This document shows positions 1 to 64,000 of a stretch of 64,000 nucleotides of DNA, in pieces. The translations under genes were made by a program, and so were the position numbers. The notes beneath the pieces are model-generated. The model was given only the letters and a program-made list of their open reading frames with translations. It searched no databases and was not told the origin of the DNA. The DNA is from Streptomyces marianii. GTDB taxonomy: Bacteria; Actinomycetota; Actinomycetes; Streptomycetales; Streptomycetaceae. The stretch covers positions 1,054,001 through 1,118,000 of the forward strand of contig NZ_VAWE01000001.1 in assembly GCF_005795905.1 (NCBI RefSeq). Reading direction: 5' to 3'. The first letter of the stretch is position 1. Every line of letters starts with the position of its first letter.

Positions 1-1
1 G

Positions 2-1048
2 GTGTGCGGCAGAGAACTCACCGGCTGGTACGTCCTCGACCTCGACGCCACCATCGTGACCTGTAGCAGCAAGAAGGAGGGTGCGGCCGGCACCTTCAAG
101 GGCAGCTTCGGCCACATGCCGCTGGGAGCGTGGGTGGCCAACACCCGCGAGTGTGTCGCCATGCTGCTGCGACCCGGCAACGCGCCGCCGAACGATGTCG
201 ACGACCACAAGAGTGTCCTGGCCTCGGCGTTTCGGCAGCTCCCGCTGCCGCTGTGGTCGAAGCTGCTGATACGGATCGACGGCGCGGCCTTCAGCCACGA
301 CGTCCTCGGCCACCTCCAGAGCCTGACCACCAGCCGGCGCCGGGTGCGCTGGGTGACCGGCTGGGCCATCAACGACGCCGACGAGAAGGCCATCGCCCGG
401 CTGCCGGAGAAGGTGTGGACGGCGGCGCTGCGGCAAGACGGCCAACTGCACGAGATCAAGGGCCCCGACGGCGAATGGCTGTCCTACCAGGTCGCTGAGC
501 TGACCGGGGTCCGTGACCTGACCGGCTGGCCCCAGGGGATGCGGTTGATCGTGCGCCGGGTCAAGCCCTCGCGCCGGGATGCGAAGAAGCTGACCGCCTT
601 CGAGAAACGCACCGGCTGGCGCTACCAGATCGTCGCCACGAACATCCCCTCCCACCAGGGACTTTCCGGGGTACCCGGCTCCGGCCAGGTCTGGTTCGTC
701 GACGCCCTGTACCGCGATCACGCCGAGGTCGAGGACCGCGTCAAAGCGATCAAGCGGGTCGGCCTCGGGCTGCTGCCCTCGAAATCCTGGCAGTTCAACG
801 CCGCCTGGGTGCTGGCCGCCACGCTCGCCGCCGACCTCGACGCCTGGACCCGGCTCCTCCTCCTGCACGACGAGCCCGAACTCGCCGCCGCCGAACCGGA
901 GACGATCCGCAGGAAGCTCTACCACCTGCCCGCCCGCCTCACCTCCCACGCCCGCCGCCGCACCCTCCACCTTGACCGCACCTGGCCCTGGGCGGCAGCG
1001 TTCACCGCCGCCTGGAAGCGAGCCACCGAACTCCCGGCCCGTACCTGA
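2..1048 (+). CDS. IS1380-family transposase, 5' end cut by window edge
   Basis: This is the DDE transposase of an IS1380-type element. The reading frame is open to the first base, so the GTG at base 2 is probably not the real start; family members are about 450-500 residues and only 348 are visible. The first catalytic Asp lies in VLDLDATIVT, followed by the family-typical TFKGSFG..PLGAWVANT; the second is in LLIRIDGAAF; the Glu lies in the HAEVEDRVKAIK segment near residue 240. The C-terminus looks complete. The element's right end should lie between 1049 and about 1215, where the neighbouring methylase homology stops; I did not identify its terminal repeat. Confidence 0.85.
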   Translation: MCGRELTGWYVLDLDATIVTCSSKKEGAAGTFKGSFGHMPLGAWVANTRECVAMLLRPGNAPPNDVDDHKSVLASAFRQLPLPLWSKLLIRIDGAAFSHDVLGHLQSLTTSRRRVRWVTGWAINDADEKAIARLPEKVWTAALRQDGQLHEIKGPDGEWLSYQVAELTGVRDLTGWPQGMRLIVRRVKPSRRDAKKLTAFEKRTGWRYQIVATNIPSHQGLSGVPGSGQVWFVDALYRDHAEVEDRVKAIKRVGLGLLPSKSWQFNAAWVLAATLAADLDAWTRLLLLHDEPELAAAEPETIRRKLYHLPARLTSHARRRTLHLDRTWPWAAAFTAAWKRATELPART

Positions 1049-1197
1049 CGACCGGCCACCACCCCGACGACACCGGAGAGGAGAGGACCGCAGCACCCCC
1101 GGGGCCCGTGGAACCCGACGCCCCGCAGCGTCACGCGACGGCCAGTCCCGACACGGCACGGGACATACCGGGCAGCCAGCCGCACACGGCGACGCCG

Positions 1198-2356
1198 TCA
1201 CGCCACCGAAGAATCGAGGTCGATGCCGGCAACATGGTCGTGCAGGCTGTCCAGTGCCTCACGCAGGGGCAGTCCGGCATCCTTTGCGGCGGTCAGGTAG
1301 CGCCGGACGCCGTGGAAGAGGAACGTGCCGGAACCGCACGACGGGTCCATGATCCGCTGGTTGAGCGGGTCGGGGACGGCCTCGATCACCGTCGCTTCCG
1401 CCAGCCAGTCCGGGGTGTAGTACTCCCCCTGTTTCTTACGGGTCTCCGTGGAGATCACCGACTCGTACAAAACCTTCAGGACGTCGTGCTCGACCCTCGA
1501 CCAGTCGAAGCCTGCGAGCCGACGAGCCAAGTCTTGGACGAAGCCCTCGCCACCCTCGGTCTCCAGTGGCCAGCCGAAGAAATCTGACTCAACCACACCC
1601 GAGATTCGCGCCTGTGCGAACAGCTGACCGTAGACCAGCGAGGCGGGTGCCGTGTCCTTCACGTCGATGCCCATCACGGCGTGGGCGATGATCGAGGCTG
1701 TGTTCACCAGGAGCGTGTGCTCGATGAACAGGTCGTCGCTGTTCTCGAACTGGGCGCCCAGGGCGCTGCGCAGCAGCCGTGCCCACAGATCGCGCTTCAG
1801 TTGGACAGTCGGCTGGTTCTTATTCTCCTCGTACAGCGCCGTAAGGATCGTCTTGTCGATGGAGTGGGCGACGCTGTCCGCTCCGAGGCGGGTCGCGATG
1901 GCGTCCGGTGTGGGTGCGGCTCCCTCGGACGTCGCCAGGACGCCTTCGAGCCACCGGACCAGGTCCAGCGCCTTGACGTTGCGCTCCCGCACGTCGAAGC
2001 GGTTCACTTCGTTCAGCTCGTCGCGGACCAGTGTGTAGGCCCGCCAGTCAGCGCCGTCGGTGAGGATGCCGACGTGCCGCCGTTCGCGCTGCTCAGTTCG
2101 GGCCCGCACGTACTTCGTCAGTTGCACAACCGCCTCGTTGCGGGCCTTCGGGCGGCTGATGTCCTTCTTGACCTCGATGACGGTCGCGCCCATCTCGATG
2201 TCGATGCGGTGGCCGGTGCCGTTACCCACCTGGGCTTCCAGCACGGGGGTCAGGAGATCCTGCTCGCCAAGGTTGAGGTCCGCTTCGAGCAGGAACTGGC
2301 GGATGTCGGCCTGCAGTGTCGCTTCGGCGCTGCACGCCAGGCACGCCGGTCGAGTA
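1198..2356 (-). pseudogene. N-6 adenine DNA methylase (restriction-modification), truncated at both ends
   Basis: The protein resembles the first half of a Type I/Eco57I-like methylase. An N-terminal restriction-like segment (VTVIEVKKD-type motif, seen as ATVIEVKKDISRP) is followed by a helical region and SAM motif I, DPSCGSGTFLF, near the C-terminus. It stops directly after GIDL, where the family continues into a Rossmann core and an NPPY catalytic motif, so the catalytic half is gone. The frame runs upstream of the first GTG (2244) with family-like residues (ADIRQFLLEADLNLGEQDL) and no start codon until it meets CRISPR repeat 1 at 2357, so the N-terminus is lost too. The C-terminal cut probably marks insertion of the adjacent IS1380 element. 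It is not expected to be functional. Confidence 0.75.
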
Positions 2357-2520
2357 GTTGTGACCCCTCGGAGGGACGACGAGGACGCGAGGCAGGCACG
2401 CTGGATGACCTTTACGTGTGGACGTTGTGACCCCTCGTAAGGACTATGAGGACCGGTGATGGCCGTCGCCGAGTCCGCCCGCGTCGTCGCGTTGTGATCC
2501 CTCGTAGGGGCGATGAAGAC
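2357..2520 (-). CRISPR. Three-repeat CRISPR remnant, 30-nt repeats and 37-nt spacers
   Basis: Three related 30-nt repeats lie at 2357-2386, 2424-2453 and 2491-2520, separated by two unrelated spacers of exactly 37 nt (2387-2423 and 2454-2490). On the plus strand each repeat begins GTTGTGA and ends GAC. The core is a palindrome, cleanest in repeat 3 (CCCTCGTAGGG); repeats 1 and 2 carry mismatches in the right arm. Repeats read on the minus strand begin GTC and end CAAC, the orientation I recall for actinobacterial repeats of this type, so I assign the array to the minus strand. A third spacer starts at 2521 but is cut after 12 nt by an IS3 remnant. A cas6 fragment lies 400 bp away; no other cas gene is seen. 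Confidence 0.85.
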
Positions 2521-2532
2521 CGGCAGTCTGAG

Positions 2533-2700
2533 CTTGTTCCGCTTTGACGGACACCATTGGTGTGGTGGTCAGGCTGCGGGTGCGGTCTCGTATTCGGCGG
2601 GGCTGCGGTAGCCGAGGCTTCTTCTTCTCCATGTTCTCCGTGGTGGACATCCTCCCGGGGCAGAACCCCTGATCTCGAATGTCCGTCAAAGCGGATCAAG
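2533..2700 (-). mobile_element. Internally deleted IS3-family element (MITE-like, 168 bp)
   Basis: The ends are 21-bp inverted repeats with one mismatch: 2533-2553 (CTTGTTCCGCTTTGACGGACA with position 1-20 readable as CTTGTTCCGCTTTGACGGAC) and 2680-2700. Between them, on the minus strand, are a ribosome-binding site and the first codons of an IS3 OrfA (MSTTENMEKKKPR), which pass straight into the last codons of an OrfB (SLGYRSPAEYE followed by a stop at about 2574). Everything between was lost in one internal deletion. It could move only with help from an intact relative. I see no target duplication. Confidence 0.7.
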
Positions 2701-2924
2701 CCCATTCAACCCTTGGGCGGCTTGCGAGGCCAACTACTGTGCAACCGCTAGGCAACCAGTTTACGCGAGACGGCTTCAACTGATCGAAGAGGCACCGGAG
2801 ATGATCGCCCGGTCAGCCGTCGTGAGGGATTGTCAGTGGCGCGCTTTAGGCTCTGCCTCGTTTGGGAGAGCCGGTGTTGGTTCCTCCGTCCGGATCGGTG
2901 CCGCGGCTTTGGAGAGTGAACGGT

Positions 2925-3302
2925 ATGAGACTGCGATTAGCTGTCACCACGACGGCTTCACAGCTGCCCTGGGAGGCCGTTCTCGCGCCTGGGCGTGGCC
3001 TTGCGTACGACGTACTGGCCCGCACCGCCCCCGAGTTGGGCAGGCAGCTCCACGGAGAAGGAGTCGGTGTGCACGGCATGGTGCCGTTCGGGCACAGTGC
3101 CCCCGTCTTTCCTCGGGCACGGCGGGCGCGGGGGCAGTACGCGGCCGGCGGGAGCGGGACGATCGAGTTTGGCAGCCCGCTGCCGGAGGTGACCGAGGCC
3201 CTGGCTCGCGGCCTGAAGGAGCGGGAGCTGTTGGACTGGGGCGGTGTCGCGCTGCGGTTAACGGGGATTACCACTGTTGAGCCCCCGGACTGCACGGCGG
3301 GG
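2925..3302 (+). pseudogene. cas6: CRISPR endoribonuclease Cas6, 5' fragment cut by ISL3
   Basis: Cas6 cleaves the repeat transcript to make crRNA. The protein from ATG 2925 (GGAGAG ribosome site 8 nt upstream) begins MRLRLAVTTTASQLPW and continues with segments I recognise from actinobacterial Cas6: GRGLAYDVLARTAPELGRQLH, VPFGHSAPVFPRARR, and SGTIEFGSPLPEVTEALARGL ending in LLDWGGVALRL. About 125 residues match before the frame enters the ISL3 terminus at 3303 and soon stops; family members have roughly 230-270 residues, so the second ferredoxin-like fold with its Gly-rich loop is missing. The nearby CRISPR array supports the call. It is a relic, not a working nuclease. Confidence 0.75.
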
Positions 3303-4968
3303 GGGTGTGTCAACTTAACGGGTCTGGCCCGTAGTCGGTGGTGACGGCCAGTAGCCATCAGCGCAGGAGGATGCGGTGGCGGAGGAGGTCGAATCCGGCG
3401 CGGCCGTGCATCTGTCTCATGATCCGTTTCGTTCTGGTGTTGACGCCTTCGGTGCGGCCGTTGTGGTAGGGCAGGGTGAGGCCGGCGTCGATGGCTGAGC
3501 GGTCGAGTTCGAGTCCGTTGGCGAAGCTGTGCAGGTGGGGCAGCGCCGCGGCGCGGGTGGCGGTGATCCACCCCGTGAGCTTCACATCGTTGTCCAGGAG
3601 CGGCGTGAGCAGGGCCGCGAAGTCGCGTACGAGGTTGGCGAGTTCGGTCATCTCAGGGCAGGCTGCGGTGATCTTCTCCAGCAGGGCGGTCTGTTTCGGG
3701 CGCAGGTGGTCTGGGTCGGTGAGGAGGAGCCGCGCGGCGCGGCGTGGGGTGGTGACGGGCCGGTCGCCGTCGGCGCGGCCCTGGTTGAGGTATTTGTGCA
3801 GGCCGTTGAGGCTGCCGGTGTATCCGAGTTCCTTGATCTCGTGGAAGAGGTGGAGGACCGGGACGCCCGGCTCCTCGGTGCGGCGTCGGCGCAGGTGCTC
3901 GCGGTAGGCGTCAACGAGAGTGGGCCGGTAGGCCGGTGCGATGCGCAGGCCCGTGGGCTCGGGCATGCGGGCGTAGCGCTTGACGGTATTCAGCGCCAGG
4001 CCGAGGCGGCGGGAACAGTCCAGCAGCCCGACGCCCTGGCCGAGCAGGGTGTGGATCTTGTTCCAGCGTTCACGGGTGGTCTGCTCGCGTACTCCGCCGG
4101 GCAGCGGCGGGTTGAGGGCCGCGGCCCAGCAGTCGGCGTGGGCGCGGATTTCGAGCTGGACCTTGTCGCACAGGTTGCGCCAGATGTGCCAGCGGTCGCT
4201 GACCTGCACCGCGTCGGGCAGGGCGCGGCGGATGGCTTCGGCGTAGGTGGCTGAGCCGTCCCGGCAAACCGTCGTGATGCCGGGGTGTTTGCGTAGCCAG
4301 GCTTCCAGGGGACCGGCGTCCCGGCCGGGCAGGACCTCGATGCGCCGGCCGGTGATGGCATCGGTGATGATCGTGGCGTATCGGTGACGGCGCCGCAGCG
4401 CGAAGTCGTCCACTCCGATCACCGCGGGGACCGGCGCTTCGGGCGTCGGCAGGCGCCACAGCCACCTGAGCATGGTGGTACGGGAGGCCGGCACGGTGAG
4501 CCGGCCGGCCAGACGTGCGGCCGCCCGGCCGCATAACTCCCGTGCCACTTCGGCAATCTGCCTGGTCAGCCGCACCGTCCGACGCTGGTGGCGCTCCAGC
4601 AGCCCGGGAACCTGCTCACGGAAGGTCTGCCGTGCACAGCCCAGAACCGGACAGACCAGCCGCCGCGCCCGCAAGCGGACGACGACCTGCCGACCGTCGA
4701 CCGGCACGTCCGCCACCGTCCGGCGGTGATACCCGTGCACCCTCGCAGTCAGCGCCCCGCACGCTGGACACGGCACCGCCGCGTCCAGCGTGCGAGCTGT
4801 GACCACGACTGCGTCCCCGCCGTCCGCCACGTCCTCGACGAGCAATGCCGACAATCCCGAAAACACTGTGCTCACAAGCGAGTTGACATCCACCACAAGA
4901 TCATGATCGCTGATGGCTACTGGCCGTCACCACCGACTACGGGCCAGACCCGTTGATTAGACACTCCC
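3303..4968 (-). mobile_element. ISL3-family insertion sequence (first type, single copy)
   Basis: Long imperfect terminal inverted repeats of about 55-60 bp frame the transposase gene. The inner parts, ACGGGTCTGGCCCGTAGTCG and onward at 3318-3360, and their complement at 4910-4953, match almost perfectly; the outer ends (GGGTGTGTC and GACACTCCC) match with a few differences. The 8-bp flanks (3295-3302 and 4969-4976) do not match, so there is no target duplication. That fits a deletion beside the element, which would also explain why cas6 is cut on one side and unrelated fragments lie on the other. Confidence 0.85.
3358..4896 (-). CDS. ISL3-family transposase, 512 aa
   Basis: This is a full-length ISL3 transposase. 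The N-terminus has the family zinc ribbon (CPACG near residue 44, then CPVLGCARQTF near 82) and a helix-turn-helix. The catalytic DDE domain begins at AVIGVDDFALRRRHRYATIITD (about 160-182) with a second Asp in VQVSDRWHIWRNLCDK, and ends with the Glu in LPYHNGRTEGVNTRTKRIMRQM. The C-terminus GRAGFDLLRHRILLR is family-typical. It has no close similarity in sequence to the other ISL3 transposase in this window (about 449 aa), so it is a separate element type. No frameshift is visible and it may be active. Confidence 0.93.
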   Translation of the reverse strand: MVDVNSLVSTVFSGLSALLVEDVADGGDAVVVTARTLDAAVPCPACGALTARVHGYHRRTVADVPVDGRQVVVRLRARRLVCPVLGCARQTFREQVPGLLERHQRRTVRLTRQIAEVARELCGRAAARLAGRLTVPASRTTMLRWLWRLPTPEAPVPAVIGVDDFALRRRHRYATIITDAITGRRIEVLPGRDAGPLEAWLRKHPGITTVCRDGSATYAEAIRRALPDAVQVSDRWHIWRNLCDKVQLEIRAHADCWAAALNPPLPGGVREQTTRERWNKIHTLLGQGVGLLDCSRRLGLALNTVKRYARMPEPTGLRIAPAYRPTLVDAYREHLRRRRTEEPGVPVLHLFHEIKELGYTGSLNGLHKYLNQGRADGDRPVTTPRRAARLLLTDPDHLRPKQTALLEKITAACPEMTELANLVRDFAALLTPLLDNDVKLTGWITATRAAALPHLHSFANGLELDRSAIDAGLTLPYHNGRTEGVNTRTKRIMRQMHGRAGFDLLRHRILLR

Positions 4969-5105
4969 AGGCCGGAAAGGGAAGGACGTCAAGCGCCTCG
5001 GACAGCTGGACATCCCCGGCCATGAGTCGGTCATGGAGATCCCCTGGCGCATGATGCAGTTCTTCCTGGAGGTAAAGAAGGTTGACGAGACCCCCGACGT
5101 GCGGG

Positions 5106-5227
5106 GAGCTGTTCCGCGACTGCCAGAGGACGGCCGTCCATCTGGAAATGCGCGACGCCTACATGAAGTCGGCACCACGGTCCTCCGCGGCCGCTGTCAC
5201 GACCGCCTCCGGCCGACGCCACGGGTG
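5106..5227 (+). pseudogene. Short DUF6879-like gene fragment
   Basis: Read from 5106, the frame gives ELFRDCQRTAVHLEMRDAYM followed by a divergent tail and stop. This resembles the N-terminus of DUF6879 proteins, small actinobacterial proteins usually paired with a helix-turn-helix regulator. Only about 24 residues match. An unrecognised 30-residue stretch just before it (read from about 4972, LGQLDIPGHESVMEIPWRMM) is in another frame and may be the end of a different gene. The rest of 5228-5530 shows nothing I can support. The whole stretch looks like debris between two insertion events. Confidence 0.4.
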
Positions 5228-5577
5228 AACGATCGGGCCGGACACGGCGGCGCCACCACGGGTGTGTAGGAGTCTGCCCGCTGTGGGCATGGTCACGAGG
5301 TTGCGGAGGCCAGCCATGGTGGGGGGCTGGCGGCGGTGCGGTGCTTGGAGTCACCCCCCACGGAGGGCACGATCCCGGACATGGCGGAGGTCGAGGGAGC
5401 ACTTCTCCGTGATCTTCGGCGGCCGGGGGCTCCCCGAGGTCGTCATGAGGCGATCGTATCCGGGCGACCAGCAACCCAGGGCATCCCTTGCCGGGGTCGA
5501 TCCGGGGATCCGTCCGGTCTGCCTCGTCCCTCATTCGCCACCAACCACCGTATCCCCGTCGAACCGCAGCGACGTGA

Positions 5578-6946
5578 CAGGGCTTGATCAAGTTCCGTGA
5601 GTGTCGGGGTTGTTGGTGATGCCCAGGATGGCGAGTGCTCGTTCGGGTTCGTGGCGGATGGCGCGGGTGGTCTTGGCGATGTTGTCGGCTCCGAGGATCT
5701 TCAGGGTGCCAATGGCGAGGTTGCGGAAGGTAGCCATGGCGCGGGGCGCGTTGCCGGTGTGGACGGTCGAGGCGTCCTCGGCGAAGGTGACATCTCGGAT
5801 GTAGTGGGAGGAATTCTCGATTCCCCAGTGCCCGCGGATGGCGGTGGCGAGGCCGGCGGGGCTGGTCTGGTGGATATCCAGGCTGGTGACGGCGTAGACG
5901 CTCTCGCGACTCTCGGGCTTGCCGGTGGGCTTGCGGCGGCGGTGGACGCGGATGGCGAGGCGGGCGTGGGGGAAGGCGATCCCGCCGAGGCTGTCGGCGA
6001 TGGAACAGGTCTTGATCGACCGGGACTCGCGCCGTCCGTGGGCGGTGGCGGAGGCGGTGTGCTGGACGGTGATCGATGTCCAGGGCAGAGCGGCGAGCTG
6101 GGCGTACGCGGTGGGCTGGTTGGTCTTGATGACCGCGATGTAGTGTGCCTTCTTCGTCTCGACCAGCCAGGTGATGTTGGCCTTCACCGAGTGCAGGGCG
6201 TCGAAGGTGACCACGGCGTCAGCGAGGTGGAGTGGTGCCAGCAGGGGCTTGAAGTGCCGCGTCTCGTTGGTCTTCGCGCCGACCTCGACCTGTGCGAGCG
6301 TGGCGACGGGGTGATGCGTGACCGCCGCGAGCAGGTGCCGGCGCGGCGCGGCCAGGTGGGCCGAGCCCTTCAGCGCCTTGCCGTCCACGGCGATGACCCG
6401 CCGCGGTCGGGCCGCTGACGCATCCGCGCACGCGGACTTGCGGTGCTGGTCAGCGAGGTAGGCGCCCACGGCCTGGTCCAAAGCATCGCCGTCGACCGCC
6501 ATGAGGACGCGTCCGATGGTGACCGGCTTGGGGCTGCGCCGCCAGCCGAGCAGGTGACGGCGGATCCTCAGGGTCGCCAGCAGGGTGTTCGTGGCCCGCT
6601 CGGCGAACTCGGCGATCTCGTCCAGGCTCTTCGCACCTGACACGGCCGCGCAGGCACACACCAGCAGGATCGACACCAGGGAGTACCAGCGGCCCCGGCG
6701 AGAACGCGGATCGGGCACCGATGCGAGGTAGGGGCACAGGTCAGCGATCCGGTCCGCATCCAGCGGACCCAGCTTCTCCAGCACGGCAGGTATAGGGGAA
6801 GATGCAACGGCAGGCACGGGACATCCTCATGATCATCTGGCTTAGTCACCACAATGATCACGAACCCTCGTGCCTGCACTGCTATCCGCTCCTACCGGCC
6901 CTGATCGTCAACCACCCGCTCATCCGCGGAACTTGACGGAGCCCTG
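5578..6946 (-). mobile_element. ISAs1-family insertion sequence, copy 1 (1,369 bp)
   Basis: The ends read CAGGGCTTGATCAAGTTCCG at 5578 and CGGAACTTGACGGAGCCCTG at the right end (6946), inverted with respect to each other. A perfect 9-bp target duplication, GCGACGTGA, flanks it at 5569-5577 and 6947-6955, so this is an intact simple insertion. It landed in the last codons of gajB: joining the flanks restores the frame ITSLRFDGDTVVGGE and a stop at 5531-5533. The same element, in the opposite orientation and with the same encoded protein, lies at 14208-15576. Confidence 0.95.
5588..6817 (-). CDS. ISAs1-family transposase, copy 1, 409 aa
   Basis: This is a complete ISAs1-type DDE transposase. 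Its N-terminal domain contains LASVPDPRSRRGRWYSLVSILLVC, the family's typical entry; RVIAVDGKALKGSA holds the first catalytic Asp; VVTFDALHSVKANITWLVE holds the second; and the C-terminal IRGHWGIENSSHYIRDVTFAEDAS holds the Glu. The full family length, clean frame and perfect target duplication around the element suggest recent and possibly active transposition. The translated product matches the plus-strand copy at 14337-15566 residue for residue. Confidence 0.95.
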   Translation of the reverse strand: MPAVASSPIPAVLEKLGPLDADRIADLCPYLASVPDPRSRRGRWYSLVSILLVCACAAVSGAKSLDEIAEFAERATNTLLATLRIRRHLLGWRRSPKPVTIGRVLMAVDGDALDQAVGAYLADQHRKSACADASAARPRRVIAVDGKALKGSAHLAAPRRHLLAAVTHHPVATLAQVEVGAKTNETRHFKPLLAPLHLADAVVTFDALHSVKANITWLVETKKAHYIAVIKTNQPTAYAQLAALPWTSITVQHTASATAHGRRESRSIKTCSIADSLGGIAFPHARLAIRVHRRRKPTGKPESRESVYAVTSLDIHQTSPAGLATAIRGHWGIENSSHYIRDVTFAEDASTVHTGNAPRAMATFRNLAIGTLKILGADNIAKTTRAIRHEPERALAILGITNNPDTHGT

Positions 6947-7129
6947 GCGACGTGATCCGCGACTCGCCGACCCATTCCCGGAGGGTGTCCAGTGCAGCGG
7001 GCTCAAGTTTCGTGGTGAAGAGGATAGCCAGGTGCTCTCTGGCCCGTGAGCATGCCACGTAGAAGAGGTTGCGTGCCCTGATGAACGCCTCCAGTTCCTT
7101 GTCCATCAGTTCGTCGCGCCGGGAGAAGT
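6947..7129 (-). pseudogene. gajB: gajB 3' segment (UvrD-like helicase C-terminus), between two IS elements
   Basis: This stretch carries the last conserved part of the helicase whose main body lies at 8650-10251. ELEAFIRARNLFYVACSRAREHLAILF is helicase motif VI (the YVACSRAR core binds ATP gamma-phosphate in UvrD proteins). It is separated from the rest by the 1,520-bp ISL3 copy; the 8-bp duplication GGAGAAGT occurs on both sides, and removing the element rejoins the frame as ANFSRRDELMDKELEAF. At the other end ISAs1 replaces the last dozen or so codons with element-derived ones (PGLRQVPRMSGWL). The natural stop is at 5531-5533, beyond ISAs1. Confidence 0.8.
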
Positions 7130-8649
7130 GGGTCTTCGAATTTAGTGGGGGTGCGCCTGCCGTCGGCTCCGGCGGGTGGTCGCACAGCGTGAGCGTAGGC
7201 GCTGGTTGGCGCGGTTGCGGAAGCCGAAGGCGTTACGCGCTTCGAGCTTGATGAGGCGGTTGTTGCCTTCGGAGGCGGCGTTGGTGATGCCGGTGGTCAG
7301 GTAGGTCTCGATGCCGTCCCACCACTGCTCGATGGTCTCGGCGAGGGTGAGGAGTTCGTGCAGGTGGGCGTGGTCGGCGACGTGGGTGAAGAAGCGGTGG
7401 CGGGCGGCGGAGATCGCGGAGCGGTCGGGGGCGTGGTGGGTGCGGCTGACGGCCAGGCCGAGGAGGTCGCGCAGGAGTTCCTTGGCCTGCCAGGCCGCGT
7501 GGATCTGCCGGCCGTAGGTACCCATGTACTCCAACTCGGTCTTCAGGAGGAGGCGTTGGTCTTCGGTGAGGTCTTCTTTGTTGCGGCGCAGGAGTTTGCG
7601 GACGGTGTAGATGCCGTCGCCCTTGCGGGCCCGGCGGCCGTGCTGCCGCCAGGTGAGGCGTCGGCGCAGGTCGGCGAGGTGGCGCTGGGCGAGTTGCACG
7701 ATGTGGAAGCAGTCGACGACCACGGTCGCGTGCGGCAGGGCACGGTGGACGGCGGCGCGGAAGGTGGAACACAGGTCGATGGCGACGTAGCGCACCTGTG
7801 CCCGCCAGGATGCGGGCTGGGAGCTGAGCCAGTCGGCGACCGAGGTGGCGTTGCGGCCTTCGACCTGCCCGAACAGTCCTTGCCCGCCGATCGCGTCGAC
7901 GAAGCCGATGTGCCAGGCGTCCGCGACCAGTTCCCACTTCTGCGTGGCCGGGTTCTGGGCCCAGACCGGCTTGCCCCGCCGGGTCTCGTCGATCCCGACC
8001 GCCTCGGTCGCGGGCGGCGTCTCGGGCAGGACCGTCGCGGCGTAGTCCTCAAAGCATCGCTGCACGATGGGCCAGCTCAAGGACAGGTCGCGGCCGGCCT
8101 GCACGACGGTGCGGGATCCGTCGCAGACCGCGGCCCCCGCCGCCCGGCGCAGGGCGGTGGTGGTGCGCATCCCGGCGGGCACCGCGTGGATCGCCTCGGT
8201 GAACGAGCCGCGCTCGCACGCGGGTTCGGCGCAGTACCAGCGTGCCTTGCGCCACCGGATACTCACAGGGCGTCCACCGCAGGGCAGGTGCCGGGGCCGG
8301 GTGGTGCGGTAGTCCTTCAGCCGGGTGGCGAAGACCCCGCACGAGGGGCAGGCCCGGGCGGAGTCCTCGCTCGTGACCACGTACACCGTCGAACCGCCCG
8401 CCCCGTCGTCCTTGACCTGCGTCACACTCACCCCCTCCAGCCCCAGAAGTCGCGTTGCCGCTTCGTTGATGCCGGTATCGTCGCTGTTCAAGCCCGTGGG
8501 GTTTCATGATCGGTTGCCTAGACAACAACCATGATCACGAAGGCCCGCGGGCTCCTTGCGTCCAGGGCGCCCGCACCCCAACCACCTCACACAGCGTGAC
8601 CGGCGAGCGCGCCCGTCACCGCCGCACCCCCCACTAAATTCGAAGACCC
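7130..8649 (-). mobile_element. ISL3-family insertion sequence (second type), copy A (1,520 bp)
   Basis: Terminal inverted repeats start GGGTCTTCGAATTTAGTGGG at 7130 and end with the complement at 8649. A perfect 8-bp target duplication GGAGAAGT flanks it (7122-7129 and 8650-8657), the usual ISL3 size. The insertion splits gajB. Copy B at 11348-12867 has the same length and encoded protein in the opposite orientation. Confidence 0.95.
7142..8491 (-). CDS. ISL3-family transposase, copy A, about 449 aa
   Basis: This is an ISL3 transposase. The zinc ribbon (CPSCGVFATRLKDYRTTRPR near residue 50, then CAEPACERGSFTE) is followed by a helix-turn-helix and the catalytic domain: EAVGIDETRRGKPVW (first Asp region), VVVDCFHIVQLAQRHLADLRRR (second Asp) and TNAASEGNNRLIKLEARNAFGF (Glu). 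The in-frame start is a TTG at 8491; an ATG 20 bp upstream is in another frame. Translation is identical to copy B. Intact terminal repeats and target duplication suggest recent movement. Confidence 0.93.
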   Translation of the reverse strand: MNSDDTGINEAATRLLGLEGVSVTQVKDDGAGGSTVYVVTSEDSARACPSCGVFATRLKDYRTTRPRHLPCGGRPVSIRWRKARWYCAEPACERGSFTEAIHAVPAGMRTTTALRRAAGAAVCDGSRTVVQAGRDLSLSWPIVQRCFEDYAATVLPETPPATEAVGIDETRRGKPVWAQNPATQKWELVADAWHIGFVDAIGGQGLFGQVEGRNATSVADWLSSQPASWRAQVRYVAIDLCSTFRAAVHRALPHATVVVDCFHIVQLAQRHLADLRRRLTWRQHGRRARKGDGIYTVRKLLRRNKEDLTEDQRLLLKTELEYMGTYGRQIHAAWQAKELLRDLLGLAVSRTHHAPDRSAISAARHRFFTHVADHAHLHELLTLAETIEQWWDGIETYLTTGITNAASEGNNRLIKLEARNAFGFRNRANQRLRSRCATTRRSRRQAHPH

Positions 8650-10251
8650 GGAGAAGTTGGCCAGCATTTCGGGGATCTGGAAGCGAGAGTGTCCCTTGCT
8701 GACCACTGTGAGGACCCGGTTGAACTCCAGTCCCTTGACTCCGTGTTGTGTGGCGAAGGGCGTGCAGCCGCCGAGGTGCTCGTTCAAAGCCAGCAACTCC
8801 GCGTACGACACCTGGCGCAGTTGTTGGTACTCCTTCGATCGAGCCGCCGCCCGGGCATGGGCCTTGTCGTCACTCATGGCCTGTGGATCGGTGCCGGATG
8901 GTGACACGGCCTTCCGGTGACGCTCGCGCACCTTCCCCAGGCCGTCGAAGAGTTGCTGCTCAAGGCAGAGGTCGAGGACGTCGCCGACCGTGCCCGTCTC
9001 GCGGGCCTCCCTCAGTTTCGTCAGGAACGTCATCCATTCCTGCTTGGCGGCCGGCGAGTTGATGGGTGGACGGCCACGGGGGTCGAGTGCGTCGAACATC
9101 GCGCCATAGCGCTTGTTCCGGTGGTGGAGGAGGGCCGGTTCCAGCGTGTCCATGAAGAAGGCCATGGCGTGGTCCTCCTTCCTCACGTAAGAGTCGTTGC
9201 GCCGAAAGGCCCCGTGGAGCTTCTGATATCCCAGTTCGCCGGCGATCGTCTCGTGCGTGAGCATGAGGATCTTCGTGCTGGGCTCATCCGCCCGCACCTG
9301 GGCATCGTTACCGGATACTCCAGTGCTCCATAACCGGTCGCGGACGTCGTCCAGTACCCATTTCCGGGCCGCGTGGGCCGCGTCCCAGCCGAGCTGACCC
9401 TTCCGGTGGTGAGTAAGCCTCGTCCCGGCCCATTCGTTGGTGTGATAGACGGCGACGGTGCCCTCGCCAACTCCTGACGCCGTGGTCTGTGTCAGTTCGG
9501 GACGCATCGTGTTCAGGAGGTTCACGACGGCGCGCTGCGAGCGCCGATTGCGCCGTCTGAAGACCGGTGTCGGGCGGGCGTCCTCGAGTGCCCCGCACGC
9601 GTTGTCGTAGATCTGCTGCCAATGGTCCCCGAAGAAGCCGCAGACGGGGCTGCGCGCGGTGGCCTCATCGCCCGGCGTGCCCAGCATGGCCTCCACCAGA
9701 CCGGCAGGGGTGTCCTGGTACTCGTCCACGAAGACGATCGGGAACCGGTCGGCAGCCAGGGCCCGGAACTTGGGGAGGGCGAAGAACGCCCTCGCGAGGA
9801 CGGGCAGATCGTTGTGCCCCAGCTGCACGCGACGGGTGTCGTGGTCCACTTTCTGGAAGCCGGTGCTGTACTCGACGGTGTAACCGTCCAGTGAGGTGTG
9901 GCCCTCCATCTTCGACAGCATGATGTCCAGCTCGACGATGTGGCGCAACAGGTGCTTACGGAAAGGGGAGAGCAGCTGCCACAGGAAACCATGGATGGTT
10001 TCGGCGAACACGTACGGGCTGCGGTCGGTACGGCTGATGATCTCGTCGCGGGCCACATTGGTGTAGGTGACGCAGGCGATGCGCTGGTGGGGCCACGGGA
10101 GGTAGCGGGGGCGGTCAGCCAGGATGCTCTGGAGCGCCTCGATCAGTGAGCTGGTCTTGCCCGCACCGGCACCGGCCTCCACCTTGAAGTGACGGCCCGC
10201 CTGGAGAGCCGTCAGGATCGTGTGCGTGACGTCTTCCGCCTCGGTCGTCAC
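8650..10251 (-). pseudogene. gajB: gajB main body: UvrD-like helicase, interrupted by ISL3
   Basis: In Gabija-type systems the UvrD-like partner works with an OLD-type nuclease that senses nucleotide depletion and cuts DNA. From GTG 10251, which overlaps the gajA stop by 4 bp (GTGA), the protein has Walker A EAGAGAGKTS (about 25-34), motif Ia CVTYTNVARDEI, Walker B IVFVDEYQDT near residue 195, VCGFFGDHWQQIYD (motif III-like), and near the end CTPFATQHGVKGLEFNRVLTVV (motif V-like). The ISL3 copy cuts it after EMLANFSG and motif VI lies beyond at 6947-7129. An alternative name is 'class 2 OLD-associated helicase'. As it stands the protein lacks motif VI, so it should be inactive unless the element excises. 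Confidence 0.82.
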
Positions 10252-11347
10252 TGGACGTCCGCCTTCGTCGCCGTCCCGTCCTGTGCCATGAGCCACTCGA
10301 GGCCGCGCCTGATGTACTTCGGGACCTGCCAGTCGTGGTCTCCGAGGGCGTGGTCGAGGGCGAAGTCGACCTTGCTGCGCCTGGTCTCCACGCTGCTACG
10401 GGCCTGTTGTTCCAGTTCCTCGGCGGGAGCGGCACCTGTGGGGATACCGAACAGGGCCCGGTTGGCCAGCGCGAAGGCGTCCTCGAAAGTGCGGCCGCAC
10501 GGACCGCCGGGCTCCTCCGGCACCTGGTAGGCGAGGCACATGCTGCCGCCGGCGATCGGCGGGTCCGTCTCGGCCAGCTGCAGCAGCTCGGCCACCGTGA
10601 TGTCGGCCATCTCGGGGGACCACGCCCTGATGGACTGGTTGGACGTGCGTCCGGATTCGGACACCAGGCACTTGCGGATCTTGGGATCCCTGTCGTCGAC
10701 GGGATCAAGATCCGTGATGATCAGGGCTGGGATCCCGAGGACCTTCAGCAGCGGATAGAACCTGTGGGCATGCGCCCCGCCGACCTCCATCAAGGTCACG
10801 TACTGGTGCTGGGGCGTCTGTCCGGGCCTCCTCGCCGCCAGCTTCTCCTCCGCAGCCGGGACGAAGATACGCTCGCTGGCGCCCTCGACGAGGATGGCCT
10901 TGTCCGCGAAGTAGAGGTCGGCCCGGGTGAGGGTCAGGTACTTGCGGAGGAACCTCTCGTCGCCGGTCACCTGGGACAGGTCCTTGATGACGGTGCGGGC
11001 CGGCCCCGGCTCGCTTCCGCTCTCCACGGTGTCCTCCTCCTTCCGGAAGTACCGGATGTCGGCGAAGTGTCCCCGGTTGGCTACGTGTGCCGAGTGGGTG
11101 GTCACCACGAACTGAGCGTTCCACCGGGGGCTGCTGTCGATTGCGGTGCTGCTCTCCTCGACCGCTCCCTTTTGCCCGGGCATCGTCGCTCTCATCTGCG
11201 CGTCGATCCGAGGGAACAGATTGACGGAGTACGTGAGTCGCTGGATGAATGCCTCCTGCATCTGCGGATGCAGATGGGCCTCCGGTTCCTCCAGGAAGAC
11301 GAGATGGATCCCCGACTCCGGGGAGGTCGCCGTGTGGTCGCGATAGC
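10248..11347 (-). pseudogene. gajA: gajA 3' segment: OLD-type nuclease TOPRIM half, cut by ISL3
   Basis: This is the C-terminal half of an OLD-family ATPase/TOPRIM nuclease. ATPase motifs come first: GIHLVFLEEPEAHLHPQMQEAF (signature/Walker B with catalytic Glu) and AQFVVTTHSAHVAN (switch His). The TOPRIM part follows: ADKAILVEGASERIFVPA holds the conserved Glu and ALIITDLDPVDDRDP the DxD pair. The last third (TFEDAFALANRALF and onward) fits the extended C-terminus of class 2 OLD nucleases, which commonly sit beside a UvrD-like helicase. Its stop overlaps the gajB start by 4 bp, so the two were translationally coupled. The 5' part of the gene lies beyond ISL3 copy B; the two parts are collinear and share the duplication GCGATAGC. 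Confidence 0.83.
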
Positions 11348-12867
11348 GGGTCTTCGAATTTAGTGGGGGGTGCGGCGGTGACGGGCGCGCTCGCCGGTCA
11401 CGCTGTGTGAGGTGGTTGGGGTGCGGGCGCCCTGGACGCAAGGAGCCCGCGGGCCTTCGTGATCATGGTTGTTGTCTAGGCAACCGATCATGAAACCCCA
11501 CGGGCTTGAACAGCGACGATACCGGCATCAACGAAGCGGCAACGCGACTTCTGGGGCTGGAGGGGGTGAGTGTGACGCAGGTCAAGGACGACGGGGCGGG
11601 CGGTTCGACGGTGTACGTGGTCACGAGCGAGGACTCCGCCCGGGCCTGCCCCTCGTGCGGGGTCTTCGCCACCCGGCTGAAGGACTACCGCACCACCCGG
11701 CCCCGGCACCTGCCCTGCGGTGGACGCCCTGTGAGTATCCGGTGGCGCAAGGCACGCTGGTACTGCGCCGAACCCGCGTGCGAGCGCGGCTCGTTCACCG
11801 AGGCGATCCACGCGGTGCCCGCCGGGATGCGCACCACCACCGCCCTGCGCCGGGCGGCGGGGGCCGCGGTCTGCGACGGATCCCGCACCGTCGTGCAGGC
11901 CGGCCGCGACCTGTCCTTGAGCTGGCCCATCGTGCAGCGATGCTTTGAGGACTACGCCGCGACGGTCCTGCCCGAGACGCCGCCCGCGACCGAGGCGGTC
12001 GGGATCGACGAGACCCGGCGGGGCAAGCCGGTCTGGGCCCAGAACCCGGCCACGCAGAAGTGGGAACTGGTCGCGGACGCCTGGCACATCGGCTTCGTCG
12101 ACGCGATCGGCGGGCAAGGACTGTTCGGGCAGGTCGAAGGCCGCAACGCCACCTCGGTCGCCGACTGGCTCAGCTCCCAGCCCGCATCCTGGCGGGCACA
12201 GGTGCGCTACGTCGCCATCGACCTGTGTTCCACCTTCCGCGCCGCCGTCCACCGTGCCCTGCCGCACGCGACCGTGGTCGTCGACTGCTTCCACATCGTG
12301 CAACTCGCCCAGCGCCACCTCGCCGACCTGCGCCGACGCCTCACCTGGCGGCAGCACGGCCGCCGGGCCCGCAAGGGCGACGGCATCTACACCGTCCGCA
12401 AACTCCTGCGCCGCAACAAAGAAGACCTCACCGAAGACCAACGCCTCCTCCTGAAGACCGAGTTGGAGTACATGGGTACCTACGGCCGGCAGATCCACGC
12501 GGCCTGGCAGGCCAAGGAACTCCTGCGCGACCTCCTCGGCCTGGCCGTCAGCCGCACCCACCACGCCCCCGACCGCTCCGCGATCTCCGCCGCCCGCCAC
12601 CGCTTCTTCACCCACGTCGCCGACCACGCCCACCTGCACGAACTCCTCACCCTCGCCGAGACCATCGAGCAGTGGTGGGACGGCATCGAGACCTACCTGA
12701 CCACCGGCATCACCAACGCCGCCTCCGAAGGCAACAACCGCCTCATCAAGCTCGAAGCGCGTAACGCCTTCGGCTTCCGCAACCGCGCCAACCAGCGCCT
12801 ACGCTCACGCTGTGCGACCACCCGCCGGAGCCGACGGCAGGCGCACCCCCACTAAATTCGAAGACCC
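11348..12867 (+). mobile_element. ISL3-family insertion sequence (second type), copy B (1,520 bp)
   Basis: Same ends, length and encoded protein as copy A (7130-8649) but inverted. The 8-bp target duplication GCGATAGC is perfect (11340-11347 and 12868-12875). It splits gajA between the middle of the ATPase domain and its Walker B motif. Confidence 0.95.
11506..12855 (+). CDS. ISL3-family transposase, copy B, about 449 aa
   Basis: The protein is identical to the transposase at 7142-8491: zinc ribbon, helix-turn-helix, and DDE residues in EAVGIDETRRG, VVVDCFHIVQ and ASEGNNRLIK. The in-frame start is TTG 11506. Being in the opposite orientation to copy A, 2.7 kb away, it forms a long inverted repeat that could drive inversion of the segment between. 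Confidence 0.93.
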   Translation: MNSDDTGINEAATRLLGLEGVSVTQVKDDGAGGSTVYVVTSEDSARACPSCGVFATRLKDYRTTRPRHLPCGGRPVSIRWRKARWYCAEPACERGSFTEAIHAVPAGMRTTTALRRAAGAAVCDGSRTVVQAGRDLSLSWPIVQRCFEDYAATVLPETPPATEAVGIDETRRGKPVWAQNPATQKWELVADAWHIGFVDAIGGQGLFGQVEGRNATSVADWLSSQPASWRAQVRYVAIDLCSTFRAAVHRALPHATVVVDCFHIVQLAQRHLADLRRRLTWRQHGRRARKGDGIYTVRKLLRRNKEDLTEDQRLLLKTELEYMGTYGRQIHAAWQAKELLRDLLGLAVSRTHHAPDRSAISAARHRFFTHVADHAHLHELLTLAETIEQWWDGIETYLTTGITNAASEGNNRLIKLEARNAFGFRNRANQRLRSRCATTRRSRRQAHPH

Positions 12868-12875
12868 GCGATAGC

Positions 12876-13938
12876 AGGTGAAGAGCCTGAGCAGAATCAT
12901 CACCAAGTTCCGCGTACCGAGGCCGTTGTACGACTCAGGGAACCGCACACCGGCCACTCCTGGATAGTGAATGCGCGCGAAGTTCCTGAGCAGCCTCTTG
13001 GAGTCCAGCCGGGCGGCCGTGACGAACTCCTGGTTGGCCAGACCCGGATAGCCGAATGCCTTCAACGTCGGCGCCACCCGTTCGCGGACCTTCTGGAGGC
13101 TGCTGTCGAGACTGCCGGAGGTATCCACGAGTGTCTTGTCGATGTTCGCCGCGAGCTCCTCCAGCCACGTCGCGTTCTGGCTCTTCTCCGCCGCGGTCAG
13201 CAGTTACTCGAAGACCGCTCCGATTGGTGCGGCATGCCCGTCGCTCTCGTCGTCCAGCCCTCGCTGCGCCTCGACGAAGTCCACCCTCACCAGGGTGCGC
13301 ACGTCCGCGAGGTCGACCGGTCGGACGTTCGCCTCATCGGTCGGGTCCACCGCCATCACCGACATCTCGAAGTGCTTCGGGATGCCTCTGCCCAGCTGCT
13401 CAAGCGTGGCCGTGGCATCCGGCCCCACCGGCACGCCGCCGAAGAACTCCTTCAGGGCACCGTCCCCCAACGCGAAGGCGAACCTGATCACCACCTCGGA
13501 GCAGTCGGGGTCGAGGTCCACCACGAAGGGGGCCAGGGGTCCGTACTGGCCGCAGTCCTTGTCGTAGGAGATGTGGAGGGTGAGGGTGACTGCCGGAACC
13601 GTGTCGCGCGCCTGCTCTGCCTCGCCCGAGGCGAAGAGGCGATGGGCGGCCAGGAACTCCTCGTAGCAGTCGGCGGAGAAGTCCTCGATGCGCAGCGCGG
13701 CCTTCTTCCTCGCCACGAAGAATTCGAACAGTTTCGCAAGCGAGGTCTTTCCCGTGTTGTTGCGTCCGACGCACAGCGTCACCTTGTCGGTGAAGGAGAG
13801 CTCGGTTCTGCGGAGCAGCCGGAAGTTGCGGATGACCGCCTTGGTGAGCCGGGGCGGCACCGGGACTACGGTCCCGTGTGGTTCGGCGGAGCCGTCTCGC
13901 GGGCCTGGGATGGCACGCGGCTCACTGGGCTGGGTCAT
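12876..13938 (-). pseudogene. gajA: gajA 5' segment: OLD-type ATPase half, with an in-frame stop
   Basis: The start is ATG 13938 with AAGGAG 5 nt upstream. After a Pro-rich lead of about 30 residues the ABC-type ATPase begins at LTKAVIRNFRLLRRTELSF, with Walker A CVGRNNTGKTSLAKLFEFF near residue 60. The frame runs to VFE and then meets a TAA at 13204-13206; directly after it, in the same frame, homology-like sequence resumes (LLTAAEKSQNATWLEELAAN, then SLQKVRERVAPTLKAFGYPG) and continues to the ISL3 insertion. The gene is therefore broken twice: by a point nonsense codon and by the element. Assembled length without the element would be about 720 residues, longer than the founding GajA proteins (about 580). 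Confidence 0.8.
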
Positions 13939-14207
13939 CGCGGCTCCTTGCTGCGCTCGTACACACCCTGGGACGTCCGGCGGGAACACACAGCAAAGGG
14001 AGCCACAAGCCCCATGAGATGCCGTCACCCCTCAGGATCTGGGTCCGCATCTTGTCACCATAAATCTCTGAATGCACAGCGGTCACATTCGATTCAATTT
14101 CGGTCACCTATCGATCCGAATTCATTCCCGAATGTTCGAGATACGGCACCCATACGGCCACCACCTCACAGGCCAACGGACCGGGTGAGAGATGGCCATG
14201 TACGAGG

Positions 14208-15576
14208 CAGGGCTCCGTCAAGTTCCGCGGATGAGCGGGTGGTTGACGATCAGGGCCGGTAGGAGCGGATAGCAGTGCAGGCACGAGGGTTCGTGATCAT
14301 TGTGGTGACTAAGCCAGATGATCATGAGGATGTCCCGTGCCTGCCGTTGCATCTTCCCCTATACCTGCCGTGCTGGAGAAGCTGGGTCCGCTGGATGCGG
14401 ACCGGATCGCTGACCTGTGCCCCTACCTCGCATCGGTGCCCGATCCGCGTTCTCGCCGGGGCCGCTGGTACTCCCTGGTGTCGATCCTGCTGGTGTGTGC
14501 CTGCGCGGCCGTGTCAGGTGCGAAGAGCCTGGACGAGATCGCCGAGTTCGCCGAGCGGGCCACGAACACCCTGCTGGCGACCCTGAGGATCCGCCGTCAC
14601 CTGCTCGGCTGGCGGCGCAGCCCCAAGCCGGTCACCATCGGACGCGTCCTCATGGCGGTCGACGGCGATGCTTTGGACCAGGCCGTGGGCGCCTACCTCG
14701 CTGACCAGCACCGCAAGTCCGCGTGCGCGGATGCGTCAGCGGCCCGACCGCGGCGGGTCATCGCCGTGGACGGCAAGGCGCTGAAGGGCTCGGCCCACCT
14801 GGCCGCGCCGCGCCGGCACCTGCTCGCGGCGGTCACGCATCACCCCGTCGCCACGCTCGCACAGGTCGAGGTCGGCGCGAAGACCAACGAGACGCGGCAC
14901 TTCAAGCCCCTGCTGGCACCACTCCACCTCGCTGACGCCGTGGTCACCTTCGACGCCCTGCACTCGGTGAAGGCCAACATCACCTGGCTGGTCGAGACGA
15001 AGAAGGCACACTACATCGCGGTCATCAAGACCAACCAGCCCACCGCGTACGCCCAGCTCGCCGCTCTGCCCTGGACATCGATCACCGTCCAGCACACCGC
15101 CTCCGCCACCGCCCACGGACGGCGCGAGTCCCGGTCGATCAAGACCTGTTCCATCGCCGACAGCCTCGGCGGGATCGCCTTCCCCCACGCCCGCCTCGCC
15201 ATCCGCGTCCACCGCCGCCGCAAGCCCACCGGCAAGCCCGAGAGTCGCGAGAGCGTCTACGCCGTCACCAGCCTGGATATCCACCAGACCAGCCCCGCCG
15301 GCCTCGCCACCGCCATCCGCGGGCACTGGGGAATCGAGAATTCCTCCCACTACATCCGAGATGTCACCTTCGCCGAGGACGCCTCGACCGTCCACACCGG
15401 CAACGCGCCCCGCGCCATGGCTACCTTCCGCAACCTCGCCATTGGCACCCTGAAGATCCTCGGAGCCGACAACATCGCCAAGACCACCCGCGCCATCCGC
15501 CACGAACCCGAACGAGCACTCGCCATCCTGGGCATCACCAACAACCCCGACACTCACGGAACTTGATCAAGCCCTG
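14208..15576 (+). mobile_element. ISAs1-family insertion sequence, copy 2 (1,369 bp)
   Basis: The left end CAGGGCTCCGTCAAGTTCCG starts at 14208 and the right end is complementary-type ...GATCAAGCCCTG at 15576. The 9-bp target duplication TGTACGAGG is perfect (14199-14207 and 15577-15585). It lies about 270 bp upstream of the gajA start, so it may have separated the genes from upstream sequence but not disrupted coding sequence that I can recognise. It is an inverted twin of copy 1 (5578-6946). Confidence 0.95.
14337..15566 (+). CDS. ISAs1-family transposase, copy 2, 409 aa
   Basis: Translation is identical to the copy at 5588-6817, with catalytic residues in VIAVDGKALKGSA, VTFDALHSVKAN and GHWGIENSSHY. 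It is full length with no frameshift. Its start ATG is near the left terminus as in copy 1. The element faces away from gajA. Confidence 0.95.
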   Translation: MPAVASSPIPAVLEKLGPLDADRIADLCPYLASVPDPRSRRGRWYSLVSILLVCACAAVSGAKSLDEIAEFAERATNTLLATLRIRRHLLGWRRSPKPVTIGRVLMAVDGDALDQAVGAYLADQHRKSACADASAARPRRVIAVDGKALKGSAHLAAPRRHLLAAVTHHPVATLAQVEVGAKTNETRHFKPLLAPLHLADAVVTFDALHSVKANITWLVETKKAHYIAVIKTNQPTAYAQLAALPWTSITVQHTASATAHGRRESRSIKTCSIADSLGGIAFPHARLAIRVHRRRKPTGKPESRESVYAVTSLDIHQTSPAGLATAIRGHWGIENSSHYIRDVTFAEDASTVHTGNAPRAMATFRNLAIGTLKILGADNIAKTTRAIRHEPERALAILGITNNPDTHGT

Positions 15577-15645
15577 TGTACGAGGCGCACAGCGTGACCG
15601 GTGCTCAGCGAAGGCGTTGCGCCAGGAGCGGTGAATGGGCCCACA

Positions 15646-16353
15646 TCAGGCCCGGTGCCAGCCCATGTCCAGTCCCGTCGAGTCCTTGAGGACCTGGTTT
15701 AGCGCTTCGAACTGTCCGACGTCATCGAAGAGGCTGCGGGGAAGGTGGTCGTGAGCGAGAGGGCCGACGCCGTGCAGGACGTCGTCGTACGCCGACGCCA
15801 CGGCGGCACCTATCAGTAGGTCCGTCGCCTCATCGAGGCCCACGTGCTCCGCCGGCCACCGGTACTCCCCCTGACTCACCTGGCACCGGGAACAGCCACT
15901 GCATGTCCCGGTCGGGCTTGATGAACCTGGTCGCTCCCTCGCCCAGGAAATTGACGCCATAGTGCGAGATCGAACAGACGTCTCTTTCCCGCAGGGCAAG
16001 CAGGCGAGAAGCGCACATGAGGGACACGGCAGGCGTCCGCGCGGACAGGTGCATGGGGGGGTCGTGGCAGCTTCCCGGAGGGTCGAGAGGTCGGACAGAC
16101 GGGAAGCCACGCTTCCCATCCGGAGCCCACTGCGCTTGGCCAGCGTGTGCTGGAAGCGGACCGTCGCCTCGTGGCTCGGATACTGGAACTCCAGGTCCGC
16201 CTCCCAGCCCGTCATCGTCTTGGCCGCCGTCACGAAGCGGTAGGGAGGGTAGAGCTCTTTCCAGTCGACGGACGGGTCGTCGGAGTTCAAGCCCGGGACC
16301 ACGGGGTTCAGTGCGAAGTGATGGCCAGCGCGGTCCGACCCGCCCGTCGCCAT
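15646..16353 (-). pseudogene. Unrecognised gene with two apparent frameshifts
   Basis: A single minus-strand gene seems to switch frame twice. From ATG 16353 (MATGGSDRAGHH) protein-like sequence runs through DWKELYPPYRFVTAAKTMTG to LSDLSTLREAATT. At a run of seven G/C (16055-16061) it moves to another frame, MHLSARTPAVSLMCASRLLA through YGVNFLGEGATRFIKPDRDM, and near 15885 it returns to the first frame, QGEYRWPAEHVGLDEATDLL, ending at 15646. Composition and codon bias look coding only along this path. I do not recognise the family. It is divergent from the gene at 16531 and sits beside the Gabija locus. The homopolymer makes either a real inactivation or a sequencing error possible. Confidence 0.5.
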
Positions 16354-16530
16354 CAGGGCGGCACGCGGACACAGTTGCCCGGCGCGGCCGGAGCCATGTG
16401 GCGAGCCAGAGTTCCCGCTTCCGTCTCCGCTGATGCCGGGGCGGACTGCGGACCGGAGTGATAGAGAGATGCCGGTACGACGATCCTCACGGTCTGTGTA
16501 TGACGGCCCTGAACCCGGAAAGCGGCGACG

Positions 16531-17685
16531 ATGTTCTTCAATGGCCCCGCGCACGTGCGCACCGATGCCAGGCTCTTCCCGGTCGGCACCGGCGTCCCCG
16601 TCGAGCAGGATCTGCCAGTCCAGCCAGAAGACTTGGCGCGCGCGTTGTTCATCACGGGCAGGGCCCCATACGACCAAACCAAGCACGGGAGGTCATCGGC
16701 ATACGAGTGGTGCCACAGGGTGGCGGTCCTGCCCGCCTATCTCAGCTGGAGCGATGATCCGGTCCGTCGCATCACACGTACCGACCTCGCCCGCGAGCTC
16801 GACCCCTCCGAGAAGGGCATGCTGTCCTACACCCTGGGGCAGGCCATGTGCCAGATCTTCGCCGAGAGGCAGCTATCCGTCCGGTTCTTCATGCACGTCG
16901 CCCGCTACGCTTCCGCCTACAATCTCACCTTCGCCCCCGGCCGGAGCCGGGCGGACTTCTTCGGAGAGCTGACCCTCGGCGGTTATGTCGTCGCGGAAGC
17001 CAAGGGCCGCTCGGGCCCGCTGACGAATAAGCTGCGCGAAGCCATGGAGGAACAGAAGAGGACAGTCAAGACCATCAAGGGCAAAGCGCCGAAGATCGCA
17101 TACGCGAGCGCGGTGCACTTCTCCTCCCCCCATAGCCCCATGCGTCTGACGGCAATCGCCCCGGACACAGCCGACCCTCGCGCCGTAGACCTCCCCGTCG
17201 ACCCGGACCTGCACGTGCTGGCCTACTACACGCCGTTCCTCGACGCGTTCGCCCATCAGGAACCACTCGTTCTGGGCGACTACGTCGTGGCTGGCTTCGC
17301 GGCGCTCGGCGTAACACTCGGGGTCTTGGCGCCGGTGCTGCAACGCGTGGAACGGGCGGCTCGACGCAACGAAACCGCAGGTCTTCGCGACGACATCCTG
17401 GGCCTGCTCGCCCGCCACCGGCCTCGCCAGGAGCGCACGCTCTACACCGACGGCACTCTCTTCGCGGCAGACTGGACGGTTCCCGAGGACCGGCGCCGCC
17501 CAGGCCGTCGGGACAGCGAGGTACTCCCCGACTTCCTGCACGAGGCGTTCCGCAGTATGAACGAGGAGGAGGACGACTGGCGAGTAGTGTCCGTGGAGGA
17601 GGGGGACCTCGACTGGCGGGATCTGTCCCCTGCCAGGGGCTACATGCCAGGAATCTTCCCCCAGGGTGATCTCCTCAAGGGCTGA
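16531..17685 (+). CDS. Hypothetical protein with a PD-(D/E)XK-like motif, 384 aa
   Basis: I do not recognise the full-length family. Residues about 135-160 read SRADFFGELTLGGYVVAEAKGRSG: an Asp followed about 14 residues later by a hydrophobic strand and E-A-K, the spacing of a PD-(D/E)XK nuclease core. Other features are an N-terminal region with ALFITGRAPYDQTKHGRSSA and a long C-terminal half with an acidic stretch (MNEEEDDWRVVSVEEGDLDW). There is no signal peptide or clear membrane segment. The start is the first ATG; the ribosome site is weak. Its place between Gabija genes and another defence-like operon suggests a restriction or abortive function, but that is inference from the motif and neighbours. 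Confidence 0.6.
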   Translation: MFFNGPAHVRTDARLFPVGTGVPVEQDLPVQPEDLARALFITGRAPYDQTKHGRSSAYEWCHRVAVLPAYLSWSDDPVRRITRTDLARELDPSEKGMLSYTLGQAMCQIFAERQLSVRFFMHVARYASAYNLTFAPGRSRADFFGELTLGGYVVAEAKGRSGPLTNKLREAMEEQKRTVKTIKGKAPKIAYASAVHFSSPHSPMRLTAIAPDTADPRAVDLPVDPDLHVLAYYTPFLDAFAHQEPLVLGDYVVAGFAALGVTLGVLAPVLQRVERAARRNETAGLRDDILGLLARHRPRQERTLYTDGTLFAADWTVPEDRRRPGRRDSEVLPDFLHEAFRSMNEEEDDWRVVSVEEGDLDWRDLSPARGYMPGIFPQGDLLKG

Positions 17686-17723
17686 GGCATGGACGGCCGC
17701 CGGGCACCCTACGGCGGCTGCAG

Positions 17724-17890
17724 ATGCACCACCGTGGTGTGGACGCCGCCGAGAGCTGTTGGCTTGGCGTGAGCCGCTCCACCATCACGCGTCCAATCCG
17801 TCAAGTGCGGCACCCACTGGGAGGCCGGGGCTGCCCCGTCGCCCCGGACATCCGCGGGCCGAATTACTCCGGCACGTGCGCCAAACCGAG
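17724..17890 (+). pseudogene. IS5-like transposase remnant
   Basis: A short frame, GVDAAESCWLGVSRSTITRP followed by RQVRHPLGGRGCPVAPDIR, matches the helix-turn-helix region of IS5-type transposases (usual form: FGVDRSTVTRAIGEVRPLLAERGC). Nothing recognisable as the catalytic domain follows; the sequence runs into the block at 17900. It is debris of an old insertion. Confidence 0.55.
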
Positions 17891-17899
17891 GAGACGCAC

Positions 17900-18100
17900 T
17901 CAGCGCTGCACAATGCGTGTGCGGACGATAACCCGCGAAGGACCCTTCGGGAACGGCAAGGGCCTGAATCGCTGGGCAGCGACTTCACGCTCCACCCGGG
18001 GCGCCCCGCCCAAATCGAGCAGCAAACGATCGAGCTCACCAGCCGGAAGACGCTCCAGCATCCGGACCATCTCGCCAAGCTCGTCCCTGACCGACGTCAT
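17900..18100 (-). CDS. Small ORF, 66 aa, repeated-block copy 3
   Basis: The protein is MTSVRDELGEMVRMLERLPA through a basic C-terminus ending VIVRTRIVQR. I know no function. Relatives lie at 24097-24282 and, frameshifted, at 33337-33538. In all three places its start overlaps the stop of a metallo-beta-lactamase gene or gene fragment by 4 bp (here ATGA), so the pair was translationally coupled in the ancestor. Conservation of length, N-terminus and C-terminus between two diverged copies argues that it is a real gene. Confidence 0.5.
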   Translation of the reverse strand: MTSVRDELGEMVRMLERLPAGELDRLLLDLGGAPRVEREVAAQRFRPLPFPKGPSRVIVRTRIVQR

Positions 18101-18265
18101 CGCTCACCCGCGAGGTCGAGATCACCCTTGCTCGTCTCGGCCACACCCTCAGCGCGTTGGGGACGGCGCCACGGACGGGCGATTGGACCGGACACCGCCC
18201 GCCACCACGCCTCCACCGGCAGACTCCCCGCCGGCTCGAACGGCTCACCCGGCCTCGGGAACGCC
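18097..18265 (-). pseudogene. 3' fragment of a metallo-beta-lactamase gene, block copy 3
   Basis: About 55 codons remain (AFPRPGEPFEPAGSLPVEAW-like, then PQRAEGVAETSKGDLDLAGER and stop). They match the C-terminus of the intact hydrolase at 33535-34779 and closely match the fragment at 24279-24681. Similarity to the second copy ends abruptly near 18265. No metal ligands remain. It is followed without a gap by the small ORF at 17900-18100. Confidence 0.7.
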
Positions 18266-18356
18266 ACGGCAGCGGCGGCGAGCCGCCCACTTGGGTGTAC
18301 TCGGACTTCGCTCCGTTAGACCAGGCCGAGATACAGCTGACTTCGTCCACCTTCTG

Positions 18357-19451
18357 TTATCTGACGCTGTCGCCAGTCGAAGGGTTCGGGATCGGCGACG
18401 CTCGCGCGCGGCACAAGGGCAACGTCCCGGTCTCCGTCCCTGACGCCAGTGCAAGCACGAACTCGCCATGACGAGGCAGCGGCGGCGCGTACTGGAAGCC
18501 GTTCTCGGTGCGGGTGATCACGATGCTGCCTGCGCAGCAGCGACTCGCGGAGCGGCCACGGGCCATGGCCTCGGAGAGATGCCCTTCGGGTGGCGGCGGA
18601 GAGCCCAACTCGTGGCAGTGGACCGACAGCTGCGTGCAGGCGATGTGTGCGTCGGGTGCCGCCGCCCGTACTCCTTCGATGATTTCTGGTCGCGGATTGG
18701 CCGTTCGGCCGCTCGTCCCCATCGAGAAGATCACCATGCGCGGGTCAACCGCGGACGTGAGCGAGCGGGCGAACTCCACCGGATTCATAGCCCCGGGGAG
18801 GCCGCCGTGATGCGGGAAGACGAGTACATCCGCGCAGAGTTGCTGACTCCGGCGATCCAAGATGTCCCGTAAGCCGACGCCGTCGATGTCGCTCGCGAGG
18901 AGGACAGCAGCCGCGCCGTCGAGATGAATCCGGATGACGGCGGACATGGTGTTGCTCGTCACCGTGCCGAACCGGGCATCGCGCGTGCGCGGTCCCGAGA
19001 GCGCCATCAGCGACCGAGGATGACACACTTCAAGCTCTGCCCGACCCACCCGGATGGGCAGGCCCGTATCCGTGTAGACCGGCAGGATGCCCGTGATGCG
19101 CTTGTCGTCGTACACGAGCTGTAGAGTTTCCTGCAGGTGCCGCCACGCCCGAGTGTCCTTGGACGCGTCGGTGTTGACCCGGACGCGGCCGAGCGACCAC
19201 CGCGGGTCCAGGAGGAGTCTGTTCATTCCCGCGATGTGATCGTTGTCGACGTGCGAGACGACGACTTCCTCGAGGTCCGTGCAACCGAGTCTTTCGAGTT
19301 CAGCGTGTGTGGTGTCGTCCGCGGCGTCGACAACCGCGCACCGTTGCCCGTCGCGGACGATGGCGGAGTTGCCATGACCCACATCCAGGATCGTGACCGC
19401 AAGATCACCCTCGGGAGATACGCCCTGACGGGGGAGAAAAGAAACGGTCAC
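18357..19451 (-). CDS. ComEC-like metallo-beta-lactamase-fold hydrolase, 364 aa; third gene of sensor operon
   Basis: The start I prefer is GTG 19451, which overlaps the upstream stop by 4 bp (GTGA); a longer frame from 19505 would overlap by 58 bp. The protein has the ComEC/Rec2-type signature: VTILDVGHGNSAIVRDG near residue 25, VVVSHVDNDHIAGM (His67, Asp69, Asp71, His72; the H-x-D-x-D-H form of the MBL motif), the region AAVLLASDIDGVG and VFPHHGGLPG, a typical ComEC metal-site loop. No transmembrane segment or competence domain is present, so it is a soluble MBL enzyme. ComEC MBL domains have been assigned DNA-degrading activity, making a nuclease effector plausible. Its coupling to a kinase and a receiver protein suggests it is the output of that pathway. 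Confidence 0.8.
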   Translation of the reverse strand: MTVSFLPRQGVSPEGDLAVTILDVGHGNSAIVRDGQRCAVVDAADDTTHAELERLGCTDLEEVVVSHVDNDHIAGMNRLLLDPRWSLGRVRVNTDASKDTRAWRHLQETLQLVYDDKRITGILPVYTDTGLPIRVGRAELEVCHPRSLMALSGPRTRDARFGTVTSNTMSAVIRIHLDGAAAVLLASDIDGVGLRDILDRRSQQLCADVLVFPHHGGLPGAMNPVEFARSLTSAVDPRMVIFSMGTSGRTANPRPEIIEGVRAAAPDAHIACTQLSVHCHELGSPPPPEGHLSEAMARGRSASRCCAGSIVITRTENGFQYAPPLPRHGEFVLALASGTETGTLPLCRARASPIPNPSTGDSVR

Positions 19452-20164
19452 AGGGCGCGGACTTCCTCGGACAGTTGGGGGGCCAGGGAAATGTGTGCGA
19501 AGCAAAGGTCCTCAGCCCGCGGGGCGTAGCAGTTGACCTCGGCCCGTAACCAGGTGCCTGGCAGTAGGGCGTCGGCTTGGATCCCGGTGTCCTCCTCGAA
19601 GCGTAGGAGTGGCAGGTGCGCCACCTGCGTCAGGCTCCAGCCGCTGACCAGCACCTCGGCATACGGCGTTTCGCCTGCCAGATGCACGGCGAGGACCTCG
19701 ACCGGGGTGCGGAACCGGCTCCGCTCTCGTGACCACCTGCCGGCCGCCTCTTCGAAGGCGTATCGGACGGCGCCAAGGACTTCTTCTTCGTCGGCCTGCT
19801 TGCGGACGACCGCGGGAATGTCGGCCCGCCAACGGTGGATGGAGGATGCCTCGTGGGTGCCTACATGCGAACTCATAACGATGGCCGGGAGCTTGTGAGG
19901 GCTGCTGTTGGCCCGGGCAGCGAGCTCCGCTCCCGTGAACGCGACCGGCCAGCTGTTGCTCAGCTGATGGTCGCAGACGAGTACGTCTAGAGGGGGGAGC
20001 GTCGACAGATATTCCTCCGCCGTGGCGCGGGGCTGCGGCCGGGGCATGATCAGAGCCTGCATGTCGAAGTCTTCGAAGAGCCGACCAAGGGCTTCCGCGT
20101 CGGCCTTCACATCGTCTACGATGCCGACCCTGCGGACACCCTCAAGGTGCAGAGCCATCGTCAC
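19448..20164 (-). CDS. Receiver-domain protein (response-regulator-like), 238 aa; second gene of sensor operon
   Basis: The N-terminal 130 residues form a receiver domain: acidic pair D17-D18 in VGIVDDVKAD, probable phospho-acceptor D65 in LDVLVCDHQL, S98/S99 in AIVMSSHVG, and the conserved Lys122 in VVRKQADE. All functional positions are kept. The remaining 110 residues (VEVLAVHLAGETPYAEVLVS onward) are not a DNA-binding domain I recognise, so it is unlikely to be a transcription factor. It overlaps its neighbours by 4 bp on both sides. A role as phospho-relay partner or regulator of the MBL protein is an inference from gene order. Confidence 0.78.
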   Translation of the reverse strand: MTMALHLEGVRRVGIVDDVKADAEALGRLFEDFDMQALIMPRPQPRATAEEYLSTLPPLDVLVCDHQLSNSWPVAFTGAELAARANSSPHKLPAIVMSSHVGTHEASSIHRWRADIPAVVRKQADEEEVLGAVRYAFEEAAGRWSRERSRFRTPVEVLAVHLAGETPYAEVLVSGWSLTQVAHLPLLRFEEDTGIQADALLPGTWLRAEVNCYAPRAEDLCFAHISLAPQLSEEVRAL

Positions 20165-22415
20165 TCCTCCCGCTCGTCGTTCGTGGTCCCGGCGGGGAGG
20201 GTTGTCGTCGAGGCAGGCAACTCGACCAGGAGCCGGGCCCCTCCCAAAGGACCGTTTTTGAAAGCCTTCTGACGGCCCAGCATGTCGCCGACCGTGTCAC
20301 GGACGATGGTCAGACCCAATCCTGTCCCGCCGTCTCGCGTCGTGAATCCGGGAACCCAGATCTCTTCGGTCGAGGCATCCTGGATCCCTGGGCCCGTGTC
20401 ATCCACGATGAGGCGAATCCACGGGGTGTCCTTGTCGACGAAGGAGCACGTCGCGAGGTGGATCCTGCGCTCGGAACCGCCGTCCGTACGCGTCAGCGCG
20501 TGGATGGAGTTGACTAGTAGATTGGAGACGATGGATTCGACAGCAGCCTCGTAGGTTCGTACGCGAAGGTTCTGGCAGTCGAGGTCCTGGGTGACGTGAA
20601 TGCCGCGGTCACTTAGGAAGTTGTGGAACAGCCGCAATGTGGCCAGACACACTTCGTCGATGTCCACGTGTGTCAGATCGCGCTTCTTGCGGACAAGGAG
20701 TTCCAGGGGGAGCTTCGCAAAGATTTGCAAGGTGCGGGCCCCGTCCGTGATTGCGCTCAGAGACGGTTTGTAGCGATCGTCGACGATTGCCGGATCGAGG
20801 TCCCGACGCACCCTCCGGTCGACCGTGCGCACTTCCTGGAGAATGCGATCAGCGGGCTGCTGCGCCTCATGGGCGAAAACGGCGGTACTCGTTCCCACCG
20901 TGGCGAGAGCTCGGTAGAGGAGCAGCTCAGAGTGGAGATCCTTGATCTCGCGCAGACGCTGGTCCGCGAGGAGCTGCGAGGTGGTCAGGATGCGCTGTAC
21001 CGACGCACGGTCGAAGTTGCCGTCCAGACGGCCCTGATTATCCGCCAGTTGCTCTTCAAGGGCCTTCTTGGCCTCAGTGAATTCGGCCTCGGCGTCGGCC
21101 GTCTGCGCCTTCGCGCGATTGCGTTGATCCTGCCGTTCGGCCTCGCGAATCTGGCGACGGCGCTGTGATGCCCACTCGATCGCGGACCGGGCGAACTCAC
21201 GTAGCTCACCGAAGGCCGCGTTCTGGACGAAACCGCTACGGTCCGTCTTCGGCTGGAGGCGATCTTCTGGGTCGTTGACGACCAGAGCCCCTACGGAGTT
21301 GTTCGTGTAGGGCCGGAATTCGGAGAGCACAGCACGGCGGACATTGATGCTCAGCCAGTCGTCGTCAGGGTCGCCGTAGGGCTGGACGCGCAACCCGTGG
21401 TGATACAGGTGCACACCGCCGACGTCAGCGAGCCAGCTCTTGATCTCCGATGTCGGCTGAATCGAGTCACGCAGGGCGACCGAATGCCTCGGGTTGAGGT
21501 TGAACATCCACAGGTCGAACTTGGCCGCAGGGGAACTCGTGAAGAGACGTTGGCCGTCATCGGTGGTGGTTCGGCGTCGGACTCCTGCGGCCGCGGACCG
21601 AAGGTCGCCCGCCGTTGCGGTGCCGATCAGATGCCCTTGGTGGTCCCTGAGTTCCGCCGACTGTCTACCATCTGCACCGAGCCGCCCCGACAGGTGGAAC
21701 TCGGCCCACTGCAAATGTTCATCAGTCACGGCTGAGGTGAGGTCCTCGTATCCGAACGCCGTTTGATTCCAGAGGATCTTGAAGGTCGACTCGGCCTGAA
21801 AAGGGCCCGTGAGCAGCGTGAGCGAGCGCGTCAGCCGCTCGACATCGGCGACGCTCAACCCCTGCCGGAGATCGTGTATCTCGATACGAGTTCCCACGCG
21901 GGCGTGAGGCTGGACGTCGCGGAGTTCGAGCGCTACGTCCTCCACCGCATGGGCGGAGTCTAGTTCGTCCCAGTCGATACCCAGGGTGTACTGCACCCCT
22001 GGGGTCGCCGCTGATCGTGTCGTGACCTTCACTCGTCGGCCCAGGCGAAGCGCCGCAAGACGCCCGAGCCCCTTCTCGCCGACCCGCCTTCGACCGCTGC
22101 TGGTGAACGGCGTCGACGGTTTCCTCGAACTGCCGATGAGCAGAAAGTCGGAGGTGAGCTCGGCATCGGTCATACCGTGCCCGTCGTCCGAAACGATGAT
22201 CGAGCCGCCAGGGCGCGCGGAGTCGACCAACTCGATGCTGCACTCGGTGGCGTCGGCGTCGTACGCGTTGCGTACCAACTCCATGATCCCCATGTCCGGA
22301 TGCGGAACGAGCTCTTCACCAAGACGCGTGAGGATCTTGGGCGCGAAGCGCAGATAATGCCTGGCCAACCGGCGCCGCCTCTCATCAGCAGTGGGATCCC
22401 AGCATGCTAGCTGCA
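20161..22415 (-). CDS. Dual-GHKL sensor histidine kinase, about 751 aa; first gene of putative defence operon
   Basis: I chose ATG 22415 (MQLACWDPTADERRRRLARH); an upstream ATG at 22464 would add 16 poorly conserved residues. An Hsp90/MORC-like ATPase comes first: N-box GIMELVRNAYDADATEC (E46, N50), G1 SDDGHGM (78-82) and glycine-rich VGEKGLGRLAAL (112-122). A middle region and a charged coiled coil with a deletion-prone Gln/Arg-rich stretch (REAERQDQRNRAKAQTADA) follow. The C-terminal third is a histidine kinase: H-box VGTSTAVFAHEAQQPADRIL (His about 516), N-box SNLLVNSIHAL, G1 VDDTGPGI, G2 DGGTGLGLTIV. No transmembrane segment is evident, so it should sense a cytoplasmic signal. The stop overlaps the receiver gene by 4 bp. 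Confidence 0.85.
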
Positions 22416-22649
22416 TAATGACCCTGCAAGCGCAGCTTTCTGACGTAACGTCACAGCAAGCCACCCAGGCTCACTGAACTGTTGCATGATCTGGTGGCAG
22501 CGCAGTTTTGGAGCCCAGGCTGCGGGTGGGGCAATGATGGTCTTGAAGCTTCCCCTAGATCGCGGGCACCTGGAGACTGGGACGTGTGAGCCCAGAGGAA
22601 GCAGTGCCAGATGGGAAGTAACGATCTCGGGGGAAATAGCGATCGTACT

Positions 22650-22945
22650 GGTCGGGCCGTGACATGAGAAGGACCGCACGGGTTGGGTGAGTTGTGAGGC
22701 TGACCTGGGCCCGCGCGGCAAGCAGGCGGAAGGGGCCGGCCGTAAGCCGAAGCTGGTCTTCTACGACCGGCTGCTCGTCACCCTGGTCCACCTGCGACAC
22801 CAACTGCCGCACGAGGCCCTCGCCGAGCTCTTGACGGTGGACCGCTTCACCCTCTCTGAGGCGATCCGGCAGGTCCGCCCGCTGTCGGCGGCCCGCGGAT
22901 TCGCGGTGCCCGATTGGCCCGGCCTGAGACTCAAGACGCAGCGGG
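22650..22945 (+). pseudogene. IS5-like transposase, N-terminal fragment
   Basis: GRKPKLVFYDRLLVTLVHLR followed by QLPHEALAELLTVDRFTLSE and AIRQVRPLSAARGFAVPDWPG is the helix-turn-helix start of an IS5-type transposase. The match ends after LRLKT, where the reading frame passes directly into an IS3 OrfA tail. The open frame that spans both is a chimera created by insertion or deletion, not one protein. Confidence 0.7.
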
Positions 22946-23963
22946 AGAGACTCAAGCGACTGTGCAAGCTCGCCGCCGAGCAGGCCAAGACGATCGAGAT
23001 TCTGAAAAAGCGACGGCCTTTTTCGCGAAGGAGAGGGACCGGTGAGCGAGATGTACCGGTTCATCTGCGTGGAGAAGGCCCAATTCACAGTTGTCCTGCT
23101 GTGCGCCGTCCTCGGCGTGGCCCGCTCCTCGTACTACGCCTGGGAAGCCGGCAAGCAGGCCCGCGGGGTGCCCGAGCGCGAGGACCTCGCCCTGGTCCAA
23201 GAGATCACCGTCATCCGCGTCGCGTCGAAGAGGACGTACGGCGTTCCCCGGGTGCACGCCGAACTGCGCCGCCGGGGCGCCCAGTGAACCGCAAGCGCGT
23301 CGAGCGGCTCATGCGCGAACACCGTATCGCCGATCACAGCCGCCGCACCAGGCGTCGCACCAGGCGTCGCAGCCCCACCCGCGCCGACCGCAAGGCCGCT
23401 CCCGCTCCGGACCTGATCGGGCGCGATTTCACCGCTACCGCCCCGCGCCTGCGGGTGGTCGGCGACATCACCTGTGTCCTCACCGCCGAGGGCTGGCTGT
23501 GCCTGGCGGCCCGGCTCGATCTGGCGACCCGTGAGGTGATCGGTTACTCGATGGCCGATCACCACCGCGCTGGCCTGGTCGTCGACGCCCTGGACTTGGC
23601 CGCCGGCCTGGGCCTCCTGGAGGACGGCTGCATCATCCACACCGACCGCTTGAGTCCGGGGAGTACACCTCGGCCCGGTTCCGGGACAGGCTGGGCGAGT
23701 TGGGGCTACGGCAGAGCATGGGGCGGACCGGGAGCTGCTTCGCCGCCGCCGACGGTTTCTTCGCCGTCCTCAAAGAGGAGATCGGCACACGCATCTGGAA
23801 TGACCGGGCGAGTGCGCGAGCCGACATCTTCACGTTCATCGAGATCGAGACCTACTACAACCGCAGGCGCCTGCGCATACATCCCAACTGGGGCTACCTC
23901 ACGCCCCACGAGACCCGCCAGCGCCACCACGGAACGAAGCCAGAGCACGCCCTCACCGCATGA
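22946..23963 (+). pseudogene. IS3-family orfA/orfB remnant with frameshifts
   Basis: The OrfA tail QRERLKRLCKLAAEQAKTIE leads to OrfB in pieces: YRFICVEKAQFTVVLLCAVLG to KRTYGVPRVHAELRRRGAQ, where a premature stop interrupts; NRKRVERLMREHRIA, then an expanded Arg-rich RRTRRRTRRR stretch, then FTATAPRLRVVGDITCVLTA with the first catalytic Asp; IIHTDR with the second Asp; and, in another frame from 23700, FFAVLKEEIGTRIWNDR with the Glu and the end YYNRRRLRIHPNWGYLTPHE. At least two frame changes and a small deletion before FAAADGFFA make it inactive. Confidence 0.8.
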
Positions 23964-23967
23964 CAGA

Positions 23968-24057
23968 ACCCTGTCCAAGATCACGGGGAGGCTTCAGTTC
24001 CGAGCCGTGGCCACCCGCTACCTCGCTGGCCTCCGACTCGCCTCCCTCATCCTCTGA
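23968..24057 (+). pseudogene. C-terminal remnant of an IS5-type transposase
   Basis: A short frame KITGRLQFRAVATRYLAGLR ending LASLIL and stop resembles the end of IS5-subgroup transposases (usual ...KQFRAVATRYDK...). It does not continue from the IS3 remnant before it. It may be the far end of the element whose start is at 22650, split by the IS3 element, but the subgroups are not certain to match. Confidence 0.45.
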
Positions 24058-24096
24058 CTCCGTGAACCATGATCGTTTTGCCAGACACGGCCTTGC

Positions 24097-24282
24097 TCAG
24101 CGCTCCACGATGCGTATTCGGACGACAATCCGAGACGGGTCTTCCAGGGAGGGCAAGGACCTGAAGCTCTGAGCAGGGGCTTGATGCTCCGCCCTGGGCG
24201 CCCCGTCCAGGGCCCGGACAACACCATCGCGCTTCTCAGCCGGGAGACGCTCCAACATCTGGACCGTCTCCCAACTCGTCAC
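24097..24282 (-). CDS. Small ORF, 61 aa, repeated-block copy 2
   Basis: The start is the GTG/ATG region overlapping the end of the preceding metallo-beta-lactamase fragment by about 4 bp. Sequence: MTSWETVQMLERLPAEKRDG, a middle similar to GAPRAEHQAPAQSFRSLP and a basic end VVRIRIVER. It is the closest relative of the ORF at 17900-18100. Function is unknown. Confidence 0.45.
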   Translation of the reverse strand: MTSWETVQMLERLPAEKRDGVVRALDGAPRAEHQAPAQSFRSLPSLEDPSRIVVRIRIVER

Positions 24283-24681
24283 CGACCGACGTCACCGCTC
24301 ACCAGCAAGGTCGAGATCACCCTTGCTCGTCTCGGCCACACCCTCAGCGCGCCGGGGACGGCGCCACGGACTGGCGATCGGACCGGACACCGCCCGCCAC
24401 CACGCCTCCACCGGCAGCTCCCCCGCCGGCTCGAACGGCTCACCCGGCCTCGGGAACGCCACCGCCTGACCAGCCTCCTCGGCCTCGTACTTCGTCCACT
24501 CCCCCGGCTCCGCCCACGCGTGCAACGCCAGGTTGAAGGTCCCCCAGTGGATCGGCAGCAGAACCCCGCCCGGACTGCCTCCCTGCAGGTCAAGATGGGC
24601 CTGCACCCCCTGGGCCGGCGACATGTGAATGTCTGGCCAGGCTCCAGGCAGCGGCGTATAGTCCGTGTGGTTCTTGGGCCA
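24279..24681 (-). pseudogene. 3' fragment of a metallo-beta-lactamase gene, block copy 2
   Basis: About 130 codons match the C-terminal third of the intact hydrolase at 33535-34779: KNHTDYTPLPGAWPDIHMSP-like start, AQGVQAHLDLQGGSPGGVLL, PIHWGTFNLALHAWAEPGEW, AFPRPGEPFEPAGELPVEAW, and stop after LDLAGER. One His of the active site (PIHW) is kept; the main HxHxDH motif is absent. Similarity to the intact copy ends sharply near 24681, marking an old recombination or insertion junction. Confidence 0.75.
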
Positions 24682-24682
24682 T

Positions 24683-24868
24683 ATGACGCTCTATCAGACT
24701 CAATTAGCCACAACTTCAGCAGAGCCCAAAGGCTGGCTTCAGGCCCTCGGCGGCGCCCTGAAGCTCACCGACGCCACCCCCAAACTGCTACAGGTGGCCT
24801 CCCATCTCACCCCCCGGCCCGCGGCCTCTGAGTCAGAGATTCGCCGCCTACTGCCGACGAATCTCTGA
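24683..24868 (+). CDS. Doubtful small ORF, 61 aa
   Basis: An ATG at about 24683 opens MTLYQTQLATTSAEPKGWLQ and LGGALKLTDATPKLLQVASH, ending in the perfect inverted repeat at 24827-24874. I recognise no family and no ribosome-binding site. It lies in the junction between a gene fragment and an MFS remnant, so it may be the tail of a broken gene rather than a gene. Confidence 0.25.
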   Translation: MTLYQTQLATTSAEPKGWLQALGGALKLTDATPKLLQVASHLTPRPAASESEIRRLLPTNL

Positions 24869-24874
24869 CTCAGA
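24827..24874. repeat. Perfect 17-bp inverted repeat with 14-nt loop
   Basis: TCTGAGTCAGAGATTCG at 24827-24843 is exactly complementary to 24858-24874. The GC content of the arms is lower than in the surroundings and no T-tract follows. It may be a terminator, an element end or a recombination site; it sits exactly where one set of gene debris meets another. Confidence 0.75.
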
Positions 24875-24889
24875 TCACTAGCCGCGTGC

Positions 24890-25400
24890 TCCTACGTCGC
24901 GCCGCTGCTGACCGACCGGGCCGGTCTCGCCACCGGACTGGTACCGCTGGTCCTCGTCGGCTTCGGACTCGGTGCGCTGGCCGGCTCGCTCGTGGGCGGC
25001 CGTCTGGGTGACCGTCGCAGGCAAATGGTGACTGTCACCGCCGCCGCGGACGGGGTGCTTCCCCTGCTGGCGGTCGTCCTGCTGGCAGGCTCCGCCCCCG
25101 CCGTGATCGTCCTGATCGCACTGCTCGGCTTCTTCGGCCTCAGCGCCAATCCGGTCCTGGTGGCCCTGCCCGTCCGCCACGCCGGCCAGGCGTCCACCCT
25201 CCGCCTCAGCACTGACCTTCGCGGCGTTCAACCTCGGCACCACCATCGGCTCCGGGATCGCCGGCCGAACCCTCGACTCCGGCCTGGGCCCCACCGGCCG
25301 CGCCGTCGTCGGCACCGCCATCGCCGCCCTGACTCTGATCCGCACCTCGTCCTGGCCCGGCGCCACCGCCGCCCTGCCCCGGCCTGCGCGGGGACCCGTT
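24890..25400 (+). pseudogene. MFS efflux transporter, C-terminal half with a frameshift
   Basis: The frame opens inside the protein: YVAPLLTDRAGLATGLVPLV, then GFGLGALAGSLVGGRLGDRR, the MFS loop motif A that follows the second membrane pair of a half, then several hydrophobic helices and ANPVLVALPVRHAGQAST. At about 25200 the sequence continues in a different frame as FAAFNLGTTIGSGIAGRTLD and VVGTAIAALTLI. The first half of the transporter is missing. It resembles arabinose-efflux-type drug exporters. The following 90 bp (to 25497) encode another unrecognised tail, GADRKDRIPFDTLDAFFTRN plus stop. Confidence 0.65.
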
Positions 25401-25557
25401 GAGCCCGGATGCGGCTTCGCGGACATGCGGGCGCCGACCGCAAGGACCGCATCCCCTTCGACACCCTGGACGCGTTCTTCACCAGGAACTTCACCTGACC
25501 GCCCCACTCCACGGCGACCGATGCGGAGGGGCTGCTCGCGCTCAGCGGTCGACGGCG

Positions 25558-26055
25558 TCAGCGGCACGCGCCCTCGCTGAAGGTCGCGTGGGAGACGTAG
25601 AAGGCGAGCATGTCCGGGTCGGGTGGCGGCAGGTCCTCGGTTCCCGGAAAGGCCACGGGCGGCTCCGGGTCCGGAGTCAGTGTGACGCGGACGCAGTACT
25701 CGGTGTCGGTGTCCTCGGTGCCGACGGTGTAGCCGCCAGCCTCCTCCTTGTGCGTCTCGACGCCGTGCCCGGGTCCGATACCGCTCTCCTGGATCGCCTC
25801 GGCGATCAGGAAGCCACGGTCGCCCGCGAGACTCGTGTAGTGCCCCTTTCCGTCCAGATCCGCGACGCCCTTGTGGACGGCGTCGCGGATCTCGCCCTCA
25901 CTCCACGTCGACTCGGCCCGCATGCCGAACAGCCCGCCGAGCGCGATGAGCGACGCCAGGACGATCAGTGCGAGACCGACCGGGTTGCGGTGGTTGTAGA
26001 CGTACCGGCCCGTTCCCCACCCGCTCCTGACGAAGACCGGCTCCTGGCTCACCAT
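25558..26055 (-). CDS. Hypothetical single-pass membrane protein, 165 aa; last gene of WXG/T7-like operon
   Basis: One hydrophobic helix (LALIVLASLIALGGLFGM, about residues 28-45) follows a short positively charged N-terminus; the rest, rich in Gly, Glu and Asp, should be outside. I see TSLAGDRGFLIAEAIQESGI and a Pro-rich end TPDPEPPVAFPG. No enzyme motif is visible. It lies 46 bp after the gene at 26102 and shares its direction, so it is probably the fourth gene of the same operon. Confidence 0.7.
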   Translation of the reverse strand: MVSQEPVFVRSGWGTGRYVYNHRNPVGLALIVLASLIALGGLFGMRAESTWSEGEIRDAVHKGVADLDGKGHYTSLAGDRGFLIAEAIQESGIGPGHGVETHKEEAGGYTVGTEDTDTEYCVRVTLTPDPEPPVAFPGTEDLPPPDPDMLAFYVSHATFSEGACR

Positions 26056-26101
26056 GACTCCGATCCGGGATCAGCCCGACCGGGCCCCGTCCGCACGGCG
26101 T

Positions 26102-26683
26102 TCACCCACAGCCGGCGATGCGTGCGAGGTTCGTGGCCGCCTCCCGAACGATCGCCGCGCTGTTGCGGATCGCGGTGTCGCTGTCGACGAGCTCCTTCTC
26201 CTGCTGCTCGCCCTTCTTCGAGGGCGCGATGAAGGTCACCGTGATGTACGGGGCGGTCGAGCCCATGCGGGCGGCGCAGCCGTCGGGCAACACGGCCCTG
26301 GCCTCCTCGGGGAGCGCCCAGCCCTTGAATCCGGAACCGAGGGGGACGGAGTCTTTCCGGGGACCGGAGTCATGCCGCTCGTCCGCGATGACCAGGTTGA
26401 AGGTTCCTCGGCGGGAGTCGCTGCCGGGGTTGGCGCGCATCACTCCGCATGCCTTGAACACCGCGTCGTCACTGCCCTTGCCCTTGCTCTCCCACTCCTC
26501 CGCGCTGACCTCGCCCCCCTTGCCGTCGTCGATCAGCTCGGCCGTCTGCCGGCTGAGCGCCCCGTGGCACAGGGCCTGCGCCAGCGGCGGTCTCTTCTCG
26601 TCGTCAGGCCAGATACTCGCCGTCACGACCGCAGCCCCGGCGACGCCGAGCACGACGGTCAGCGGCAGCCACTTCTTGTGCAT
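26102..26683 (-). CDS. Hypothetical exported or membrane-anchored protein, 193 aa
   Basis: The N-terminus MHKKWLPLTVVLGVAGAAVV is a signal anchor or signal peptide without a lipobox. The remainder has four Cys residues (ALCHGAL, FKACGVM, PDGCAAR, IAGCG) that could pair outside the cell. No known domain. It begins 3 bp after the stop of the DUF6571-like gene, which points to co-transcription and a shared role at the cell surface. Confidence 0.7.
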   Translation of the reverse strand: MHKKWLPLTVVLGVAGAAVVTASIWPDDEKRPPLAQALCHGALSRQTAELIDDGKGGEVSAEEWESKGKGSDDAVFKACGVMRANPGSDSRRGTFNLVIADERHDSGPRKDSVPLGSGFKGWALPEEARAVLPDGCAARMGSTAPYITVTFIAPSKKGEQQEKELVDSDTAIRNSAAIVREAATNLARIAGCG

Positions 26684-26686
26684 CGG

Positions 26687-28933
26687 TCACTGGCCCATCG
26701 ACTTGTCGGCGTCTTCCATGCCGTTCTGGTACCACTGCTCGGTGATCGTCTGGAGGTGGTCCTCGAACTCGCCGGGGCTCCTGTCCAGCTCCGTCTCCGT
26801 GAGCCCGCGATGTATCGCCATCCCGCGCAACATGCCGTACATCTGCTTCTGGCCCTCGTCGTAATGCTTGATCATGTTTTCGCGGGTCGCGGCGTCGACC
26901 TTGGCGTTCTCGTCGTTCAGGTTCGCGCTCAGACCCCAGTCAATCGAGCGCTGGACCCCATCGCCGACGATCGGGATGGGAGTCAGCAGCCCACCATACA
27001 CGTGGTAGTTGACCATCTTGTTCCAGTTGTTGGCGTCCTTCTCCGCCTGCCCCAGGTCATAGATGACGTCGCCGCGCACACCGTCGAGGTGACCGAGCGC
27101 CGACGCGGACTGCTTGACCCAGGCCCGCAGCTCCGGGTCCTCCTTGCGGAAGGACTCCTCCGGGAAGCGTGACAGCCCCTCGCCGATCACGGCGGTCTGC
27201 GAACCGTGGATGGCCTTGAAGGCGTTGGGGTCCTCGGCCGTGGAGCGGATGATCCGGGTGAGGTCGCCGCGGTCGATCTCCAACTGATTGAAGTCGGTCG
27301 GGCCGTCCATCTTCTTGCCGAGGATCTGGTGCACGTCGGAGCCGTAGTCGGCGATCATGTCGGCCATCGGCAGTCGCATGGAAACGGGGATGGCGCTCTG
27401 GTTCGTCCTGAGCTCCTTCGTGTACTCGCCCATCACCCGCTCGAAGATCGCGGTCTCGGCGCCGTCGTGGTGAGCCGGCACCGGGTGCATCGGCGAGCCG
27501 GGGGCACGGCCGGTGGCGGCGGCCTCGAGCGCGAGACCGAGCTCGGCTCGGGCCGAGCTGTGCTGCAGCTCCCCCGGCATCTTGCTCTCGACCTCGCCGC
27601 CGGGCCACTTCCGGTCGTCCAGGAAGTACTTCAGGTTGTCGGTGGTGTTCGGGTCGAAGTAGTGGGTGGCGGCGGACGGGTTGCGGCTCATGGCGTTCAG
27701 CAGGCCCTTCATCGGGTCCTCCTGCGTGCCCTGCCAGTTCTTCATATGGCCGTCGTACGGGTCGTCCGTGTGCGTCTCCCAGTCCCGGATGGTCTCGGCG
27801 ACCTCTGTGAGGAAGGCCTCGCTGTACACCGGGTCGCCCTCGTCCTTCTGCCAGGGCGAGGACTTCTCCTTGGGGTCCTTGTTCGGGTCGTAGACCTGCA
27901 GGCCGTCGTTGTCCGCGGCCATCAGCTTGGTCAGCGCGCTGAGCCCCGCCGCTCCGCCGCCCAGCTGCCCCGGGTGCCGGTTCGGAAGGCCGTTGCCGTC
28001 ACGGGCCACGGCGATGAGGCGGTCGGTCCAGGCAGAGGTGACGCCGCCGGGGGAACCGAGCGGCGAATCGGGTCCTGTGGCGGTGGCGAGGCTCCCGGAC
28101 AGCGCCCGGTAGAGGCGGGCGTCGGTCGCGGAGAGCTGGCCGTCGCGTCCGCCGTGCTCCAGGCTGCTGGCCAGCAGAAGTACGGCCTCCTGCTGCTCCC
28201 GACCGTTGAAGCTGAGGTTGGTCATGAGCTCGGCGGAGAACGCCGGCGATCCCTGGCCGTCCTCCACGAGCCTCAGCAGCCGCTCGCGCTCCTTGTCGTC
28301 GAGGTGCTCCCAGCGGGCGTAGAGCTTGGCGGCCTCCCGGCCGTTCTCCGCCTGCTGCTTCTCCTCCTCGCGCAGCCTCTTCGCGTCGGCGATTCCTCCG
28401 AGGTCGGTGCTACCGAAGTCGTTCGGATGGTTCTTGATCAGCGCGCGCAAGCCCCAGGCGCATAGCTCGTCCGCCTCGGCGGCACGCTTAAGGATGCCCT
28501 CGATCTTGCCGCGCAGCGCCTCGAACTGCGCCTCGGTGGCCACCGGTTCCGTACCGTCGGCCGACCGGCGGTCCGGGTGGACGCGGTGGCTGATCACACC
28601 GTTGGGGTAGATGGTGATGCCCGGCGGAGGGTTCTCGTACGTCGCCTTCAGGTCGTCCTGGGCCGACTTGAGCAGGGTGTGCGCGTCCTGGAGGAGGTCG
28701 CGGACGGACTCGGCCTCGGTGACCGCGTCACCGAACTCCTTCGCCGTCTTCGTGACGAAGCCCTTCGTCACCGAGGCGTTCTCGCCCCGCCAGGTCGACT
28801 TATCCGCCTTCGTCTTCATCGCCGACGCCTCCGTCTTGAGGGCATTCAGCTTGGCGATCATCTCCGTCCACTGGGTTACCGCGGTCTGCGCCGGCCCCAG
28901 CTTGGCGTTCAGGAGCTGTTCGAACGTGGGCAT
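26687..28933 (-). CDS. Large WXG-headed protein, DUF6571-like, 748 aa; probable type VII secretion substrate
   Basis: The first 100 residues form a helical hairpin like a WXG/LXG head: FEQLLNAKLGPAQTAVTQWTEMI, a turn with STWRGENAS (W-R-G) near residue 48, then a second helix. The remaining 640 residues resemble the actinobacterial DUF6571 family (LDDKERERLLRLVEDGQGSP, YNRLLNAM-type repeats, IADYGSDVHQILGKKM), ending with a hydrophobic-turn segment VYGGLLTPIPIVGDGVQRSID. The length fits. Such proteins sit in operons with small WXG partners, as here (gene at 28943). Secretion through an ESX-like machine is inference; no EccC-type ATPase lies in the window. Confidence 0.65.
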   Translation of the reverse strand: MPTFEQLLNAKLGPAQTAVTQWTEMIAKLNALKTEASAMKTKADKSTWRGENASVTKGFVTKTAKEFGDAVTEAESVRDLLQDAHTLLKSAQDDLKATYENPPPGITIYPNGVISHRVHPDRRSADGTEPVATEAQFEALRGKIEGILKRAAEADELCAWGLRALIKNHPNDFGSTDLGGIADAKRLREEEKQQAENGREAAKLYARWEHLDDKERERLLRLVEDGQGSPAFSAELMTNLSFNGREQQEAVLLLASSLEHGGRDGQLSATDARLYRALSGSLATATGPDSPLGSPGGVTSAWTDRLIAVARDGNGLPNRHPGQLGGGAAGLSALTKLMAADNDGLQVYDPNKDPKEKSSPWQKDEGDPVYSEAFLTEVAETIRDWETHTDDPYDGHMKNWQGTQEDPMKGLLNAMSRNPSAATHYFDPNTTDNLKYFLDDRKWPGGEVESKMPGELQHSSARAELGLALEAAATGRAPGSPMHPVPAHHDGAETAIFERVMGEYTKELRTNQSAIPVSMRLPMADMIADYGSDVHQILGKKMDGPTDFNQLEIDRGDLTRIIRSTAEDPNAFKAIHGSQTAVIGEGLSRFPEESFRKEDPELRAWVKQSASALGHLDGVRGDVIYDLGQAEKDANNWNKMVNYHVYGGLLTPIPIVGDGVQRSIDWGLSANLNDENAKVDAATRENMIKHYDEGQKQMYGMLRGMAIHRGLTETELDRSPGEFEDHLQTITEQWYQNGMEDADKSMGQ

Positions 28934-28942
28934 GAGAGCTCC

Positions 28943-29404
28943 TTACCGGAAGAACTGACTGATCTTGGACACCGGTACGGCTCCGTCGTCGCCGGGCGCG
29001 ACCGGGCCGACGATGCGCAACTGCGCCGCGATCCAGTCGTCGTCGGCCTTCGCGGACTTCTTCGTGAAGTTCAGGTGGTTGGAGATGTGCGCACATGCCT
29101 GGAGCAGGGTCCTGACCTGTGTCTCCCAGGTCCCGTTGACCTCGCTCAGGGCGGCGCCCGCGTCGAAGCCGTCGCCCTTCAGGCCGCTCGCCGCGGTCTC
29201 GCTCGCCGCGCCGGCGTGCTTCCCGCCCGCCTGGAGCCCGTTGAACAGGCCGTACGCGGCGTGGCCGATCGCACCCAGGTCGTCATCCTCGATGACGTAG
29301 TCCGCCGATCCCTTCGCCGGCGTCGAGCCGCCCGTACCGCCGGCCTGGTTCAGTCTCATGGCGGCGGCCGCCTTGACCGCGGCCCACTCACCCTCGAACG
29401 ACAT
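28943..29404 (-). CDS. WXG-like small helical protein, 153 aa; first gene of operon
   Basis: I place the start at ATG 29404 (MSFEGEWAAVKAAAAMRLNQ); the longer open frame upstream is not protein-like. The protein is helical, with a central conserved-looking LGAIGHAAYGLFNGLQAGGKH, a G-T-W motif in ALSEVNGTWETQVRTLLQAC near residue 105, and FTKKSAKADDDWIAAQLRIV at the end. It ends 9 bp before the large DUF6571-like gene. Small partners of this kind help export of long WXG proteins in ESX systems. Confidence 0.7.
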   Translation of the reverse strand: MSFEGEWAAVKAAAAMRLNQAGGTGGSTPAKGSADYVIEDDDLGAIGHAAYGLFNGLQAGGKHAGAASETAASGLKGDGFDAGAALSEVNGTWETQVRTLLQACAHISNHLNFTKKSAKADDDWIAAQLRIVGPVAPGDDGAVPVSKISQFFR

Positions 29405-29684
29405 CGTCGCCACCCCCGCGTCTTGACGGTCGGAATCGCGCCGTCGGCCATGGGCACCGCACAGGGCCCACAGGCCGAGCAAGAGTAATCGATCATACAT
29501 ACGGGCACTTCCGACCTGGCCGACCTTCACTCCTCCCGCACGAGAGAAGCCCACATCAGCGATGGACGCGGAGCCGAGACACGGCAGGGAGTATGTGGGG
29601 AACCTTCGATCGCGGTCCCCAACTGGTCCCCGACCGGTCCCCAGAACGGTCAAGGGGTTTGACGACAGGCTCTGAGCTTGTTCT

Positions 29685-30528
29685 TTATGGTGCGACCGCG
29701 TGGCGTTCGGCTTTGGTCTTGGGCCGCTTGACTGTTTTGCCCACGTCGTAGCGGGTGGCGGGGTGCCGGTTCTTCGAGCCGAGCGGTCTGCCGGGGCCGG
29801 GTCTGTTGGGTTTCGGCGCACGGGCCGGGCAGGGGAAGTTGCTGCGGAGGTTCCTGAACCCTCGGCGGACTCGGGCCGGGGTGAGCCGTCCGGGCTCGGC
29901 CGGCTTCTCCCAGGGGCGGCGGAGGTCAGCGGCGAGTGGCCGGGTGAGGCGGAGTTGCGTGTGGGCGGCGATGACCAGCCAGGTCCACCGGTCCGCCGCC
30001 TCGGGGGTGCGAAGTTTCGGACGGGTCCAGCCCAGCGTCTGTTTGATCATCCGGAAGGTGTGCTCGAGATCGAATCTGCGAAGGAACGCCTGTCAGCGCA
30101 GGTCGACGTCATCGCCCGGCAGGCGGTGGCCGACGACCACAGCCAGACGGGGAGTGGGTCGTGGCCCCCAGGCAAGCGGTCGACCTCCAGCCGGATCACG
30201 GTGCCCTCGATGACGGGCAGTTCGCCGGTGTGGTCAATCCACGCGGAGCGGGTGGTCAGCCGGGGATGGATGCGGTCCCAGGCCATCGCGCGGGCGGTGC
30301 CGTAGCGGTCGGTGACCTGCACGGTCGCGGCATCGGGCTCGCCCCAGGTGTCGGGCCTGGCGAAGCGGAACTCCTTGCCGTGCTTGGGCGGCCGCCCGCC
30401 CTGTGGCGGCGAGACCCACGGGACCGGGACGAGCTTGCGCATCACGCGGTCCGTGCGCATCCGCCCCAGCACCTCCACAGGCAGTCCTTCCAGCAGGTAG
30501 GCCATGCGTGGGGCGTCGTAGCCGGCGT
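29685..30528 (-). pseudogene. NF041680-type transposase, 3' part, cut by IS701 and frameshifted
   Basis: Downstream of the IS701 insertion the gene continues as DAGYDAPRMAYLLEGLPVEV, RMRTDRVMRKLVPVPWVSPP, SAWIDHTGELPVIEGTVIRL and stops matching at WLWSSAT. It resumes in another frame with DVDLR, a TGA where Trp is expected, and QAFLRRFDLEHTFRMIKQTL, then the conserved end LRTPEAADRWTWLVIAAHTQ, RPLAADLRRPWE and RVRRGFRNLRSNF. The frame change (about 30120) and nonsense codon make it inactive even without the IS701 insertion. Confidence 0.8.
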
Positions 30529-30532
30529 CTAA

Positions 30533-31919
30533 TACTGCAACCGCATGTGGCGTGACGGAGTGTCGTGTTGGTCGTTGGGCTGACTGTGTGATGAATCGCT
30601 GACGGTCGCGCAGATCGAGGACTGGTCCGACGGGATAGCTGGTCTCCATGCCCGGTTCGCAGGACGTTTTGGCAGGTCGGAGCCGCGTGAGCGGGCGCTG
30701 GACTACCTGTCCACCTTGCTCTCGCCGCTGGAGAAGAAGAACGGGTGGACGCTGGCGGAGCAGGCCGGCCAGCGTCGGCCGGACGGTTTCCAGAGACTGC
30801 TGAACTTCGCCGACTGGGACGAGCACGCGGTCCGTGACGACATCCGTGACTTCGTCGTCGAGACGATCGGAGCGAAGGATGCGGTCCTGATCGGGGACGA
30901 CACCGGGTTTTTGAAGAAGGGCGTCAAGTCAGCCGGAGTCCAGCGGCAGTACTCCGGCACGGCCGGACGCACGGAGAACTGCCAGATCGGCACGTTCCTG
31001 GCCTATGCCTCCGCCGCGGGCCGGGCCTTGATCGACCGCGAGCTGTACATCCCGGTCTCCTGGACGGACGACCGCGAGCGGTGCCGGGCGGCCGGGATCG
31101 GTGACGAGGTCCCGTTCGCCACGAAGATCGAGCACTTCAAGTGGATGCTGCAACGCGCGATCGACGCACGCGTCCCCTTCGCCTGGGTCACCGCAGATGA
31201 GGCATACGGCCAGGTCAAGCACCTGCGGGCCTGGCTGGAGGAACGGCACGTCGCCTACGTGCTGGCCACCAAAGTCAATGACACAGTGACCACCGCCGAC
31301 GGCACCGACGCCGAGGTCCGTGCGCTGATCACCCGCCTGCCCCGGCAGGCATGGAAGCGGATCTCCGCCGGTGCGGGCGCGCACGGCCAGCGATTCCACG
31401 ACTGGGCCCGGATCGCGATCCGGGCCCAGTGGGTGGACGGTTTCGGGCACTGGGTCCTGGCCCGCCGCAACATCAGCGACCCCACCGAGATCGCCTACTA
31501 CGTCTGCTACGGGCCCGTCACCTCGCGGCTGAAAGACCTGGTCAGGACCGCCGGAGCGCGATGGCAGGTAGAGGAATGCTTCCAGACCGCCAAGGGAGAA
31601 TGCGGCCTGGACCACTACCAGGTCCGTCTCTACCGGGCCTGGTACCGGCACATCACCCTCGCGATGGCCGCCCTCGCCTACCTGACCGCCATCCGCGCCA
31701 CAGAAGCCGCAAAAGGGGCAGCCCAGACGACGAGCGAGGCCTCATACCCCTCAGCGTCCCGGAGATCCGCCGGATGATCGGGCACGTCGTCATCACACCC
31801 CAACGCCACACCAACGAGCATCGTCTGCGCTGGTCACACTTCCGACGCCGTAGCCAAGCCCGAGCCCGCCGCTGCCACTACCAACGCCGAGGCCACGACC
31901 CACACATGCGGTTGCAGTA
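30533..31919 (+). mobile_element. IS701-family insertion sequence (1,387 bp)
   Basis: Inverted ends TACTGCAACCGCATGTG (30533) and CACATGCGGTTGCAGTA (to 31919) are perfect over 17 bp. A 4-bp target duplication CTAA lies at 30529-30532 and 31920-31923, matching the YTAR target of IS701. Joining the flanks restores the frame ILVVLDAGYDAPR of the host transposase gene, proving the insertion point. Confidence 0.93.
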
Positions 31920-31923
31920 CTAA
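30598..31923 (+). pseudogene. IS701-family transposase, frameshifted near its 3' end
   Basis: The DDE transposase is recognisable through QIEDWSDGIAGLHARFAGRF, YLSTLLSPLEKKNGWTLAEQ, FVVETIGAKDAVLIGDDTGF (first Asp), FAWVTADEAYGQ (second Asp) and RWQVEECFQTAKGECGLDHY (Glu). Sequence like the family N-terminus extends upstream of the first TTG (30716) to about 30598, where no ATG, GTG or TTG is found; a CTG start or an altered 5' end is possible. Near 31735 the frame ends early (stop at 31775-31777) while family-like sequence PLSVPEIRRMIGHVVITPQR and LRWSHFRRRSQARARRCHY continues in another frame. The enzyme is probably defective. Confidence 0.8.
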
Positions 31924-32500
31924 GACGACCAGGATGTCGCGGTCGCCCACCGTCCAGCGGCCCATGTCGATGAGGTTCTCGACCACACGACGGACCTGGG
32001 CCGCGGTGACCTCGGCGACGTCGTCGGTCGGCCCGAGCCTTAGCGCGTCCAGGATCTGGCACCATGAGGACCGGCCCGGCTCCAAAGCGGCGACGAACGA
32101 GTAGGGCCAGCCAGGCACGAACTGATCCGAGGACCGGCCGCTGCGGCCGTAGACGTGACAGAACAAGCGGTCCGGATTGGTCGGCGCATCGGGTCGGAGC
32201 CAGTGGGTGACGTCCACCGCCAGGACCAAGCGCCCGTCAGTGGCCTCGGGTTGCGGCAGCCCCGCCAGCACCTGCCGCAACCGCGGCGCATCCACGTTTC
32301 CCCCGGTTCAGCGCGTCGTACATCGCACCATGCCCGCGTCGATGCTCGGCCGTCAACGTCAGATCCACCGGCGCAGTCACCGGCCCGTTCTCGCACAGCA
32401 TCGCGTCGAACAGCTCGAACAGCGTGTCACCGCGCCGGGACGGGCACGAGTAGAGCCCTCCCGGAAGTGTGACGCGAAGTCGAACGCATCGCGCCGGGCG
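31924..32500 (-). pseudogene. NF041680-type transposase, 5' part, frameshifted
   Basis: This is the beginning of the gene whose end is at 29685-30528. The first segment GGLYSCPSRRGDTLFELFDA, MLCENGPVTAPVDLTLTAEH and RRGHGAMYDALNRG is in one frame; near 32295 it moves to a second frame, DAPRLRQVLAGLPQPEATDG, LVLAVDVTHWLRPDAPTNPD, RLFCHVYGRSGR and GWPYSFVAALEPGRSSW. It then runs into the IS701 end. The start codon is not certain; homologues begin just before the Tyr-Cys segment. Confidence 0.75.
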
Positions 32501-32666
32501 TCGTCGTGCAGCAAACTCACCTCTGCGGCCTTCGTATGAACCTGATTCCGTGGCGGAACGCAGGATCATGCGAGGGCCGTCCGCCTGTCCGGCGAATCCC
32601 CAGGTGAGTGACGTCGCACGACGCGCTGTTCGAGCTCGGAGGTTGAAGAACTAGCTAAGAGCCGCC

Positions 32667-33080
32667 ATGACCAACCTCATCAGGGACCAGAACATGGCCG
32701 GCCTCCTCCAACACCGCCCAGACGCGGCCCGCACCTGCTATGCCAACGGCGCCCATGTGGCCGCCATCATCATGCTCGGCAGCCTCCTCGAAGGCGTCCT
32801 CGTCCATGTCGTCCACGAGCGCAACGCCTCGCTGCTCGGCCCTACGTCCCCGGACAGGGTGAGCCTGGATACCCTGATCAAGACCTGTCACGACGCCTGC
32901 TGGATCGGGGCCGACGTCGAACGCCTCTGCCACGAGTTGCGCAAGTACCGCAACTTCGTACACCCCCGCGCCGAGATCCGGGAAGCTCACGCCCGGGACC
33001 GCGACACCCCGGACATGTGCTGGCCCGTAGTCAACGCGGTCCTAAACGACCTCGCCGGCTCCCAGCCCAAGGCAGCCTGA
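32667..33080 (+). CDS. Small HEPN-like protein, 137 aa
   Basis: ATG 32667 follows AAGAG. The protein is all-helical in appearance: YANGAHVAAIIMLGSLLEGV, then a final region ERLCHELRKYRNFVHPRAEI. The R-x(n)-N-x-x-H arrangement (RNFVHP) is the hallmark of HEPN folds, whose members are often RNases in toxin and phage-defence systems, though many only bind. No antitoxin gene is evident next to it. It stands alone between a decayed transposase and the repeated block, so it may be a cargo remnant. The family name is not certain. Confidence 0.5.
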   Translation: MTNLIRDQNMAGLLQHRPDAARTCYANGAHVAAIIMLGSLLEGVLVHVVHERNASLLGPTSPDRVSLDTLIKTCHDACWIGADVERLCHELRKYRNFVHPRAEIREAHARDRDTPDMCWPVVNAVLNDLAGSQPKAA

Positions 33081-33336
33081 TCACCCGAACCGCACCGTCC
33101 CGCGCGCAGCTCGTCAGACGAGTCTGAGCACGGGGCGGCCGTCCGGCATCGCCAGCAGCTCCCGCACTCGCGTCGTCTGCTGCGGCCCAACCGCATGACC
33201 ACCATCACTGCAGTCACCCTCACCCGGGAGCGTCAGCGCCGAAGAAGCTCAATACGTCATTTGCACCCGAGTGAGCTGATGAAGGACGAAGAAGGAGCCC
33301 CGCCGGCGAACCAGCGAGGCACCTCCGGGTGCGTGC

Positions 33337-33538
33337 TCATGAACTCACGACGCGCGTTCGGACGACAACCGAGGACGAACCCGCCCTGGACGGCAAGGGC
33401 ACGAACCGTTGGGCACTCACCGAAGGCTCCCGCCGGGACGAGGCCATCCAGAGTACGCAGCGCACGATCACCCTCCTTGGCCGAAAGGCGAGCCAGCAGG
33501 GTCACGACCCTGCCCAGCTCGTCCTCATCCGACGTCAC
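33337..33538 (-). pseudogene. Small ORF of repeated block, copy 1 (frame changed)
   Basis: GTG 33538 overlaps the stop of the metallo-beta-lactamase gene by 4 bp (GTGA). The first 30 codons (VTSDEDELGRVVTLLARLSA) match the other two copies. After RTLDG the match continues in a different frame, SVSAQRFVPLPSRAGSSSVV to a stop at 33337-33339, so a single-base change shifted this copy; the open frame itself runs on to 33257. Function unknown. Confidence 0.45.
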
Positions 33539-34779
33539 CGATCGCCCGCCAGGTCGAGATCGTGCTCGGGTGTCCCGGCAGGCGTCTGCGTCAGCTTCGG
33601 CCGGCGCCACGGATGAGCGATGGGCTGGGACACTCCACGCCACCAAGCATCCGCGGGCAGCTTCCTCACCGGCTCGAACGGCTCACCAGGACGCGGGAAC
33701 GCCACCGCCTGCCCCGCCTCCTCCGCCGCGTCCTTCGTCCATTCCCCCGGCTCCGCCCACGCGTGCAGAGACAGGTTGAAGGTCGCCCAGTGGATCGGCA
33801 GCATCACACCGGACGGGGCACCTCCCTGCAGGTCAAGGTGGGTCTGGACCCCCTGCGCGGGGGTCATGTGAATGTCTGGCCACCCACCAGGCAGCGGCGT
33901 ATAGTCCGTGTGGTTCTTGGGCCAGTACTCGCTGTAAGCCCCGATCTGGATCATGGTCGCGTCGAACGGCCCGTGCTCCCGGCCGATGTCCCGGAAGCCG
34001 GGGAAATACCCCGTGTCACCGCTGTGGTAGATCCGGTGACCGGACGGTCCTTCGACGGCCCAGGACGCCCAGAGCGTGTGCTGCTGGTTGCGCAGCCCGC
34101 GGCCGCAGAAGTGGCGGGCCGGTGTGGCGGTCAGCCGCAGGCCGTCCACCTGCGTCGACTCGTGCCAGTCCAGTTCCCTCAGGCGGCTCTCGGCGACCCC
34201 CCAGCGCTCCAGGTGCGCCCCCACGCCCAGCGGCACCGCGAAGAGCGTGTCCGTCGAGGTCAGAGCTCGGATCGCGGGCAGGTCGAGGTGGTCGTAGTGG
34301 TCGTGGGAGATGACGACCACGTCGACCGGGCCGAGCGCGGCCAGCGGCAGCGGCACGGCGTGGAGCCGCTTCGGTCCGGCGAACGCGAACGGTGAGCAGC
34401 GCCGGCCCCAGACCGGGTCGAAGAGCACCCGCTTGCCGTCGATCTCGGCAAGCACGCTGGAGTGGCCCATCCAGGTGAGCCGCAGCCCGGAGACGGGGGG
34501 CTGCGCGAGGTCCTCGAGTGTGGTCGGATGCAGGGGTATCGGGCCGGCAGGGCCGCGGCGCCTCCGGGCCTCTTTCCGGAAGTAGGTCTTCGCGAACTCG
34601 AGTGTCGATCCGGACGGTCTGGTCCGGGCTCCCACGGGGTTCTGGAACACGCCGTCGGCGAAATGGGGCGAGCGGCGGATACGCTCCATCCGCTCTCCGG
34701 CGGGGTCGGCCCCGAAGGCAACGGGCCGCAGCGAACGCAGCCGGGAGCGCAGCGAGTGCGGGGAACCTGCGCCGGTCAC
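33535..34779 (-). CDS. Metallo-beta-lactamase-fold hydrolase, NAPE-PLD/UlaG-like, 414 aa
   Basis: The catalytic region is complete: LTWMGHSSVLAEIDGKRVLFDPVW, metal motif VVISHDHYDHLDLP (HxHxDH), TPARHFCGRG, HRIYHSGDTGYFPGF (Asp ligand) and VMLPIHWATFNLSLHAWAEP (C-terminal His). This set is typical of the N-acyl-phosphatidylethanolamine phospholipase D / UlaG-like group acting on phosphodiester or lactone substrates; the substrate is not predictable. The small ORF overlaps its stop. Two diverged 3' fragments of the same gene lie at 18.1-18.3 and 24.3-24.7 kb, which makes this intact copy the probable chromosomal boundary of the accessory region. Confidence 0.88.
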   Translation of the reverse strand: MTGAGSPHSLRSRLRSLRPVAFGADPAGERMERIRRSPHFADGVFQNPVGARTRPSGSTLEFAKTYFRKEARRRRGPAGPIPLHPTTLEDLAQPPVSGLRLTWMGHSSVLAEIDGKRVLFDPVWGRRCSPFAFAGPKRLHAVPLPLAALGPVDVVVISHDHYDHLDLPAIRALTSTDTLFAVPLGVGAHLERWGVAESRLRELDWHESTQVDGLRLTATPARHFCGRGLRNQQHTLWASWAVEGPSGHRIYHSGDTGYFPGFRDIGREHGPFDATMIQIGAYSEYWPKNHTDYTPLPGGWPDIHMTPAQGVQTHLDLQGGAPSGVMLPIHWATFNLSLHAWAEPGEWTKDAAEEAGQAVAFPRPGEPFEPVRKLPADAWWRGVSQPIAHPWRRPKLTQTPAGTPEHDLDLAGDR

Positions 34780-34921
34780 GGGACCTCCTGAGGTCTTCGG
34801 TTCGTTCCATTATCGGTGGATGCTCGCCCGGACGCCGGGGTCCGTGGAACGGGACGGCGGGCGTCCACGGCAGAGGAAACGTACGAGGCCGGGGAAAAAT
34901 GCCGGGGCCGCGATGGGCGTG

Positions 34922-34949
34922 TGTCACATCCGGCACCACCCCGTCCGTC
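34922..34949 (+). promoter_or_regulatory. ECF41-type sigma factor promoter
   Basis: TGTCACA at 34922-34928, 17 nt, then CGTC at 34946-34949, 40 nt before the ATG of the carboxymuconolactone decarboxylase gene. The published ECF41 consensus is TGTCACA-N16-CGTC, so the spacing is off by one. ECF41 sigma factors (SigJ of mycobacteria) typically control such a gene, which supports the assignment. Confidence 0.65.
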
Positions 34950-34988
34950 GTAGGGGTGAAGCACGGACCTACGACCGAGGAGCCCGCC

Positions 34989-35576
34989 ATGGCCCGCATC
35001 TCCCTCTCCCCGCCCCGCACGCTCTTCTACCGCGCGATGGAGTGGTACTCCAGGCGGACGTACGGGAGGGTCCTCGACCCCGCGAAAGCGCTCGGCCACA
35101 ATCCGAAGGTGCTCCGCTCCGACCTGCGGTTCGAGCTCGCGCTCGCGAGGTGGGACCGGCTGGACGCCGACCTCAAGGCGCTGGCCGTGATGGCGTCGGC
35201 CGCCTCGATCGGCTGCAGCTGGTGCATGGACTTCGGGTACTGGGAGAACGAGCGGCGCGGTATGGACGTCCGCAAGGTACGCGACGTGCCGGTGTGGCGG
35301 GAGAGCGACGCGTACACGCCGCTGGAGCGCGACGTGATGGAGTACGCGGAGGCCATGTCGGCCACTCCTCCGGTGGTCGCCGACGAGTCGGCCGCGCGGC
35401 TGCTGGCGGCCCTGGGCGAGGCGGCGTACGTGGAGCTCACGGCGATGGTCGCGGTGGAGAACCTGCGGTCGCGGATGAACTCCGCGCTCGGCCTGACCAG
35501 TCAGGGCTTCAAGGACCAGTGCGAGGTGCCGGGGGCGGGGGCGGCCGGGGCGGGAACCTCGGGTGAGGCGCGTTGA
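34989..35576 (+). CDS. Carboxymuconolactone decarboxylase family protein (AhpD-like), 195 aa
   Basis: ATG 34989 has GAGGAG 7-8 nt upstream. The redox/proton-relay motif is GCSWCMDFG near residue 77 (Cys-x-x-Cys followed by Asp in place of the usual His-x-x-x-H), within ASAASIGCSWCMDFGYWENE. The AhpD-like fold is supported by KALAVMASAAS and the helical C-terminus with AMVAVENLRSRMNSALGL. In actinobacteria this type of gene is normally next to an ECF41 sigma factor gene; here the promoter is present but no sigma gene follows. A role in handling peroxide or reactive aldehydes is likely from the family. Confidence 0.88.
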   Translation: MARISLSPPRTLFYRAMEWYSRRTYGRVLDPAKALGHNPKVLRSDLRFELALARWDRLDADLKALAVMASAASIGCSWCMDFGYWENERRGMDVRKVRDVPVWRESDAYTPLERDVMEYAEAMSATPPVVADESAARLLAALGEAAYVELTAMVAVENLRSRMNSALGLTSQGFKDQCEVPGAGAAGAGTSGEAR

Positions 35577-35641
35577 CAGGTGACCGACGGCGTCCAGATA
35601 CTGACCGACGGTTCAGTCCGTTGTCGTATCCGGAGGCCTTC

Positions 35642-36829
35642 GTGTCCGACTCCAGCCCGCTTGTCTCGCTCACCTGGACCGACCACGTCACCGGGCGGCG
35701 GGGGTACCTCGTGATCGACCGGCTCGTGCGCGGGGTGTGCAGTGGCGGGCTGCGGATGCGCGAGGGCTGCACCCTGGACGAGGTCGCGGGGCTGGCTCGG
35801 GGCATGACCATGAAGGAGGCCCTCCACTACGACCCGGAGGGCAGGTACCTCCCGCTCGGCGGCGCGAAGGGCGGGATCGACTGCGACCCGACGTCCCCGG
35901 AGGCGTACGGCGTGCTGGTCCGCTACCTACGGGCGATGCGGCCGTACATCGAGCACATGTGGACCACCGGCGAGGACCTCGGGCTCACCCAGGACCTCGT
36001 CGACGAGGCCGCCGCCGAGGCCGGGCTGGTCTCGACTGTGCAGGCCGTGTATCCGCTGCTCGACGACGAGACTGCGGCGCGCCGGCGGCTGGCCGAGGCG
36101 TTCGCCCTCGATGTCGACGGAATCGGGCTCGACGAACTGGTCGGGGGCTGCGGGGTCGCCGAGTCCGTGCTCACGGCCCTGGGACGCGCGGGCGTACCCC
36201 ACGAGGGGGCCCGGGTCTCGGTGCAGGGCTTCGGCACGATGGGCGGGGCAACGGCGCGCTTCCTCTCCCGCGCCGGTCTGCGGGTCGTGGCCGTGGCCGA
36301 CGTCAAGGGGACGATCGCCCACCCGGGCGGCCTCGACGTGGAAGCGCTGCTCACCGCGCGGGACTCCTTCGGAACGGTGGACCGTGCGGCGCTGCGCCCC
36401 GGCGACCTCGAACTGCCCGGTGACGCCTGGCTCTCGGCGGACGCGGAGGTCCTGGTGCCCGCGGCGGTCTCCTACGCCGTCGACTCGGCCAACCAGTCCG
36501 TGATCCGGGCGCGTTGGATCGCGGAGGCGGCCAACATGCCGGTCCTCCCCGAGGCGGAGGAACTGCTGCGGGCACGGGGCGTCACCGTGCTCCCGGACGT
36601 CGTCGTGAATTCGGGGACGAACGCCTGGTGGTGGTGGACCCTCTTCGGTGACATCGGCGCTGACGCGGACGAGGCGTTCGACCGCACACGACGGTCGATG
36701 TGCGCCCTGGTCGACCGGATGCTCGCACGCGCGGAAGCGGACGGCACGACCCCGCGCGCAGCGGCCCACGCGATCGTGGCCGACCGACTCCCGCGGATCG
36801 CGGAACGCTTCGGCCCGTACCTCCGGTAG
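35642..36829 (+). CDS. Glu/Leu/Phe/Val dehydrogenase family protein, 395 aa
   Basis: I set the start at GTG 35642, preceded by GGAGG with 5-nt spacing; a longer frame begins at 35573 but its first 23 residues are unlike the family. The substrate-binding segment includes YLPLGGAKGGIDCDP with the catalytic Lys, then THE NAD domain with VQGFGTMGGATARFL (G-x-G-x-x-G) and VLPDVVVNSGTNAWWWWTLF near the end. It oxidatively deaminates an amino acid to a 2-oxo acid (or the reverse). The amino acid specificity cannot be told. The gap after the upstream gene is 65 bp. Confidence 0.88.
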   Translation: MSDSSPLVSLTWTDHVTGRRGYLVIDRLVRGVCSGGLRMREGCTLDEVAGLARGMTMKEALHYDPEGRYLPLGGAKGGIDCDPTSPEAYGVLVRYLRAMRPYIEHMWTTGEDLGLTQDLVDEAAAEAGLVSTVQAVYPLLDDETAARRRLAEAFALDVDGIGLDELVGGCGVAESVLTALGRAGVPHEGARVSVQGFGTMGGATARFLSRAGLRVVAVADVKGTIAHPGGLDVEALLTARDSFGTVDRAALRPGDLELPGDAWLSADAEVLVPAAVSYAVDSANQSVIRARWIAEAANMPVLPEAEELLRARGVTVLPDVVVNSGTNAWWWWTLFGDIGADADEAFDRTRRSMCALVDRMLARAEADGTTPRAAAHAIVADRLPRIAERFGPYLR

Positions 36830-37013
36830 AAGGGCTGCCGAGCCATGGCCACTTGCCCGGCAATCGTGCCGTGCGACGAGGCTCGTCTCCCCGGTCCGAG
36901 GCCGCCAGCCGTGGGGCGCCGCTCCTTCCGGGAGCTCCAGCCTCGTCACGGGCCCCGGTTGTGCCCGGGAATCCGCCTCCTTCGACCCTGCCCGCAGCGA
37001 CTAGGGTGACCGG

Positions 37014-37634
37014 GTGGCGAGAGTGCGGTTGAGCGTGGCGGAGCGGCGAGAGGAACTGCTGCGTGCCGCCGTGGAGCAGATCGAGGCACGTGGGGTGGCC
37101 GCCGTCCGGATCGCCGACGTCGCATCCGCACTCGGTGTGAGCAACGCCCTGGTGCTGTACCACTTCTCGTCGAAGGAGAGACTTGTCGCCGCCGCCTTCG
37201 CCTACGCGGCGGAGAGCGATCTGGCGCATCTGCGCAAGATCCTCGGCCGCCGGACCTCGGCGGTGCGGCGGCTGCGCACCGCCGTCCGCTGGTACGCCCC
37301 GACCGGTCAGGCCAAGGGGTGGCGGCTGTGGATCGAGGGCTGGGCGGCGGCGCTGCGGGAGCCCGCCCTGCGCGATGTGGCGCGCGATCTCGACCGCCAG
37401 TGGAAGACCGAGCTCACGGCGGTCATCGCGGAGGGCGCGGCGGCCGGCGAGTTCCACTGCGCGGATCCGTCGTCGGCGGCCTGGCGACTGACGGCACTGC
37501 TCGACGGCCTCGCCGTGCAGACGACGTCGTACGCGGGCTCGTTCAGCCGGACGGCCATGCTCGAGTGGGTCGAGGAGGCACTCGCACGGGAACTGGGGCT
37601 CGACCGCGAGGCGTTGACCCGGCAGAGTGCTTAG
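37014..37634 (+). CDS. TetR/AcrR-family transcriptional regulator, 206 aa
   Basis: GTG 37014 starts VARVRLSVAERREELLRAAV. The helix-turn-helix is VAAVRIADVASALGVSNALV followed by LYHFSSKERLVAAAF, the standard TetR recognition helix pattern. The C-terminal ligand domain (WRLWIEGWAAALREPALRDV, AWRLTALLDGLAVQTTSYAG) resembles BetI/BdcR-like regulators that respond to small metabolites. It is 30 bp upstream of the PfkB kinase gene and likely in the same transcript, so it may control the kinase and itself. Confidence 0.9.
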   Translation: MARVRLSVAERREELLRAAVEQIEARGVAAVRIADVASALGVSNALVLYHFSSKERLVAAAFAYAAESDLAHLRKILGRRTSAVRRLRTAVRWYAPTGQAKGWRLWIEGWAAALREPALRDVARDLDRQWKTELTAVIAEGAAAGEFHCADPSSAAWRLTALLDGLAVQTTSYAGSFSRTAMLEWVEEALARELGLDREALTRQSA

Positions 37635-37664
37635 CGCACGGGCAGGTGCACGGAGAGGAATACG

Positions 37665-38582
37665 GTGTCGGCGCAGAGCACGGAACAGTCCGCCCTCGAC
37701 GTACTCGTGGTCGGTGGCAGCGGGGTCGACACGGTCGTGCGGGTCGGGTCGCTTCCGGTACCCAGGGCCGACTCCGTCGGGGTGCCGCCGATCCGGGAGT
37801 GGGCTGGCCACACCGGCGGCAACGTCGCCCTCGGCTGCCGGGCGCTCGGACTCGGCGTGACCTTCCTGGACTTCATCGGCGACGACCTGCCGGGCGGACA
37901 GGTGCGGAAGCGGCTGGCCGACGGCGGTGTGGACTTCGAGTATCTGGTCTCCGCCACCGGAACCCGGCGTGCGGTGAACCTGGTCGACGACACGGGCCGC
38001 AGGATGTCGTTCTACGACACCCGCGACCCGGGTGGGCTGCGGATGCCACGGGATTTCTACCTCCCGCATCTGCGGCGGGCCCGCCACGTCCATCTGTCGA
38101 TCATGAACTTCGCCCGGTTCCTGTACGACGACGTCTCGGAGCTCGGGGTGCCCGTGTCGACCGACCTCCACGACTGGGACGGAGTGGACGACTACCACCG
38201 GGAGTTCGCACTGCGCTCCGACGTGGTGTTCCTGAGCGCTGCCGGCGCCGGCGAGCGGATCGCCTCGGTGATGCGGGAGATCCTGCGCGAGGGCCGTGCG
38301 GAGGCGGTCGTGGCCACGGCCGGGGCCGGAGGCTCGTACCTGATGACCCGCGACGGCGGTCGTACGCCCCGCCCCATACCGGCGACGGTGCCGCCCGCAC
38401 CGGTGGTGGACTCCAACGGCGCGGGCGACGCGTACGTCTCCGGCTTCCTCTACGGTCGGCTGGCGGGCCGCGGGGTGGAGGACTGCGCACGGCTGGGCGC
38501 GGTCGCCGGAGCATACGCCTGTACGGGGCACGGCAGTTCGGCGCTGATCGGTCGCGAGGGTCTGGTGTCCGCTCAGGTCTGA
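37665..38582 (+). CDS. PfkB-family carbohydrate kinase, 305 aa
   Basis: This ribokinase-like enzyme phosphorylates a sugar or nucleoside. GTG 37665 starts VSAQSTEQSALDVLVVGGSG. The first PfkB signature is HTGGNVALGCRALGLGVTF and the second is VVDSNGAGDAYVSGFLYGRL with the catalytic Asp and anion-hole GAGD. Length fits. The substrate is open. Its 3' end overlaps that of the convergent gene at 38573 by 10 bp. Confidence 0.9.
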   Translation: MSAQSTEQSALDVLVVGGSGVDTVVRVGSLPVPRADSVGVPPIREWAGHTGGNVALGCRALGLGVTFLDFIGDDLPGGQVRKRLADGGVDFEYLVSATGTRRAVNLVDDTGRRMSFYDTRDPGGLRMPRDFYLPHLRRARHVHLSIMNFARFLYDDVSELGVPVSTDLHDWDGVDDYHREFALRSDVVFLSAAGAGERIASVMREILREGRAEAVVATAGAGGSYLMTRDGGRTPRPIPATVPPAPVVDSNGAGDAYVSGFLYGRLAGRGVEDCARLGAVAGAYACTGHGSSALIGREGLVSAQV

Positions 38583-39091
38583 CGCACCGGAGCGTACGTC
38601 TCTGCGTCCAGCCCGAAGGTCCAGGCGACTCCCTCCTTGGCGGTCCGGACCGTGGGCGGCACCCGCAGCCAGTACGTCTTGTGCGTACCGTCCGGCTCGG
38701 GCGTGGAGTTGACCACTTCCACCATCGTGACGTCCTCGTCGTCGGCGAGCGCGATCCGCCACAGACACCCGGTCTCGTCACGGCGCACCGGCCGGGCGCC
38801 CGACTCGGTCAGATAGCGTTCGAAGCCGTAGAACTCCAGCAGCACTCGGCGTAGCTCGGCGTTCTCCTCGGTGCGTATGCGCTCCGGCGTGAGTGAGGCC
38901 GGTCCGGCCAGGAACTCGGCAGGGACGGGCATGCCGCGCCAGGCGTGGAGTGCGAAGCCGTCCCGGAACGCGAGCGCCGGACCATCGCCCCGGTCGAGCC
39001 GGCCGGCCTCGTCACGGTGCAGTTCCACGGGGCGCTCGCAGATCACCACCGCCTGCTCGAACGGCCACCACCGGCCCGCGTGCTCCGCCAC
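38573..39091 (-). CDS. DUF6745-like protein, possibly N-terminally shortened, 172 aa
   Basis: GTG 39091 starts VAEHAGRWWPFEQAVVICER, then GRLDRGDGPALAFRDGFALH (a leucine-rich-like 'DGPAL' motif) and ELRRVLLEFYGFERYLTESG. These fit the C-terminal half of DUF6745 proteins, which are often about 350-400 aa. The frame upstream stays open for about 30 codons with plausible residues (RSDRLAGLA) but has no start and then a stop at about 39185, so the gene may be a truncated relic. Function is unknown. Confidence 0.5.
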   Translation of the reverse strand: MAEHAGRWWPFEQAVVICERPVELHRDEAGRLDRGDGPALAFRDGFALHAWRGMPVPAEFLAGPASLTPERIRTEENAELRRVLLEFYGFERYLTESGARPVRRDETGCLWRIALADDEDVTMVEVVNSTPEPDGTHKTYWLRVPPTVRTAKEGVAWTFGLDAETYAPVRQT

Positions 39092-39242
39092 CCGGGCCAG
39101 GCCGGCGAGCCGGTCGCTGCGGCCGTCCCCGGCTTCGGGAGCGCCCGGAGCCGGGCACCGCGCGGCGCGGTCCCGGTCCCGGGCTCACTCCGGGTCCCGG
39201 ACGCGGGTCCCTGAGCCGCCCCTTCCCGCAACGTCTCGGGCA

Positions 39243-40034
39243 TCAGAGCGGCAGAAGGTCCGGGCGCTTCGGCTCCACGTGATCACCGGACGACTCGCCC
39301 CGGAGGCGCCGTCCGATCCAGGGCACGAGGTGCTCCCGGGCCCATTGGATGTTGTCGCGGCGGACCTCGTAGCCGCCGCGCGGCGGCAGCGGCGGCCACG
39401 GCTGGTCCGGGTCGGCGGGCACGTCCAGACCGAGCACCTGCGCCGCGCGCAGTGCCACGCGTGTGTGCCCCTCGGGCGAGAGGTGCAGCCGGTCGGTGTC
39501 CCAGGCCCGCCTGTCCTGCACGGACTTGAGCGACCAGAGGTCGAGGACGGGGCAGTCGTAGCGGTCGGCGATGGCACGGACGTGTGCCGTGTACGTGGCG
39601 ATCTTGCCCCGGAGGTGGCGGAGCACGGGCACCCCGCGGGTGTCGAAGCCGGTCGTCACCATCACCGTGCCCACGGAGGCGGCGAGGTCGGCGACGGCCC
39701 GCTCGAAGCGTTCGGCGACGTCGTCGGGGTCGCTGCCGGGCCGGATGATGTCGTTCCCTCCGGCGCAGAACGTCACCAGGTCGGGGGCGAGTTCCCTGGC
39801 GCGCGGGACCTGCTCCTCGACGATCTGGTCCAGGAGCCTGCCGCGTACGGCGAGATTGGCGTAGCGGAAGGTGTGTTCGGGTAGGCGGTCGTCCAGTAGG
39901 ACCGCGAGACGGTCCGCCCAGCCGACGAACCGGCTGTCGGGTCCGGGGTCTCCGACGCCCTCGGTGAAGCTGTCACCGATCGCCGCGTACGACCCGAAGG
40001 AGTCCTTTGCTCTTGATCGCGAATCATCTGCCAC
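39243..40034 (-). CDS. SGNH/GDSL hydrolase, 263 aa
   Basis: Block I is YAAIGDSFTEGVGDPGPDSR (nucleophilic Ser), block II Gly lies in NLAVRGRLLDQIV, block III is TFCAGGNDIIRPG (Asn) and block V is DTDRLHLSPEGHTRVA (Asp and His). This places it with cytoplasmic SGNH esterases of actinobacteria; there is no signal peptide. The substrate may be an acyl or acetyl ester. The start ATG 40034 is the first in a protein-like frame. It is transcribed in the same direction as the M23 gene but a strong hairpin lies between them. Confidence 0.9.
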   Translation of the reverse strand: MADDSRSRAKDSFGSYAAIGDSFTEGVGDPGPDSRFVGWADRLAVLLDDRLPEHTFRYANLAVRGRLLDQIVEEQVPRARELAPDLVTFCAGGNDIIRPGSDPDDVAERFERAVADLAASVGTVMVTTGFDTRGVPVLRHLRGKIATYTAHVRAIADRYDCPVLDLWSLKSVQDRRAWDTDRLHLSPEGHTRVALRAAQVLGLDVPADPDQPWPPLPPRGGYEVRRDNIQWAREHLVPWIGRRLRGESSGDHVEPKRPDLLPL

Positions 40035-40194
40035 GTCGAGCCATCATTCACCTCTCGAAGTGGCCTACGCCACCGTAGGGAGGGGTTGACGACGCGTGAC
40101 ATAGACCACCAGGTCAGTTTTCGGCAAAGCGGGAACAGCCGTCGGACCCACCCCGCCGCCTTTCACCGACACCGGCCGGGGCCAGGAACGAAGC

Positions 40195-40228
40195 CGTCCG
40201 CCGGCCCCCTGCGCGGGGCCGGCGGACG
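40195..40228 (-). terminator. Strong hairpin after the LysM/M23 gene
   Basis: A perfect 14-bp stem (40195-40208 with 40215-40228) around a 6-nt loop, GC-rich and without a long U tract, 30 bp beyond the stop of the peptidase gene. This is the usual form of Streptomyces terminators. Confidence 0.8.
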
Positions 40229-40257
40229 AGGACGCCTCGCGAGGTACCGACGCGACG

Positions 40258-41250
40258 TCAGATCGTGACCCCGTGCTCGCGCAGGTAGGCCAGCGGGTCG
40301 ATGTCCGACCCGTAACCGGGGCTGGTGCGGATCTCGAAGTGCAGGTGCGGGCCCGTGGAGTTGCCGGTCGAGCCGGACAGGCCGATCTGCTGGCCGCCCG
40401 TGACGCTCTCGCCGGAGGAGATGGAGAGCCGGGAGAGGTGGGCGTACTGCGAGTAGGTGCCGTCGTGGTGCTTGATGACGACCTCGTTGCCGTACGCACC
40501 GCTCCAGCCCGCCGAGACGACGGTACCGGGGCCGACGGCCTTCACGGACGTGCCGGTGGGAGCGATGAAGTCCACACCGGTGTGGTAGCCACTGGACCAC
40601 AAGGCACCGGCGGTCTTGTAGGCGGTGCTGACGCCGCCGACCACCGGGGCGAAGTAGCCCGAGGGGATGTTCGCGACGGCGGCACCGGCGGCAGGAGCCT
40701 GGACGGGAGCGGCCGCGGGAGCCGAGGCGCCGCGCTCGGCGGTGCGGGAGGCGCGCTCGGCGGAGGCGACCGGCTTCTCGGCTTCGACCTTGGCCTTCGC
40801 CGGGGACTTCGCCTTCGCCTTGGCCTCGGCCTTCGACTGGGTCTTCGCCTGCGGCTTCGCGTCGGCAGCGGCCTTCGGCCCGGCGTGGAGGCTGAGCTTC
40901 AGACCCGGGTGGATCAGCGAGGGGTTCTCACCGACGGCAGCACGGTTGTCGGCGTAGAGCTTCTTCCAGCCGCCCGCGACGTCCTGCTCGGCGGCGATCT
41001 TCGACAGGTGGTCACCCGCCACGACGGTGTAGGCCTTGGCCGCCTTGCCGGCCTGCGGCGCCTGGGGGACGACGGTCTTGTGCACGGTCGGGGCGGCATG
41101 CCCGGCGGCGGGCGCGGACTGCCCGGCGGCGTTCGCGCCGGCGGCACCGATGAACGGGATGGCGATGGCGGCTCCGCCCGTGCCGGCGGCGACGAATCCG
41201 CGCCTGAACGGGCTGGTCCTCGGACGGCGGTGCTTCCCCTTACCGGGCAT
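40258..41250 (-). CDS. Secreted LysM and M23 peptidase, 330 aa, under c-di-AMP riboswitch
   Basis: After a twin-arginine-like, positively charged start (KHRRPRTSPFRRGFVAAGTG) and a hydrophobic stretch ending AGANAAG, the mature protein has one LysM domain (AYTVVAGDHLSKIAAEQDVA to LIHPGLKLSL), an Ala/Lys-rich linker of about 60 residues and a C-terminal M23 lysostaphin-type endopeptidase: GYHTGVDFIAPTGT (His and Asp zinc ligands) and TGPHLHFEIRTSP (HxH). It cuts peptide bridges in peptidoglycan, and LysM anchors it to the wall. ATG 41250 has AGAGG just upstream. The leader carries a ydaO-type riboswitch, so its level should fall or rise with c-di-AMP as for other wall-remodelling genes of the genus. 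Confidence 0.93.
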   Translation of the reverse strand: MPGKGKHRRPRTSPFRRGFVAAGTGGAAIAIPFIGAAGANAAGQSAPAAGHAAPTVHKTVVPQAPQAGKAAKAYTVVAGDHLSKIAAEQDVAGGWKKLYADNRAAVGENPSLIHPGLKLSLHAGPKAAADAKPQAKTQSKAEAKAKAKSPAKAKVEAEKPVASAERASRTAERGASAPAAAPVQAPAAGAAVANIPSGYFAPVVGGVSTAYKTAGALWSSGYHTGVDFIAPTGTSVKAVGPGTVVSAGWSGAYGNEVVIKHHDGTYSQYAHLSRLSISSGESVTGGQQIGLSGSTGNSTGPHLHFEIRTSPGYGSDIDPLAYLREHGVTI

Positions 41251-41257
41251 GGCGCAT

Positions 41258-41440
41258 TCCTCTCCGCCGCCTGCGAGGTGAGCTGTCGGGTTCGGGCTGG
41301 AGCTGCCCGGCCGCGCCGTGGGCGCGGCTTCACCCCGAGCCGTCCGGGGTCATGGAACGGCGCAGTACCTGGGTCCCCCGCTCCTGCCACATGTGGGTGG
41401 GTGCGATATTCCGGACGGCGGCAGGATTAGGCGTTCCGAC
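41258..41440 (-). ncRNA. ydaO/yuaA c-di-AMP riboswitch
   Basis: Read on the minus strand, the leader contains the conserved blocks of this class in order: GGAACGCCTAATCCTGCCGC near 41436, AGCGGGGGACCCAGG near 41360-41375, CTCGGGGTGAAGCCGCG near 41325-41342, and the closing half GAACCCGACAGCTCACCTCG followed by CAGGCGG at 41265-41292. The tail leads directly into the ribosome-binding site (AGAGG) of the LysM/M23 peptidase. Placement before wall-hydrolase genes is typical of actinobacteria. Confidence 0.88.
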
Positions 41441-41452
41441 CGGATTGCGGTG

Positions 41453-41482
41453 ACCGTAAGGGAGTCGGGTCAGCGCGAACAA
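41453..41482 (-). promoter_or_regulatory. Likely housekeeping promoter of the riboswitch transcript
   Basis: On the minus strand TTGTTC (41477-41482) and TACGGT (41453-41458) are 18 nt apart, a good match to the main sigma factor consensus. Transcription would start close to 41445, just before the first conserved riboswitch block. Confidence 0.55.
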
Positions 41483-42278
41483 GCCGTCATTTCGCCCGGG
41501 AATCGATCTGCCGGATATCAGCCCACATTTCCCGGTCACGCTCCGTGGATTACGGATCTTCGATTTCCGCACGGACAAGGGAGTTGGGCCGTCGCACACC
41601 CCACGGAACGTCACGGATATGATTCAGCTCACGGGTGGCCACCACCCCCTTTCCCAATCAGGACGCGACGCCCCAAAATAGTCAATTCGGACACATCGCT
41701 CATTGCGGACGCAATATATTCAAGTGTGCGAGTGACACAGAAAGCGGCTTTCACTCGTCTGGGCGGAATTCCATTCCCGCAACCACTGAATTGCCGAGGT
41801 TGACCCCACTCGGCGAGCGGCCTCGGCCCCGCGGGGAACAGACCGGGTTCGGGTCCAGCCCCCGCTCCGGCCCGGTCGCCCGTCCGCCGCCCGAGCCGGG
41901 CGTCGTCGACCACGAAGAGCTCCACGCCCATCGCCTCCGCCCGCACCGACGCGCCCGCCGCCGGGTCCTCCGCGGCCGCGTCGGCCCACTCGGTGGGCGG
42001 CCCGCCGGTGCGGACGGAGGAGTTCGTCCCGGTCGGTCGGGAACGGTGAGTAGCCGCTCCTCGCGCCGGGCAGGAGCCGGACCCGGCCGTCGCCGACCGC
42101 CTCGATCATCCAGACCTCTCAGACTCCGGCAACTCCGCACATCACCGAGGGGAGTTCGACGGGCGGCAACGGCCGGGCAGGCCCGGGTCGAAATAATTGC
42201 CTCAGGAACCGATGTCGTAGTGTCAGCACCGCGCCATCGTCGGCGAGCAGCGCCGACCGCAGACACGGAGGAGCCCCC
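41483..42278. other. Long intergenic stretch, no supported gene
   Basis: About 800 bp separate the riboswitch promoter from the phosphatase gene. The part to 41780 is relatively AT-rich and looks regulatory. Between 41790 and 42110 the minus strand has protein-like pieces in two frames (MIEAVGDGRVRLLPGARSG, then AEAMGVELFVVDDA) that could be a degraded or frameshifted small gene; I do not recognise it. GGAGG at 42267-42271 is the ribosome site of the next gene. Confidence 0.4.
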
Positions 42279-43094
42279 GTGACGCAGCAGCTGCCCCAGA
42301 CCCCGTCGACCGAGCCCGAACTGTCCGGTGTGCGCAACTTCCGGGACGTGGGCGGACTGCCGACCGTGGACGGACGGCGCGTTCGGTACGGACGGCTGTT
42401 CCGCAGCGGCCATCTCGCGCACGCTACGGACACCGACGCGGCCTTCCTCTCCTCGCTCGGGCTCCACACGATCTTCGACTTCCGCAATTCCGCGGACCAG
42501 CGGCTGGAGGGCCCGGACGTCGAACTCGCCGGGGTGCGCAACGTCAACATCCCGCTGTCCGACCCGGCCGACGGGGCCGAGTTCTGGCGGATGGTCCGGG
42601 ACGGCGACCTCGACCAGCTGAAGTCGATCCTCGCCGACGGCCAGGCGGCCGGGCGGATGATCGCCTCGTACCGCCTGATCATCAAGGAGCGCACCGCCGA
42701 GCACAGCCGCGTCCTGCACGCGCTGGCCGAGGACAGCACGCCGGCGCTGATGCACTGCGCCGCGGGCAAGGACCGGGCGGGCCTGTCCATCGCCGTCTCG
42801 TTGCTGGCCGTGGGGGTCGAGCGGGACGCCATCGAGGCGGACTACCTCAAGTCGAACGACCCGCACCGGCGCTACAAGGTGCGTCGCAGCGAAAACTCCC
42901 CGGCCGGGATGTCACCCGAGGTGATGGAGTTGCTGAGCCCGCTGTTCGACGCCCGCGCCGAGTACCTGGCAGCGGCGTTCGAGACCATCGAGGAGGTCTG
43001 GGGCAGCACCGAGCGCTATCTCTCGGACGGCCTCGGCCTCACGAGCGCAACGCGGGAACGCCTCCGTGAGCGGCTGGTCGACGGGGCGGTCTGA
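42279..43094 (+). CDS. IphP-type tyrosine/dual-specificity phosphatase, 271 aa
   Basis: GTG 42279 has GGAGG 7 nt upstream. The protein begins with the family-typical GVRNFRDVGGLPTVDGRRVR and YGRLFRSGHLAHA, followed by TIFDFRNSADQRLEGPDVE. The catalytic P-loop is LMHCAAGKDRAGLSIAVSLL (Cys of HCxxGKDR; the Lys-Asp pair marks the IphP/MptpB group, which can act on phosphotyrosine, phosphoserine and phosphoinositides). No signal peptide. It is monocistronic and ends at a hairpin shared with the convergent hopanoid operon. Confidence 0.92.
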   Translation: MTQQLPQTPSTEPELSGVRNFRDVGGLPTVDGRRVRYGRLFRSGHLAHATDTDAAFLSSLGLHTIFDFRNSADQRLEGPDVELAGVRNVNIPLSDPADGAEFWRMVRDGDLDQLKSILADGQAAGRMIASYRLIIKERTAEHSRVLHALAEDSTPALMHCAAGKDRAGLSIAVSLLAVGVERDAIEADYLKSNDPHRRYKVRRSENSPAGMSPEVMELLSPLFDARAEYLAAAFETIEEVWGSTERYLSDGLGLTSATRERLRERLVDGAV

Positions 43095-43153
43095 GCGGCG
43101 GCGGGCGGCCCGGTCCGCAGCCGTACCGGGGCACCGGCACGGCGCGGGAATCG

Positions 43154-43176
43154 CCGGGCGGGCACGCGCCGCCCGG
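43154..43176. terminator. Bidirectional terminator between phosphatase and hpnO
   Basis: CCGGGCGG (43154-43161), loop of 7 nt, CCGCCCGG (43169-43176): a perfect 8-bp stem in the 116-bp gap between two convergent genes. Confidence 0.65.
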
Positions 43177-43210
43177 TGACCGTGGGGGCGCCCGGGGCAG
43201 TCCGGGCCGT

Positions 43211-44596
43211 TCAGCGGCCGGCGACCGCCTGTTTCACGAGGGTCCTGCCGAAGTCCCACATCAGCCCGCTGCCGCCGTGCGCGTCGTCCATGACGGCGGT
43301 GAAGGCCTCGACGAACCGGTCGACCTCCGGTTCGCCGATGATCAGCGGCGGAATCAGCTTGATCACTTCCAGCCGGTCGCCTGAGACCTGGGTGAGGATG
43401 CGGTGCCGCTGCAGCAGGGGCACGACCACCATCTGGGCGAACAGCCCCTTGCGGGCCGCCTGCAGCATCGTCCAGCGACTGCGGAGTTTCAGCGACGACG
43501 GTCTGCCGAACTCAATCCCGATCATCAGTCCGCGCCCGCGGACCTCGTGGAGCAGTTCGTAGCGGCCGACGAGCGCGGCGAGCCGTGTCCGCAGCAGGTC
43601 CCCGGTGGCCCTGGCGTTCGCGACGACCTGCTCGTCCTCGACCACCGACAGCACGGCGAGACCGGCCGCCATGGCCTGGGCATTGGAACCGAAACTCGCC
43701 GAGTGCACCAGCACCCGGTCCATCGACGAGTAGACCTTCTTGAAGATCCAGTCCTTGCCCAGGGTCGCGCCGACCGGCACATAGCCGCCCGACAGGGCCT
43801 TGGCGACGCAGACCAGGTCCGGCTCGACGCCGTCCTCGTGCTGGTGGGCGTAGAAGTCCCCGGTCCTGCCCAGCCCGGTCTGCACCTCGTCGGCGATCAG
43901 CAGCGCCCCGTGCCGGCGCAGCAGTTCCTGCGCGGCGCTCAGGAACCCCGGCGGCGCCTCGTGCACGCCCTTGCCCTGGATCGGCTCCACGACGAACCCG
44001 GCCACGTCGCCGCGTGCCAGTTCCCGCTCCAGCGCCGCCAGGTCCCCGAGCTCCACCGCGGTGTCCGGGAGCAAGGGGGCGAAACCGTCGCGGAATCCCG
44101 CCTCACCGTTGACCGACAGCGAGCCGGCCGTCAGCCCGTGGAAGGCGTGACCGCAGTACAGGATCCGGGGTCGGCCGGTCGCGTACCGGGCGAACTTCAG
44201 GGCCGTCTCGACCGCCTCCGTACCGCTGTTGCAGAAGAAGGCGCGGTCCAGGTGGGGGCTGTGGGCCAGCAGCTTCTCGGCGAGCAGCCCGGGCAGGGGC
44301 GGACAGTCGAAGCGGGTCAGATCGGCGAGCGAGGCGTCCAGGACGTCGTGAAGCGCCTTGCGGACGACCGGGTGGTTCCGGCCGAGGCCCATGACACCGA
44401 ACCCCGAGAGCATGTCGAGGTAGTCGTTGCCCTCCTCGTCCCAGAAGTGGGCGCCCTCCCCCCGCTCGTACACCTTGTCGAAGCCGATGGTGCGGAGCAT
44501 GCGGGGCAGTTGGTGGTTGAGATAGCGGCTGTGCAGCCCGTACCGTTCGCCGCCGCGCTCCGCGAGCAGCTTCGTGAGGTCGAACTCGTTGCTCAT
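43211..44596 (-). CDS. hpnO: HpnO, PLP aminotransferase for aminobacteriohopanetriol, 461 aa
   Basis: The class III aminotransferase fold is clear: [20 protein letters not shown] (cofactor phosphate site), [35 protein letters not shown] (Asp to pyridine N) and [20 protein letters not shown] with the Schiff-base Lys. HpnO converts ribosylhopane-derived aldehyde to aminobacteriohopanetriol. It is the last gene of the operon; its ATG 44596 overlaps the dxs stop by 4 bp. The long C-terminal region [20 protein letters not shown] fits HpnO. Confidence 0.9.
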
Positions 44597-46572
44597 CCGC
44601 CGCGCTCCTCGAACTCCGGGGTGTCGGGGGACGACCCGGCCGGCCGGGTCGACACGGACGGGGGTGCCGTCCGGGCGTTCGGGGACGGGGGTGACTCCGC
44701 CTGCCCGCCCCGGGCGAGGGCGGCGGCGACGGTCCCGGCGATGTCGACCGGGGTCAGCCCGATGTCTGCCAGCACCTCGGCCCGCCTGGCGTGGGCGAGG
44801 AACTCGTCGGGGATGCCGAAGGTCCGCAGGGGCACGTCCACGCCGGCGTCGCGCAGCGCCTGCCCCACGGCGGAGCCGACCCCGCCGGCGCGGCTGTTGT
44901 CCTCCACGACCGCGACGATCCGGTGCCGCGCGGCCAGGGGCGCCAGCCGCTCGTCGACGGGCTTGACCCACCGCGGGTCGACCACGGTGCAGCGCGCTCC
45001 CCGGGCCTCCAGCAGTTCGGCCGCCCGCAGACAGACCGGGGCCAGCGCCCCGACCGAGACGATCAGCACCTCGGGGTCCGCGTCGCGGCGCAGCACGTCC
45101 ATTCCGCCGACCCGCCCCAGCGCGGGCAGCGCCTCCCCGACGGACTCCTTGGGGAAGCGCAGCACGGTGGGCGCGTCGGCGACGTCCACGGCCTCGCGGA
45201 GCTGGGCCCGCAGCTGTTCGGCGTCGCGCGGCGCGGCGATCCGGAGTCCGGGGACGACCTGGAGCACCGACATGTCCCACATGCCGTTGTGGGAAGGGCC
45301 GTCGGTGCCGGTGACGCCGGCCCGGTCCAGGACGAAGGTGACCCCGCACCCGTGCAGGGCCACGTCCATCAGGAGCTGGTCGAAGGCGCGGTTGAGGAAG
45401 GTGGCGTAGACGGCGACGACGGGGTGCAGCCCGCCGGTCGCGAGCCCGGCGGCGGAGACGGCCGCGTGCTGCTCGGCGATGCCCACGTCCCACACGCGGT
45501 CCGGGAAGCGCTCGGCGAACGCCGTCAGTCCCACCGGGTGGAGCATCGCCGCGGTGATCGCCACGACATCGGGCCGCTCTGTGCCGATGGCCGCCAGCTC
45601 GTCCCCGAACACCGAGGTCCAGGAAGGGGCACCCGCCGGGGCGAGCGGCCGGCAGGTCGCCGGGTCCATCGCGCCGACGGTGTGGAATCGGTCGGCCTCG
45701 TCCTCCAGTGCCGGGCGGTAGCCCCGCCCCTTCTCGGTGAGGCAGTGGACGAGCACCGGCCCGTGGAAGCGTTTGGCCCGGCGCAGTGCCGACTCCACGG
45801 CGGTGATGTCGTGGCCGTCGACGGGGCCGACGTACTTGAGTCCCAGGTCCTCGAACATGCCCTGGGGCGCGACGACGTCCTTCAGGCCCTTCTTGGCCCC
45901 GTGCAGGGTCTCGTACAGGGGCCTGCCGACGACGGGGGTGCGCTCCAGGATGTCCTTGCCGCGGGCGAGGAAGCGCTCGTAGCCGTCGGTGGTGCGCAGC
46001 GTCGCCAGATGGCCGGCCAGGCCGCCTATGGTCGGGGCATAGGAGCGCTCGTTGTCGTTGACGACGATGACGAGCGGGCGGTCCTCGGCGTCCGCGATGT
46101 TGTTCAGCGCCTCCCAGGCCATGCCGCCGGTGAGGGCCCCGTCACCGATGACCGCGACGACGTGGTCGTCCCTCCCCAGGAGTGCGTTGGCCTTGGCGAG
46201 GCCGTCCGCCCAGCCGAGGACCGTCGAGGCGTGCGAGTTCTCGATGACGTCGTGCTCGGACTCGGCGCGCGAGGGGTAACCGGACAGGCCGCCCTTGCCG
46301 CGCAGTTTGGAGAAGTCCTGGCGCCCGGTCAGCAGCTTGTGCACATAGCTCTGGTGACCGGTGTCCCAGAGGATCCGGTCGACCGGCGAGTCGAAGACCC
46401 GGTGCAGGGCGATGGTCAGCTCCACCACGCCGAGGTTGGGTCCCAGATGGCCGCCGGTCCTGGCCACGGCCCGGACGAGGAACTCCCTGACCTCCTCGGC
46501 CAGTTCGTCGAGCTCTGCTTCCGTCAGCGCCGCGAGGTCGCGCGGACCCCGGATGTGCTCGAGAATCGTCAC
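44593..46572 (-). CDS. dxs: 1-deoxy-D-xylulose-5-phosphate synthase, 659 aa
   Basis: Dxs joins pyruvate and glyceraldehyde 3-phosphate in the first step of the MEP isoprenoid pathway. The thiamine diphosphate motif is [20 protein letters not shown] with ND near [11 protein letters not shown]; the second domain has [20 protein letters not shown] (catalytic Glu) and [19 protein letters not shown] (His). The C-terminal domain ([20 protein letters not shown]) is complete. The protein carries an extra disordered tail of about 40 residues after AAALARGGQ. The start is GTG 46572. It supplies precursors to the hopanoid operon and is probably a second copy in the genome. Confidence 0.95.
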
Positions 46573-46643
46573 GCTCGTGCCCCCTCTCTGATCCGTTGGA
46601 CTCCGGCAGGCGGCGGTCGGCGTCCACCGGCCGCCGCCTGCGC

Positions 46644-47666
46644 TCAGCTCCCGCTACCCGACACGGTTTCCCGCGCGGCGCGCAACGACTCCTTCAGGGA
46701 GCCCATGGTCGCCAGGACAGCGGTCGGCTCGTAGCCGCAGTGCGCCATGCAGTTGGCGCAGCGCGGGTCCCTGCCGCGGCCGTACTTGCTCCAGTCCGTG
46801 TCCTCGACGAGCTCCCTGTACGTGGGGACGTATCCGTCGCTCATCAGGTAGCAGGGGCGCTGCCAGCCGAACAGCGAGTAGTTCGGAATCGCCCAGGCCG
46901 TGCAGGGGAAGTCGACCTTGCCCTCGAGGAAGTCCAGGAAGAGCGGGGAGTGGTTCAGCCGCCAGCGCCGCCGGTTGCCGTCGGCGAAGGCCTTCCGGAA
47001 CAGCTCGCGCGTCTGCTCGACACCGAGGAAGTGCTCCTGGTCGGGCGCCTTCTCGTAGGCGTACGCGGGAGAGATCATCATCTCGTCGACCTCGAGGTCG
47101 TCGTTGAGGAAGTTCAGGACCTCGACGACCGTCTGCGGGGTGTCGGTGTTGAAGAACGTGGAGTTGGTGGTGACCCGGAAGCCGCGCTGCTTGGCCTCCT
47201 TGATCGCCTCCACCGCTTCGTCGAAGACTCCCTCCTTGGCGACCGACTCGTCGTGCCGCTCGCGCAGGCCGTCGATATGGACGGCGAAGGCGAAGTACCT
47301 CGACGGGGTGAACCGGTCCATCTTCTTCCGCAGCAGCAGGGCATTGGTGCAGAGGAAGACGTACTTCTTCCTCGCCACCAGCTGCCGCACGATCTCCTCG
47401 ATCTGAGGGTGCATCAAGGGCTCGCCACCCGCGATCGAGACCATCGGGGCACCGGACTCCAGAACGGCGCCCACGGCCTGGGCGACCGGCATCCGCTGTT
47501 TGAGGATCCCGGCCGGGTGCTGGATCTTCCCGCAGCCCTCGCACTTCAGATTGCACGCGAACAACGGCTCCAGCTCCACGATCAGCGGGAACTTCTCACG
47601 CCTGCGGAGCTTCTGTTCGAAGAGATAGGTCCCGACCCGGACGGTCTGGCGGAGCGGCATGGCCAT
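46644..47666 (-). CDS. hpnH: HpnH, adenosyl-hopene transferase (radical SAM), 340 aa
   Basis: HpnH couples a 5'-deoxyadenosyl group to hopene, giving adenosylhopane. I start it at ATG 47666 ([20 protein letters not shown]), 8 nt after AGGAGG; a frame open to 47705 is disfavoured. The radical SAM cluster motif is [17 protein letters not shown] (CxxxCxxC). [18 protein letters not shown] is the SAM-binding GGEP, and [20 protein letters not shown] is the C-terminal HpnH signature. It is 5 bp after hpnG, whose stop lies in the ribosome site. A 71-bp gap to dxs is where ispG sits in related clusters. Confidence 0.94.
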
Positions 47667-47671
47667 CTGGC

Positions 47672-48361
47672 TCACCTCCTGGGGAGCAGCAAAGAACGGT
47701 GCCATTCATAGAAAGCGGGCAGTACGGCACGTAGAACGCGGAAAGCTGATATTCCACCGCGCACCGTGCCGATACGGACCAGCTCATGCTCTGGAGCGTC
47801 CACGACCACCCGGACGGCCGCAACCGGGCGCACCCCGGCTCTCCGGGCGCCGCGGAGCGTCGCGGCGGACTCCATGTCCACCGCGATCGCGCCGGTCGCC
47901 GCCAGCCCGGTCCGCTCCCGTCCTCGCACGACGTGGTCGGAGGCGGTGAGCGGGCCGATGTGCACGGTGCGCCCCGGCACCGCCCTGGCCAGGGCCTCCG
48001 TCAGCACGTCCGTGGCCGTGCAGGGCGTGGCGCCCCAGGACCCCCGGGTCTCGGCGGCCACCACCACGTCCCCGGGGTGCATTCCCGGGGCGAGTCCCGC
48101 GCAGAAGCCGGAGGCGATGACCCCGGCCGCCGGGGCGGCCCCGGCACGGCGATCGCGACCGTCCGCTCCGTCACCCAGGGCCTTCGCGACGGCACGTTCC
48201 GCGTTCTTCGGGCCCATGCCCGTTCGGAGCAGGGTCACCGGCCCCGGCGCCCCGCTGCGGCCGCCCGCGCGCAGGGCGAGCCGCTCGATGCCGAGGGCGC
48301 AGGCGATCAGCAGCGGAGGGACCGGTGCGTCGGCGGGCGGCGTACCCGGGGCGGCGGACAC
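47672..48361 (-). CDS. hpnG: HpnG, adenosylhopane phosphorylase/nucleosidase, 229 aa
   Basis: This nucleoside-phosphorylase-fold protein removes adenine from adenosylhopane, giving (phospho)ribosylhopane. Key segments are LLRTGMGPKNAERAVAKAL, VIASGFCAGLAPGMHPGDVV, HIGPLTASDHVV and AIAVDMESAATLRGARRAGV (substrate-contacting Met-Glu-Ser). GTG 48361 follows the shc stop without a gap (TGAGTG). Its stop lies inside the ribosome-binding site of hpnH, so the two are coupled. Confidence 0.9.
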   Translation of the reverse strand: MSAAPGTPPADAPVPPLLIACALGIERLALRAGGRSGAPGPVTLLRTGMGPKNAERAVAKALGDGADGRDRRAGAAPAAGVIASGFCAGLAPGMHPGDVVVAAETRGSWGATPCTATDVLTEALARAVPGRTVHIGPLTASDHVVRGRERTGLAATGAIAVDMESAATLRGARRAGVRPVAAVRVVVDAPEHELVRIGTVRGGISAFRVLRAVLPAFYEWHRSLLLPRR

Positions 48362-50392
48362 TCAGCCCCCGTTCCGGCCGGTGGGCGGCTCCCCGTGCGC
48401 GTACCGGCCGAGGGCCATCAGCGGGAAGACCTGCCGGTAGATGTGGTAGTTGATGGAGAAGTCCCAGGGGAAGCCGGTCCCGGTGAAGTAGGGCTCGTCC
48501 CAGGAGCCGTCCTCGCGCTGTGCGGCGGCGAGGAACGCGATGCCCCGCCCGACGGCCTTCCCGTCCCGCTCCCCCGCCGCCAGCAGCGCCAGCAGCGCCC
48601 AGCCGGTCTGGGAGGGGGTGGAGACGCCTCGGCCGATCCACGACTCCTCGCGGTACGAGCGCAGGTCCTCGCCCCAGCCGCCGTCGTCGTTCTGGACGGA
48701 CTCCAGCCAGCCGACGGCCCGGCGGATCGCGGGGTGCGAGCCGGGCACCCCGGCCGCGGTGAGCGCCGGGACGACCGCCCCCGTGCCGTAGAGGTGGTTG
48801 ACGCCCCACCGCCCGAACCAGGCGCCGTTCGGCTCCTGTTCACGCAGCAGCCATTCGACTCCCCGGCGGGTGCGTGGGTGGTGGGCCCGGCCCTCGTGGG
48901 CCAGCATCTCCACGACATGCGCGGTGACGTCGGCGGACGGCGGGTCGACGACCTCCCCGAAGTCGCAGAAGGGCAGCCGGTTCGGGAAGGTGCCGGTGTT
49001 GTCGGCGTCGAACGCGCCCCAGGCGCCGTTCCTCGACTGCATCCCCAGCGTCCAGTTGCCCGCCCGGGCGACCGCCTCGTCGACGCGGAGCGGGTCCGGG
49101 TGTTTCACCCGGCGCAGCGCGAGGACGACCTCGACCGTGTCGTCGACGTCCGGGTAGTTGTCGTTGTGGAACTCGAACGCCCAGCCGCCGGGCGCGAGGC
49201 GCGGCCTGCGCACGGCCCAGTCACCGGGCCGGGTGATCTGCTCGCCGAGCATCCAGTCGGCGGCCCTGACCAGTGCCGGGTGGTCCGCGGGCACCCCGGC
49301 GTCGGAGAGCGCGACGACGGTCAGGCAGGTGTCCCACACGGGCGACTGGCAGGCCTCGACCATCCTGGCCGGGCCCTCCGGACGTCCGCCCGGCCCGGTG
49401 GTCTCGTCCCGCCACACGGCGAAGCGGTCCAGCGACTCCAGTCCGGCGCGCATCACGGGGTGGTCGAGGTCGTAGCCGAGCAGATGGAGGGCGATCATCG
49501 AGTAGACGGCAGGCGGCTGGATGCCGCCCCAGCAGCCGTCGTTCTCCTGCCGTTCGATGATCCAGCGGGCGGCGCTGTTCATCGCCGCGCGGCGCAGCGG
49601 GCGCAGCGCCACCCTGTGATAGCGGTGCAGCAGCCGGTCGAGGCGCTGGAAGACCCCGTCCCAACTGGCTGCCGGAGCCGGCGGACGGGGCGGGCTGGGG
49701 TCGTGGCGGTCCGTGTGCAGCTCGTCGAGCGCGAACGGCGCGGGCCGTACGGGCCGCTTCGCCGAGACGACGGTGAGCGGCACGATGGTCTGGCGGGCCC
49801 AGCAGCCGAAGTCGTAGATGTTGAGCGGGAACCACGAGGGCAGATAGATGAGTTCGGGCGGCAGCTGGGGCAGGTCTTCCCACTTCCACCAGCCGAAGAG
49901 CGCCAGCCAGATGCGGGTGAAGACGCGACTCGCGGCGATGCCGCCCTGCGCCCGGACCCAGGCGGCGGCGCGTTCCATGTGAGGATCGTCGGGGCCGTCG
50001 CCGGCGAGGCGCAGGGCGACGTACGCCTCGACGGTGGTGGAGAGTTCGCCGGGGCCGCCGTAGAAGGTGGCCCAGGTGCCGTCCGCGCGCTGCTCGCCGC
50101 GGATGAAGACGGCGGCGGCGGCGGTGGTCTTCTCGTCCCGGATCCCGAGGAACTGACGGAGCAGCAGGTCCTCGGCGTCCATGGTGACGTTGGTCTCGAG
50201 GTCGGCCTTCCACCAGCCCTGCGTGTCCTGTCTGCCGAGCAGGTGCTCGACGGAGCGCTGCGCCGCCAGCAGGGCGGTGGTGCCGAGGTTTCCGGGGTCC
50301 TCCGGAGCCGGACGGTGATCGGTCGTACGGTCGCTGGCCGAGGGTGCGCGGAACGCCGGGGCCCCGCCGCTTCCGTCGGTCGTCGCTGTCAT
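48362..50392 (-). CDS. shc: Squalene-hopene cyclase, 676 aa
   Basis: Shc cyclises squalene to hopene and hopanol in the membrane. I start it at ATG 50392, after GAAGGGG. The catalytic acidic motif is NYPDVDDTVEVVLAL (D-x-D-D) near residue 415. QW repeats are present throughout: QDTQGWWKADLET, RADGTWATFYGGPGE, ENDGCWGGIQPPAV, SRNGAWGAFDADNTG, EPNGAWFGRWGVNH, NDDGGWGEDLRSY and REDGSWDEPYFTGTGFPWDF. N-terminal 40 residues are poorly conserved. It is the central enzyme of the operon. Confidence 0.96.
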   Translation of the reverse strand: MTATTDGSGGAPAFRAPSASDRTTDHRPAPEDPGNLGTTALLAAQRSVEHLLGRQDTQGWWKADLETNVTMDAEDLLLRQFLGIRDEKTTAAAAVFIRGEQRADGTWATFYGGPGELSTTVEAYVALRLAGDGPDDPHMERAAAWVRAQGGIAASRVFTRIWLALFGWWKWEDLPQLPPELIYLPSWFPLNIYDFGCWARQTIVPLTVVSAKRPVRPAPFALDELHTDRHDPSPPRPPAPAASWDGVFQRLDRLLHRYHRVALRPLRRAAMNSAARWIIERQENDGCWGGIQPPAVYSMIALHLLGYDLDHPVMRAGLESLDRFAVWRDETTGPGGRPEGPARMVEACQSPVWDTCLTVVALSDAGVPADHPALVRAADWMLGEQITRPGDWAVRRPRLAPGGWAFEFHNDNYPDVDDTVEVVLALRRVKHPDPLRVDEAVARAGNWTLGMQSRNGAWGAFDADNTGTFPNRLPFCDFGEVVDPPSADVTAHVVEMLAHEGRAHHPRTRRGVEWLLREQEPNGAWFGRWGVNHLYGTGAVVPALTAAGVPGSHPAIRRAVGWLESVQNDDGGWGEDLRSYREESWIGRGVSTPSQTGWALLALLAAGERDGKAVGRGIAFLAAAQREDGSWDEPYFTGTGFPWDFSINYHIYRQVFPLMALGRYAHGEPPTGRNGG

Positions 50393-50529
50393 GGCTTCCC
50401 CTTCGTGCAGTCGGACATGCTGCTTCGGGTCTGCCGTCGGCCGGTGCCGGGAGGGCACCGGCCGGCGACTGCGAACTCATATGCGATTGATCGTGACCGT
50501 CTCCGTCGGTGCCGTCCGCGGCCCGGTGC

Positions 50530-51630
50530 TCATCTCTTGCGTACGACGACGAAGTCGGCGAGGGCGACGAGCTGTGCCCTGACATGCTCGGGCATGTCGA
50601 CCCGGTCCAGCGCCTCGAGGGCGACGGCGTGCTGCCTGCGGGCCTCCTGCGAGGTCCAGTCGCGACCGCCCGCCTCCTCGATCAGCGCCGCCCGGGCGGC
50701 GAACTCCTCCTCGGAGAAGCTGTCGAAGTCATTGCTCTTGGCGTCGGCGGCGAGCAGTTCCCCGAGCCGCTGCGACGCGGAACCGCCCGCGGCGAGCGCG
50801 GCGACGACCGGCAAGGACTTCTTGCGCTGGCGCAGGTCGCTCCAGGTCTGCTTGCCGGTGGCCTCAGGGTCGCCCCAGATGCCGAGCAGGTCGTCCACGG
50901 CCTGGAAGGCGAGGCCCAGGTGGTGGCCGTACGCCTCCAGGGTGTCGGCGGTACGGTCGTCGGCGCCGCCGAGGACCGCGCCGATGGACACGGCGCAGGC
51001 GAGCAGGGCACCCGTCTTGTTGCCCTCCATCTCCAGGCACTCCTCGACGGTGACCCGCTCGCGGTGCTCGTAGGAGATGTCCTGGGCCTGGCCGTCGATG
51101 AGCCGGCGGGTGGCGGTGGTGAGCCGGCGGGTGGCGCGGCCGGCCTCCACGGTGCCGAGCTCCAGCAGGATCTCGTTGGCGAGGGCGAAGAGCGCGTCGC
51201 CGACGAGGATGGCCTGCGCGGGCCCGTGCACCTTCCACACGGTGTCGCGGTGGCGGCGTTGCTCGTCACCGTCCATCAGATCGTCGTGGAGCAGTGAGAA
51301 GTTGTGCACCAGCTCGACGGCGACGGCACCGGGGATACCCACCTCGGGCGCCGCCCCGGCGGCCTCGGCGGACAGCAGCGCCAGGGCAGGGCGCACGGCC
51401 TTGCCGCCGTCGCCGTCCGCGGGACGGCCGTGGGCGTCGATCCAGCCGAAGTGGTAGGCGGCGACGGTGTCCATGGGGGGCGCGAGCCTGTCAACGGCAG
51501 CGCGCAGCACCGGGGTGGACATCGTCCGCCCGCGCTCGAGCAGCGCGGTGACGGCCTCGGTGTCGACAGCCGGGTTCGCCGAAGGCGCAGTCGGCACTTT
51601 CTCTCCTCTGGTTCCGGACGTGGTTCTCAT
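50530..51630 (-). CDS. Polyprenyl (farnesyl-type) diphosphate synthase, 366 aa
   Basis: This trans-isoprenyl diphosphate synthase is expected to make farnesyl diphosphate for the squalene steps. The first Asp-rich motif is FSLLHDDLMDGDEQRRHRDT, the second is FQAVDDLLGIWGDPEATGKQ, and the Lys-Thr pair of EGNKTGALLACAVSIG follows. I take ATG 51630, which overlaps the hpnE stop by 4 bp (ATGA) and has GAGGAGG in the hpnE end. A second start, GTG 51597 with GAGGAG, would shorten it by 11 residues. Chain length cannot be read with certainty. Confidence 0.92.
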   Translation of the reverse strand: MRTTSGTRGEKVPTAPSANPAVDTEAVTALLERGRTMSTPVLRAAVDRLAPPMDTVAAYHFGWIDAHGRPADGDGGKAVRPALALLSAEAAGAAPEVGIPGAVAVELVHNFSLLHDDLMDGDEQRRHRDTVWKVHGPAQAILVGDALFALANEILLELGTVEAGRATRRLTTATRRLIDGQAQDISYEHRERVTVEECLEMEGNKTGALLACAVSIGAVLGGADDRTADTLEAYGHHLGLAFQAVDDLLGIWGDPEATGKQTWSDLRQRKKSLPVVAALAAGGSASQRLGELLAADAKSNDFDSFSEEEFAARAALIEEAGGRDWTSQEARRQHAVALEALDRVDMPEHVRAQLVALADFVVVRKR

Positions 51631-53051
51631 GCCGCCTCCTCGAGCGGATGTTCGTGGCGGCGGCCGAGTGCTGCGAGCGCGGCACCGGCGGCGCTCAGTC
51701 CGCTGCGCACAGCGCCCTCCATGGTCGCGGGCCAGCCGGTGGCGGTCCACGACCCGGCCAGGCAGAGGCCGGGGGCGTTGGTACGAGCGGCGGGCCGGAG
51801 CCTACCGACACCGGGGGCGGGGGCGAAGGTCGCCGTGCGTTCCCTGGTGACGAAGAAGTCCCGCACCTGCGCCCCGCGGGTGGCGGGCAGCAGCCGCTCC
51901 AGCTCGGGAAGGTAGCGCTCGCGCAGCGCGGAGACGGGGGTGTCGATCTCGTCCTCGGCGGCGGACTGGGACAGCGCGAGGTACTGTCCGGTGCTTCGCG
52001 CGCCGCCGTCGCCCCCTGGCCCGCCCGCCGACAGGCCGGAGGCGTCGGTGCGGTCGAAGACCCACTGGACGGGGCTGCCCAGCGCCGCGAAGAAGGGCCG
52101 GCGCAGCACCCGGCGGTCGTAGACCACGTGCAGGTTGAGGATCGGTGCGGTCCCGATGCCGAGCAGCCGGTCCGGGTCGTCCAGGGCGCCCTCGGGGAGC
52201 AGTGCGTGCGCCTCGCGCTGCGGCACCGCGAGGACGACGGCGTCCGCGGCCAGCCGGCCGGTGCCCGCCGTGACGTTCCAGCGCCCGTCGTCCGCCCGCG
52301 TGACCTCGCTTACGCGCGTGCGCAGTTCGGTGCGGACGCCGGCCGTGTCGAGGGCCTTGCGGGCGAGGGTGTCGTGCAGCTCGCCGAGGGGGACCCGGGC
52401 CCAGCCGATGTCGGCGGCACCGGGGTCGGAGAGCAGCCCGGTTCTGAAGACCATCGCGGCGAGGGCCATGGAGGCGTTCGGCGCGGTGGCGTTGAGGGTG
52501 GCGACGCCGACCAGGTCCCAGAGTGCCTCGACGGCACGCGGGGACTGGCCGTGGCGCCGCAGCCAGGTGGCGAAGTCGATGCCGTCGAGGGCGGGGTCGG
52601 CGGGGTCGAGTCCCTTCAGCGCGAACGCGGCGCGCCCGACGGCGGCCCGCTCGGCCAGGGAGAGGTGGGGGTAGCCCGCGAGGCTCGCGGCGAGGTGCAG
52701 GGGCACGGGCAGGGCGGTGCGGCGCAGCCGCCCGAGACGGGGTCCCCTGGGGTGGGCCGCGTCCAGGACGGGCACGTCGAGGCGCGGCTGGAGCGGCGCG
52801 AGTCGGGCGCCGTCGACACGATCGAGGAACCAGCGGTACGCGGTGCAGCAGCGCAGGTAGACGTGCTGGCCGTTGTCGACGGTCAGCTCGCCGCGCCGGA
52901 AGGAGAAGGCCAGTCCGCCGAGCCGCGGCCGGTTCTCCAGGAGCGTGACGCGCAGACCGGCGTCGGCCAGGCGGAGTGCGGCGGTCACACCGGCGAGCCC
53001 GCCCCCGACGACGACGGCGTGCCGCTCGGAGGTGCTGTCCCGGTACGTCAC
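51627..53051 (-). CDS. hpnE: HpnE, hydroxysqualene dehydroxylase (FAD), 474 aa
   Basis: HpnE removes the hydroxyl of hydroxysqualene to give squalene. Start GTG 53051 follows GGAGG. The FAD-binding Rossmann motif is HAVVVGGGLAGVTAALRLAD with the distal Glu in VTLLENRPRLGG; the end carries LCLAGSWTATGWPATMEGAV, the second FAD contact of amine-oxidase/phytoene-desaturase-like enzymes. NGQHVYLRCCTAYRWFL and GVATLNATAPNASMALAAMV are typical HpnE segments. About 100 bp separate it from hpnD. Confidence 0.93.
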   Translation of the reverse strand: MTYRDSTSERHAVVVGGGLAGVTAALRLADAGLRVTLLENRPRLGGLAFSFRRGELTVDNGQHVYLRCCTAYRWFLDRVDGARLAPLQPRLDVPVLDAAHPRGPRLGRLRRTALPVPLHLAASLAGYPHLSLAERAAVGRAAFALKGLDPADPALDGIDFATWLRRHGQSPRAVEALWDLVGVATLNATAPNASMALAAMVFRTGLLSDPGAADIGWARVPLGELHDTLARKALDTAGVRTELRTRVSEVTRADDGRWNVTAGTGRLAADAVVLAVPQREAHALLPEGALDDPDRLLGIGTAPILNLHVVYDRRVLRRPFFAALGSPVQWVFDRTDASGLSAGGPGGDGGARSTGQYLALSQSAAEDEIDTPVSALRERYLPELERLLPATRGAQVRDFFVTRERTATFAPAPGVGRLRPAARTNAPGLCLAGSWTATGWPATMEGAVRSGLSAAGAALAALGRRHEHPLEEAA

Positions 53052-53154
53052 AGGCCCTCCCCGCAGGCGGGGAGGGCGCCAGGAGCCGCCACGGCGCGCC
53101 GTGCCGTACCGCGAGGCCCGGCGGCCGTACGGCGCCGGGGAGGCCTCAGCCGGG

Positions 53155-54108
53155 TCATCGGACGCGCCTCCTGACGGCCTTGCGCGAGATGTGCCGCGCG
53201 TCGAGGCCGGAGAGGCCGCGCACGGCGACGTAGGCCTTCTCCCGGCCGGGCAGGGAGACACGGCCGCGCAGGACGGCCATGGGGTCGCGCTCGATGCGGT
53301 CGAGCAGTCGGCGGTAGATCCCGGCCATGGCGGCGACGCAGGCCCCGCTGCGCCGGTCCAGCATCGGCAGCAGCCGGTAGCCCTCGGCGAACAGCCCCCG
53401 GGCGCGCCGCACCTCGAAGTGGACGAGTCCGGTGAAGTCGGCCCCGGACGGCGGGATCGCGCGCTGGAATCCGTCGGTGCAGCCGAACTTGGCGAGGTCG
53501 TCGGTCGGCAGGTACGTCCGGCCGCTGCTCGCGTCCTCGCGGACATCGCGCAGGATGTTGGTGAGCTGGAGGGCGAGTCCGAGGGTGTCGGCGTACTCGG
53601 AGGCCCGTTCGCCGCCGCGTGCGCCGGGCAGGGTGCCGAAGACGCCGAGGGAGAGCCGCCCGATGGCGCCCGCGACACACCGGCAGTAGACCTTGAGGTC
53701 GTCCCAGGTCTCGTAGGTCTCGCCGCGGACGTCCATGAGGACCCCGTCGATGAGTTCGTCGAGGGCGTCGAGGGGGATGGGAAAGCGGTGCGCCGCGTCC
53801 GCGAGGGCCACGGCGACCGGGTCCGTGTCGTCCTCGTCCACCGCCCCGTCGCGAATCCTGCCGAGGAGCTCGCGGGTCCCTTCGAGCCGGTCCCGCTTGA
53901 CGGCCTCCCCGAGGAGGCCGTCGCCGATGTCGTCGACGCGCCGCGAGAAGGCGTAGAGCGCGGACATGGCCTGGCGCTTGTCGGCGGGCAGAAGCCTGAT
54001 GCCGTACGCGAAGTTGCGCGCCTGCGTCCCGGTGACGGCCTCGCAGTAGCTGTACGCGGCCCGGACCGGCGCGGACGTGTGTGTGAACTCCTCCATGCTC
54101 CGGCTCAC
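53155..54108 (-). CDS. hpnD: HpnD, presqualene diphosphate synthase, 317 aa
   Basis: HpnD condenses two farnesyl diphosphates to presqualene diphosphate. The first Asp-rich motif is FSRRVDDIGDGLLGEAVKRD and the second is LTNILRDVREDASSGRTYLP, as in squalene/phytoene synthases; YCRCVAGAIGRLSLGVFG is also conserved. GTG 54108 overlaps the hpnC stop by 4 bp (GTGA). Confidence 0.94.
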   Translation of the reverse strand: MSRSMEEFTHTSAPVRAAYSYCEAVTGTQARNFAYGIRLLPADKRQAMSALYAFSRRVDDIGDGLLGEAVKRDRLEGTRELLGRIRDGAVDEDDTDPVAVALADAAHRFPIPLDALDELIDGVLMDVRGETYETWDDLKVYCRCVAGAIGRLSLGVFGTLPGARGGERASEYADTLGLALQLTNILRDVREDASSGRTYLPTDDLAKFGCTDGFQRAIPPSGADFTGLVHFEVRRARGLFAEGYRLLPMLDRRSGACVAAMAGIYRRLLDRIERDPMAVLRGRVSLPGREKAYVAVRGLSGLDARHISRKAVRRRVR

Positions 54109-55028
54109 CCCTCTCTACGCGCTCTGTGCAGGACGGCTGCCACTTCACGCATCAGCCGGGGCTTGGTGGGCCCGGGTGGACCGGGGAGGACGTCGTGGCC
54201 GGCGGCCTCGATCGCGGCGAGGGCGGCGCGTCCCCCGGCGACGAAGCCGGCGAGCAGCAGTCTGAGCCTGCCGTGGACGCTGCCCACGAGCGGGATGCCC
54301 TCCTCCAGCAGCAGTGCGGCCCGCGCGGCCTCGTGGGCGATCAGGGCGCGTACGGGCGCGCTCGCGGTCGGAGCCGCCAGGTCGTCCTCGGTGACGCGGA
54401 ACCGCTTCATGTCGTCGGCGGGCAGGTAGACCCGGTCCGCGGCCAGGTCCTCGGCGACGTCCTGGAGGTGCTCGACGATCTGCAGGGCGGTGCACACGGC
54501 GTCGGACCGGCGGATGCGCTCGGGACCGGCCGTACCGGTGATGGCCAGGACGAGTCGGCCGACGGGGTTGGCGGAGAGCTCGCAGTAGCGCGTGAGGTCG
54601 CCCCAGGTCTGGTAGCGGCGGACGAGCTGGTCCTGGCGGTTGGCCTCGATCAGGCCGAGGAACGGCTCCGGGGTGAGCGCGCGGCGGCGCACGGCCGGCA
54701 CCAGAGCCCGCAGCAGGGGATGGCGCGGACCGCCGCCGTCGCCGCCGGGAAAGACCCGCCGCAGATCGGCCTCGAATGCGTCGAGCATCGCGAGCCGGTC
54801 GTCGCTCCGGGAGGGGTCGAGGCCGAGCCGCCGGGCGTCCGCTCCGCCCGGGGCGAGGTCGCCGTCGCCGATGTCGTCGACGAGCCGGGCGTAGCCGTAG
54901 ACGGCCATGAGGTCGCCGCGCCAGGCGCGCGGCAGGAAGAACGGGGCCACGGGGAAGTTCTCGTCCGCGGCCTTGGCGAGGGTGGTGCGCGTGGAGGCGT
55001 CGGGGCGCACCTGCCGGGTACCTGTCAC
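54105..55028 (-). CDS. hpnC: HpnC, hydroxysqualene synthase, 307 aa
   Basis: HpnC turns presqualene diphosphate into hydroxysqualene. Motifs are ARLVDDIGDGDLAPGGADAR and VEHLQDVAEDLAADRVYLPA; the pattern ENFPVAPFFLPRAWRGDLMA is the HpnC-typical N-terminus. It is the first long gene of the operon. The start GTG 55028 overlaps the stop of a 20-codon ORF by 3-4 bp. The -10-like TAGAAC lies about 75 bp upstream. Confidence 0.93.
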   Translation of the reverse strand: MTGTRQVRPDASTRTTLAKAADENFPVAPFFLPRAWRGDLMAVYGYARLVDDIGDGDLAPGGADARRLGLDPSRSDDRLAMLDAFEADLRRVFPGGDGGGPRHPLLRALVPAVRRRALTPEPFLGLIEANRQDQLVRRYQTWGDLTRYCELSANPVGRLVLAITGTAGPERIRRSDAVCTALQIVEHLQDVAEDLAADRVYLPADDMKRFRVTEDDLAAPTASAPVRALIAHEAARAALLLEEGIPLVGSVHGRLRLLLAGFVAGGRAALAAIEAAGHDVLPGPPGPTKPRLMREVAAVLHRARREG

Positions 55029-55087
55029 TGCGGGCTGCCAGGTGCGGGGACGGCACTGCCCACGCGGAGCTGGAGATCTTCCGTCAT
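55025..55087 (-). CDS. 20-codon leader ORF overlapping hpnC
   Basis: ATG 55087 opens MTEDLQLRVGSAVPAPGSPQ and stops with TGA at 55025-55027, overlapping the hpnC GTG (CAGTGACAGG). The upstream GGGAG is 11 nt from the ATG, longer than ideal. It could be a leader peptide that couples translation into hpnC; it could also be chance. Confidence 0.35.
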   Translation of the reverse strand: MTEDLQLRVGSAVPAPGSPQ

Positions 55088-55103
55088 GGCCGTCACATCT
55101 CCC

Positions 55104-55138
55104 GTTCTACACTGCCGACCGAATACATCCTATTTCGG
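55104..55138 (-). promoter_or_regulatory. Possible hpn operon promoter and operator
   Basis: An imperfect palindrome CCGAATACATCCTATTTCGG (55119-55138) with 5-bp arms CCGAA/TTCGG stands in an unusually AT-rich patch. A -10-like TAGAAC (minus strand, 55104-55109) lies next to it; I do not see a convincing -35 box. It is 17-50 bp upstream of the leader ORF. The rest of 55139-55404 shows only a weak short hairpin and no supported gene. Confidence 0.35.
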
Positions 55139-55404
55139 ACACGCCGCCGGTCCCCACGAGGGGCTTGACCGTCCGGCAGCCGGGATGCCTCAGGGTGCAC
55201 CGGCCCACTTGCCGTGAATCAGCGCCGGTACAGCTTACGTTCCGCATCGCCCTCGACCTCGGCGGGGACCTGCCGCGTCGCCGGAGCAGGGCCGCACATC
55301 GCCAACCTCCGCAGGAGGAACGGCGGATGACGGCCGGTCGCGGCCCGTGCGAGGGCCCCGCCGCATCGGTCCGGCAGGACCCTCGATCCACCGCGGAAGA
55401 CGGA

Positions 55405-56205
55405 CTACTTCCCGGTCTCCTTCTCGTACGCCTTGATGACCTCGTCGGTCGGGCCGTCCATCAGGAGCTCGCCCTTCTCCAGCCACAGCACACGGTCGCA
55501 GGTGTCCCTGATCGACTTGTTGCTGTGGCTGACCAGGAAGACCGTTCCCGCCTCCTTGCGCAGCTCCCGGATGCGCTCCTCGGAGCGGATCTGGAACTTG
55601 CGGTCGCCGGTGGCCAGCGCCTCGTCGATCATCAGGACATCGTGGTTCTTGGCCGCGGCGATCGCGAACCGGAGCCGGGCGCCCATGCCGGAGGAGTACG
55701 TGCGCATCGGCAGGGTGATGAAGTCGCCCTTCTCGTTGATGCCGGAGAAGTCCACGATGTCCTGGTAGCGGCCGCGGATCTCCTCGCGCGACATGCCCAT
55801 GGCCAGTCCACCGAGGATGACGTTCCGCTCACCGGTCAGATCGCCCATCAGGGCCGCGTTGACACCCAGCAGGGACGGCTGGCCGTCGGTGTAGACCTTG
55901 CCGCTCTCGGTGGGCAGCAGGCCCGCGATCGCGCGCAGCAGGGTCGACTTCCCGGAGCCGTTCGTACCGATCAGGCCGATGGCCTCGCCGCGGTAGGCGG
56001 TGAAGGAGACGCCCCGGACCGCGTGGACCTTGCGGACGCCGCGGGACTCCCCGCGGTCGCGCCGCAGGATCCGGCTCAGCGCGGCGGTCGCGCTGCCCTT
56101 GCCGCCGCTGCCGCCGTTGACGCGGTACACGATGTGCACGTCGTCGGCGACGACGGTGGGCACCCGGGCGTCGCGCGGGTCCTCGAGGTGGTCAGCCACG
56201 GCCAT
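55405..56205 (-). CDS. ABC transporter ATPase, polysaccharide/teichoic-acid export type (TagH/Wzt-like), 266 aa
   Basis: The ATPase has Walker A LIGTNGSGKSTLLRAIAGLL near residue 82, the Q-loop-type region PSLLGVNAALMGDLTGERNV, signature TYSSGMGARLRFAIAAAKNH, Walker B VLMIDEALATGDRKFQ and switch His in VFLVSHSNKSIRDTCDRVLW. The signature 'YSSGM' with 'DEALATGD' marks the ABC-2 exporters of O-antigen, teichoic acid and related polymers. No Wzt-type C-terminal carbohydrate-binding domain is present. It overlaps the permease gene by 14 bp and is last in its operon. Confidence 0.92.
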   Translation of the reverse strand: MAVADHLEDPRDARVPTVVADDVHIVYRVNGGSGGKGSATAALSRILRRDRGESRGVRKVHAVRGVSFTAYRGEAIGLIGTNGSGKSTLLRAIAGLLPTESGKVYTDGQPSLLGVNAALMGDLTGERNVILGGLAMGMSREEIRGRYQDIVDFSGINEKGDFITLPMRTYSSGMGARLRFAIAAAKNHDVLMIDEALATGDRKFQIRSEERIRELRKEAGTVFLVSHSNKSIRDTCDRVLWLEKGELLMDGPTDEVIKAYEKETGK

Positions 56206-57121
56206 AGCGCTCCTCCGCCTTCCAGAAGTACACGAACCCGGCGACTCCCAGCAGCAGCGCCCACAACCCGCCGGCCAGCCACACGTGCGTGGGCAGGTTC
56301 GACGAGTCGTACCCGTCGATCAGGGCGAAGCGGATCAGGTCCATGTAGATCGCGGCGGGGTTGTACATGAGGACCTCGGCGATCCACGCGGGCTTGTCCG
56401 CGAGCATCACCTTGATCGAGAACATGACGCCCGAGCCGTACATCCAGGTCCGCATGATGAACGGCATCAGCTGGGCGAGGTCGGGGGTCTTGCTGCCCAT
56501 CCGCGCCATGATCAGCGCCATGCCGACGTTGAAGACGAACTGGAGCGCCAGGGCCGGCAGCACCAGCAGCCAGCTCAGCGAGGGGTAGCTGCCGAACGCG
56601 ACCACGATGAGCACGAGGACGACCATCGAGAACAGCAGCTGCTGGAGCTGCTGCAGCGCAAACGAGATCGGCAGCGAGGCCCGCGGGAAGTGCAGGGCCC
56701 GCACCAGTCCCAGGTTCCCGGAGATCGCCCGGACGCCGGCCATGACCGACGTCTGCGTGAACGTGAACACGAACACGCCCGTCACCAGGAACGGGATGTA
56801 GACCTCCTTCTCCATCCCGCGGCCCGCGCCGAGGATGAGACCGAAGATCAGGTAGTACACGAGAGCGTTCAGCAGCGGCGTCGCGACCTGCCACAGCTGG
56901 CCGAGCTTCGCCTGGCTGTACTGGGCGGTCAGCTTCGCCTGGGAGAACGCCAGGATGAAGTGCCGGCGGCCCCAGAGCTGCCTGACGTATTCGACCAGCC
57001 CGGGGCGGGCACCGCTCACCGACAGGCCGTACTTGGCGGCCAGCTCCGCCGGGGCCAGACCGTCGTCGGGAGACGGGCGAGCGCTCGTGGCGATCGCGCC
57101 GTCGTGGGTTGTGTCACTCAC
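56192..57121 (-). CDS. ABC-2 type permease, polysaccharide/teichoic-acid export (TagG/Wzm-like), 309 aa
   Basis: Six hydrophobic helices follow a soluble N-terminal 50 residues: QVATPLLNALVYYLIFGLIL, VYIPFLVTGVFVFTFTQTSV, FSMVVLVLIVVAFGSYPSLS, WLLVLPALALQFVFNVGMAL, the Met-rich MPFIMRTWMYGSGVMFSIKV and LAGGLWALLLGVAGFVYFWK. SQAKLGQLWQVATPLLNALV and FPRASLPISFALQQLQQLLF are typical of ABC-2 polymer exporters. It pairs with the ATPase at 55405 and faces the same way as the biosynthesis genes upstream. Confidence 0.92.
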   Translation of the reverse strand: MSDTTHDGAIATSARPSPDDGLAPAELAAKYGLSVSGARPGLVEYVRQLWGRRHFILAFSQAKLTAQYSQAKLGQLWQVATPLLNALVYYLIFGLILGAGRGMEKEVYIPFLVTGVFVFTFTQTSVMAGVRAISGNLGLVRALHFPRASLPISFALQQLQQLLFSMVVLVLIVVAFGSYPSLSWLLVLPALALQFVFNVGMALIMARMGSKTPDLAQLMPFIMRTWMYGSGVMFSIKVMLADKPAWIAEVLMYNPAAIYMDLIRFALIDGYDSSNLPTHVWLAGGLWALLLGVAGFVYFWKAEERYGRG

Positions 57122-57213
57122 AAGTCGAGACTTTCGTGTTCGAGATGCGCGGCTTGGGCCTCAGGTGGCGGCCAGGTCCCGGGGTACGCCCGATGCTCCC
57201 AGATCCCGGCCGG

Positions 57214-58086
57214 TCAGACGACAGGCGGTCGGCCCAGTCGCGTCAGTCGCCACACGGTACGCCACCTCATGGGACGGCGGGGCCCGCACGGGGTGGTCCA
57301 GCCCTCCTTGAAGCCGCCGAGCCAGGCCTTGAGCGCCGCGGCCGAGGGCCGCCTGAGGAGCGTGAGCAGGATCCACACCCCGAGGTAGACGGGCACCAGG
57401 GGGACGGGCAGGTTGCGACGGGCCAGCCACACCCTGTTGCGGGCCACCATGCGGTGGTAGACCGCGTGCCGCGAGGGCGGCGTCGTCGGGTGGTACAGCA
57501 CCATGTCGGAGCGGTAGTCGATCATCCAGCCCGCGTCGAGGGCCCGCCAGGCGAGGTCGGTCTCCTCGTGGGCGTAGAAGAACTCGTCCGGCAGCCCGCC
57601 GACCTGTTCCAGCACCTTCGTGCGGACGGCGTTGGCACCGCCGAGGAAGGTCGTCACACGCGAGGAGCGCATCGGGTCGGACGCACGCAGTCGCGGGACG
57701 TGCCGCCGCTGGGTGAGGCCGGTGTCCGGGTCGGCGATCCGGAAGCTGACGATCCCGAGGGCGGGGTCCTCCTCGAACGCCCGGCGCACCAGCTCGGCGG
57801 TGTCGCTGTTCGGCAGCAGGCCGTCGTCGTCGAGGAAGAGCAGTGCGTCGACGTCGCCGCCGCCCGGCCCGAACGCCTCGATGCCGACGTTGCGGCCACC
57901 GGGGATGCCGAGGTTCTCGGGCAGGTCGACCGTGCGCACGCCGTCGGGCACGCCCGTGACGGGGGCGCCGTTGCCGACGACGACCACCTCGACCGGGTCG
58001 CCGTCCTGCTTGGCGACCGAGTCGATGAGGGCGCGCAGATCGTCGGGCCGGTCGCCCATGGTGATGATGACGGCACCGAGCTTCAT
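57214..58086 (-). CDS. GT2-family glycosyltransferase, 290 aa
   Basis: ATG 58086 begins MKLGAVIITMGDRPDDLRAL. The GT-A fold is clear: VVVVGNGAPVTGVPDGVRTV, ENLGIPGGRNVGIEAFGPGG, DALLFLDDDGLLPNSDTAEL (DxD-type metal motif) and FFYAHEETDLAWRALDAGWM with the catalytic E-D. A C-terminal hydrophobic region (LVPVYLGVWILLTLLRR) may attach it to the membrane. The acceptor is presumably the lipid-linked product of the two CDP-alcohol transferases. It starts 5 bp from the end of the gene at 58092. Confidence 0.92.
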   Translation of the reverse strand: MKLGAVIITMGDRPDDLRALIDSVAKQDGDPVEVVVVGNGAPVTGVPDGVRTVDLPENLGIPGGRNVGIEAFGPGGGDVDALLFLDDDGLLPNSDTAELVRRAFEEDPALGIVSFRIADPDTGLTQRRHVPRLRASDPMRSSRVTTFLGGANAVRTKVLEQVGGLPDEFFYAHEETDLAWRALDAGWMIDYRSDMVLYHPTTPPSRHAVYHRMVARNRVWLARRNLPVPLVPVYLGVWILLTLLRRPSAAALKAWLGGFKEGWTTPCGPRRPMRWRTVWRLTRLGRPPVV

Positions 58087-58091
58087 ACGGC

Positions 58092-58871
58092 TCACCTCAG
58101 CCTGCTGGAGACGAGGATGGACACCAGGTGCAGCACCGTCTGCAGCAGTGCGACGCCGGCCAGCACCGCCACACCGAGGCGGGAGAAGAACAGGTCGCCC
58201 CGCATCTGATCCGCGACAGCCAGCACCAGGATGAGCAGCGACGCCTCGATACCGAGGACCAGCCGGTGGAACTTCAGCGCGGCGGCGGCCCGGCGGGCGA
58301 GCGCCATGCCGGAGGAGCGCGGCTCGGCGGCCGCGTCCTTGACCGGCTCCATCCCGGCCTGGTGCCGGGCGACGCCGACCAGGTCGGTCTCGGCCTTGAT
58401 CAGGATCGCGCCGAGCGCGGCGAGTGTGCCGAGGAAGGCCCAGAGCCAGTCGATCCGGCCGCCGCCCCACAGGTCCGCGGCGCGCAGGCCGAAGCCGACG
58501 AGGACGGCCGCGTCGCACAGGTAGGCACCGACCCGGTCCAGGTACACACCGGACAGGGAGTACTGCTTCTTCCAGCGGGCGACCTCGCCGTCCACGCAGT
58601 CCAGCAGCAGGTAGAGCTGGACCATCACCACGCCGAGGACTGCGCCCCAGACACCCGGGACGAGCAGGGCCGGCAGAGCCAGCACCCCGGCCAGCGTCAT
58701 CAGGTACGTCAGCTGGTTCGGCGTGACCTTGGTGCCGACCAGCACGCGGGTGATGCGCAGGGAGATCTCGCGCATGTACAGGCGGCCGCCCCAGTGCTCG
58801 CCACTGCGCCGGTCCTTCACACCCGCGGGGTGGACGACCGGACGGAGCTCAGCTACGGATGGTCTTGGCAT
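58092..58871 (-). CDS. CDP-alcohol phosphatidyltransferase-like membrane protein with altered motif, 259 aa
   Basis: I choose ATG 58871 (MPRPSVAELRPVVHPAGVKD), overlapping the previous gene by 23 bp; 6 hydrophobic segments follow. The family motif D-x2-DG-x2-AR-x8-G-x3-D-x3-D is read as LLLDCVDGEVARWKKQYSLS then GVYLDRVGAYLCD: D91, D94, G95, A98, R99, G108 and D112 are present, but the last Asp is Ala116, with another Asp at 120. The last Asp is the proposed catalytic base, so activity may be changed. TKVTPNQLTYLMTLAGVLAL is the usual first helix. It should join an alcohol phosphate to a CDP-activated group. Confidence 0.85.
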   Translation of the reverse strand: MPRPSVAELRPVVHPAGVKDRRSGEHWGGRLYMREISLRITRVLVGTKVTPNQLTYLMTLAGVLALPALLVPGVWGAVLGVVMVQLYLLLDCVDGEVARWKKQYSLSGVYLDRVGAYLCDAAVLVGFGLRAADLWGGGRIDWLWAFLGTLAALGAILIKAETDLVGVARHQAGMEPVKDAAAEPRSSGMALARRAAAALKFHRLVLGIEASLLILVLAVADQMRGDLFFSRLGVAVLAGVALLQTVLHLVSILVSSRLR

Positions 58872-59913
58872 AGTCGGCGTACGCGTCCCTGATCTGGTCG
58901 GTGGACAGGTCGAGGTGCTCGAGGATGGTGAACCGGCCGGGCCGGGTCTGCGGTGCGTACTCCACGGCCCGGACGAACTCGTCGGCGGAGAAGCCGATGT
59001 CCTCGGGGAGGACCGGCAGCCCGTGCTTGCGCAGGATCTCGGCGAACAACCCGGATTCCTCCCGGGCGCCGCGCAGGTGCATCGCGAAGGCGGCGCCCAG
59101 GCCGACCTGCTCGCCGTGGCTGGCGGCGCGCTTGGGGTAGAGCAGGTCGAAGGCGTGGCTGATCTCGTGGCAGGCGCCGGAGGACGGCCGGGAGTCACCG
59201 CTGATCGACATGGCGATACCGGAGAGCACCAGCGCCTCCGCGAGCACCGTCAGGAACTCGTCGTCGCCGACGCCCCCGGGGTGGCGGAGCACGGCCTCGC
59301 CGGCGGTGCGGGCCATCGCGGCGGCCAGGCCGTCGACGGACTCCCCGGTGACCTTGCGGGACAGCTCCCAGTCGGCGATCGCGGAGATGTTGGAGATCGC
59401 GTCGCCGATCCCGGAGCGGACGAACCGCACCGGGGCCGCACGCACCACGTCGAGGTCGATCACCATGGCGATCGGCGCGGGGACGCCGTAGGAGCCGCGG
59501 CCGTTGTCGTTGTCCAGGATGGAGATCGGCGAGCACAGACCGTCGTGCGCCAGGTTGGTGGCGACGGCGACCATGGGCAGCCCGACCCTCGCGGCGGCGT
59601 ACTTCGCCACGTCGATGATCTTGCCGCCGCCGAGGCCGACGACCGCGTCGTAGCGGCGCTTGCCCTTGATGTCGTCGGCCAGTTTGACCGCCGAGTCGAT
59701 GGTGCCGTCCGCGACCTCGTACCAGTCGGCGCCGGGCAGCACCGGTGCCAGCCGCTCGCGCAGGGCCTGGCCCGAGCCGTTGCTGATCGCGAACGCCAGT
59801 TCGCCGGACGCGGAGATGCGCTGGTCGGCCAGCAGGCCGGCCAGGTCGTCCATCGCGCCGCGGCTGACGTCGACGACGACCGGCGACGGAATGAGCCGGG
59901 TCAGTACTGGCAC
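58849..59913 (-). CDS. Iron-containing alcohol dehydrogenase, glycerol-1-phosphate dehydrogenase-like, 354 aa
   Basis: The NAD domain carries YDAVVGLGGGKIIDVAKYAA (GGG motif), followed by PMVAVATNLAHDGLCSPISI; zinc/iron ligands lie in SGIGDAISNISAIADWELSR (Asp), SSGACHEISHAFDLLYPKRA (His) and ASHGEQVGLGAAFAMH (His). This set is closer to sn-glycerol-1-phosphate dehydrogenase/AraM than to ordinary alcohol dehydrogenases. It would reduce dihydroxyacetone phosphate to a glycerol phosphate for the polymer or lipid. Its 5' end overlaps the nucleotidyltransferase gene by 13 bp, so the two are coupled. Confidence 0.85.
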   Translation of the reverse strand: MPVLTRLIPSPVVVDVSRGAMDDLAGLLADQRISASGELAFAISNGSGQALRERLAPVLPGADWYEVADGTIDSAVKLADDIKGKRRYDAVVGLGGGKIIDVAKYAAARVGLPMVAVATNLAHDGLCSPISILDNDNGRGSYGVPAPIAMVIDLDVVRAAPVRFVRSGIGDAISNISAIADWELSRKVTGESVDGLAAAMARTAGEAVLRHPGGVGDDEFLTVLAEALVLSGIAMSISGDSRPSSGACHEISHAFDLLYPKRAASHGEQVGLGAAFAMHLRGAREESGLFAEILRKHGLPVLPEDIGFSADEFVRAVEYAPQTRPGRFTILEHLDLSTDQIRDAYADYAKTIRS

Positions 59914-60638
59914 GCGATCTCCCGGCCCTTCGCGAGGTCGTCGTGGTTGTCGATCTCGACCCAGCTGACGTCGCCGATGGGGGCGACGTCGATCCGGAGG
60001 CCGCGGTTCACCAGCTCCTGGTAGCCGTCCTCGTAGTAGAGGTCGGGGTCGCGCTCGAAGGTGGCCTTCAGCGCGTCGGCGAGCTCCTCTGCGGCCTCGG
60101 GCTCGATGAGGGTGACGCCGATGTACTCACCGGTGGCGCCGGATGGGTCCATCAGCTTGGTGATCTGCCGCACGCCCTGGCCGTCGGCGGTGATGACCTT
60201 CATCTCCTCGTCGGCGAGCTGCTTCACCGTGTCGAGGGCGAGGATGATCCGCCGGCCGTCGCCGCGGGCGGCGAGCAGGGTCTTCTCGACGGAGACCGGG
60301 TGCACGGTGTCGCCGTTGGCGAGGATCACGCCCCGCTTGAGCACGTCGCGGGCGCACCACAGGGAGTAGGCGTTGTTCCACTCCTCGGCCTTGTCGTTGT
60401 CGATCAGGGTGAGCTGCAGGCCGTACGTGGCCTCCAGCTCGTCCTTGCGCGCGTACACGGCCTCCTTGCGGTAGCCGACGACGACGGCGACCTCGGTGAG
60501 GCCGATCTCGCTGAAGTTCCTCAGCGTCAGGTCAAGGACCGAGAGGTCCCCGTTCACGGGCACGAGGGCCTTCGGAAGCGTGTCGGTGTAGGGGCGCAGA
60601 CGCCGTCCGGCACCGGCAGCCAGAACAAGGCCGATCAT
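59901..60638 (-). CDS. Sugar/alcohol phosphate nucleotidyltransferase, 245 aa
   Basis: ATG 60638 starts MIGLVLAAGAGRRLRPYTDT, the nucleotide-binding loop G-x-G-x-R of NTP transferases, then LPKALVPVNGDLSVLDLTLR with the Lys that contacts phosphate, VILANGDTVHPVSVEKTLL (metal-binding Asp) and VSWVEIDNHDDLAKGREIAC. It probably makes a CDP- or UDP-activated alcohol or sugar used by the neighbouring CDP-alcohol transferases; which one cannot be told. Overlaps neighbours by 13 bp and 4 bp. Confidence 0.88.
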   Translation of the reverse strand: MIGLVLAAGAGRRLRPYTDTLPKALVPVNGDLSVLDLTLRNFSEIGLTEVAVVVGYRKEAVYARKDELEATYGLQLTLIDNDKAEEWNNAYSLWCARDVLKRGVILANGDTVHPVSVEKTLLAARGDGRRIILALDTVKQLADEEMKVITADGQGVRQITKLMDPSGATGEYIGVTLIEPEAAEELADALKATFERDPDLYYEDGYQELVNRGLRIDVAPIGDVSWVEIDNHDDLAKGREIACQY

Positions 60639-62506
60639 GCGGGTTCTCCTTCGTCGTGTACGGCGGGTGCTCCGGAGGAGACCCAGAAGCGGACGGACTC
60701 CGCGACCACCACCAGTGCCACGGCGACCGCGAGGACCGTCAGCGCGATCGTGAACTGCGGGGCGCCGAGCAGGGTGGCCAGCAGCGCGACCGCCAGGGTC
60801 CGCCCCTCGTGCCCGCCTACCGCCCGGACCAGCCAGTGCGGGGGCGCGCCGGTGCCCCCGCGGATGCGGTACACCGTGTCGTAGTGATGGTAGGCGACCG
60901 CGGCCACCAGGCCGAATGCCGCAGGAAGGGCCCCGTTCACGTCCGCGCGGGCGGCGAGGATCAGGATCGTGCCGTACTCCGCGGCGCGGAAGACCGGGGG
61001 CACCAGCCAGTCGAGGGAGCCCTTGAGCGGGCGCGCGACGGCGAGGCCGGATGTGAGGGCGTAGGCCAGGGCGGCGACGGCCGTCCAGGGGCTGCCGTAG
61101 GGGGCGAGCCACGCGGTGAGGGTGACCGCCGCGGCGCCGGTCACGGCGATCGCCGGCGGAGCGAGCGCCGGCAGCCGGCGGGCCGCGCCCCGGAACGCGG
61201 CGGCGAAGCCCTCCGCCAGGGGACCGGAGTCCGCGAGGTCGGCGAGCGCCTGCGCGGCGCGGTCGGTCCTGCGGGCCTTGCGGGTGAGCGAGCGCAGCAC
61301 GCGGCCGGCGGTGGTGTACGCGGCGGCGAAGGCACAGCCGATGAGCAGGGCGTAGAAGACGATCCGCGGGGTGGTGACGGCGGTCAGCACCGCGATCATG
61401 GCCCAGCGCTCGCCGATCGGCAGCACGATCATGCGCCGGACCCAGACCGTCCAGCCGACGTTGTCGAGCCGGTCGGAGAGGGCGGCGGTGGGGCTGGTGT
61501 TGCCGGTGGCGTCGTGGTTGGCCTCGTTGAAGGAGAAGTCGACCACGTGGCGGCAGGTCTGGAGCACCATCGCGCCGAGCGCCAGGGCCCAGACGTCGTC
61601 CCCGCCGCGTGCGGCGCCGAGGGCGAGACCCGCGTAGTAGGCGTACTCCTTGGCCCGGTCGAAGGTGGCGTCGAGCCAGGCGCCGAGCGTCGAGTACTGA
61701 AGGGAGTAGCGGGCGAGCTGCCCGTCGGTGCAGTCGAGGACGAAGGAGAGGATCAGCAGCACGCCGGCGGCGACGAAGCCGCCCCGGGTGCCGGTGGCCG
61801 CGGCGGCGGCCGCTATGAGCGCGGTGATCAGCGAGGCGGTGGTGACCTGGTTCGGGGTCAGTCCGCGCCGTGCGCACCAGCGGGCGAGGTAGCGCGAGTA
61901 CGGGCTGATGCAGAAGGTCGTGAAGAATCCGTCACGCGCCTTCACCGCGGACCGCAGCCGGACGTCCTCGTCGTTGACGGCCGCCACGGCCTGCCGGGCG
62001 TCGTCGCGGGCCTGGGGGTCGCCGGGCACGGTCGCCACCAGGGTTCCCAGCTCAGGGCGGTGCGGAGCGGCGCCCTCGGATGCGAGAGCGTCGGCGACGA
62101 GGTCCGGGAGCACATCGCCGGGGGCGGGGTGGGTGTCCGTGGTGCCGGAGGGCGTGCTGTCCTGGGACGACTGCGCGGTGGGCCGCTCGGTCGCCGCCCG
62201 CGGGCCGGCGGCCGCCTCCCGCAGAGCCGCCAGCAGGGCGGCGCGTGCCTCGGGCCGGGCCGTGGCCGCGCCGGGGATCGCGGCGGCCGGGAAGCGGGGG
62301 TCCGTCAGGCCGAGGCGGAGTGCGTGGACGTGGCCGACGAAGCGCGGGTCGACGAGCGCGGCCCGCTCGGCGGCCGGGACCGCGGCGAGCAGCTCGGCCG
62401 TCTCGTCGGCTCCGGAGGCGACGCGTACGTCGAAGCCCAGCGACCGCAGATCGCCCTCGAGCGGCGAGCCGGGTACCGGCGGACCGGTGAGGATGGCGGT
62501 CGACAG
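60635..62506 (-). CDS. DUF5941/CDP-alcohol phosphatidyltransferase two-domain membrane protein, about 623 aa
   Basis: The first ATG/GTG/TTG in frame is GTG 62113, but 131 further protein-like codons lie upstream (ILTGPPVPGSPLEGDLRSLG, VDPRFVGHVHALRLGLTDPR, ARPEARAALLAALREAAAGP) back to a CTG at 62506 that follows AAGGAG by 9 nt; a stop precedes it. I therefore propose the CTG start. The N-terminal part resembles a Rossmann or nucleotidyl domain. The CDP-alcohol transferase motif, complete here, is LDCTDGQLARYSLQYSTLGA followed by WLDATFDRAKE at about residue 255-285. Multiple hydrophobic helices follow. It is the first gene of the export operon. Confidence 0.82.
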   Translation of the reverse strand: MSTAILTGPPVPGSPLEGDLRSLGFDVRVASGADETAELLAAVPAAERAALVDPRFVGHVHALRLGLTDPRFPAAAIPGAATARPEARAALLAALREAAAGPRAATERPTAQSSQDSTPSGTTDTHPAPGDVLPDLVADALASEGAAPHRPELGTLVATVPGDPQARDDARQAVAAVNDEDVRLRSAVKARDGFFTTFCISPYSRYLARWCARRGLTPNQVTTASLITALIAAAAAATGTRGGFVAAGVLLILSFVLDCTDGQLARYSLQYSTLGAWLDATFDRAKEYAYYAGLALGAARGGDDVWALALGAMVLQTCRHVVDFSFNEANHDATGNTSPTAALSDRLDNVGWTVWVRRMIVLPIGERWAMIAVLTAVTTPRIVFYALLIGCAFAAAYTTAGRVLRSLTRKARRTDRAAQALADLADSGPLAEGFAAAFRGAARRLPALAPPAIAVTGAAAVTLTAWLAPYGSPWTAVAALAYALTSGLAVARPLKGSLDWLVPPVFRAAEYGTILILAARADVNGALPAAFGLVAAVAYHHYDTVYRIRGGTGAPPHWLVRAVGGHEGRTLAVALLATLLGAPQFTIALTVLAVAVALVVVAESVRFWVSSGAPAVHDEGEPA

Positions 62507-62805
62507 ACGGACTCACTCCTTGACGCTGATCAGATGGGTGGGCACGGCGGCTCGACCCGGGACCGGGCGGCGGCATGTCGGCTGAGGCTATCGGATGGAC
62601 GGAAGCGCGAGTTCACTGAGGTTTCCCGGTGAGGACGCACCCGCTCGTCCCGCCGGCCACGTCCTCGGTCCGGGCGTTCCTTGCCCTGAACGGGGACCGG
62701 CCGCCGGTGCCGCGACCGAGATCATCATCGTCGATCAGTGGCCGACCCCACAAACCGCCCCGGCGGCACCGGTGCCCCCGGCACCGCGTGGTTAGGGTGG
62801 CCTGC
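62507..62805. other. Divergent promoter region
   Basis: This 299-bp gap separates the divergent DUF5941 and galE genes and must carry the promoters of both. The AAGGAG at about 62516-62520 (minus strand) belongs to the DUF5941 gene. I saw no clear -35/-10 pair or operator, and no ORF that looks coding. Confidence 0.45.
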
Positions 62806-63831
62806 ATGACTTGGCTGATCACAGGCGGGGCGGGGTACATCGGAGCGCACGTGGCACACGCCATGACCGGCGCCGGCGAGCGGGTCGTCGTGCTCGACGA
62901 CGTCTCGACGGGCAACGCGGCCCGGCTGCCCGAGGGGGTACCTCTGGTCAGGGGCACCCTGCTGGACAGGGAGCTGCTGGACCGCGTCCTCTCCGAGCAC
63001 GCGGTCACCGGGGTGGTGCACCTGGCGGCGCGCAAGCAGGTCGGGGAATCGGTGGGGCAGCCGCTGCGCTACTACCGGGAGAACGTGCACGGGCTGACGG
63101 TGCTGCTGGAGGCCGTCGTCGACGCGGGAGTGAAGCGGTTCCTCTTCTCCTCGTCGGCGGCGGTGTACGGGACGGCCGACGTGGACCCGATCACGGAGGA
63201 CACCCCCACCGTGCCGATCAGCCCGTACGGAGAGACCAAGCTCGCCGGCGAGTGGCTGGTGCGGGCGGCGGGCCGGGCCCATGGCATCGCCACCGGCTGT
63301 CTGCGCTACTTCAACGTCGCCGGCGCGGCCCGGCCGGAGCTCGCGGACACCGGGGTGTTCAACGTGATCCCGATGTTCTTCGACCGGATCACCCGGGGTG
63401 ACGCCCCGAGGATCTTCGGCGACGACTACCCGACGCCCGACGGCACCTGCGTCCGCGACTACATCCACGTCGCCGATCTCGCCGACGCCCATCTGACGGT
63501 GGCCCGCCGACTGGCGGGCCAGGACGGGGCCGGCGACCTGACGGTGAACGTCGGCCGCGGGGAGGGCGTCTCCGTGCTCGCACTGGCCCGTGTCGTCGCC
63601 GAGGTGACCGGCCACGGCACGCCGGCGGTCGTCGAGCCGCGCCGTCCCGGTGACGCGGCCCGGGCCGTCGCTTCGGTCGAACGCATCGGCAAGGAGCTCG
63701 GCTGGACGGCCTCGCGCGGGGTACGCGAGATGGTCGAGTCCGCGTGGGCCGGCTGGCTGCTGCACCACCCCGAGGCAGCCCCGCGGCGAGCTGACCCGGT
63801 GGCTGCCCGACGCCCTGACCAGCGGGCGTAA
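62806..63831 (+). CDS. galE: UDP-glucose 4-epimerase, 341 aa
   Basis: ATG 62806 starts MTWLITGGAGYIGAHVAHAM, the NAD-binding G-x-x-G-x-x-G. The catalytic residues are Ser in FLFSSSAAVYGTADVDP and the Tyr-x-x-x-Lys of ISPYGETKLAGEWLV. CLRYFNVAGAARPELADTGV and CVRDYIHVADLADAHLTVAR are standard GalE segments. A frame open upstream to 62629 is unlike the family. It interconverts UDP-glucose and UDP-galactose and may supply sugar for the exported polymer made by the divergent operon. Confidence 0.92.
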   Translation: MTWLITGGAGYIGAHVAHAMTGAGERVVVLDDVSTGNAARLPEGVPLVRGTLLDRELLDRVLSEHAVTGVVHLAARKQVGESVGQPLRYYRENVHGLTVLLEAVVDAGVKRFLFSSSAAVYGTADVDPITEDTPTVPISPYGETKLAGEWLVRAAGRAHGIATGCLRYFNVAGAARPELADTGVFNVIPMFFDRITRGDAPRIFGDDYPTPDGTCVRDYIHVADLADAHLTVARRLAGQDGAGDLTVNVGRGEGVSVLALARVVAEVTGHGTPAVVEPRRPGDAARAVASVERIGKELGWTASRGVREMVESAWAGWLLHHPEAAPRRADPVAARRPDQRA

Positions 63832-63848
63832 CCGCAGGTCAGGGTATA

Positions 63849-63863
63849 TGACAACGGTGTTCA
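63849..63863. promoter_or_regulatory. Possible metal-regulator operator upstream of efflux gene
   Basis: TGACAACGGTGTTCA is an imperfect 7-1-7 palindrome (5 of 7 pairs) about 85 bp before the cation efflux gene. The layout is like a Zur/Fur-type box but the match is loose. Confidence 0.25.
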
Positions 63864-63945
63864 GCGTCGTGTTGCCCGATGTCCCCGGCCCGTAGTTCAC
63901 TGGCCACTCGGACAGATCGTTCACCGTGATCGGGAGGCTTCTCGC

Positions 63946-64000
63946 ATGGGGGCAGGGCACGACCACGGACACGCGCACGGCGGCGGTCGCCCGCCGACGG
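63946..64000 (+). CDS. Cation diffusion facilitator (zinc efflux) start, cut by window edge
   Basis: ATG 63946 follows GGGAGG by 9 nt. The visible residues MGAGHDHGHAHGGGRPPT form the His-rich cytoplasmic N-terminus typical of CDF family zinc/cobalt transporters (CzcD/ZitB). Only 18 codons are in the window, so the family name rests on the His-rich start and ribosome site. Confidence 0.6.
   Translation, partial: MGAGHDHGHAHGGGRPPT

Follow-up and report, generated by a model that had tools for sequence, protein, structure and literature searches.

An operon of three genes in the 64,000-nucleotide stretch of Streptomyces marianii DNA analysed here (the window), encoding a dual-GHKL histidine kinase, a receiver protein and a soluble ComEC-type metallo-beta-lactamase (MBL), is a new variant of the paraMORC-kinase/receiver elements linked to restriction-modification (R-M), as these are described in the main text of PMC8011034, and not a Detocs system. 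On balance, we favour the view that it forms the restriction arm of a phosphorelay-gated, R-M-like defence system.

Three coupled genes and their products

The earlier note on this DNA had claimed three intact, coupled genes, and all three are indeed open on the minus strand. They lie within a block (18266–22430, minus strand) that is collinear with, and 90.8% identical in DNA to, locus L134 of the sister genome G235 (blastn, 4179 columns). The kinase gene spans 20161–22368 when read from TTG 22368 (735 aa) or 20161–22416 from an alternative ATG; on sequence grounds the TTG is the likelier start, because in L134 the counterpart of the ATG is followed by a stop and that of TTG 22368 is the earliest start left in frame. 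The receiver gene (19448–20164) would encode 238 aa from GTG 20164, overlapping the kinase gene by 4 bp, or 236 aa from ATG 20158, which is preceded by GGAGGA and lies just past the kinase stop. The MBL gene (18357–19451; 364 aa) has a GTG start at 19451 and a 4-bp overlap with the receiver gene. The 4-bp overlaps reported earlier stand for both GTG starts, but the one between kinase and receiver is lost if the receiver starts at ATG 20158. Relative to L134, dN/dS values for the three genes were 0.106, 0.110 and 0.143; the genes are under purifying selection, and values of 0.11–0.14 rule out decayed or chance ORFs.

Pfam placed HATPase_c_3 at residues 44–158 (75 bits) and HATPase_c at 624–735 (70 bits) of the kinase, confirming its dual-GHKL nature: a paraMORC/HgiDII-like GHKL ATPase, a middle region and linker, the phospho-acceptor His516 and a C-terminal histidine-kinase ATPase. 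HgiDII/BbrUII restriction enzymes likewise have an N-terminal GHKL ATPase, and their NCBIfam model scored 85.5 bits over residues 32–225, against a far higher model cut-off of 550. Profile matches in the PDB were to histidine kinases and also to MORC2/MORC3 (E about 8e-6). His516, numbered from ATG 22416, is kept in 52/52 aligned kinases (alignment A6, 52 of 57 listed, omitting L037, L040, L044, L052 (contig-end cut) and L101 (which shares its record with L007)); the likewise cut L053 is absent from the list of 57, and L044, L037 and L040 were inspected separately. Kinases of the clade span 11 phyla in a tree of 80 rows built by a quick method, which omits the distant loci L062, L063, L068, L070, L073, L078, L079 and L089–L091, the genus operons L130–L133 and L135, and all IMG/VR loci.

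The receiver protein matched Response_reg at 21.9 bits, below the Pfam cut-off of 30.2, and the 50 Foldseek matches listed were all receiver domains, aligning to its receiver part. The phospho-acceptor, Asp65 in the window (numbered from GTG 20164), is kept in 52/52 aligned receivers (alignment A5, 52 of 53, L101 left out); its position, like that of His516, had been given correctly. The statement that all key residues are present holds for Asp65, but the Lys near the switch position, present in the window, is unconserved in the family (K in 12 and R in 23 of 52). Pfam, in line with the earlier claim, gave no match to a DNA-binding output domain in this protein, but there is more to it than a receiver domain: residues 149–225 (from ATG 20158) contain five strands in its AlphaFold2 model (pLDDT 94.4), with no output domain assigned to them. 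Type A receivers have this C-terminal strand-rich stretch in common; in types B–E it went undetected, the type A profile aligning there with nothing beyond the receiver part.

The third product gave only Lactamase_B families in Pfam. Its profile matched the ComEC structures 9vcb, 9vcf and 9ic4 at E 1.8e-19 to 4e-18, the best match of the window's protein searched alone was ComEC/Rec2 (3.2e-6), and the top fold match of its model (pLDDT 87.5, MBL strands beginning at residue 17) was the ComEC nuclease domain 9ic4 (E 1.3e-14). The ComEC-like motifs HxDxDH, D and HH are present, and H67, D69, D71, H72, D188 and H214 are kept in 47/47 aligned MBLs (alignment A4, 47 of 51, omitting L001 (IS-split), L041, L054 and L101; L048 (split) was never listed); the six residues that PMC12455585 names as the ComEC active site are kept in these 47/47. 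The description as a soluble ComEC-type MBL with nuclease-like motifs is thus borne out. Competence ComEC itself was rejected, since channel and OB domains are not fused to the MBL and the 364 aa contain only Lactamase_B matches.

Distribution, methyltransferase partner and effector exchange

The receiver and then the MBL follow the kinase in 44/47 close-kinase loci with at least 1.9 kb of downstream sequence; these locus counts come from a genome-contig scan of the best 80 of 531 relatives, with a query built from four operons that all carry the MBL. Among 295 genomes of the genus, MBL and close kinase were found in the same nine, with the kinase directly upstream of the MBL in 9/9. On IMG/VR contigs, receiver and MBL stand beside 6/6 close kinases and a methyltransferase (MTase) beside 5/6, in a set where L163 and L164 are apparent near-copies and L162 has a fragmented kinase and receiver. 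The three families thus co-occur in all these collections, and the patchy presence in 9/295 genus genomes rules out a core function and on this point supports the earlier reading. Relatives of the operon are present in plasmid records, blastn found no DNA relatives of it on plasmids, and phage records gave one partial kinase match (52% covered, 29%). We describe the operon as mobile.

An MTase adjacent to relatives of the operon had been overlooked in the earlier note. An N6-adenine MTase of one family adjoins 25/29 non-cyanobacterial loci; of the remaining four, two have a C5 MTase and one a distant N6 MTase, giving some adjacent DNA MTase in 28/29. In the nearest MTase-bearing relatives, L006 and L007, it lies downstream of the MBL; the MTase of L025 is upstream by coordinates. 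Streptomyces virginiae (L101) and Albitalea terrae (L042) are examples of four-gene operons with their own MTase. The family MTase is adjacent in 0/13 cyanobacterial loci, as judged with the N6 profile (Pfam was applied only to single neighbours of L016, L020, L023 and L035), and is absent beside L064. The window's genome and the sister G235 also appear to be without it anywhere: a single-protein search of the window's genome was empty (no control), and the family profile, which scored 552 bits in one control genome and 534 bits in another, gave three partial matches there (best 36 bits) and 43 bits in G235. For the window's operon itself, the one R-M trace seen is a fragment at a distance of about 16 kb. 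Because the window's genome, its sister, 13/13 cyanobacterial loci and L064 are without the family MTase, a plain R-M reading needs another form of self-protection.

In distant relatives an HNH nuclease occupies the operon position of the MBL; in type B, HNH was found by Pfam in 3 proteins and a common HNH-like pattern in 9. One PIN gene (PIN_3) is at the effector position in L047. A sub-branch nested within the MBL clade in the tree, type F, has given up receiver and MBL in favour of a PstI/BsuBI R-M pair: the PstI/BsuBI restriction enzyme is present in 4/4 loci, no receiver was found in these four, and His516 is lost in 3/4 kinases. L044 is without a receiver, yet its phospho-acceptor His is retained.

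An IS-type transposase ORF (22687–24057, plus strand; HTH_Tnp_4 32.4 bits, rve 30.9 bits, below cut-off) separates the operon from the upstream copy (24096–24465, minus strand) of a direct repeat (∼370 bp, 84%); the downstream copy (17899–18270, minus strand) begins at the end of the collinear block. The Gabija genes (GajA cut short) and restriction fragment reported earlier are really present in the window, but a case/control comparison of the defence genes around related operons showed no clear difference: PADLOC (E up to 1e-10; 150 of 151 picked neighbour proteins for cases, 129 of 152 for controls) gave 103 families around 19 loci and 75 in 19 control stretches from their own genomes, both with defence genes, in a comparison with crude ORF picking, overlapping families and 25 families listed. 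Among those listed, cases had MTases, CBASS and PDC, and controls CRISPR and pAgo.

Relation to known systems and alternative readings

The link of dual-GHKL kinase and receiver pairs to R-M has been in print since 2021 (PMC8011034). The HEF_HK/Response_reg_2 elements of that paper resemble the operon in their soluble kinase with a C-terminal HATPase_c and an N-terminal HATPase_c_3 (the latter in 83.4% of its kinases) and in the adjacent receiver gene. Their R-M neighbourhood is seen in many relatives of the operon but not in the window's copy; the prominent MTase there is a C5 enzyme, and the main text has no MBL, with 0 occurrences each of 'lactamase', 'MBL' and 'ComEC'. At E up to 1, PF19191 (HEF_HK) did not match the window's kinase, nor PF19192 (Response_reg_2) its receiver, with no positive control for either; PF19191 also matched 0/8 more distant kinases and no control genome. 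The main text leaves the function of the pairs open and speculates that they control R-M systems. Of the earlier claim that the operon is undescribed, the MBL part stands with respect to that main text, but the kinase/receiver pairs with R-M were already in print.

In Detocs, the kinase has an N-terminal TPR, and the effector is fused to its own receiver and joined by a second, stand-alone receiver. The operon instead has a kinase with an N-terminal GHKL ATPase and no TPR match (E up to 1), a single receiver gene, an MBL without its own receiver and, in many relatives, an MTase partner. Membership is ruled out by the missing TPR match, the receiver-less effector and the single receiver gene; what survives of the Detocs-like logic proposed earlier is the order kinase–receiver–nuclease, which is the best reading, and the likeness is one of three genes and a two-component logic with an effector (PMC11249213). 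The MTase adjacency, the HNH replacements and the PstI/BsuBI exchange therefore identify a variant of the PMC8011034 elements.

A Detocs-like abortive infection, in which the relay fires a toxic effector and the cell dies, with the MTase an accessory and self/non-self marking irrelevant, is an unlikely but serious alternative. It matches the order of kinase, receiver and effector genes, and purifying selection in the MTase-free pair is easier to square with a switch thrown by infection than with constitutive restriction; Hachiman's ComEC-like MBL is, moreover, a potent, broad DNase after activation (PMC12799240). The frequent pairing with a DNA MTase and the type F PstI/BsuBI pair nevertheless tie the kinase to R-M. 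The protease-MBL nuclease pairs of AVAST, Lamassu, Hachiman and DRT (PMC12799240) have a soluble ComEC-like MBL that is off until its partner activates it, as proposed here; that partner is a trypsin-like protease, and at E up to 1 neither kinase nor receiver matched a protease family. Matches to defence models were weak (RTasMBL 25.6, PDC-M48B 25.3 and Avs1a 14 bits in one search, 6A-MBL 22 and Avs1a 16.5 bits in another). In VcSduA, which also has an N-terminal GHKL ATPase, changes to the ATPase and to the nuclease each abolish defence (PMC12137116); both are on one polypeptide there, whereas in the operon they are separated by a histidine kinase and a receiver.

It is improbable that the operon regulates restriction, or that it keeps out plasmids or transforming DNA instead of phage: no DNA-binding output was matched in the receiver by Pfam or among the 50 Foldseek matches listed, and the third gene encodes a predicted nuclease. 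The R-M control speculated on in PMC8011034, the ComEC similarity and the operons on plasmids would suit such a role, as would the reported phage resistance through CRISPR-Cas control by a kinase and response regulator (PMC8523701). That the MBL is a phosphodiesterase for a nucleotide signal or phosphorylcholine-type substrate, in a stress-signalling unit, is very improbable. Phosphorylcholine esterase Pce/CbpE takes ranks 2–4 and Apyc1 rank 46 in the fold search, and Pce also matches the profile, but the best sequence and fold matches are ComEC nuclease domains, the six active-site residues are kept, HNH genes and one PIN gene fill the same operon position, and the link is to a DNA MTase.

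Proposed mechanism and significance

In the phosphorelay-gated restriction that we favour, foreign DNA is probably sensed by the paraMORC/HgiDII-like ATPase, which would dimerise around the DNA, driven by ATP, and so activate the C-terminal kinase, leading to phosphorylation of His516. The phosphate would then pass to Asp65 of the receiver, a direction suggested by the conserved residues and by the loss of the His in most kinases without a receiver. The phosphorylated receiver, perhaps via its C-terminal part, would switch on the MBL, which is predicted to cut DNA because of its ComEC fold, its catalytic residues and the HNH genes at the same operon position; protection against phage may be the outcome. 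In most non-cyanobacterial relatives the adjacent MTase presumably marks self DNA. Since the window's lineage appears to be without it, there the relay would have to hold the nuclease off, or another enzyme mark self.

More tentatively, the family as a whole may practise a two-component restriction, in which a MORC-like DNA-clamp ATPase fused to a histidine kinase fires swappable nucleases (MBL, HNH and perhaps PIN) that replace the classical restriction enzyme, and an adenine or cytosine MTase marks self. If so, a textbook His-Asp relay would fire a DNA-cutting enzyme rather than control genes, joining signal transduction with restriction in a new way of controlling the latter, and the clamp alone would let MTase-free versions distinguish self from non-self. 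The type F branch, with no receiver and the phospho-His mostly lost, offers a natural control for the relay. The pairs described in PMC8011034 would gain a concrete output, and the MORC-like ATPase could be tested as a sensor of foreign DNA in a system that is small and soluble.

Gene layout, predicted folds and conserved residues

The kinase (20161–22368), receiver (19448–20164) and ComEC-type metallo-beta-lactamase (MBL; 18357–19451) genes lie head to tail, in that order, on the minus strand. TTG 22368 appears better placed as the kinase start than ATG 22416, because in L134, the sister operon of genome G235, the ATG at this position is followed by a stop codon, leaving the corresponding TTG as the first in-frame start. 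Both GTG 20164 and ATG 20158 are possible receiver starts; the 4-bp kinase/receiver overlap described in the earlier note holds with the GTG, the ATG being the alternative.

In the kinase, HATPase_c_3 lies close to the N-terminus and HATPase_c forms the C-terminal end. Its profile matched MORC2 and MORC3 in the PDB over the N-terminal part (E ∼8e-6) and histidine kinases over the C-terminal half; the N-terminus also scored 85.5 bits against the HgiDII/BbrUII restriction-enzyme model, far below the model's own cut-off. The receiver gave a weak Response_reg match, and its structural model (pLDDT 94.4) predicts a receiver fold with a strand-rich stretch after it. The MBL matched ComEC nuclease domains as a single sequence (E 3.2e-6) and as a profile (best E 1.8e-19), and a fold search with its predicted structure returned 9ic4 (E 1.3e-14; TM 0.74 by target, 0.56 by query). 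Homology argues strongly for the MBL as a predicted nuclease.

Among 52 aligned kinases, His516, Glu517 (numbered from ATG 22416) and the tested GHKL residues of both ends were invariant, save Gly675 (44/52) and Lys390 (50/52). The receivers retained the phospho-Asp in all 52 aligned sequences, the acid pair in 51 and 52, and the switch Ser/Thr in 51; the switch Lys was not conserved (K in 12, R in 23 of 52). In 47 aligned MBLs, H67, D69, D71, H72, D188, H214, H215 and four cysteines were invariant, the first six aligning with H598, D600, D602, H603, D700 and H725 of Moorella ComEC. PMC12455585 describes the first five of these Moorella residues, whose numbers were assigned here by motif spacing, as metal-coordinating and H725 as a putative DNA-binding residue; it reports that the domain becomes virtually inactive with most changes of the metal-coordinating residues, and that D600A lowers activity ∼5-fold.

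Co-occurrence of the three families and a natural control

Co-occurrence of the three families, which the earlier note had proposed as a check, was borne out. A genome-contig scan for kinase relatives was analyzed for the best 80 of 531 loci, among which the nearest named relatives were from Streptomyces (L007 is an S. virginiae locus). The close clade comprised 52 of these best 80, and of its 47 loci with at least 1.9 kb downstream, 45 had the receiver and 44 the MBL. MBL genes were found in 9 of 295 genus genomes, and close kinases in the same nine; five further genomes held a kinase relative without MBL (two type F, see below, and three distant). Receivers of the family occurred once per genome in 20 genomes checked. 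On IMG/VR contigs, receiver and MBL adjoined all six close kinases and the family methyltransferase (MTase; see below) five of them. Plasmid records yielded three kinase relatives (35–37% identity over 95% of the kinase), from a cyanobacterium, a Burkholderia and a Hymenobacter, each followed directly by receiver and MBL, the cyanobacterial MBL being split by an IS; the latter two carry an N6-type MTase gene just upstream.

The close loci that deviate are two of type F, L040 and L044, together with L047, in which a PIN_3 gene runs over the receiver's end. In this Thiomargarita MAG, the gene (L047:11875-12282) overlaps the receiver by 4 bp at the position of its relatives' MBL; it may encode an additional type of effector, or else be an unrelated toxin gene.

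Type F (L037, L040, L044, L136) falls within the MBL clade (SH-aLRT support 96 to 100), and neither receiver nor MBL was found beside these four kinases; all four adjoin a PstI/BsuBI restriction enzyme (Pfam) and an MTase (profile). A His-Asp relay predicts loss of the His alongside loss of the receiver, making type F a natural control. Tyr replaces the phospho-His in L037 and Arg replaces it in L040, and the position is gapped in L136; L044 deviates from the prediction in keeping the His. The N-terminal motif residues remain, and among the C-terminal ones Gly697 is changed to Ser in L040 and L136. Residue conservation and type F together support a His-Asp relay.

The wider kinase family

Distant kinases were grouped by the genes that follow them (33 loci among the matches listed; three not assigned). 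Type B (9 loci) has a receiver and a gene of ∼210–260 aa, with an N6 MTase in most; the three small proteins tested were all HNH endonucleases (Pfam), and a CxYC..HxxP..NL..CxxCN pattern is common to all nine. Type C (8 loci) has a 351–404 aa protein, a 230–246 aa gene and an N6 MTase. The 230–246 aa family (L061:6520-7245 and seven similar loci) stands at the position of the nuclease in types A (the window's layout) and B; Asp, HPxxH and PR residues are invariant in all eight, and two members tested had no Pfam match. These sequences suggest an undescribed effector candidate. Type D (10 loci) has a 357–411 aa receiver-type protein, with an MTase related to that of locus L004, annotated as a cytosine MTase, in 8/10. 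Type E (3 loci) pairs an L004-like MTase with a 447–464 aa protein. The type A receiver profile matched the B, C, D and E proteins with probabilities of 97.8, 92.8, 96.4 and 75.1, aligning the receiver part alone. On a tree of 80 kinases, built by a quick method and supported by SH-aLRT only, the types can be explained by five changes, the minimum number.

The direct precedent for kinase/receiver pairs is PMC8011034, whose elements, as described in its main text, have a layout similar to type D; that main text contains no occurrence of 'lactamase', 'MBL', 'ComEC' or 'phage'. By key word, PMC2292703 (Iyer 2008, paraMORCs) mentions no receiver, and PMC12839542 (a 2026 BREX survey) neither lactamase nor MBL. 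No other direct precedent for the operon was found in the literature searched, with most subscription papers and bioRxiv outside its scope.

Genomic setting and the adjacent methyltransferase

A 4.18-kb block is collinear between the window and L134 (90.8% identity), starting 14 bp ahead of ATG 22416 and ending 91 bp beyond the MBL stop, with dN/dS of 0.106, 0.110 and 0.143 for the three genes. Collinearity ends outside the block, which in both genomes is flanked on both sides by repeat copies of up to ∼370 bp (direct repeats at 17899–18270 and 24096–24465 in the window). By eye, the translated repeat seems to contain the 3' part of a metallo-hydrolase-like gene and the 5' part of a second ORF; it has four matches in the 9.0-Mb genome, two shorter or weaker, all within ∼122 kb.

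Defence-gene enrichment (PADLOC, 19 loci versus 19 control stretches of the same genomes) showed no clear difference. Two pairs of inverted IS segments, each 100% identical (7130–8650 with 11347–12867; 5577–6946 with 14208–15577), flank GajB (8587–10296, 570 bits) and a GajA represented by its C-terminal half (10248–11441), so that 5577–15577 resembles a recent composite-transposon structure around a broken Gabija system. Neither Pfam nor PADLOC matched a 384-aa ORF at 16531–17685. The surroundings of the sister operon include an NB-ARC/TPR protein of STAND-like make-up (L134:3969-6692).

The family MTase is an N6-adenine enzyme (D60-P61, G64 and N164-P-P invariant, n=21). Among the best 80 of 531 loci, it adjoins 25 of the 42 receiver-plus-MBL loci with at least 1.2 kb upstream, comprising 25/29 non-cyanobacterial and 0/13 cyanobacterial loci, and its gene may be located upstream in the same orientation, in divergent orientation, or downstream. 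L038 and L039 instead have a convergent C5 MTase directly downstream, and a distant N6 MTase (142 bits) immediately precedes the operon in L050; none was found beside the L064 operon.

Seven of the nine MBL-bearing genus genomes carry the family MTase. A profile search found none in the window's genome or G235 (control genomes, 552 and 534 bits). The simplest interpretation is that the window's lineage lost the enzyme, because its nearest relatives on the kinase tree, L006 and L007, have it. The upstream side of the window's kinase is now occupied by an IS-type ORF; the MTase is downstream in L006 and L007, and therefore this IS need not have replaced it. A type IIG restriction-methyltransferase fragment (1198–2244; 106 bits over residues 203–344) scored 52 bits against the operon-MTase profile, the listed full-length-scoring members beside operons scoring at least 377.

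Across the family the link of the operon to restriction-modification is strong, but the window's own copy lacks it. DNA may be the signal to the kinase, the adjacent MTase would presumably have a role in the system, and the operon may protect against phage.
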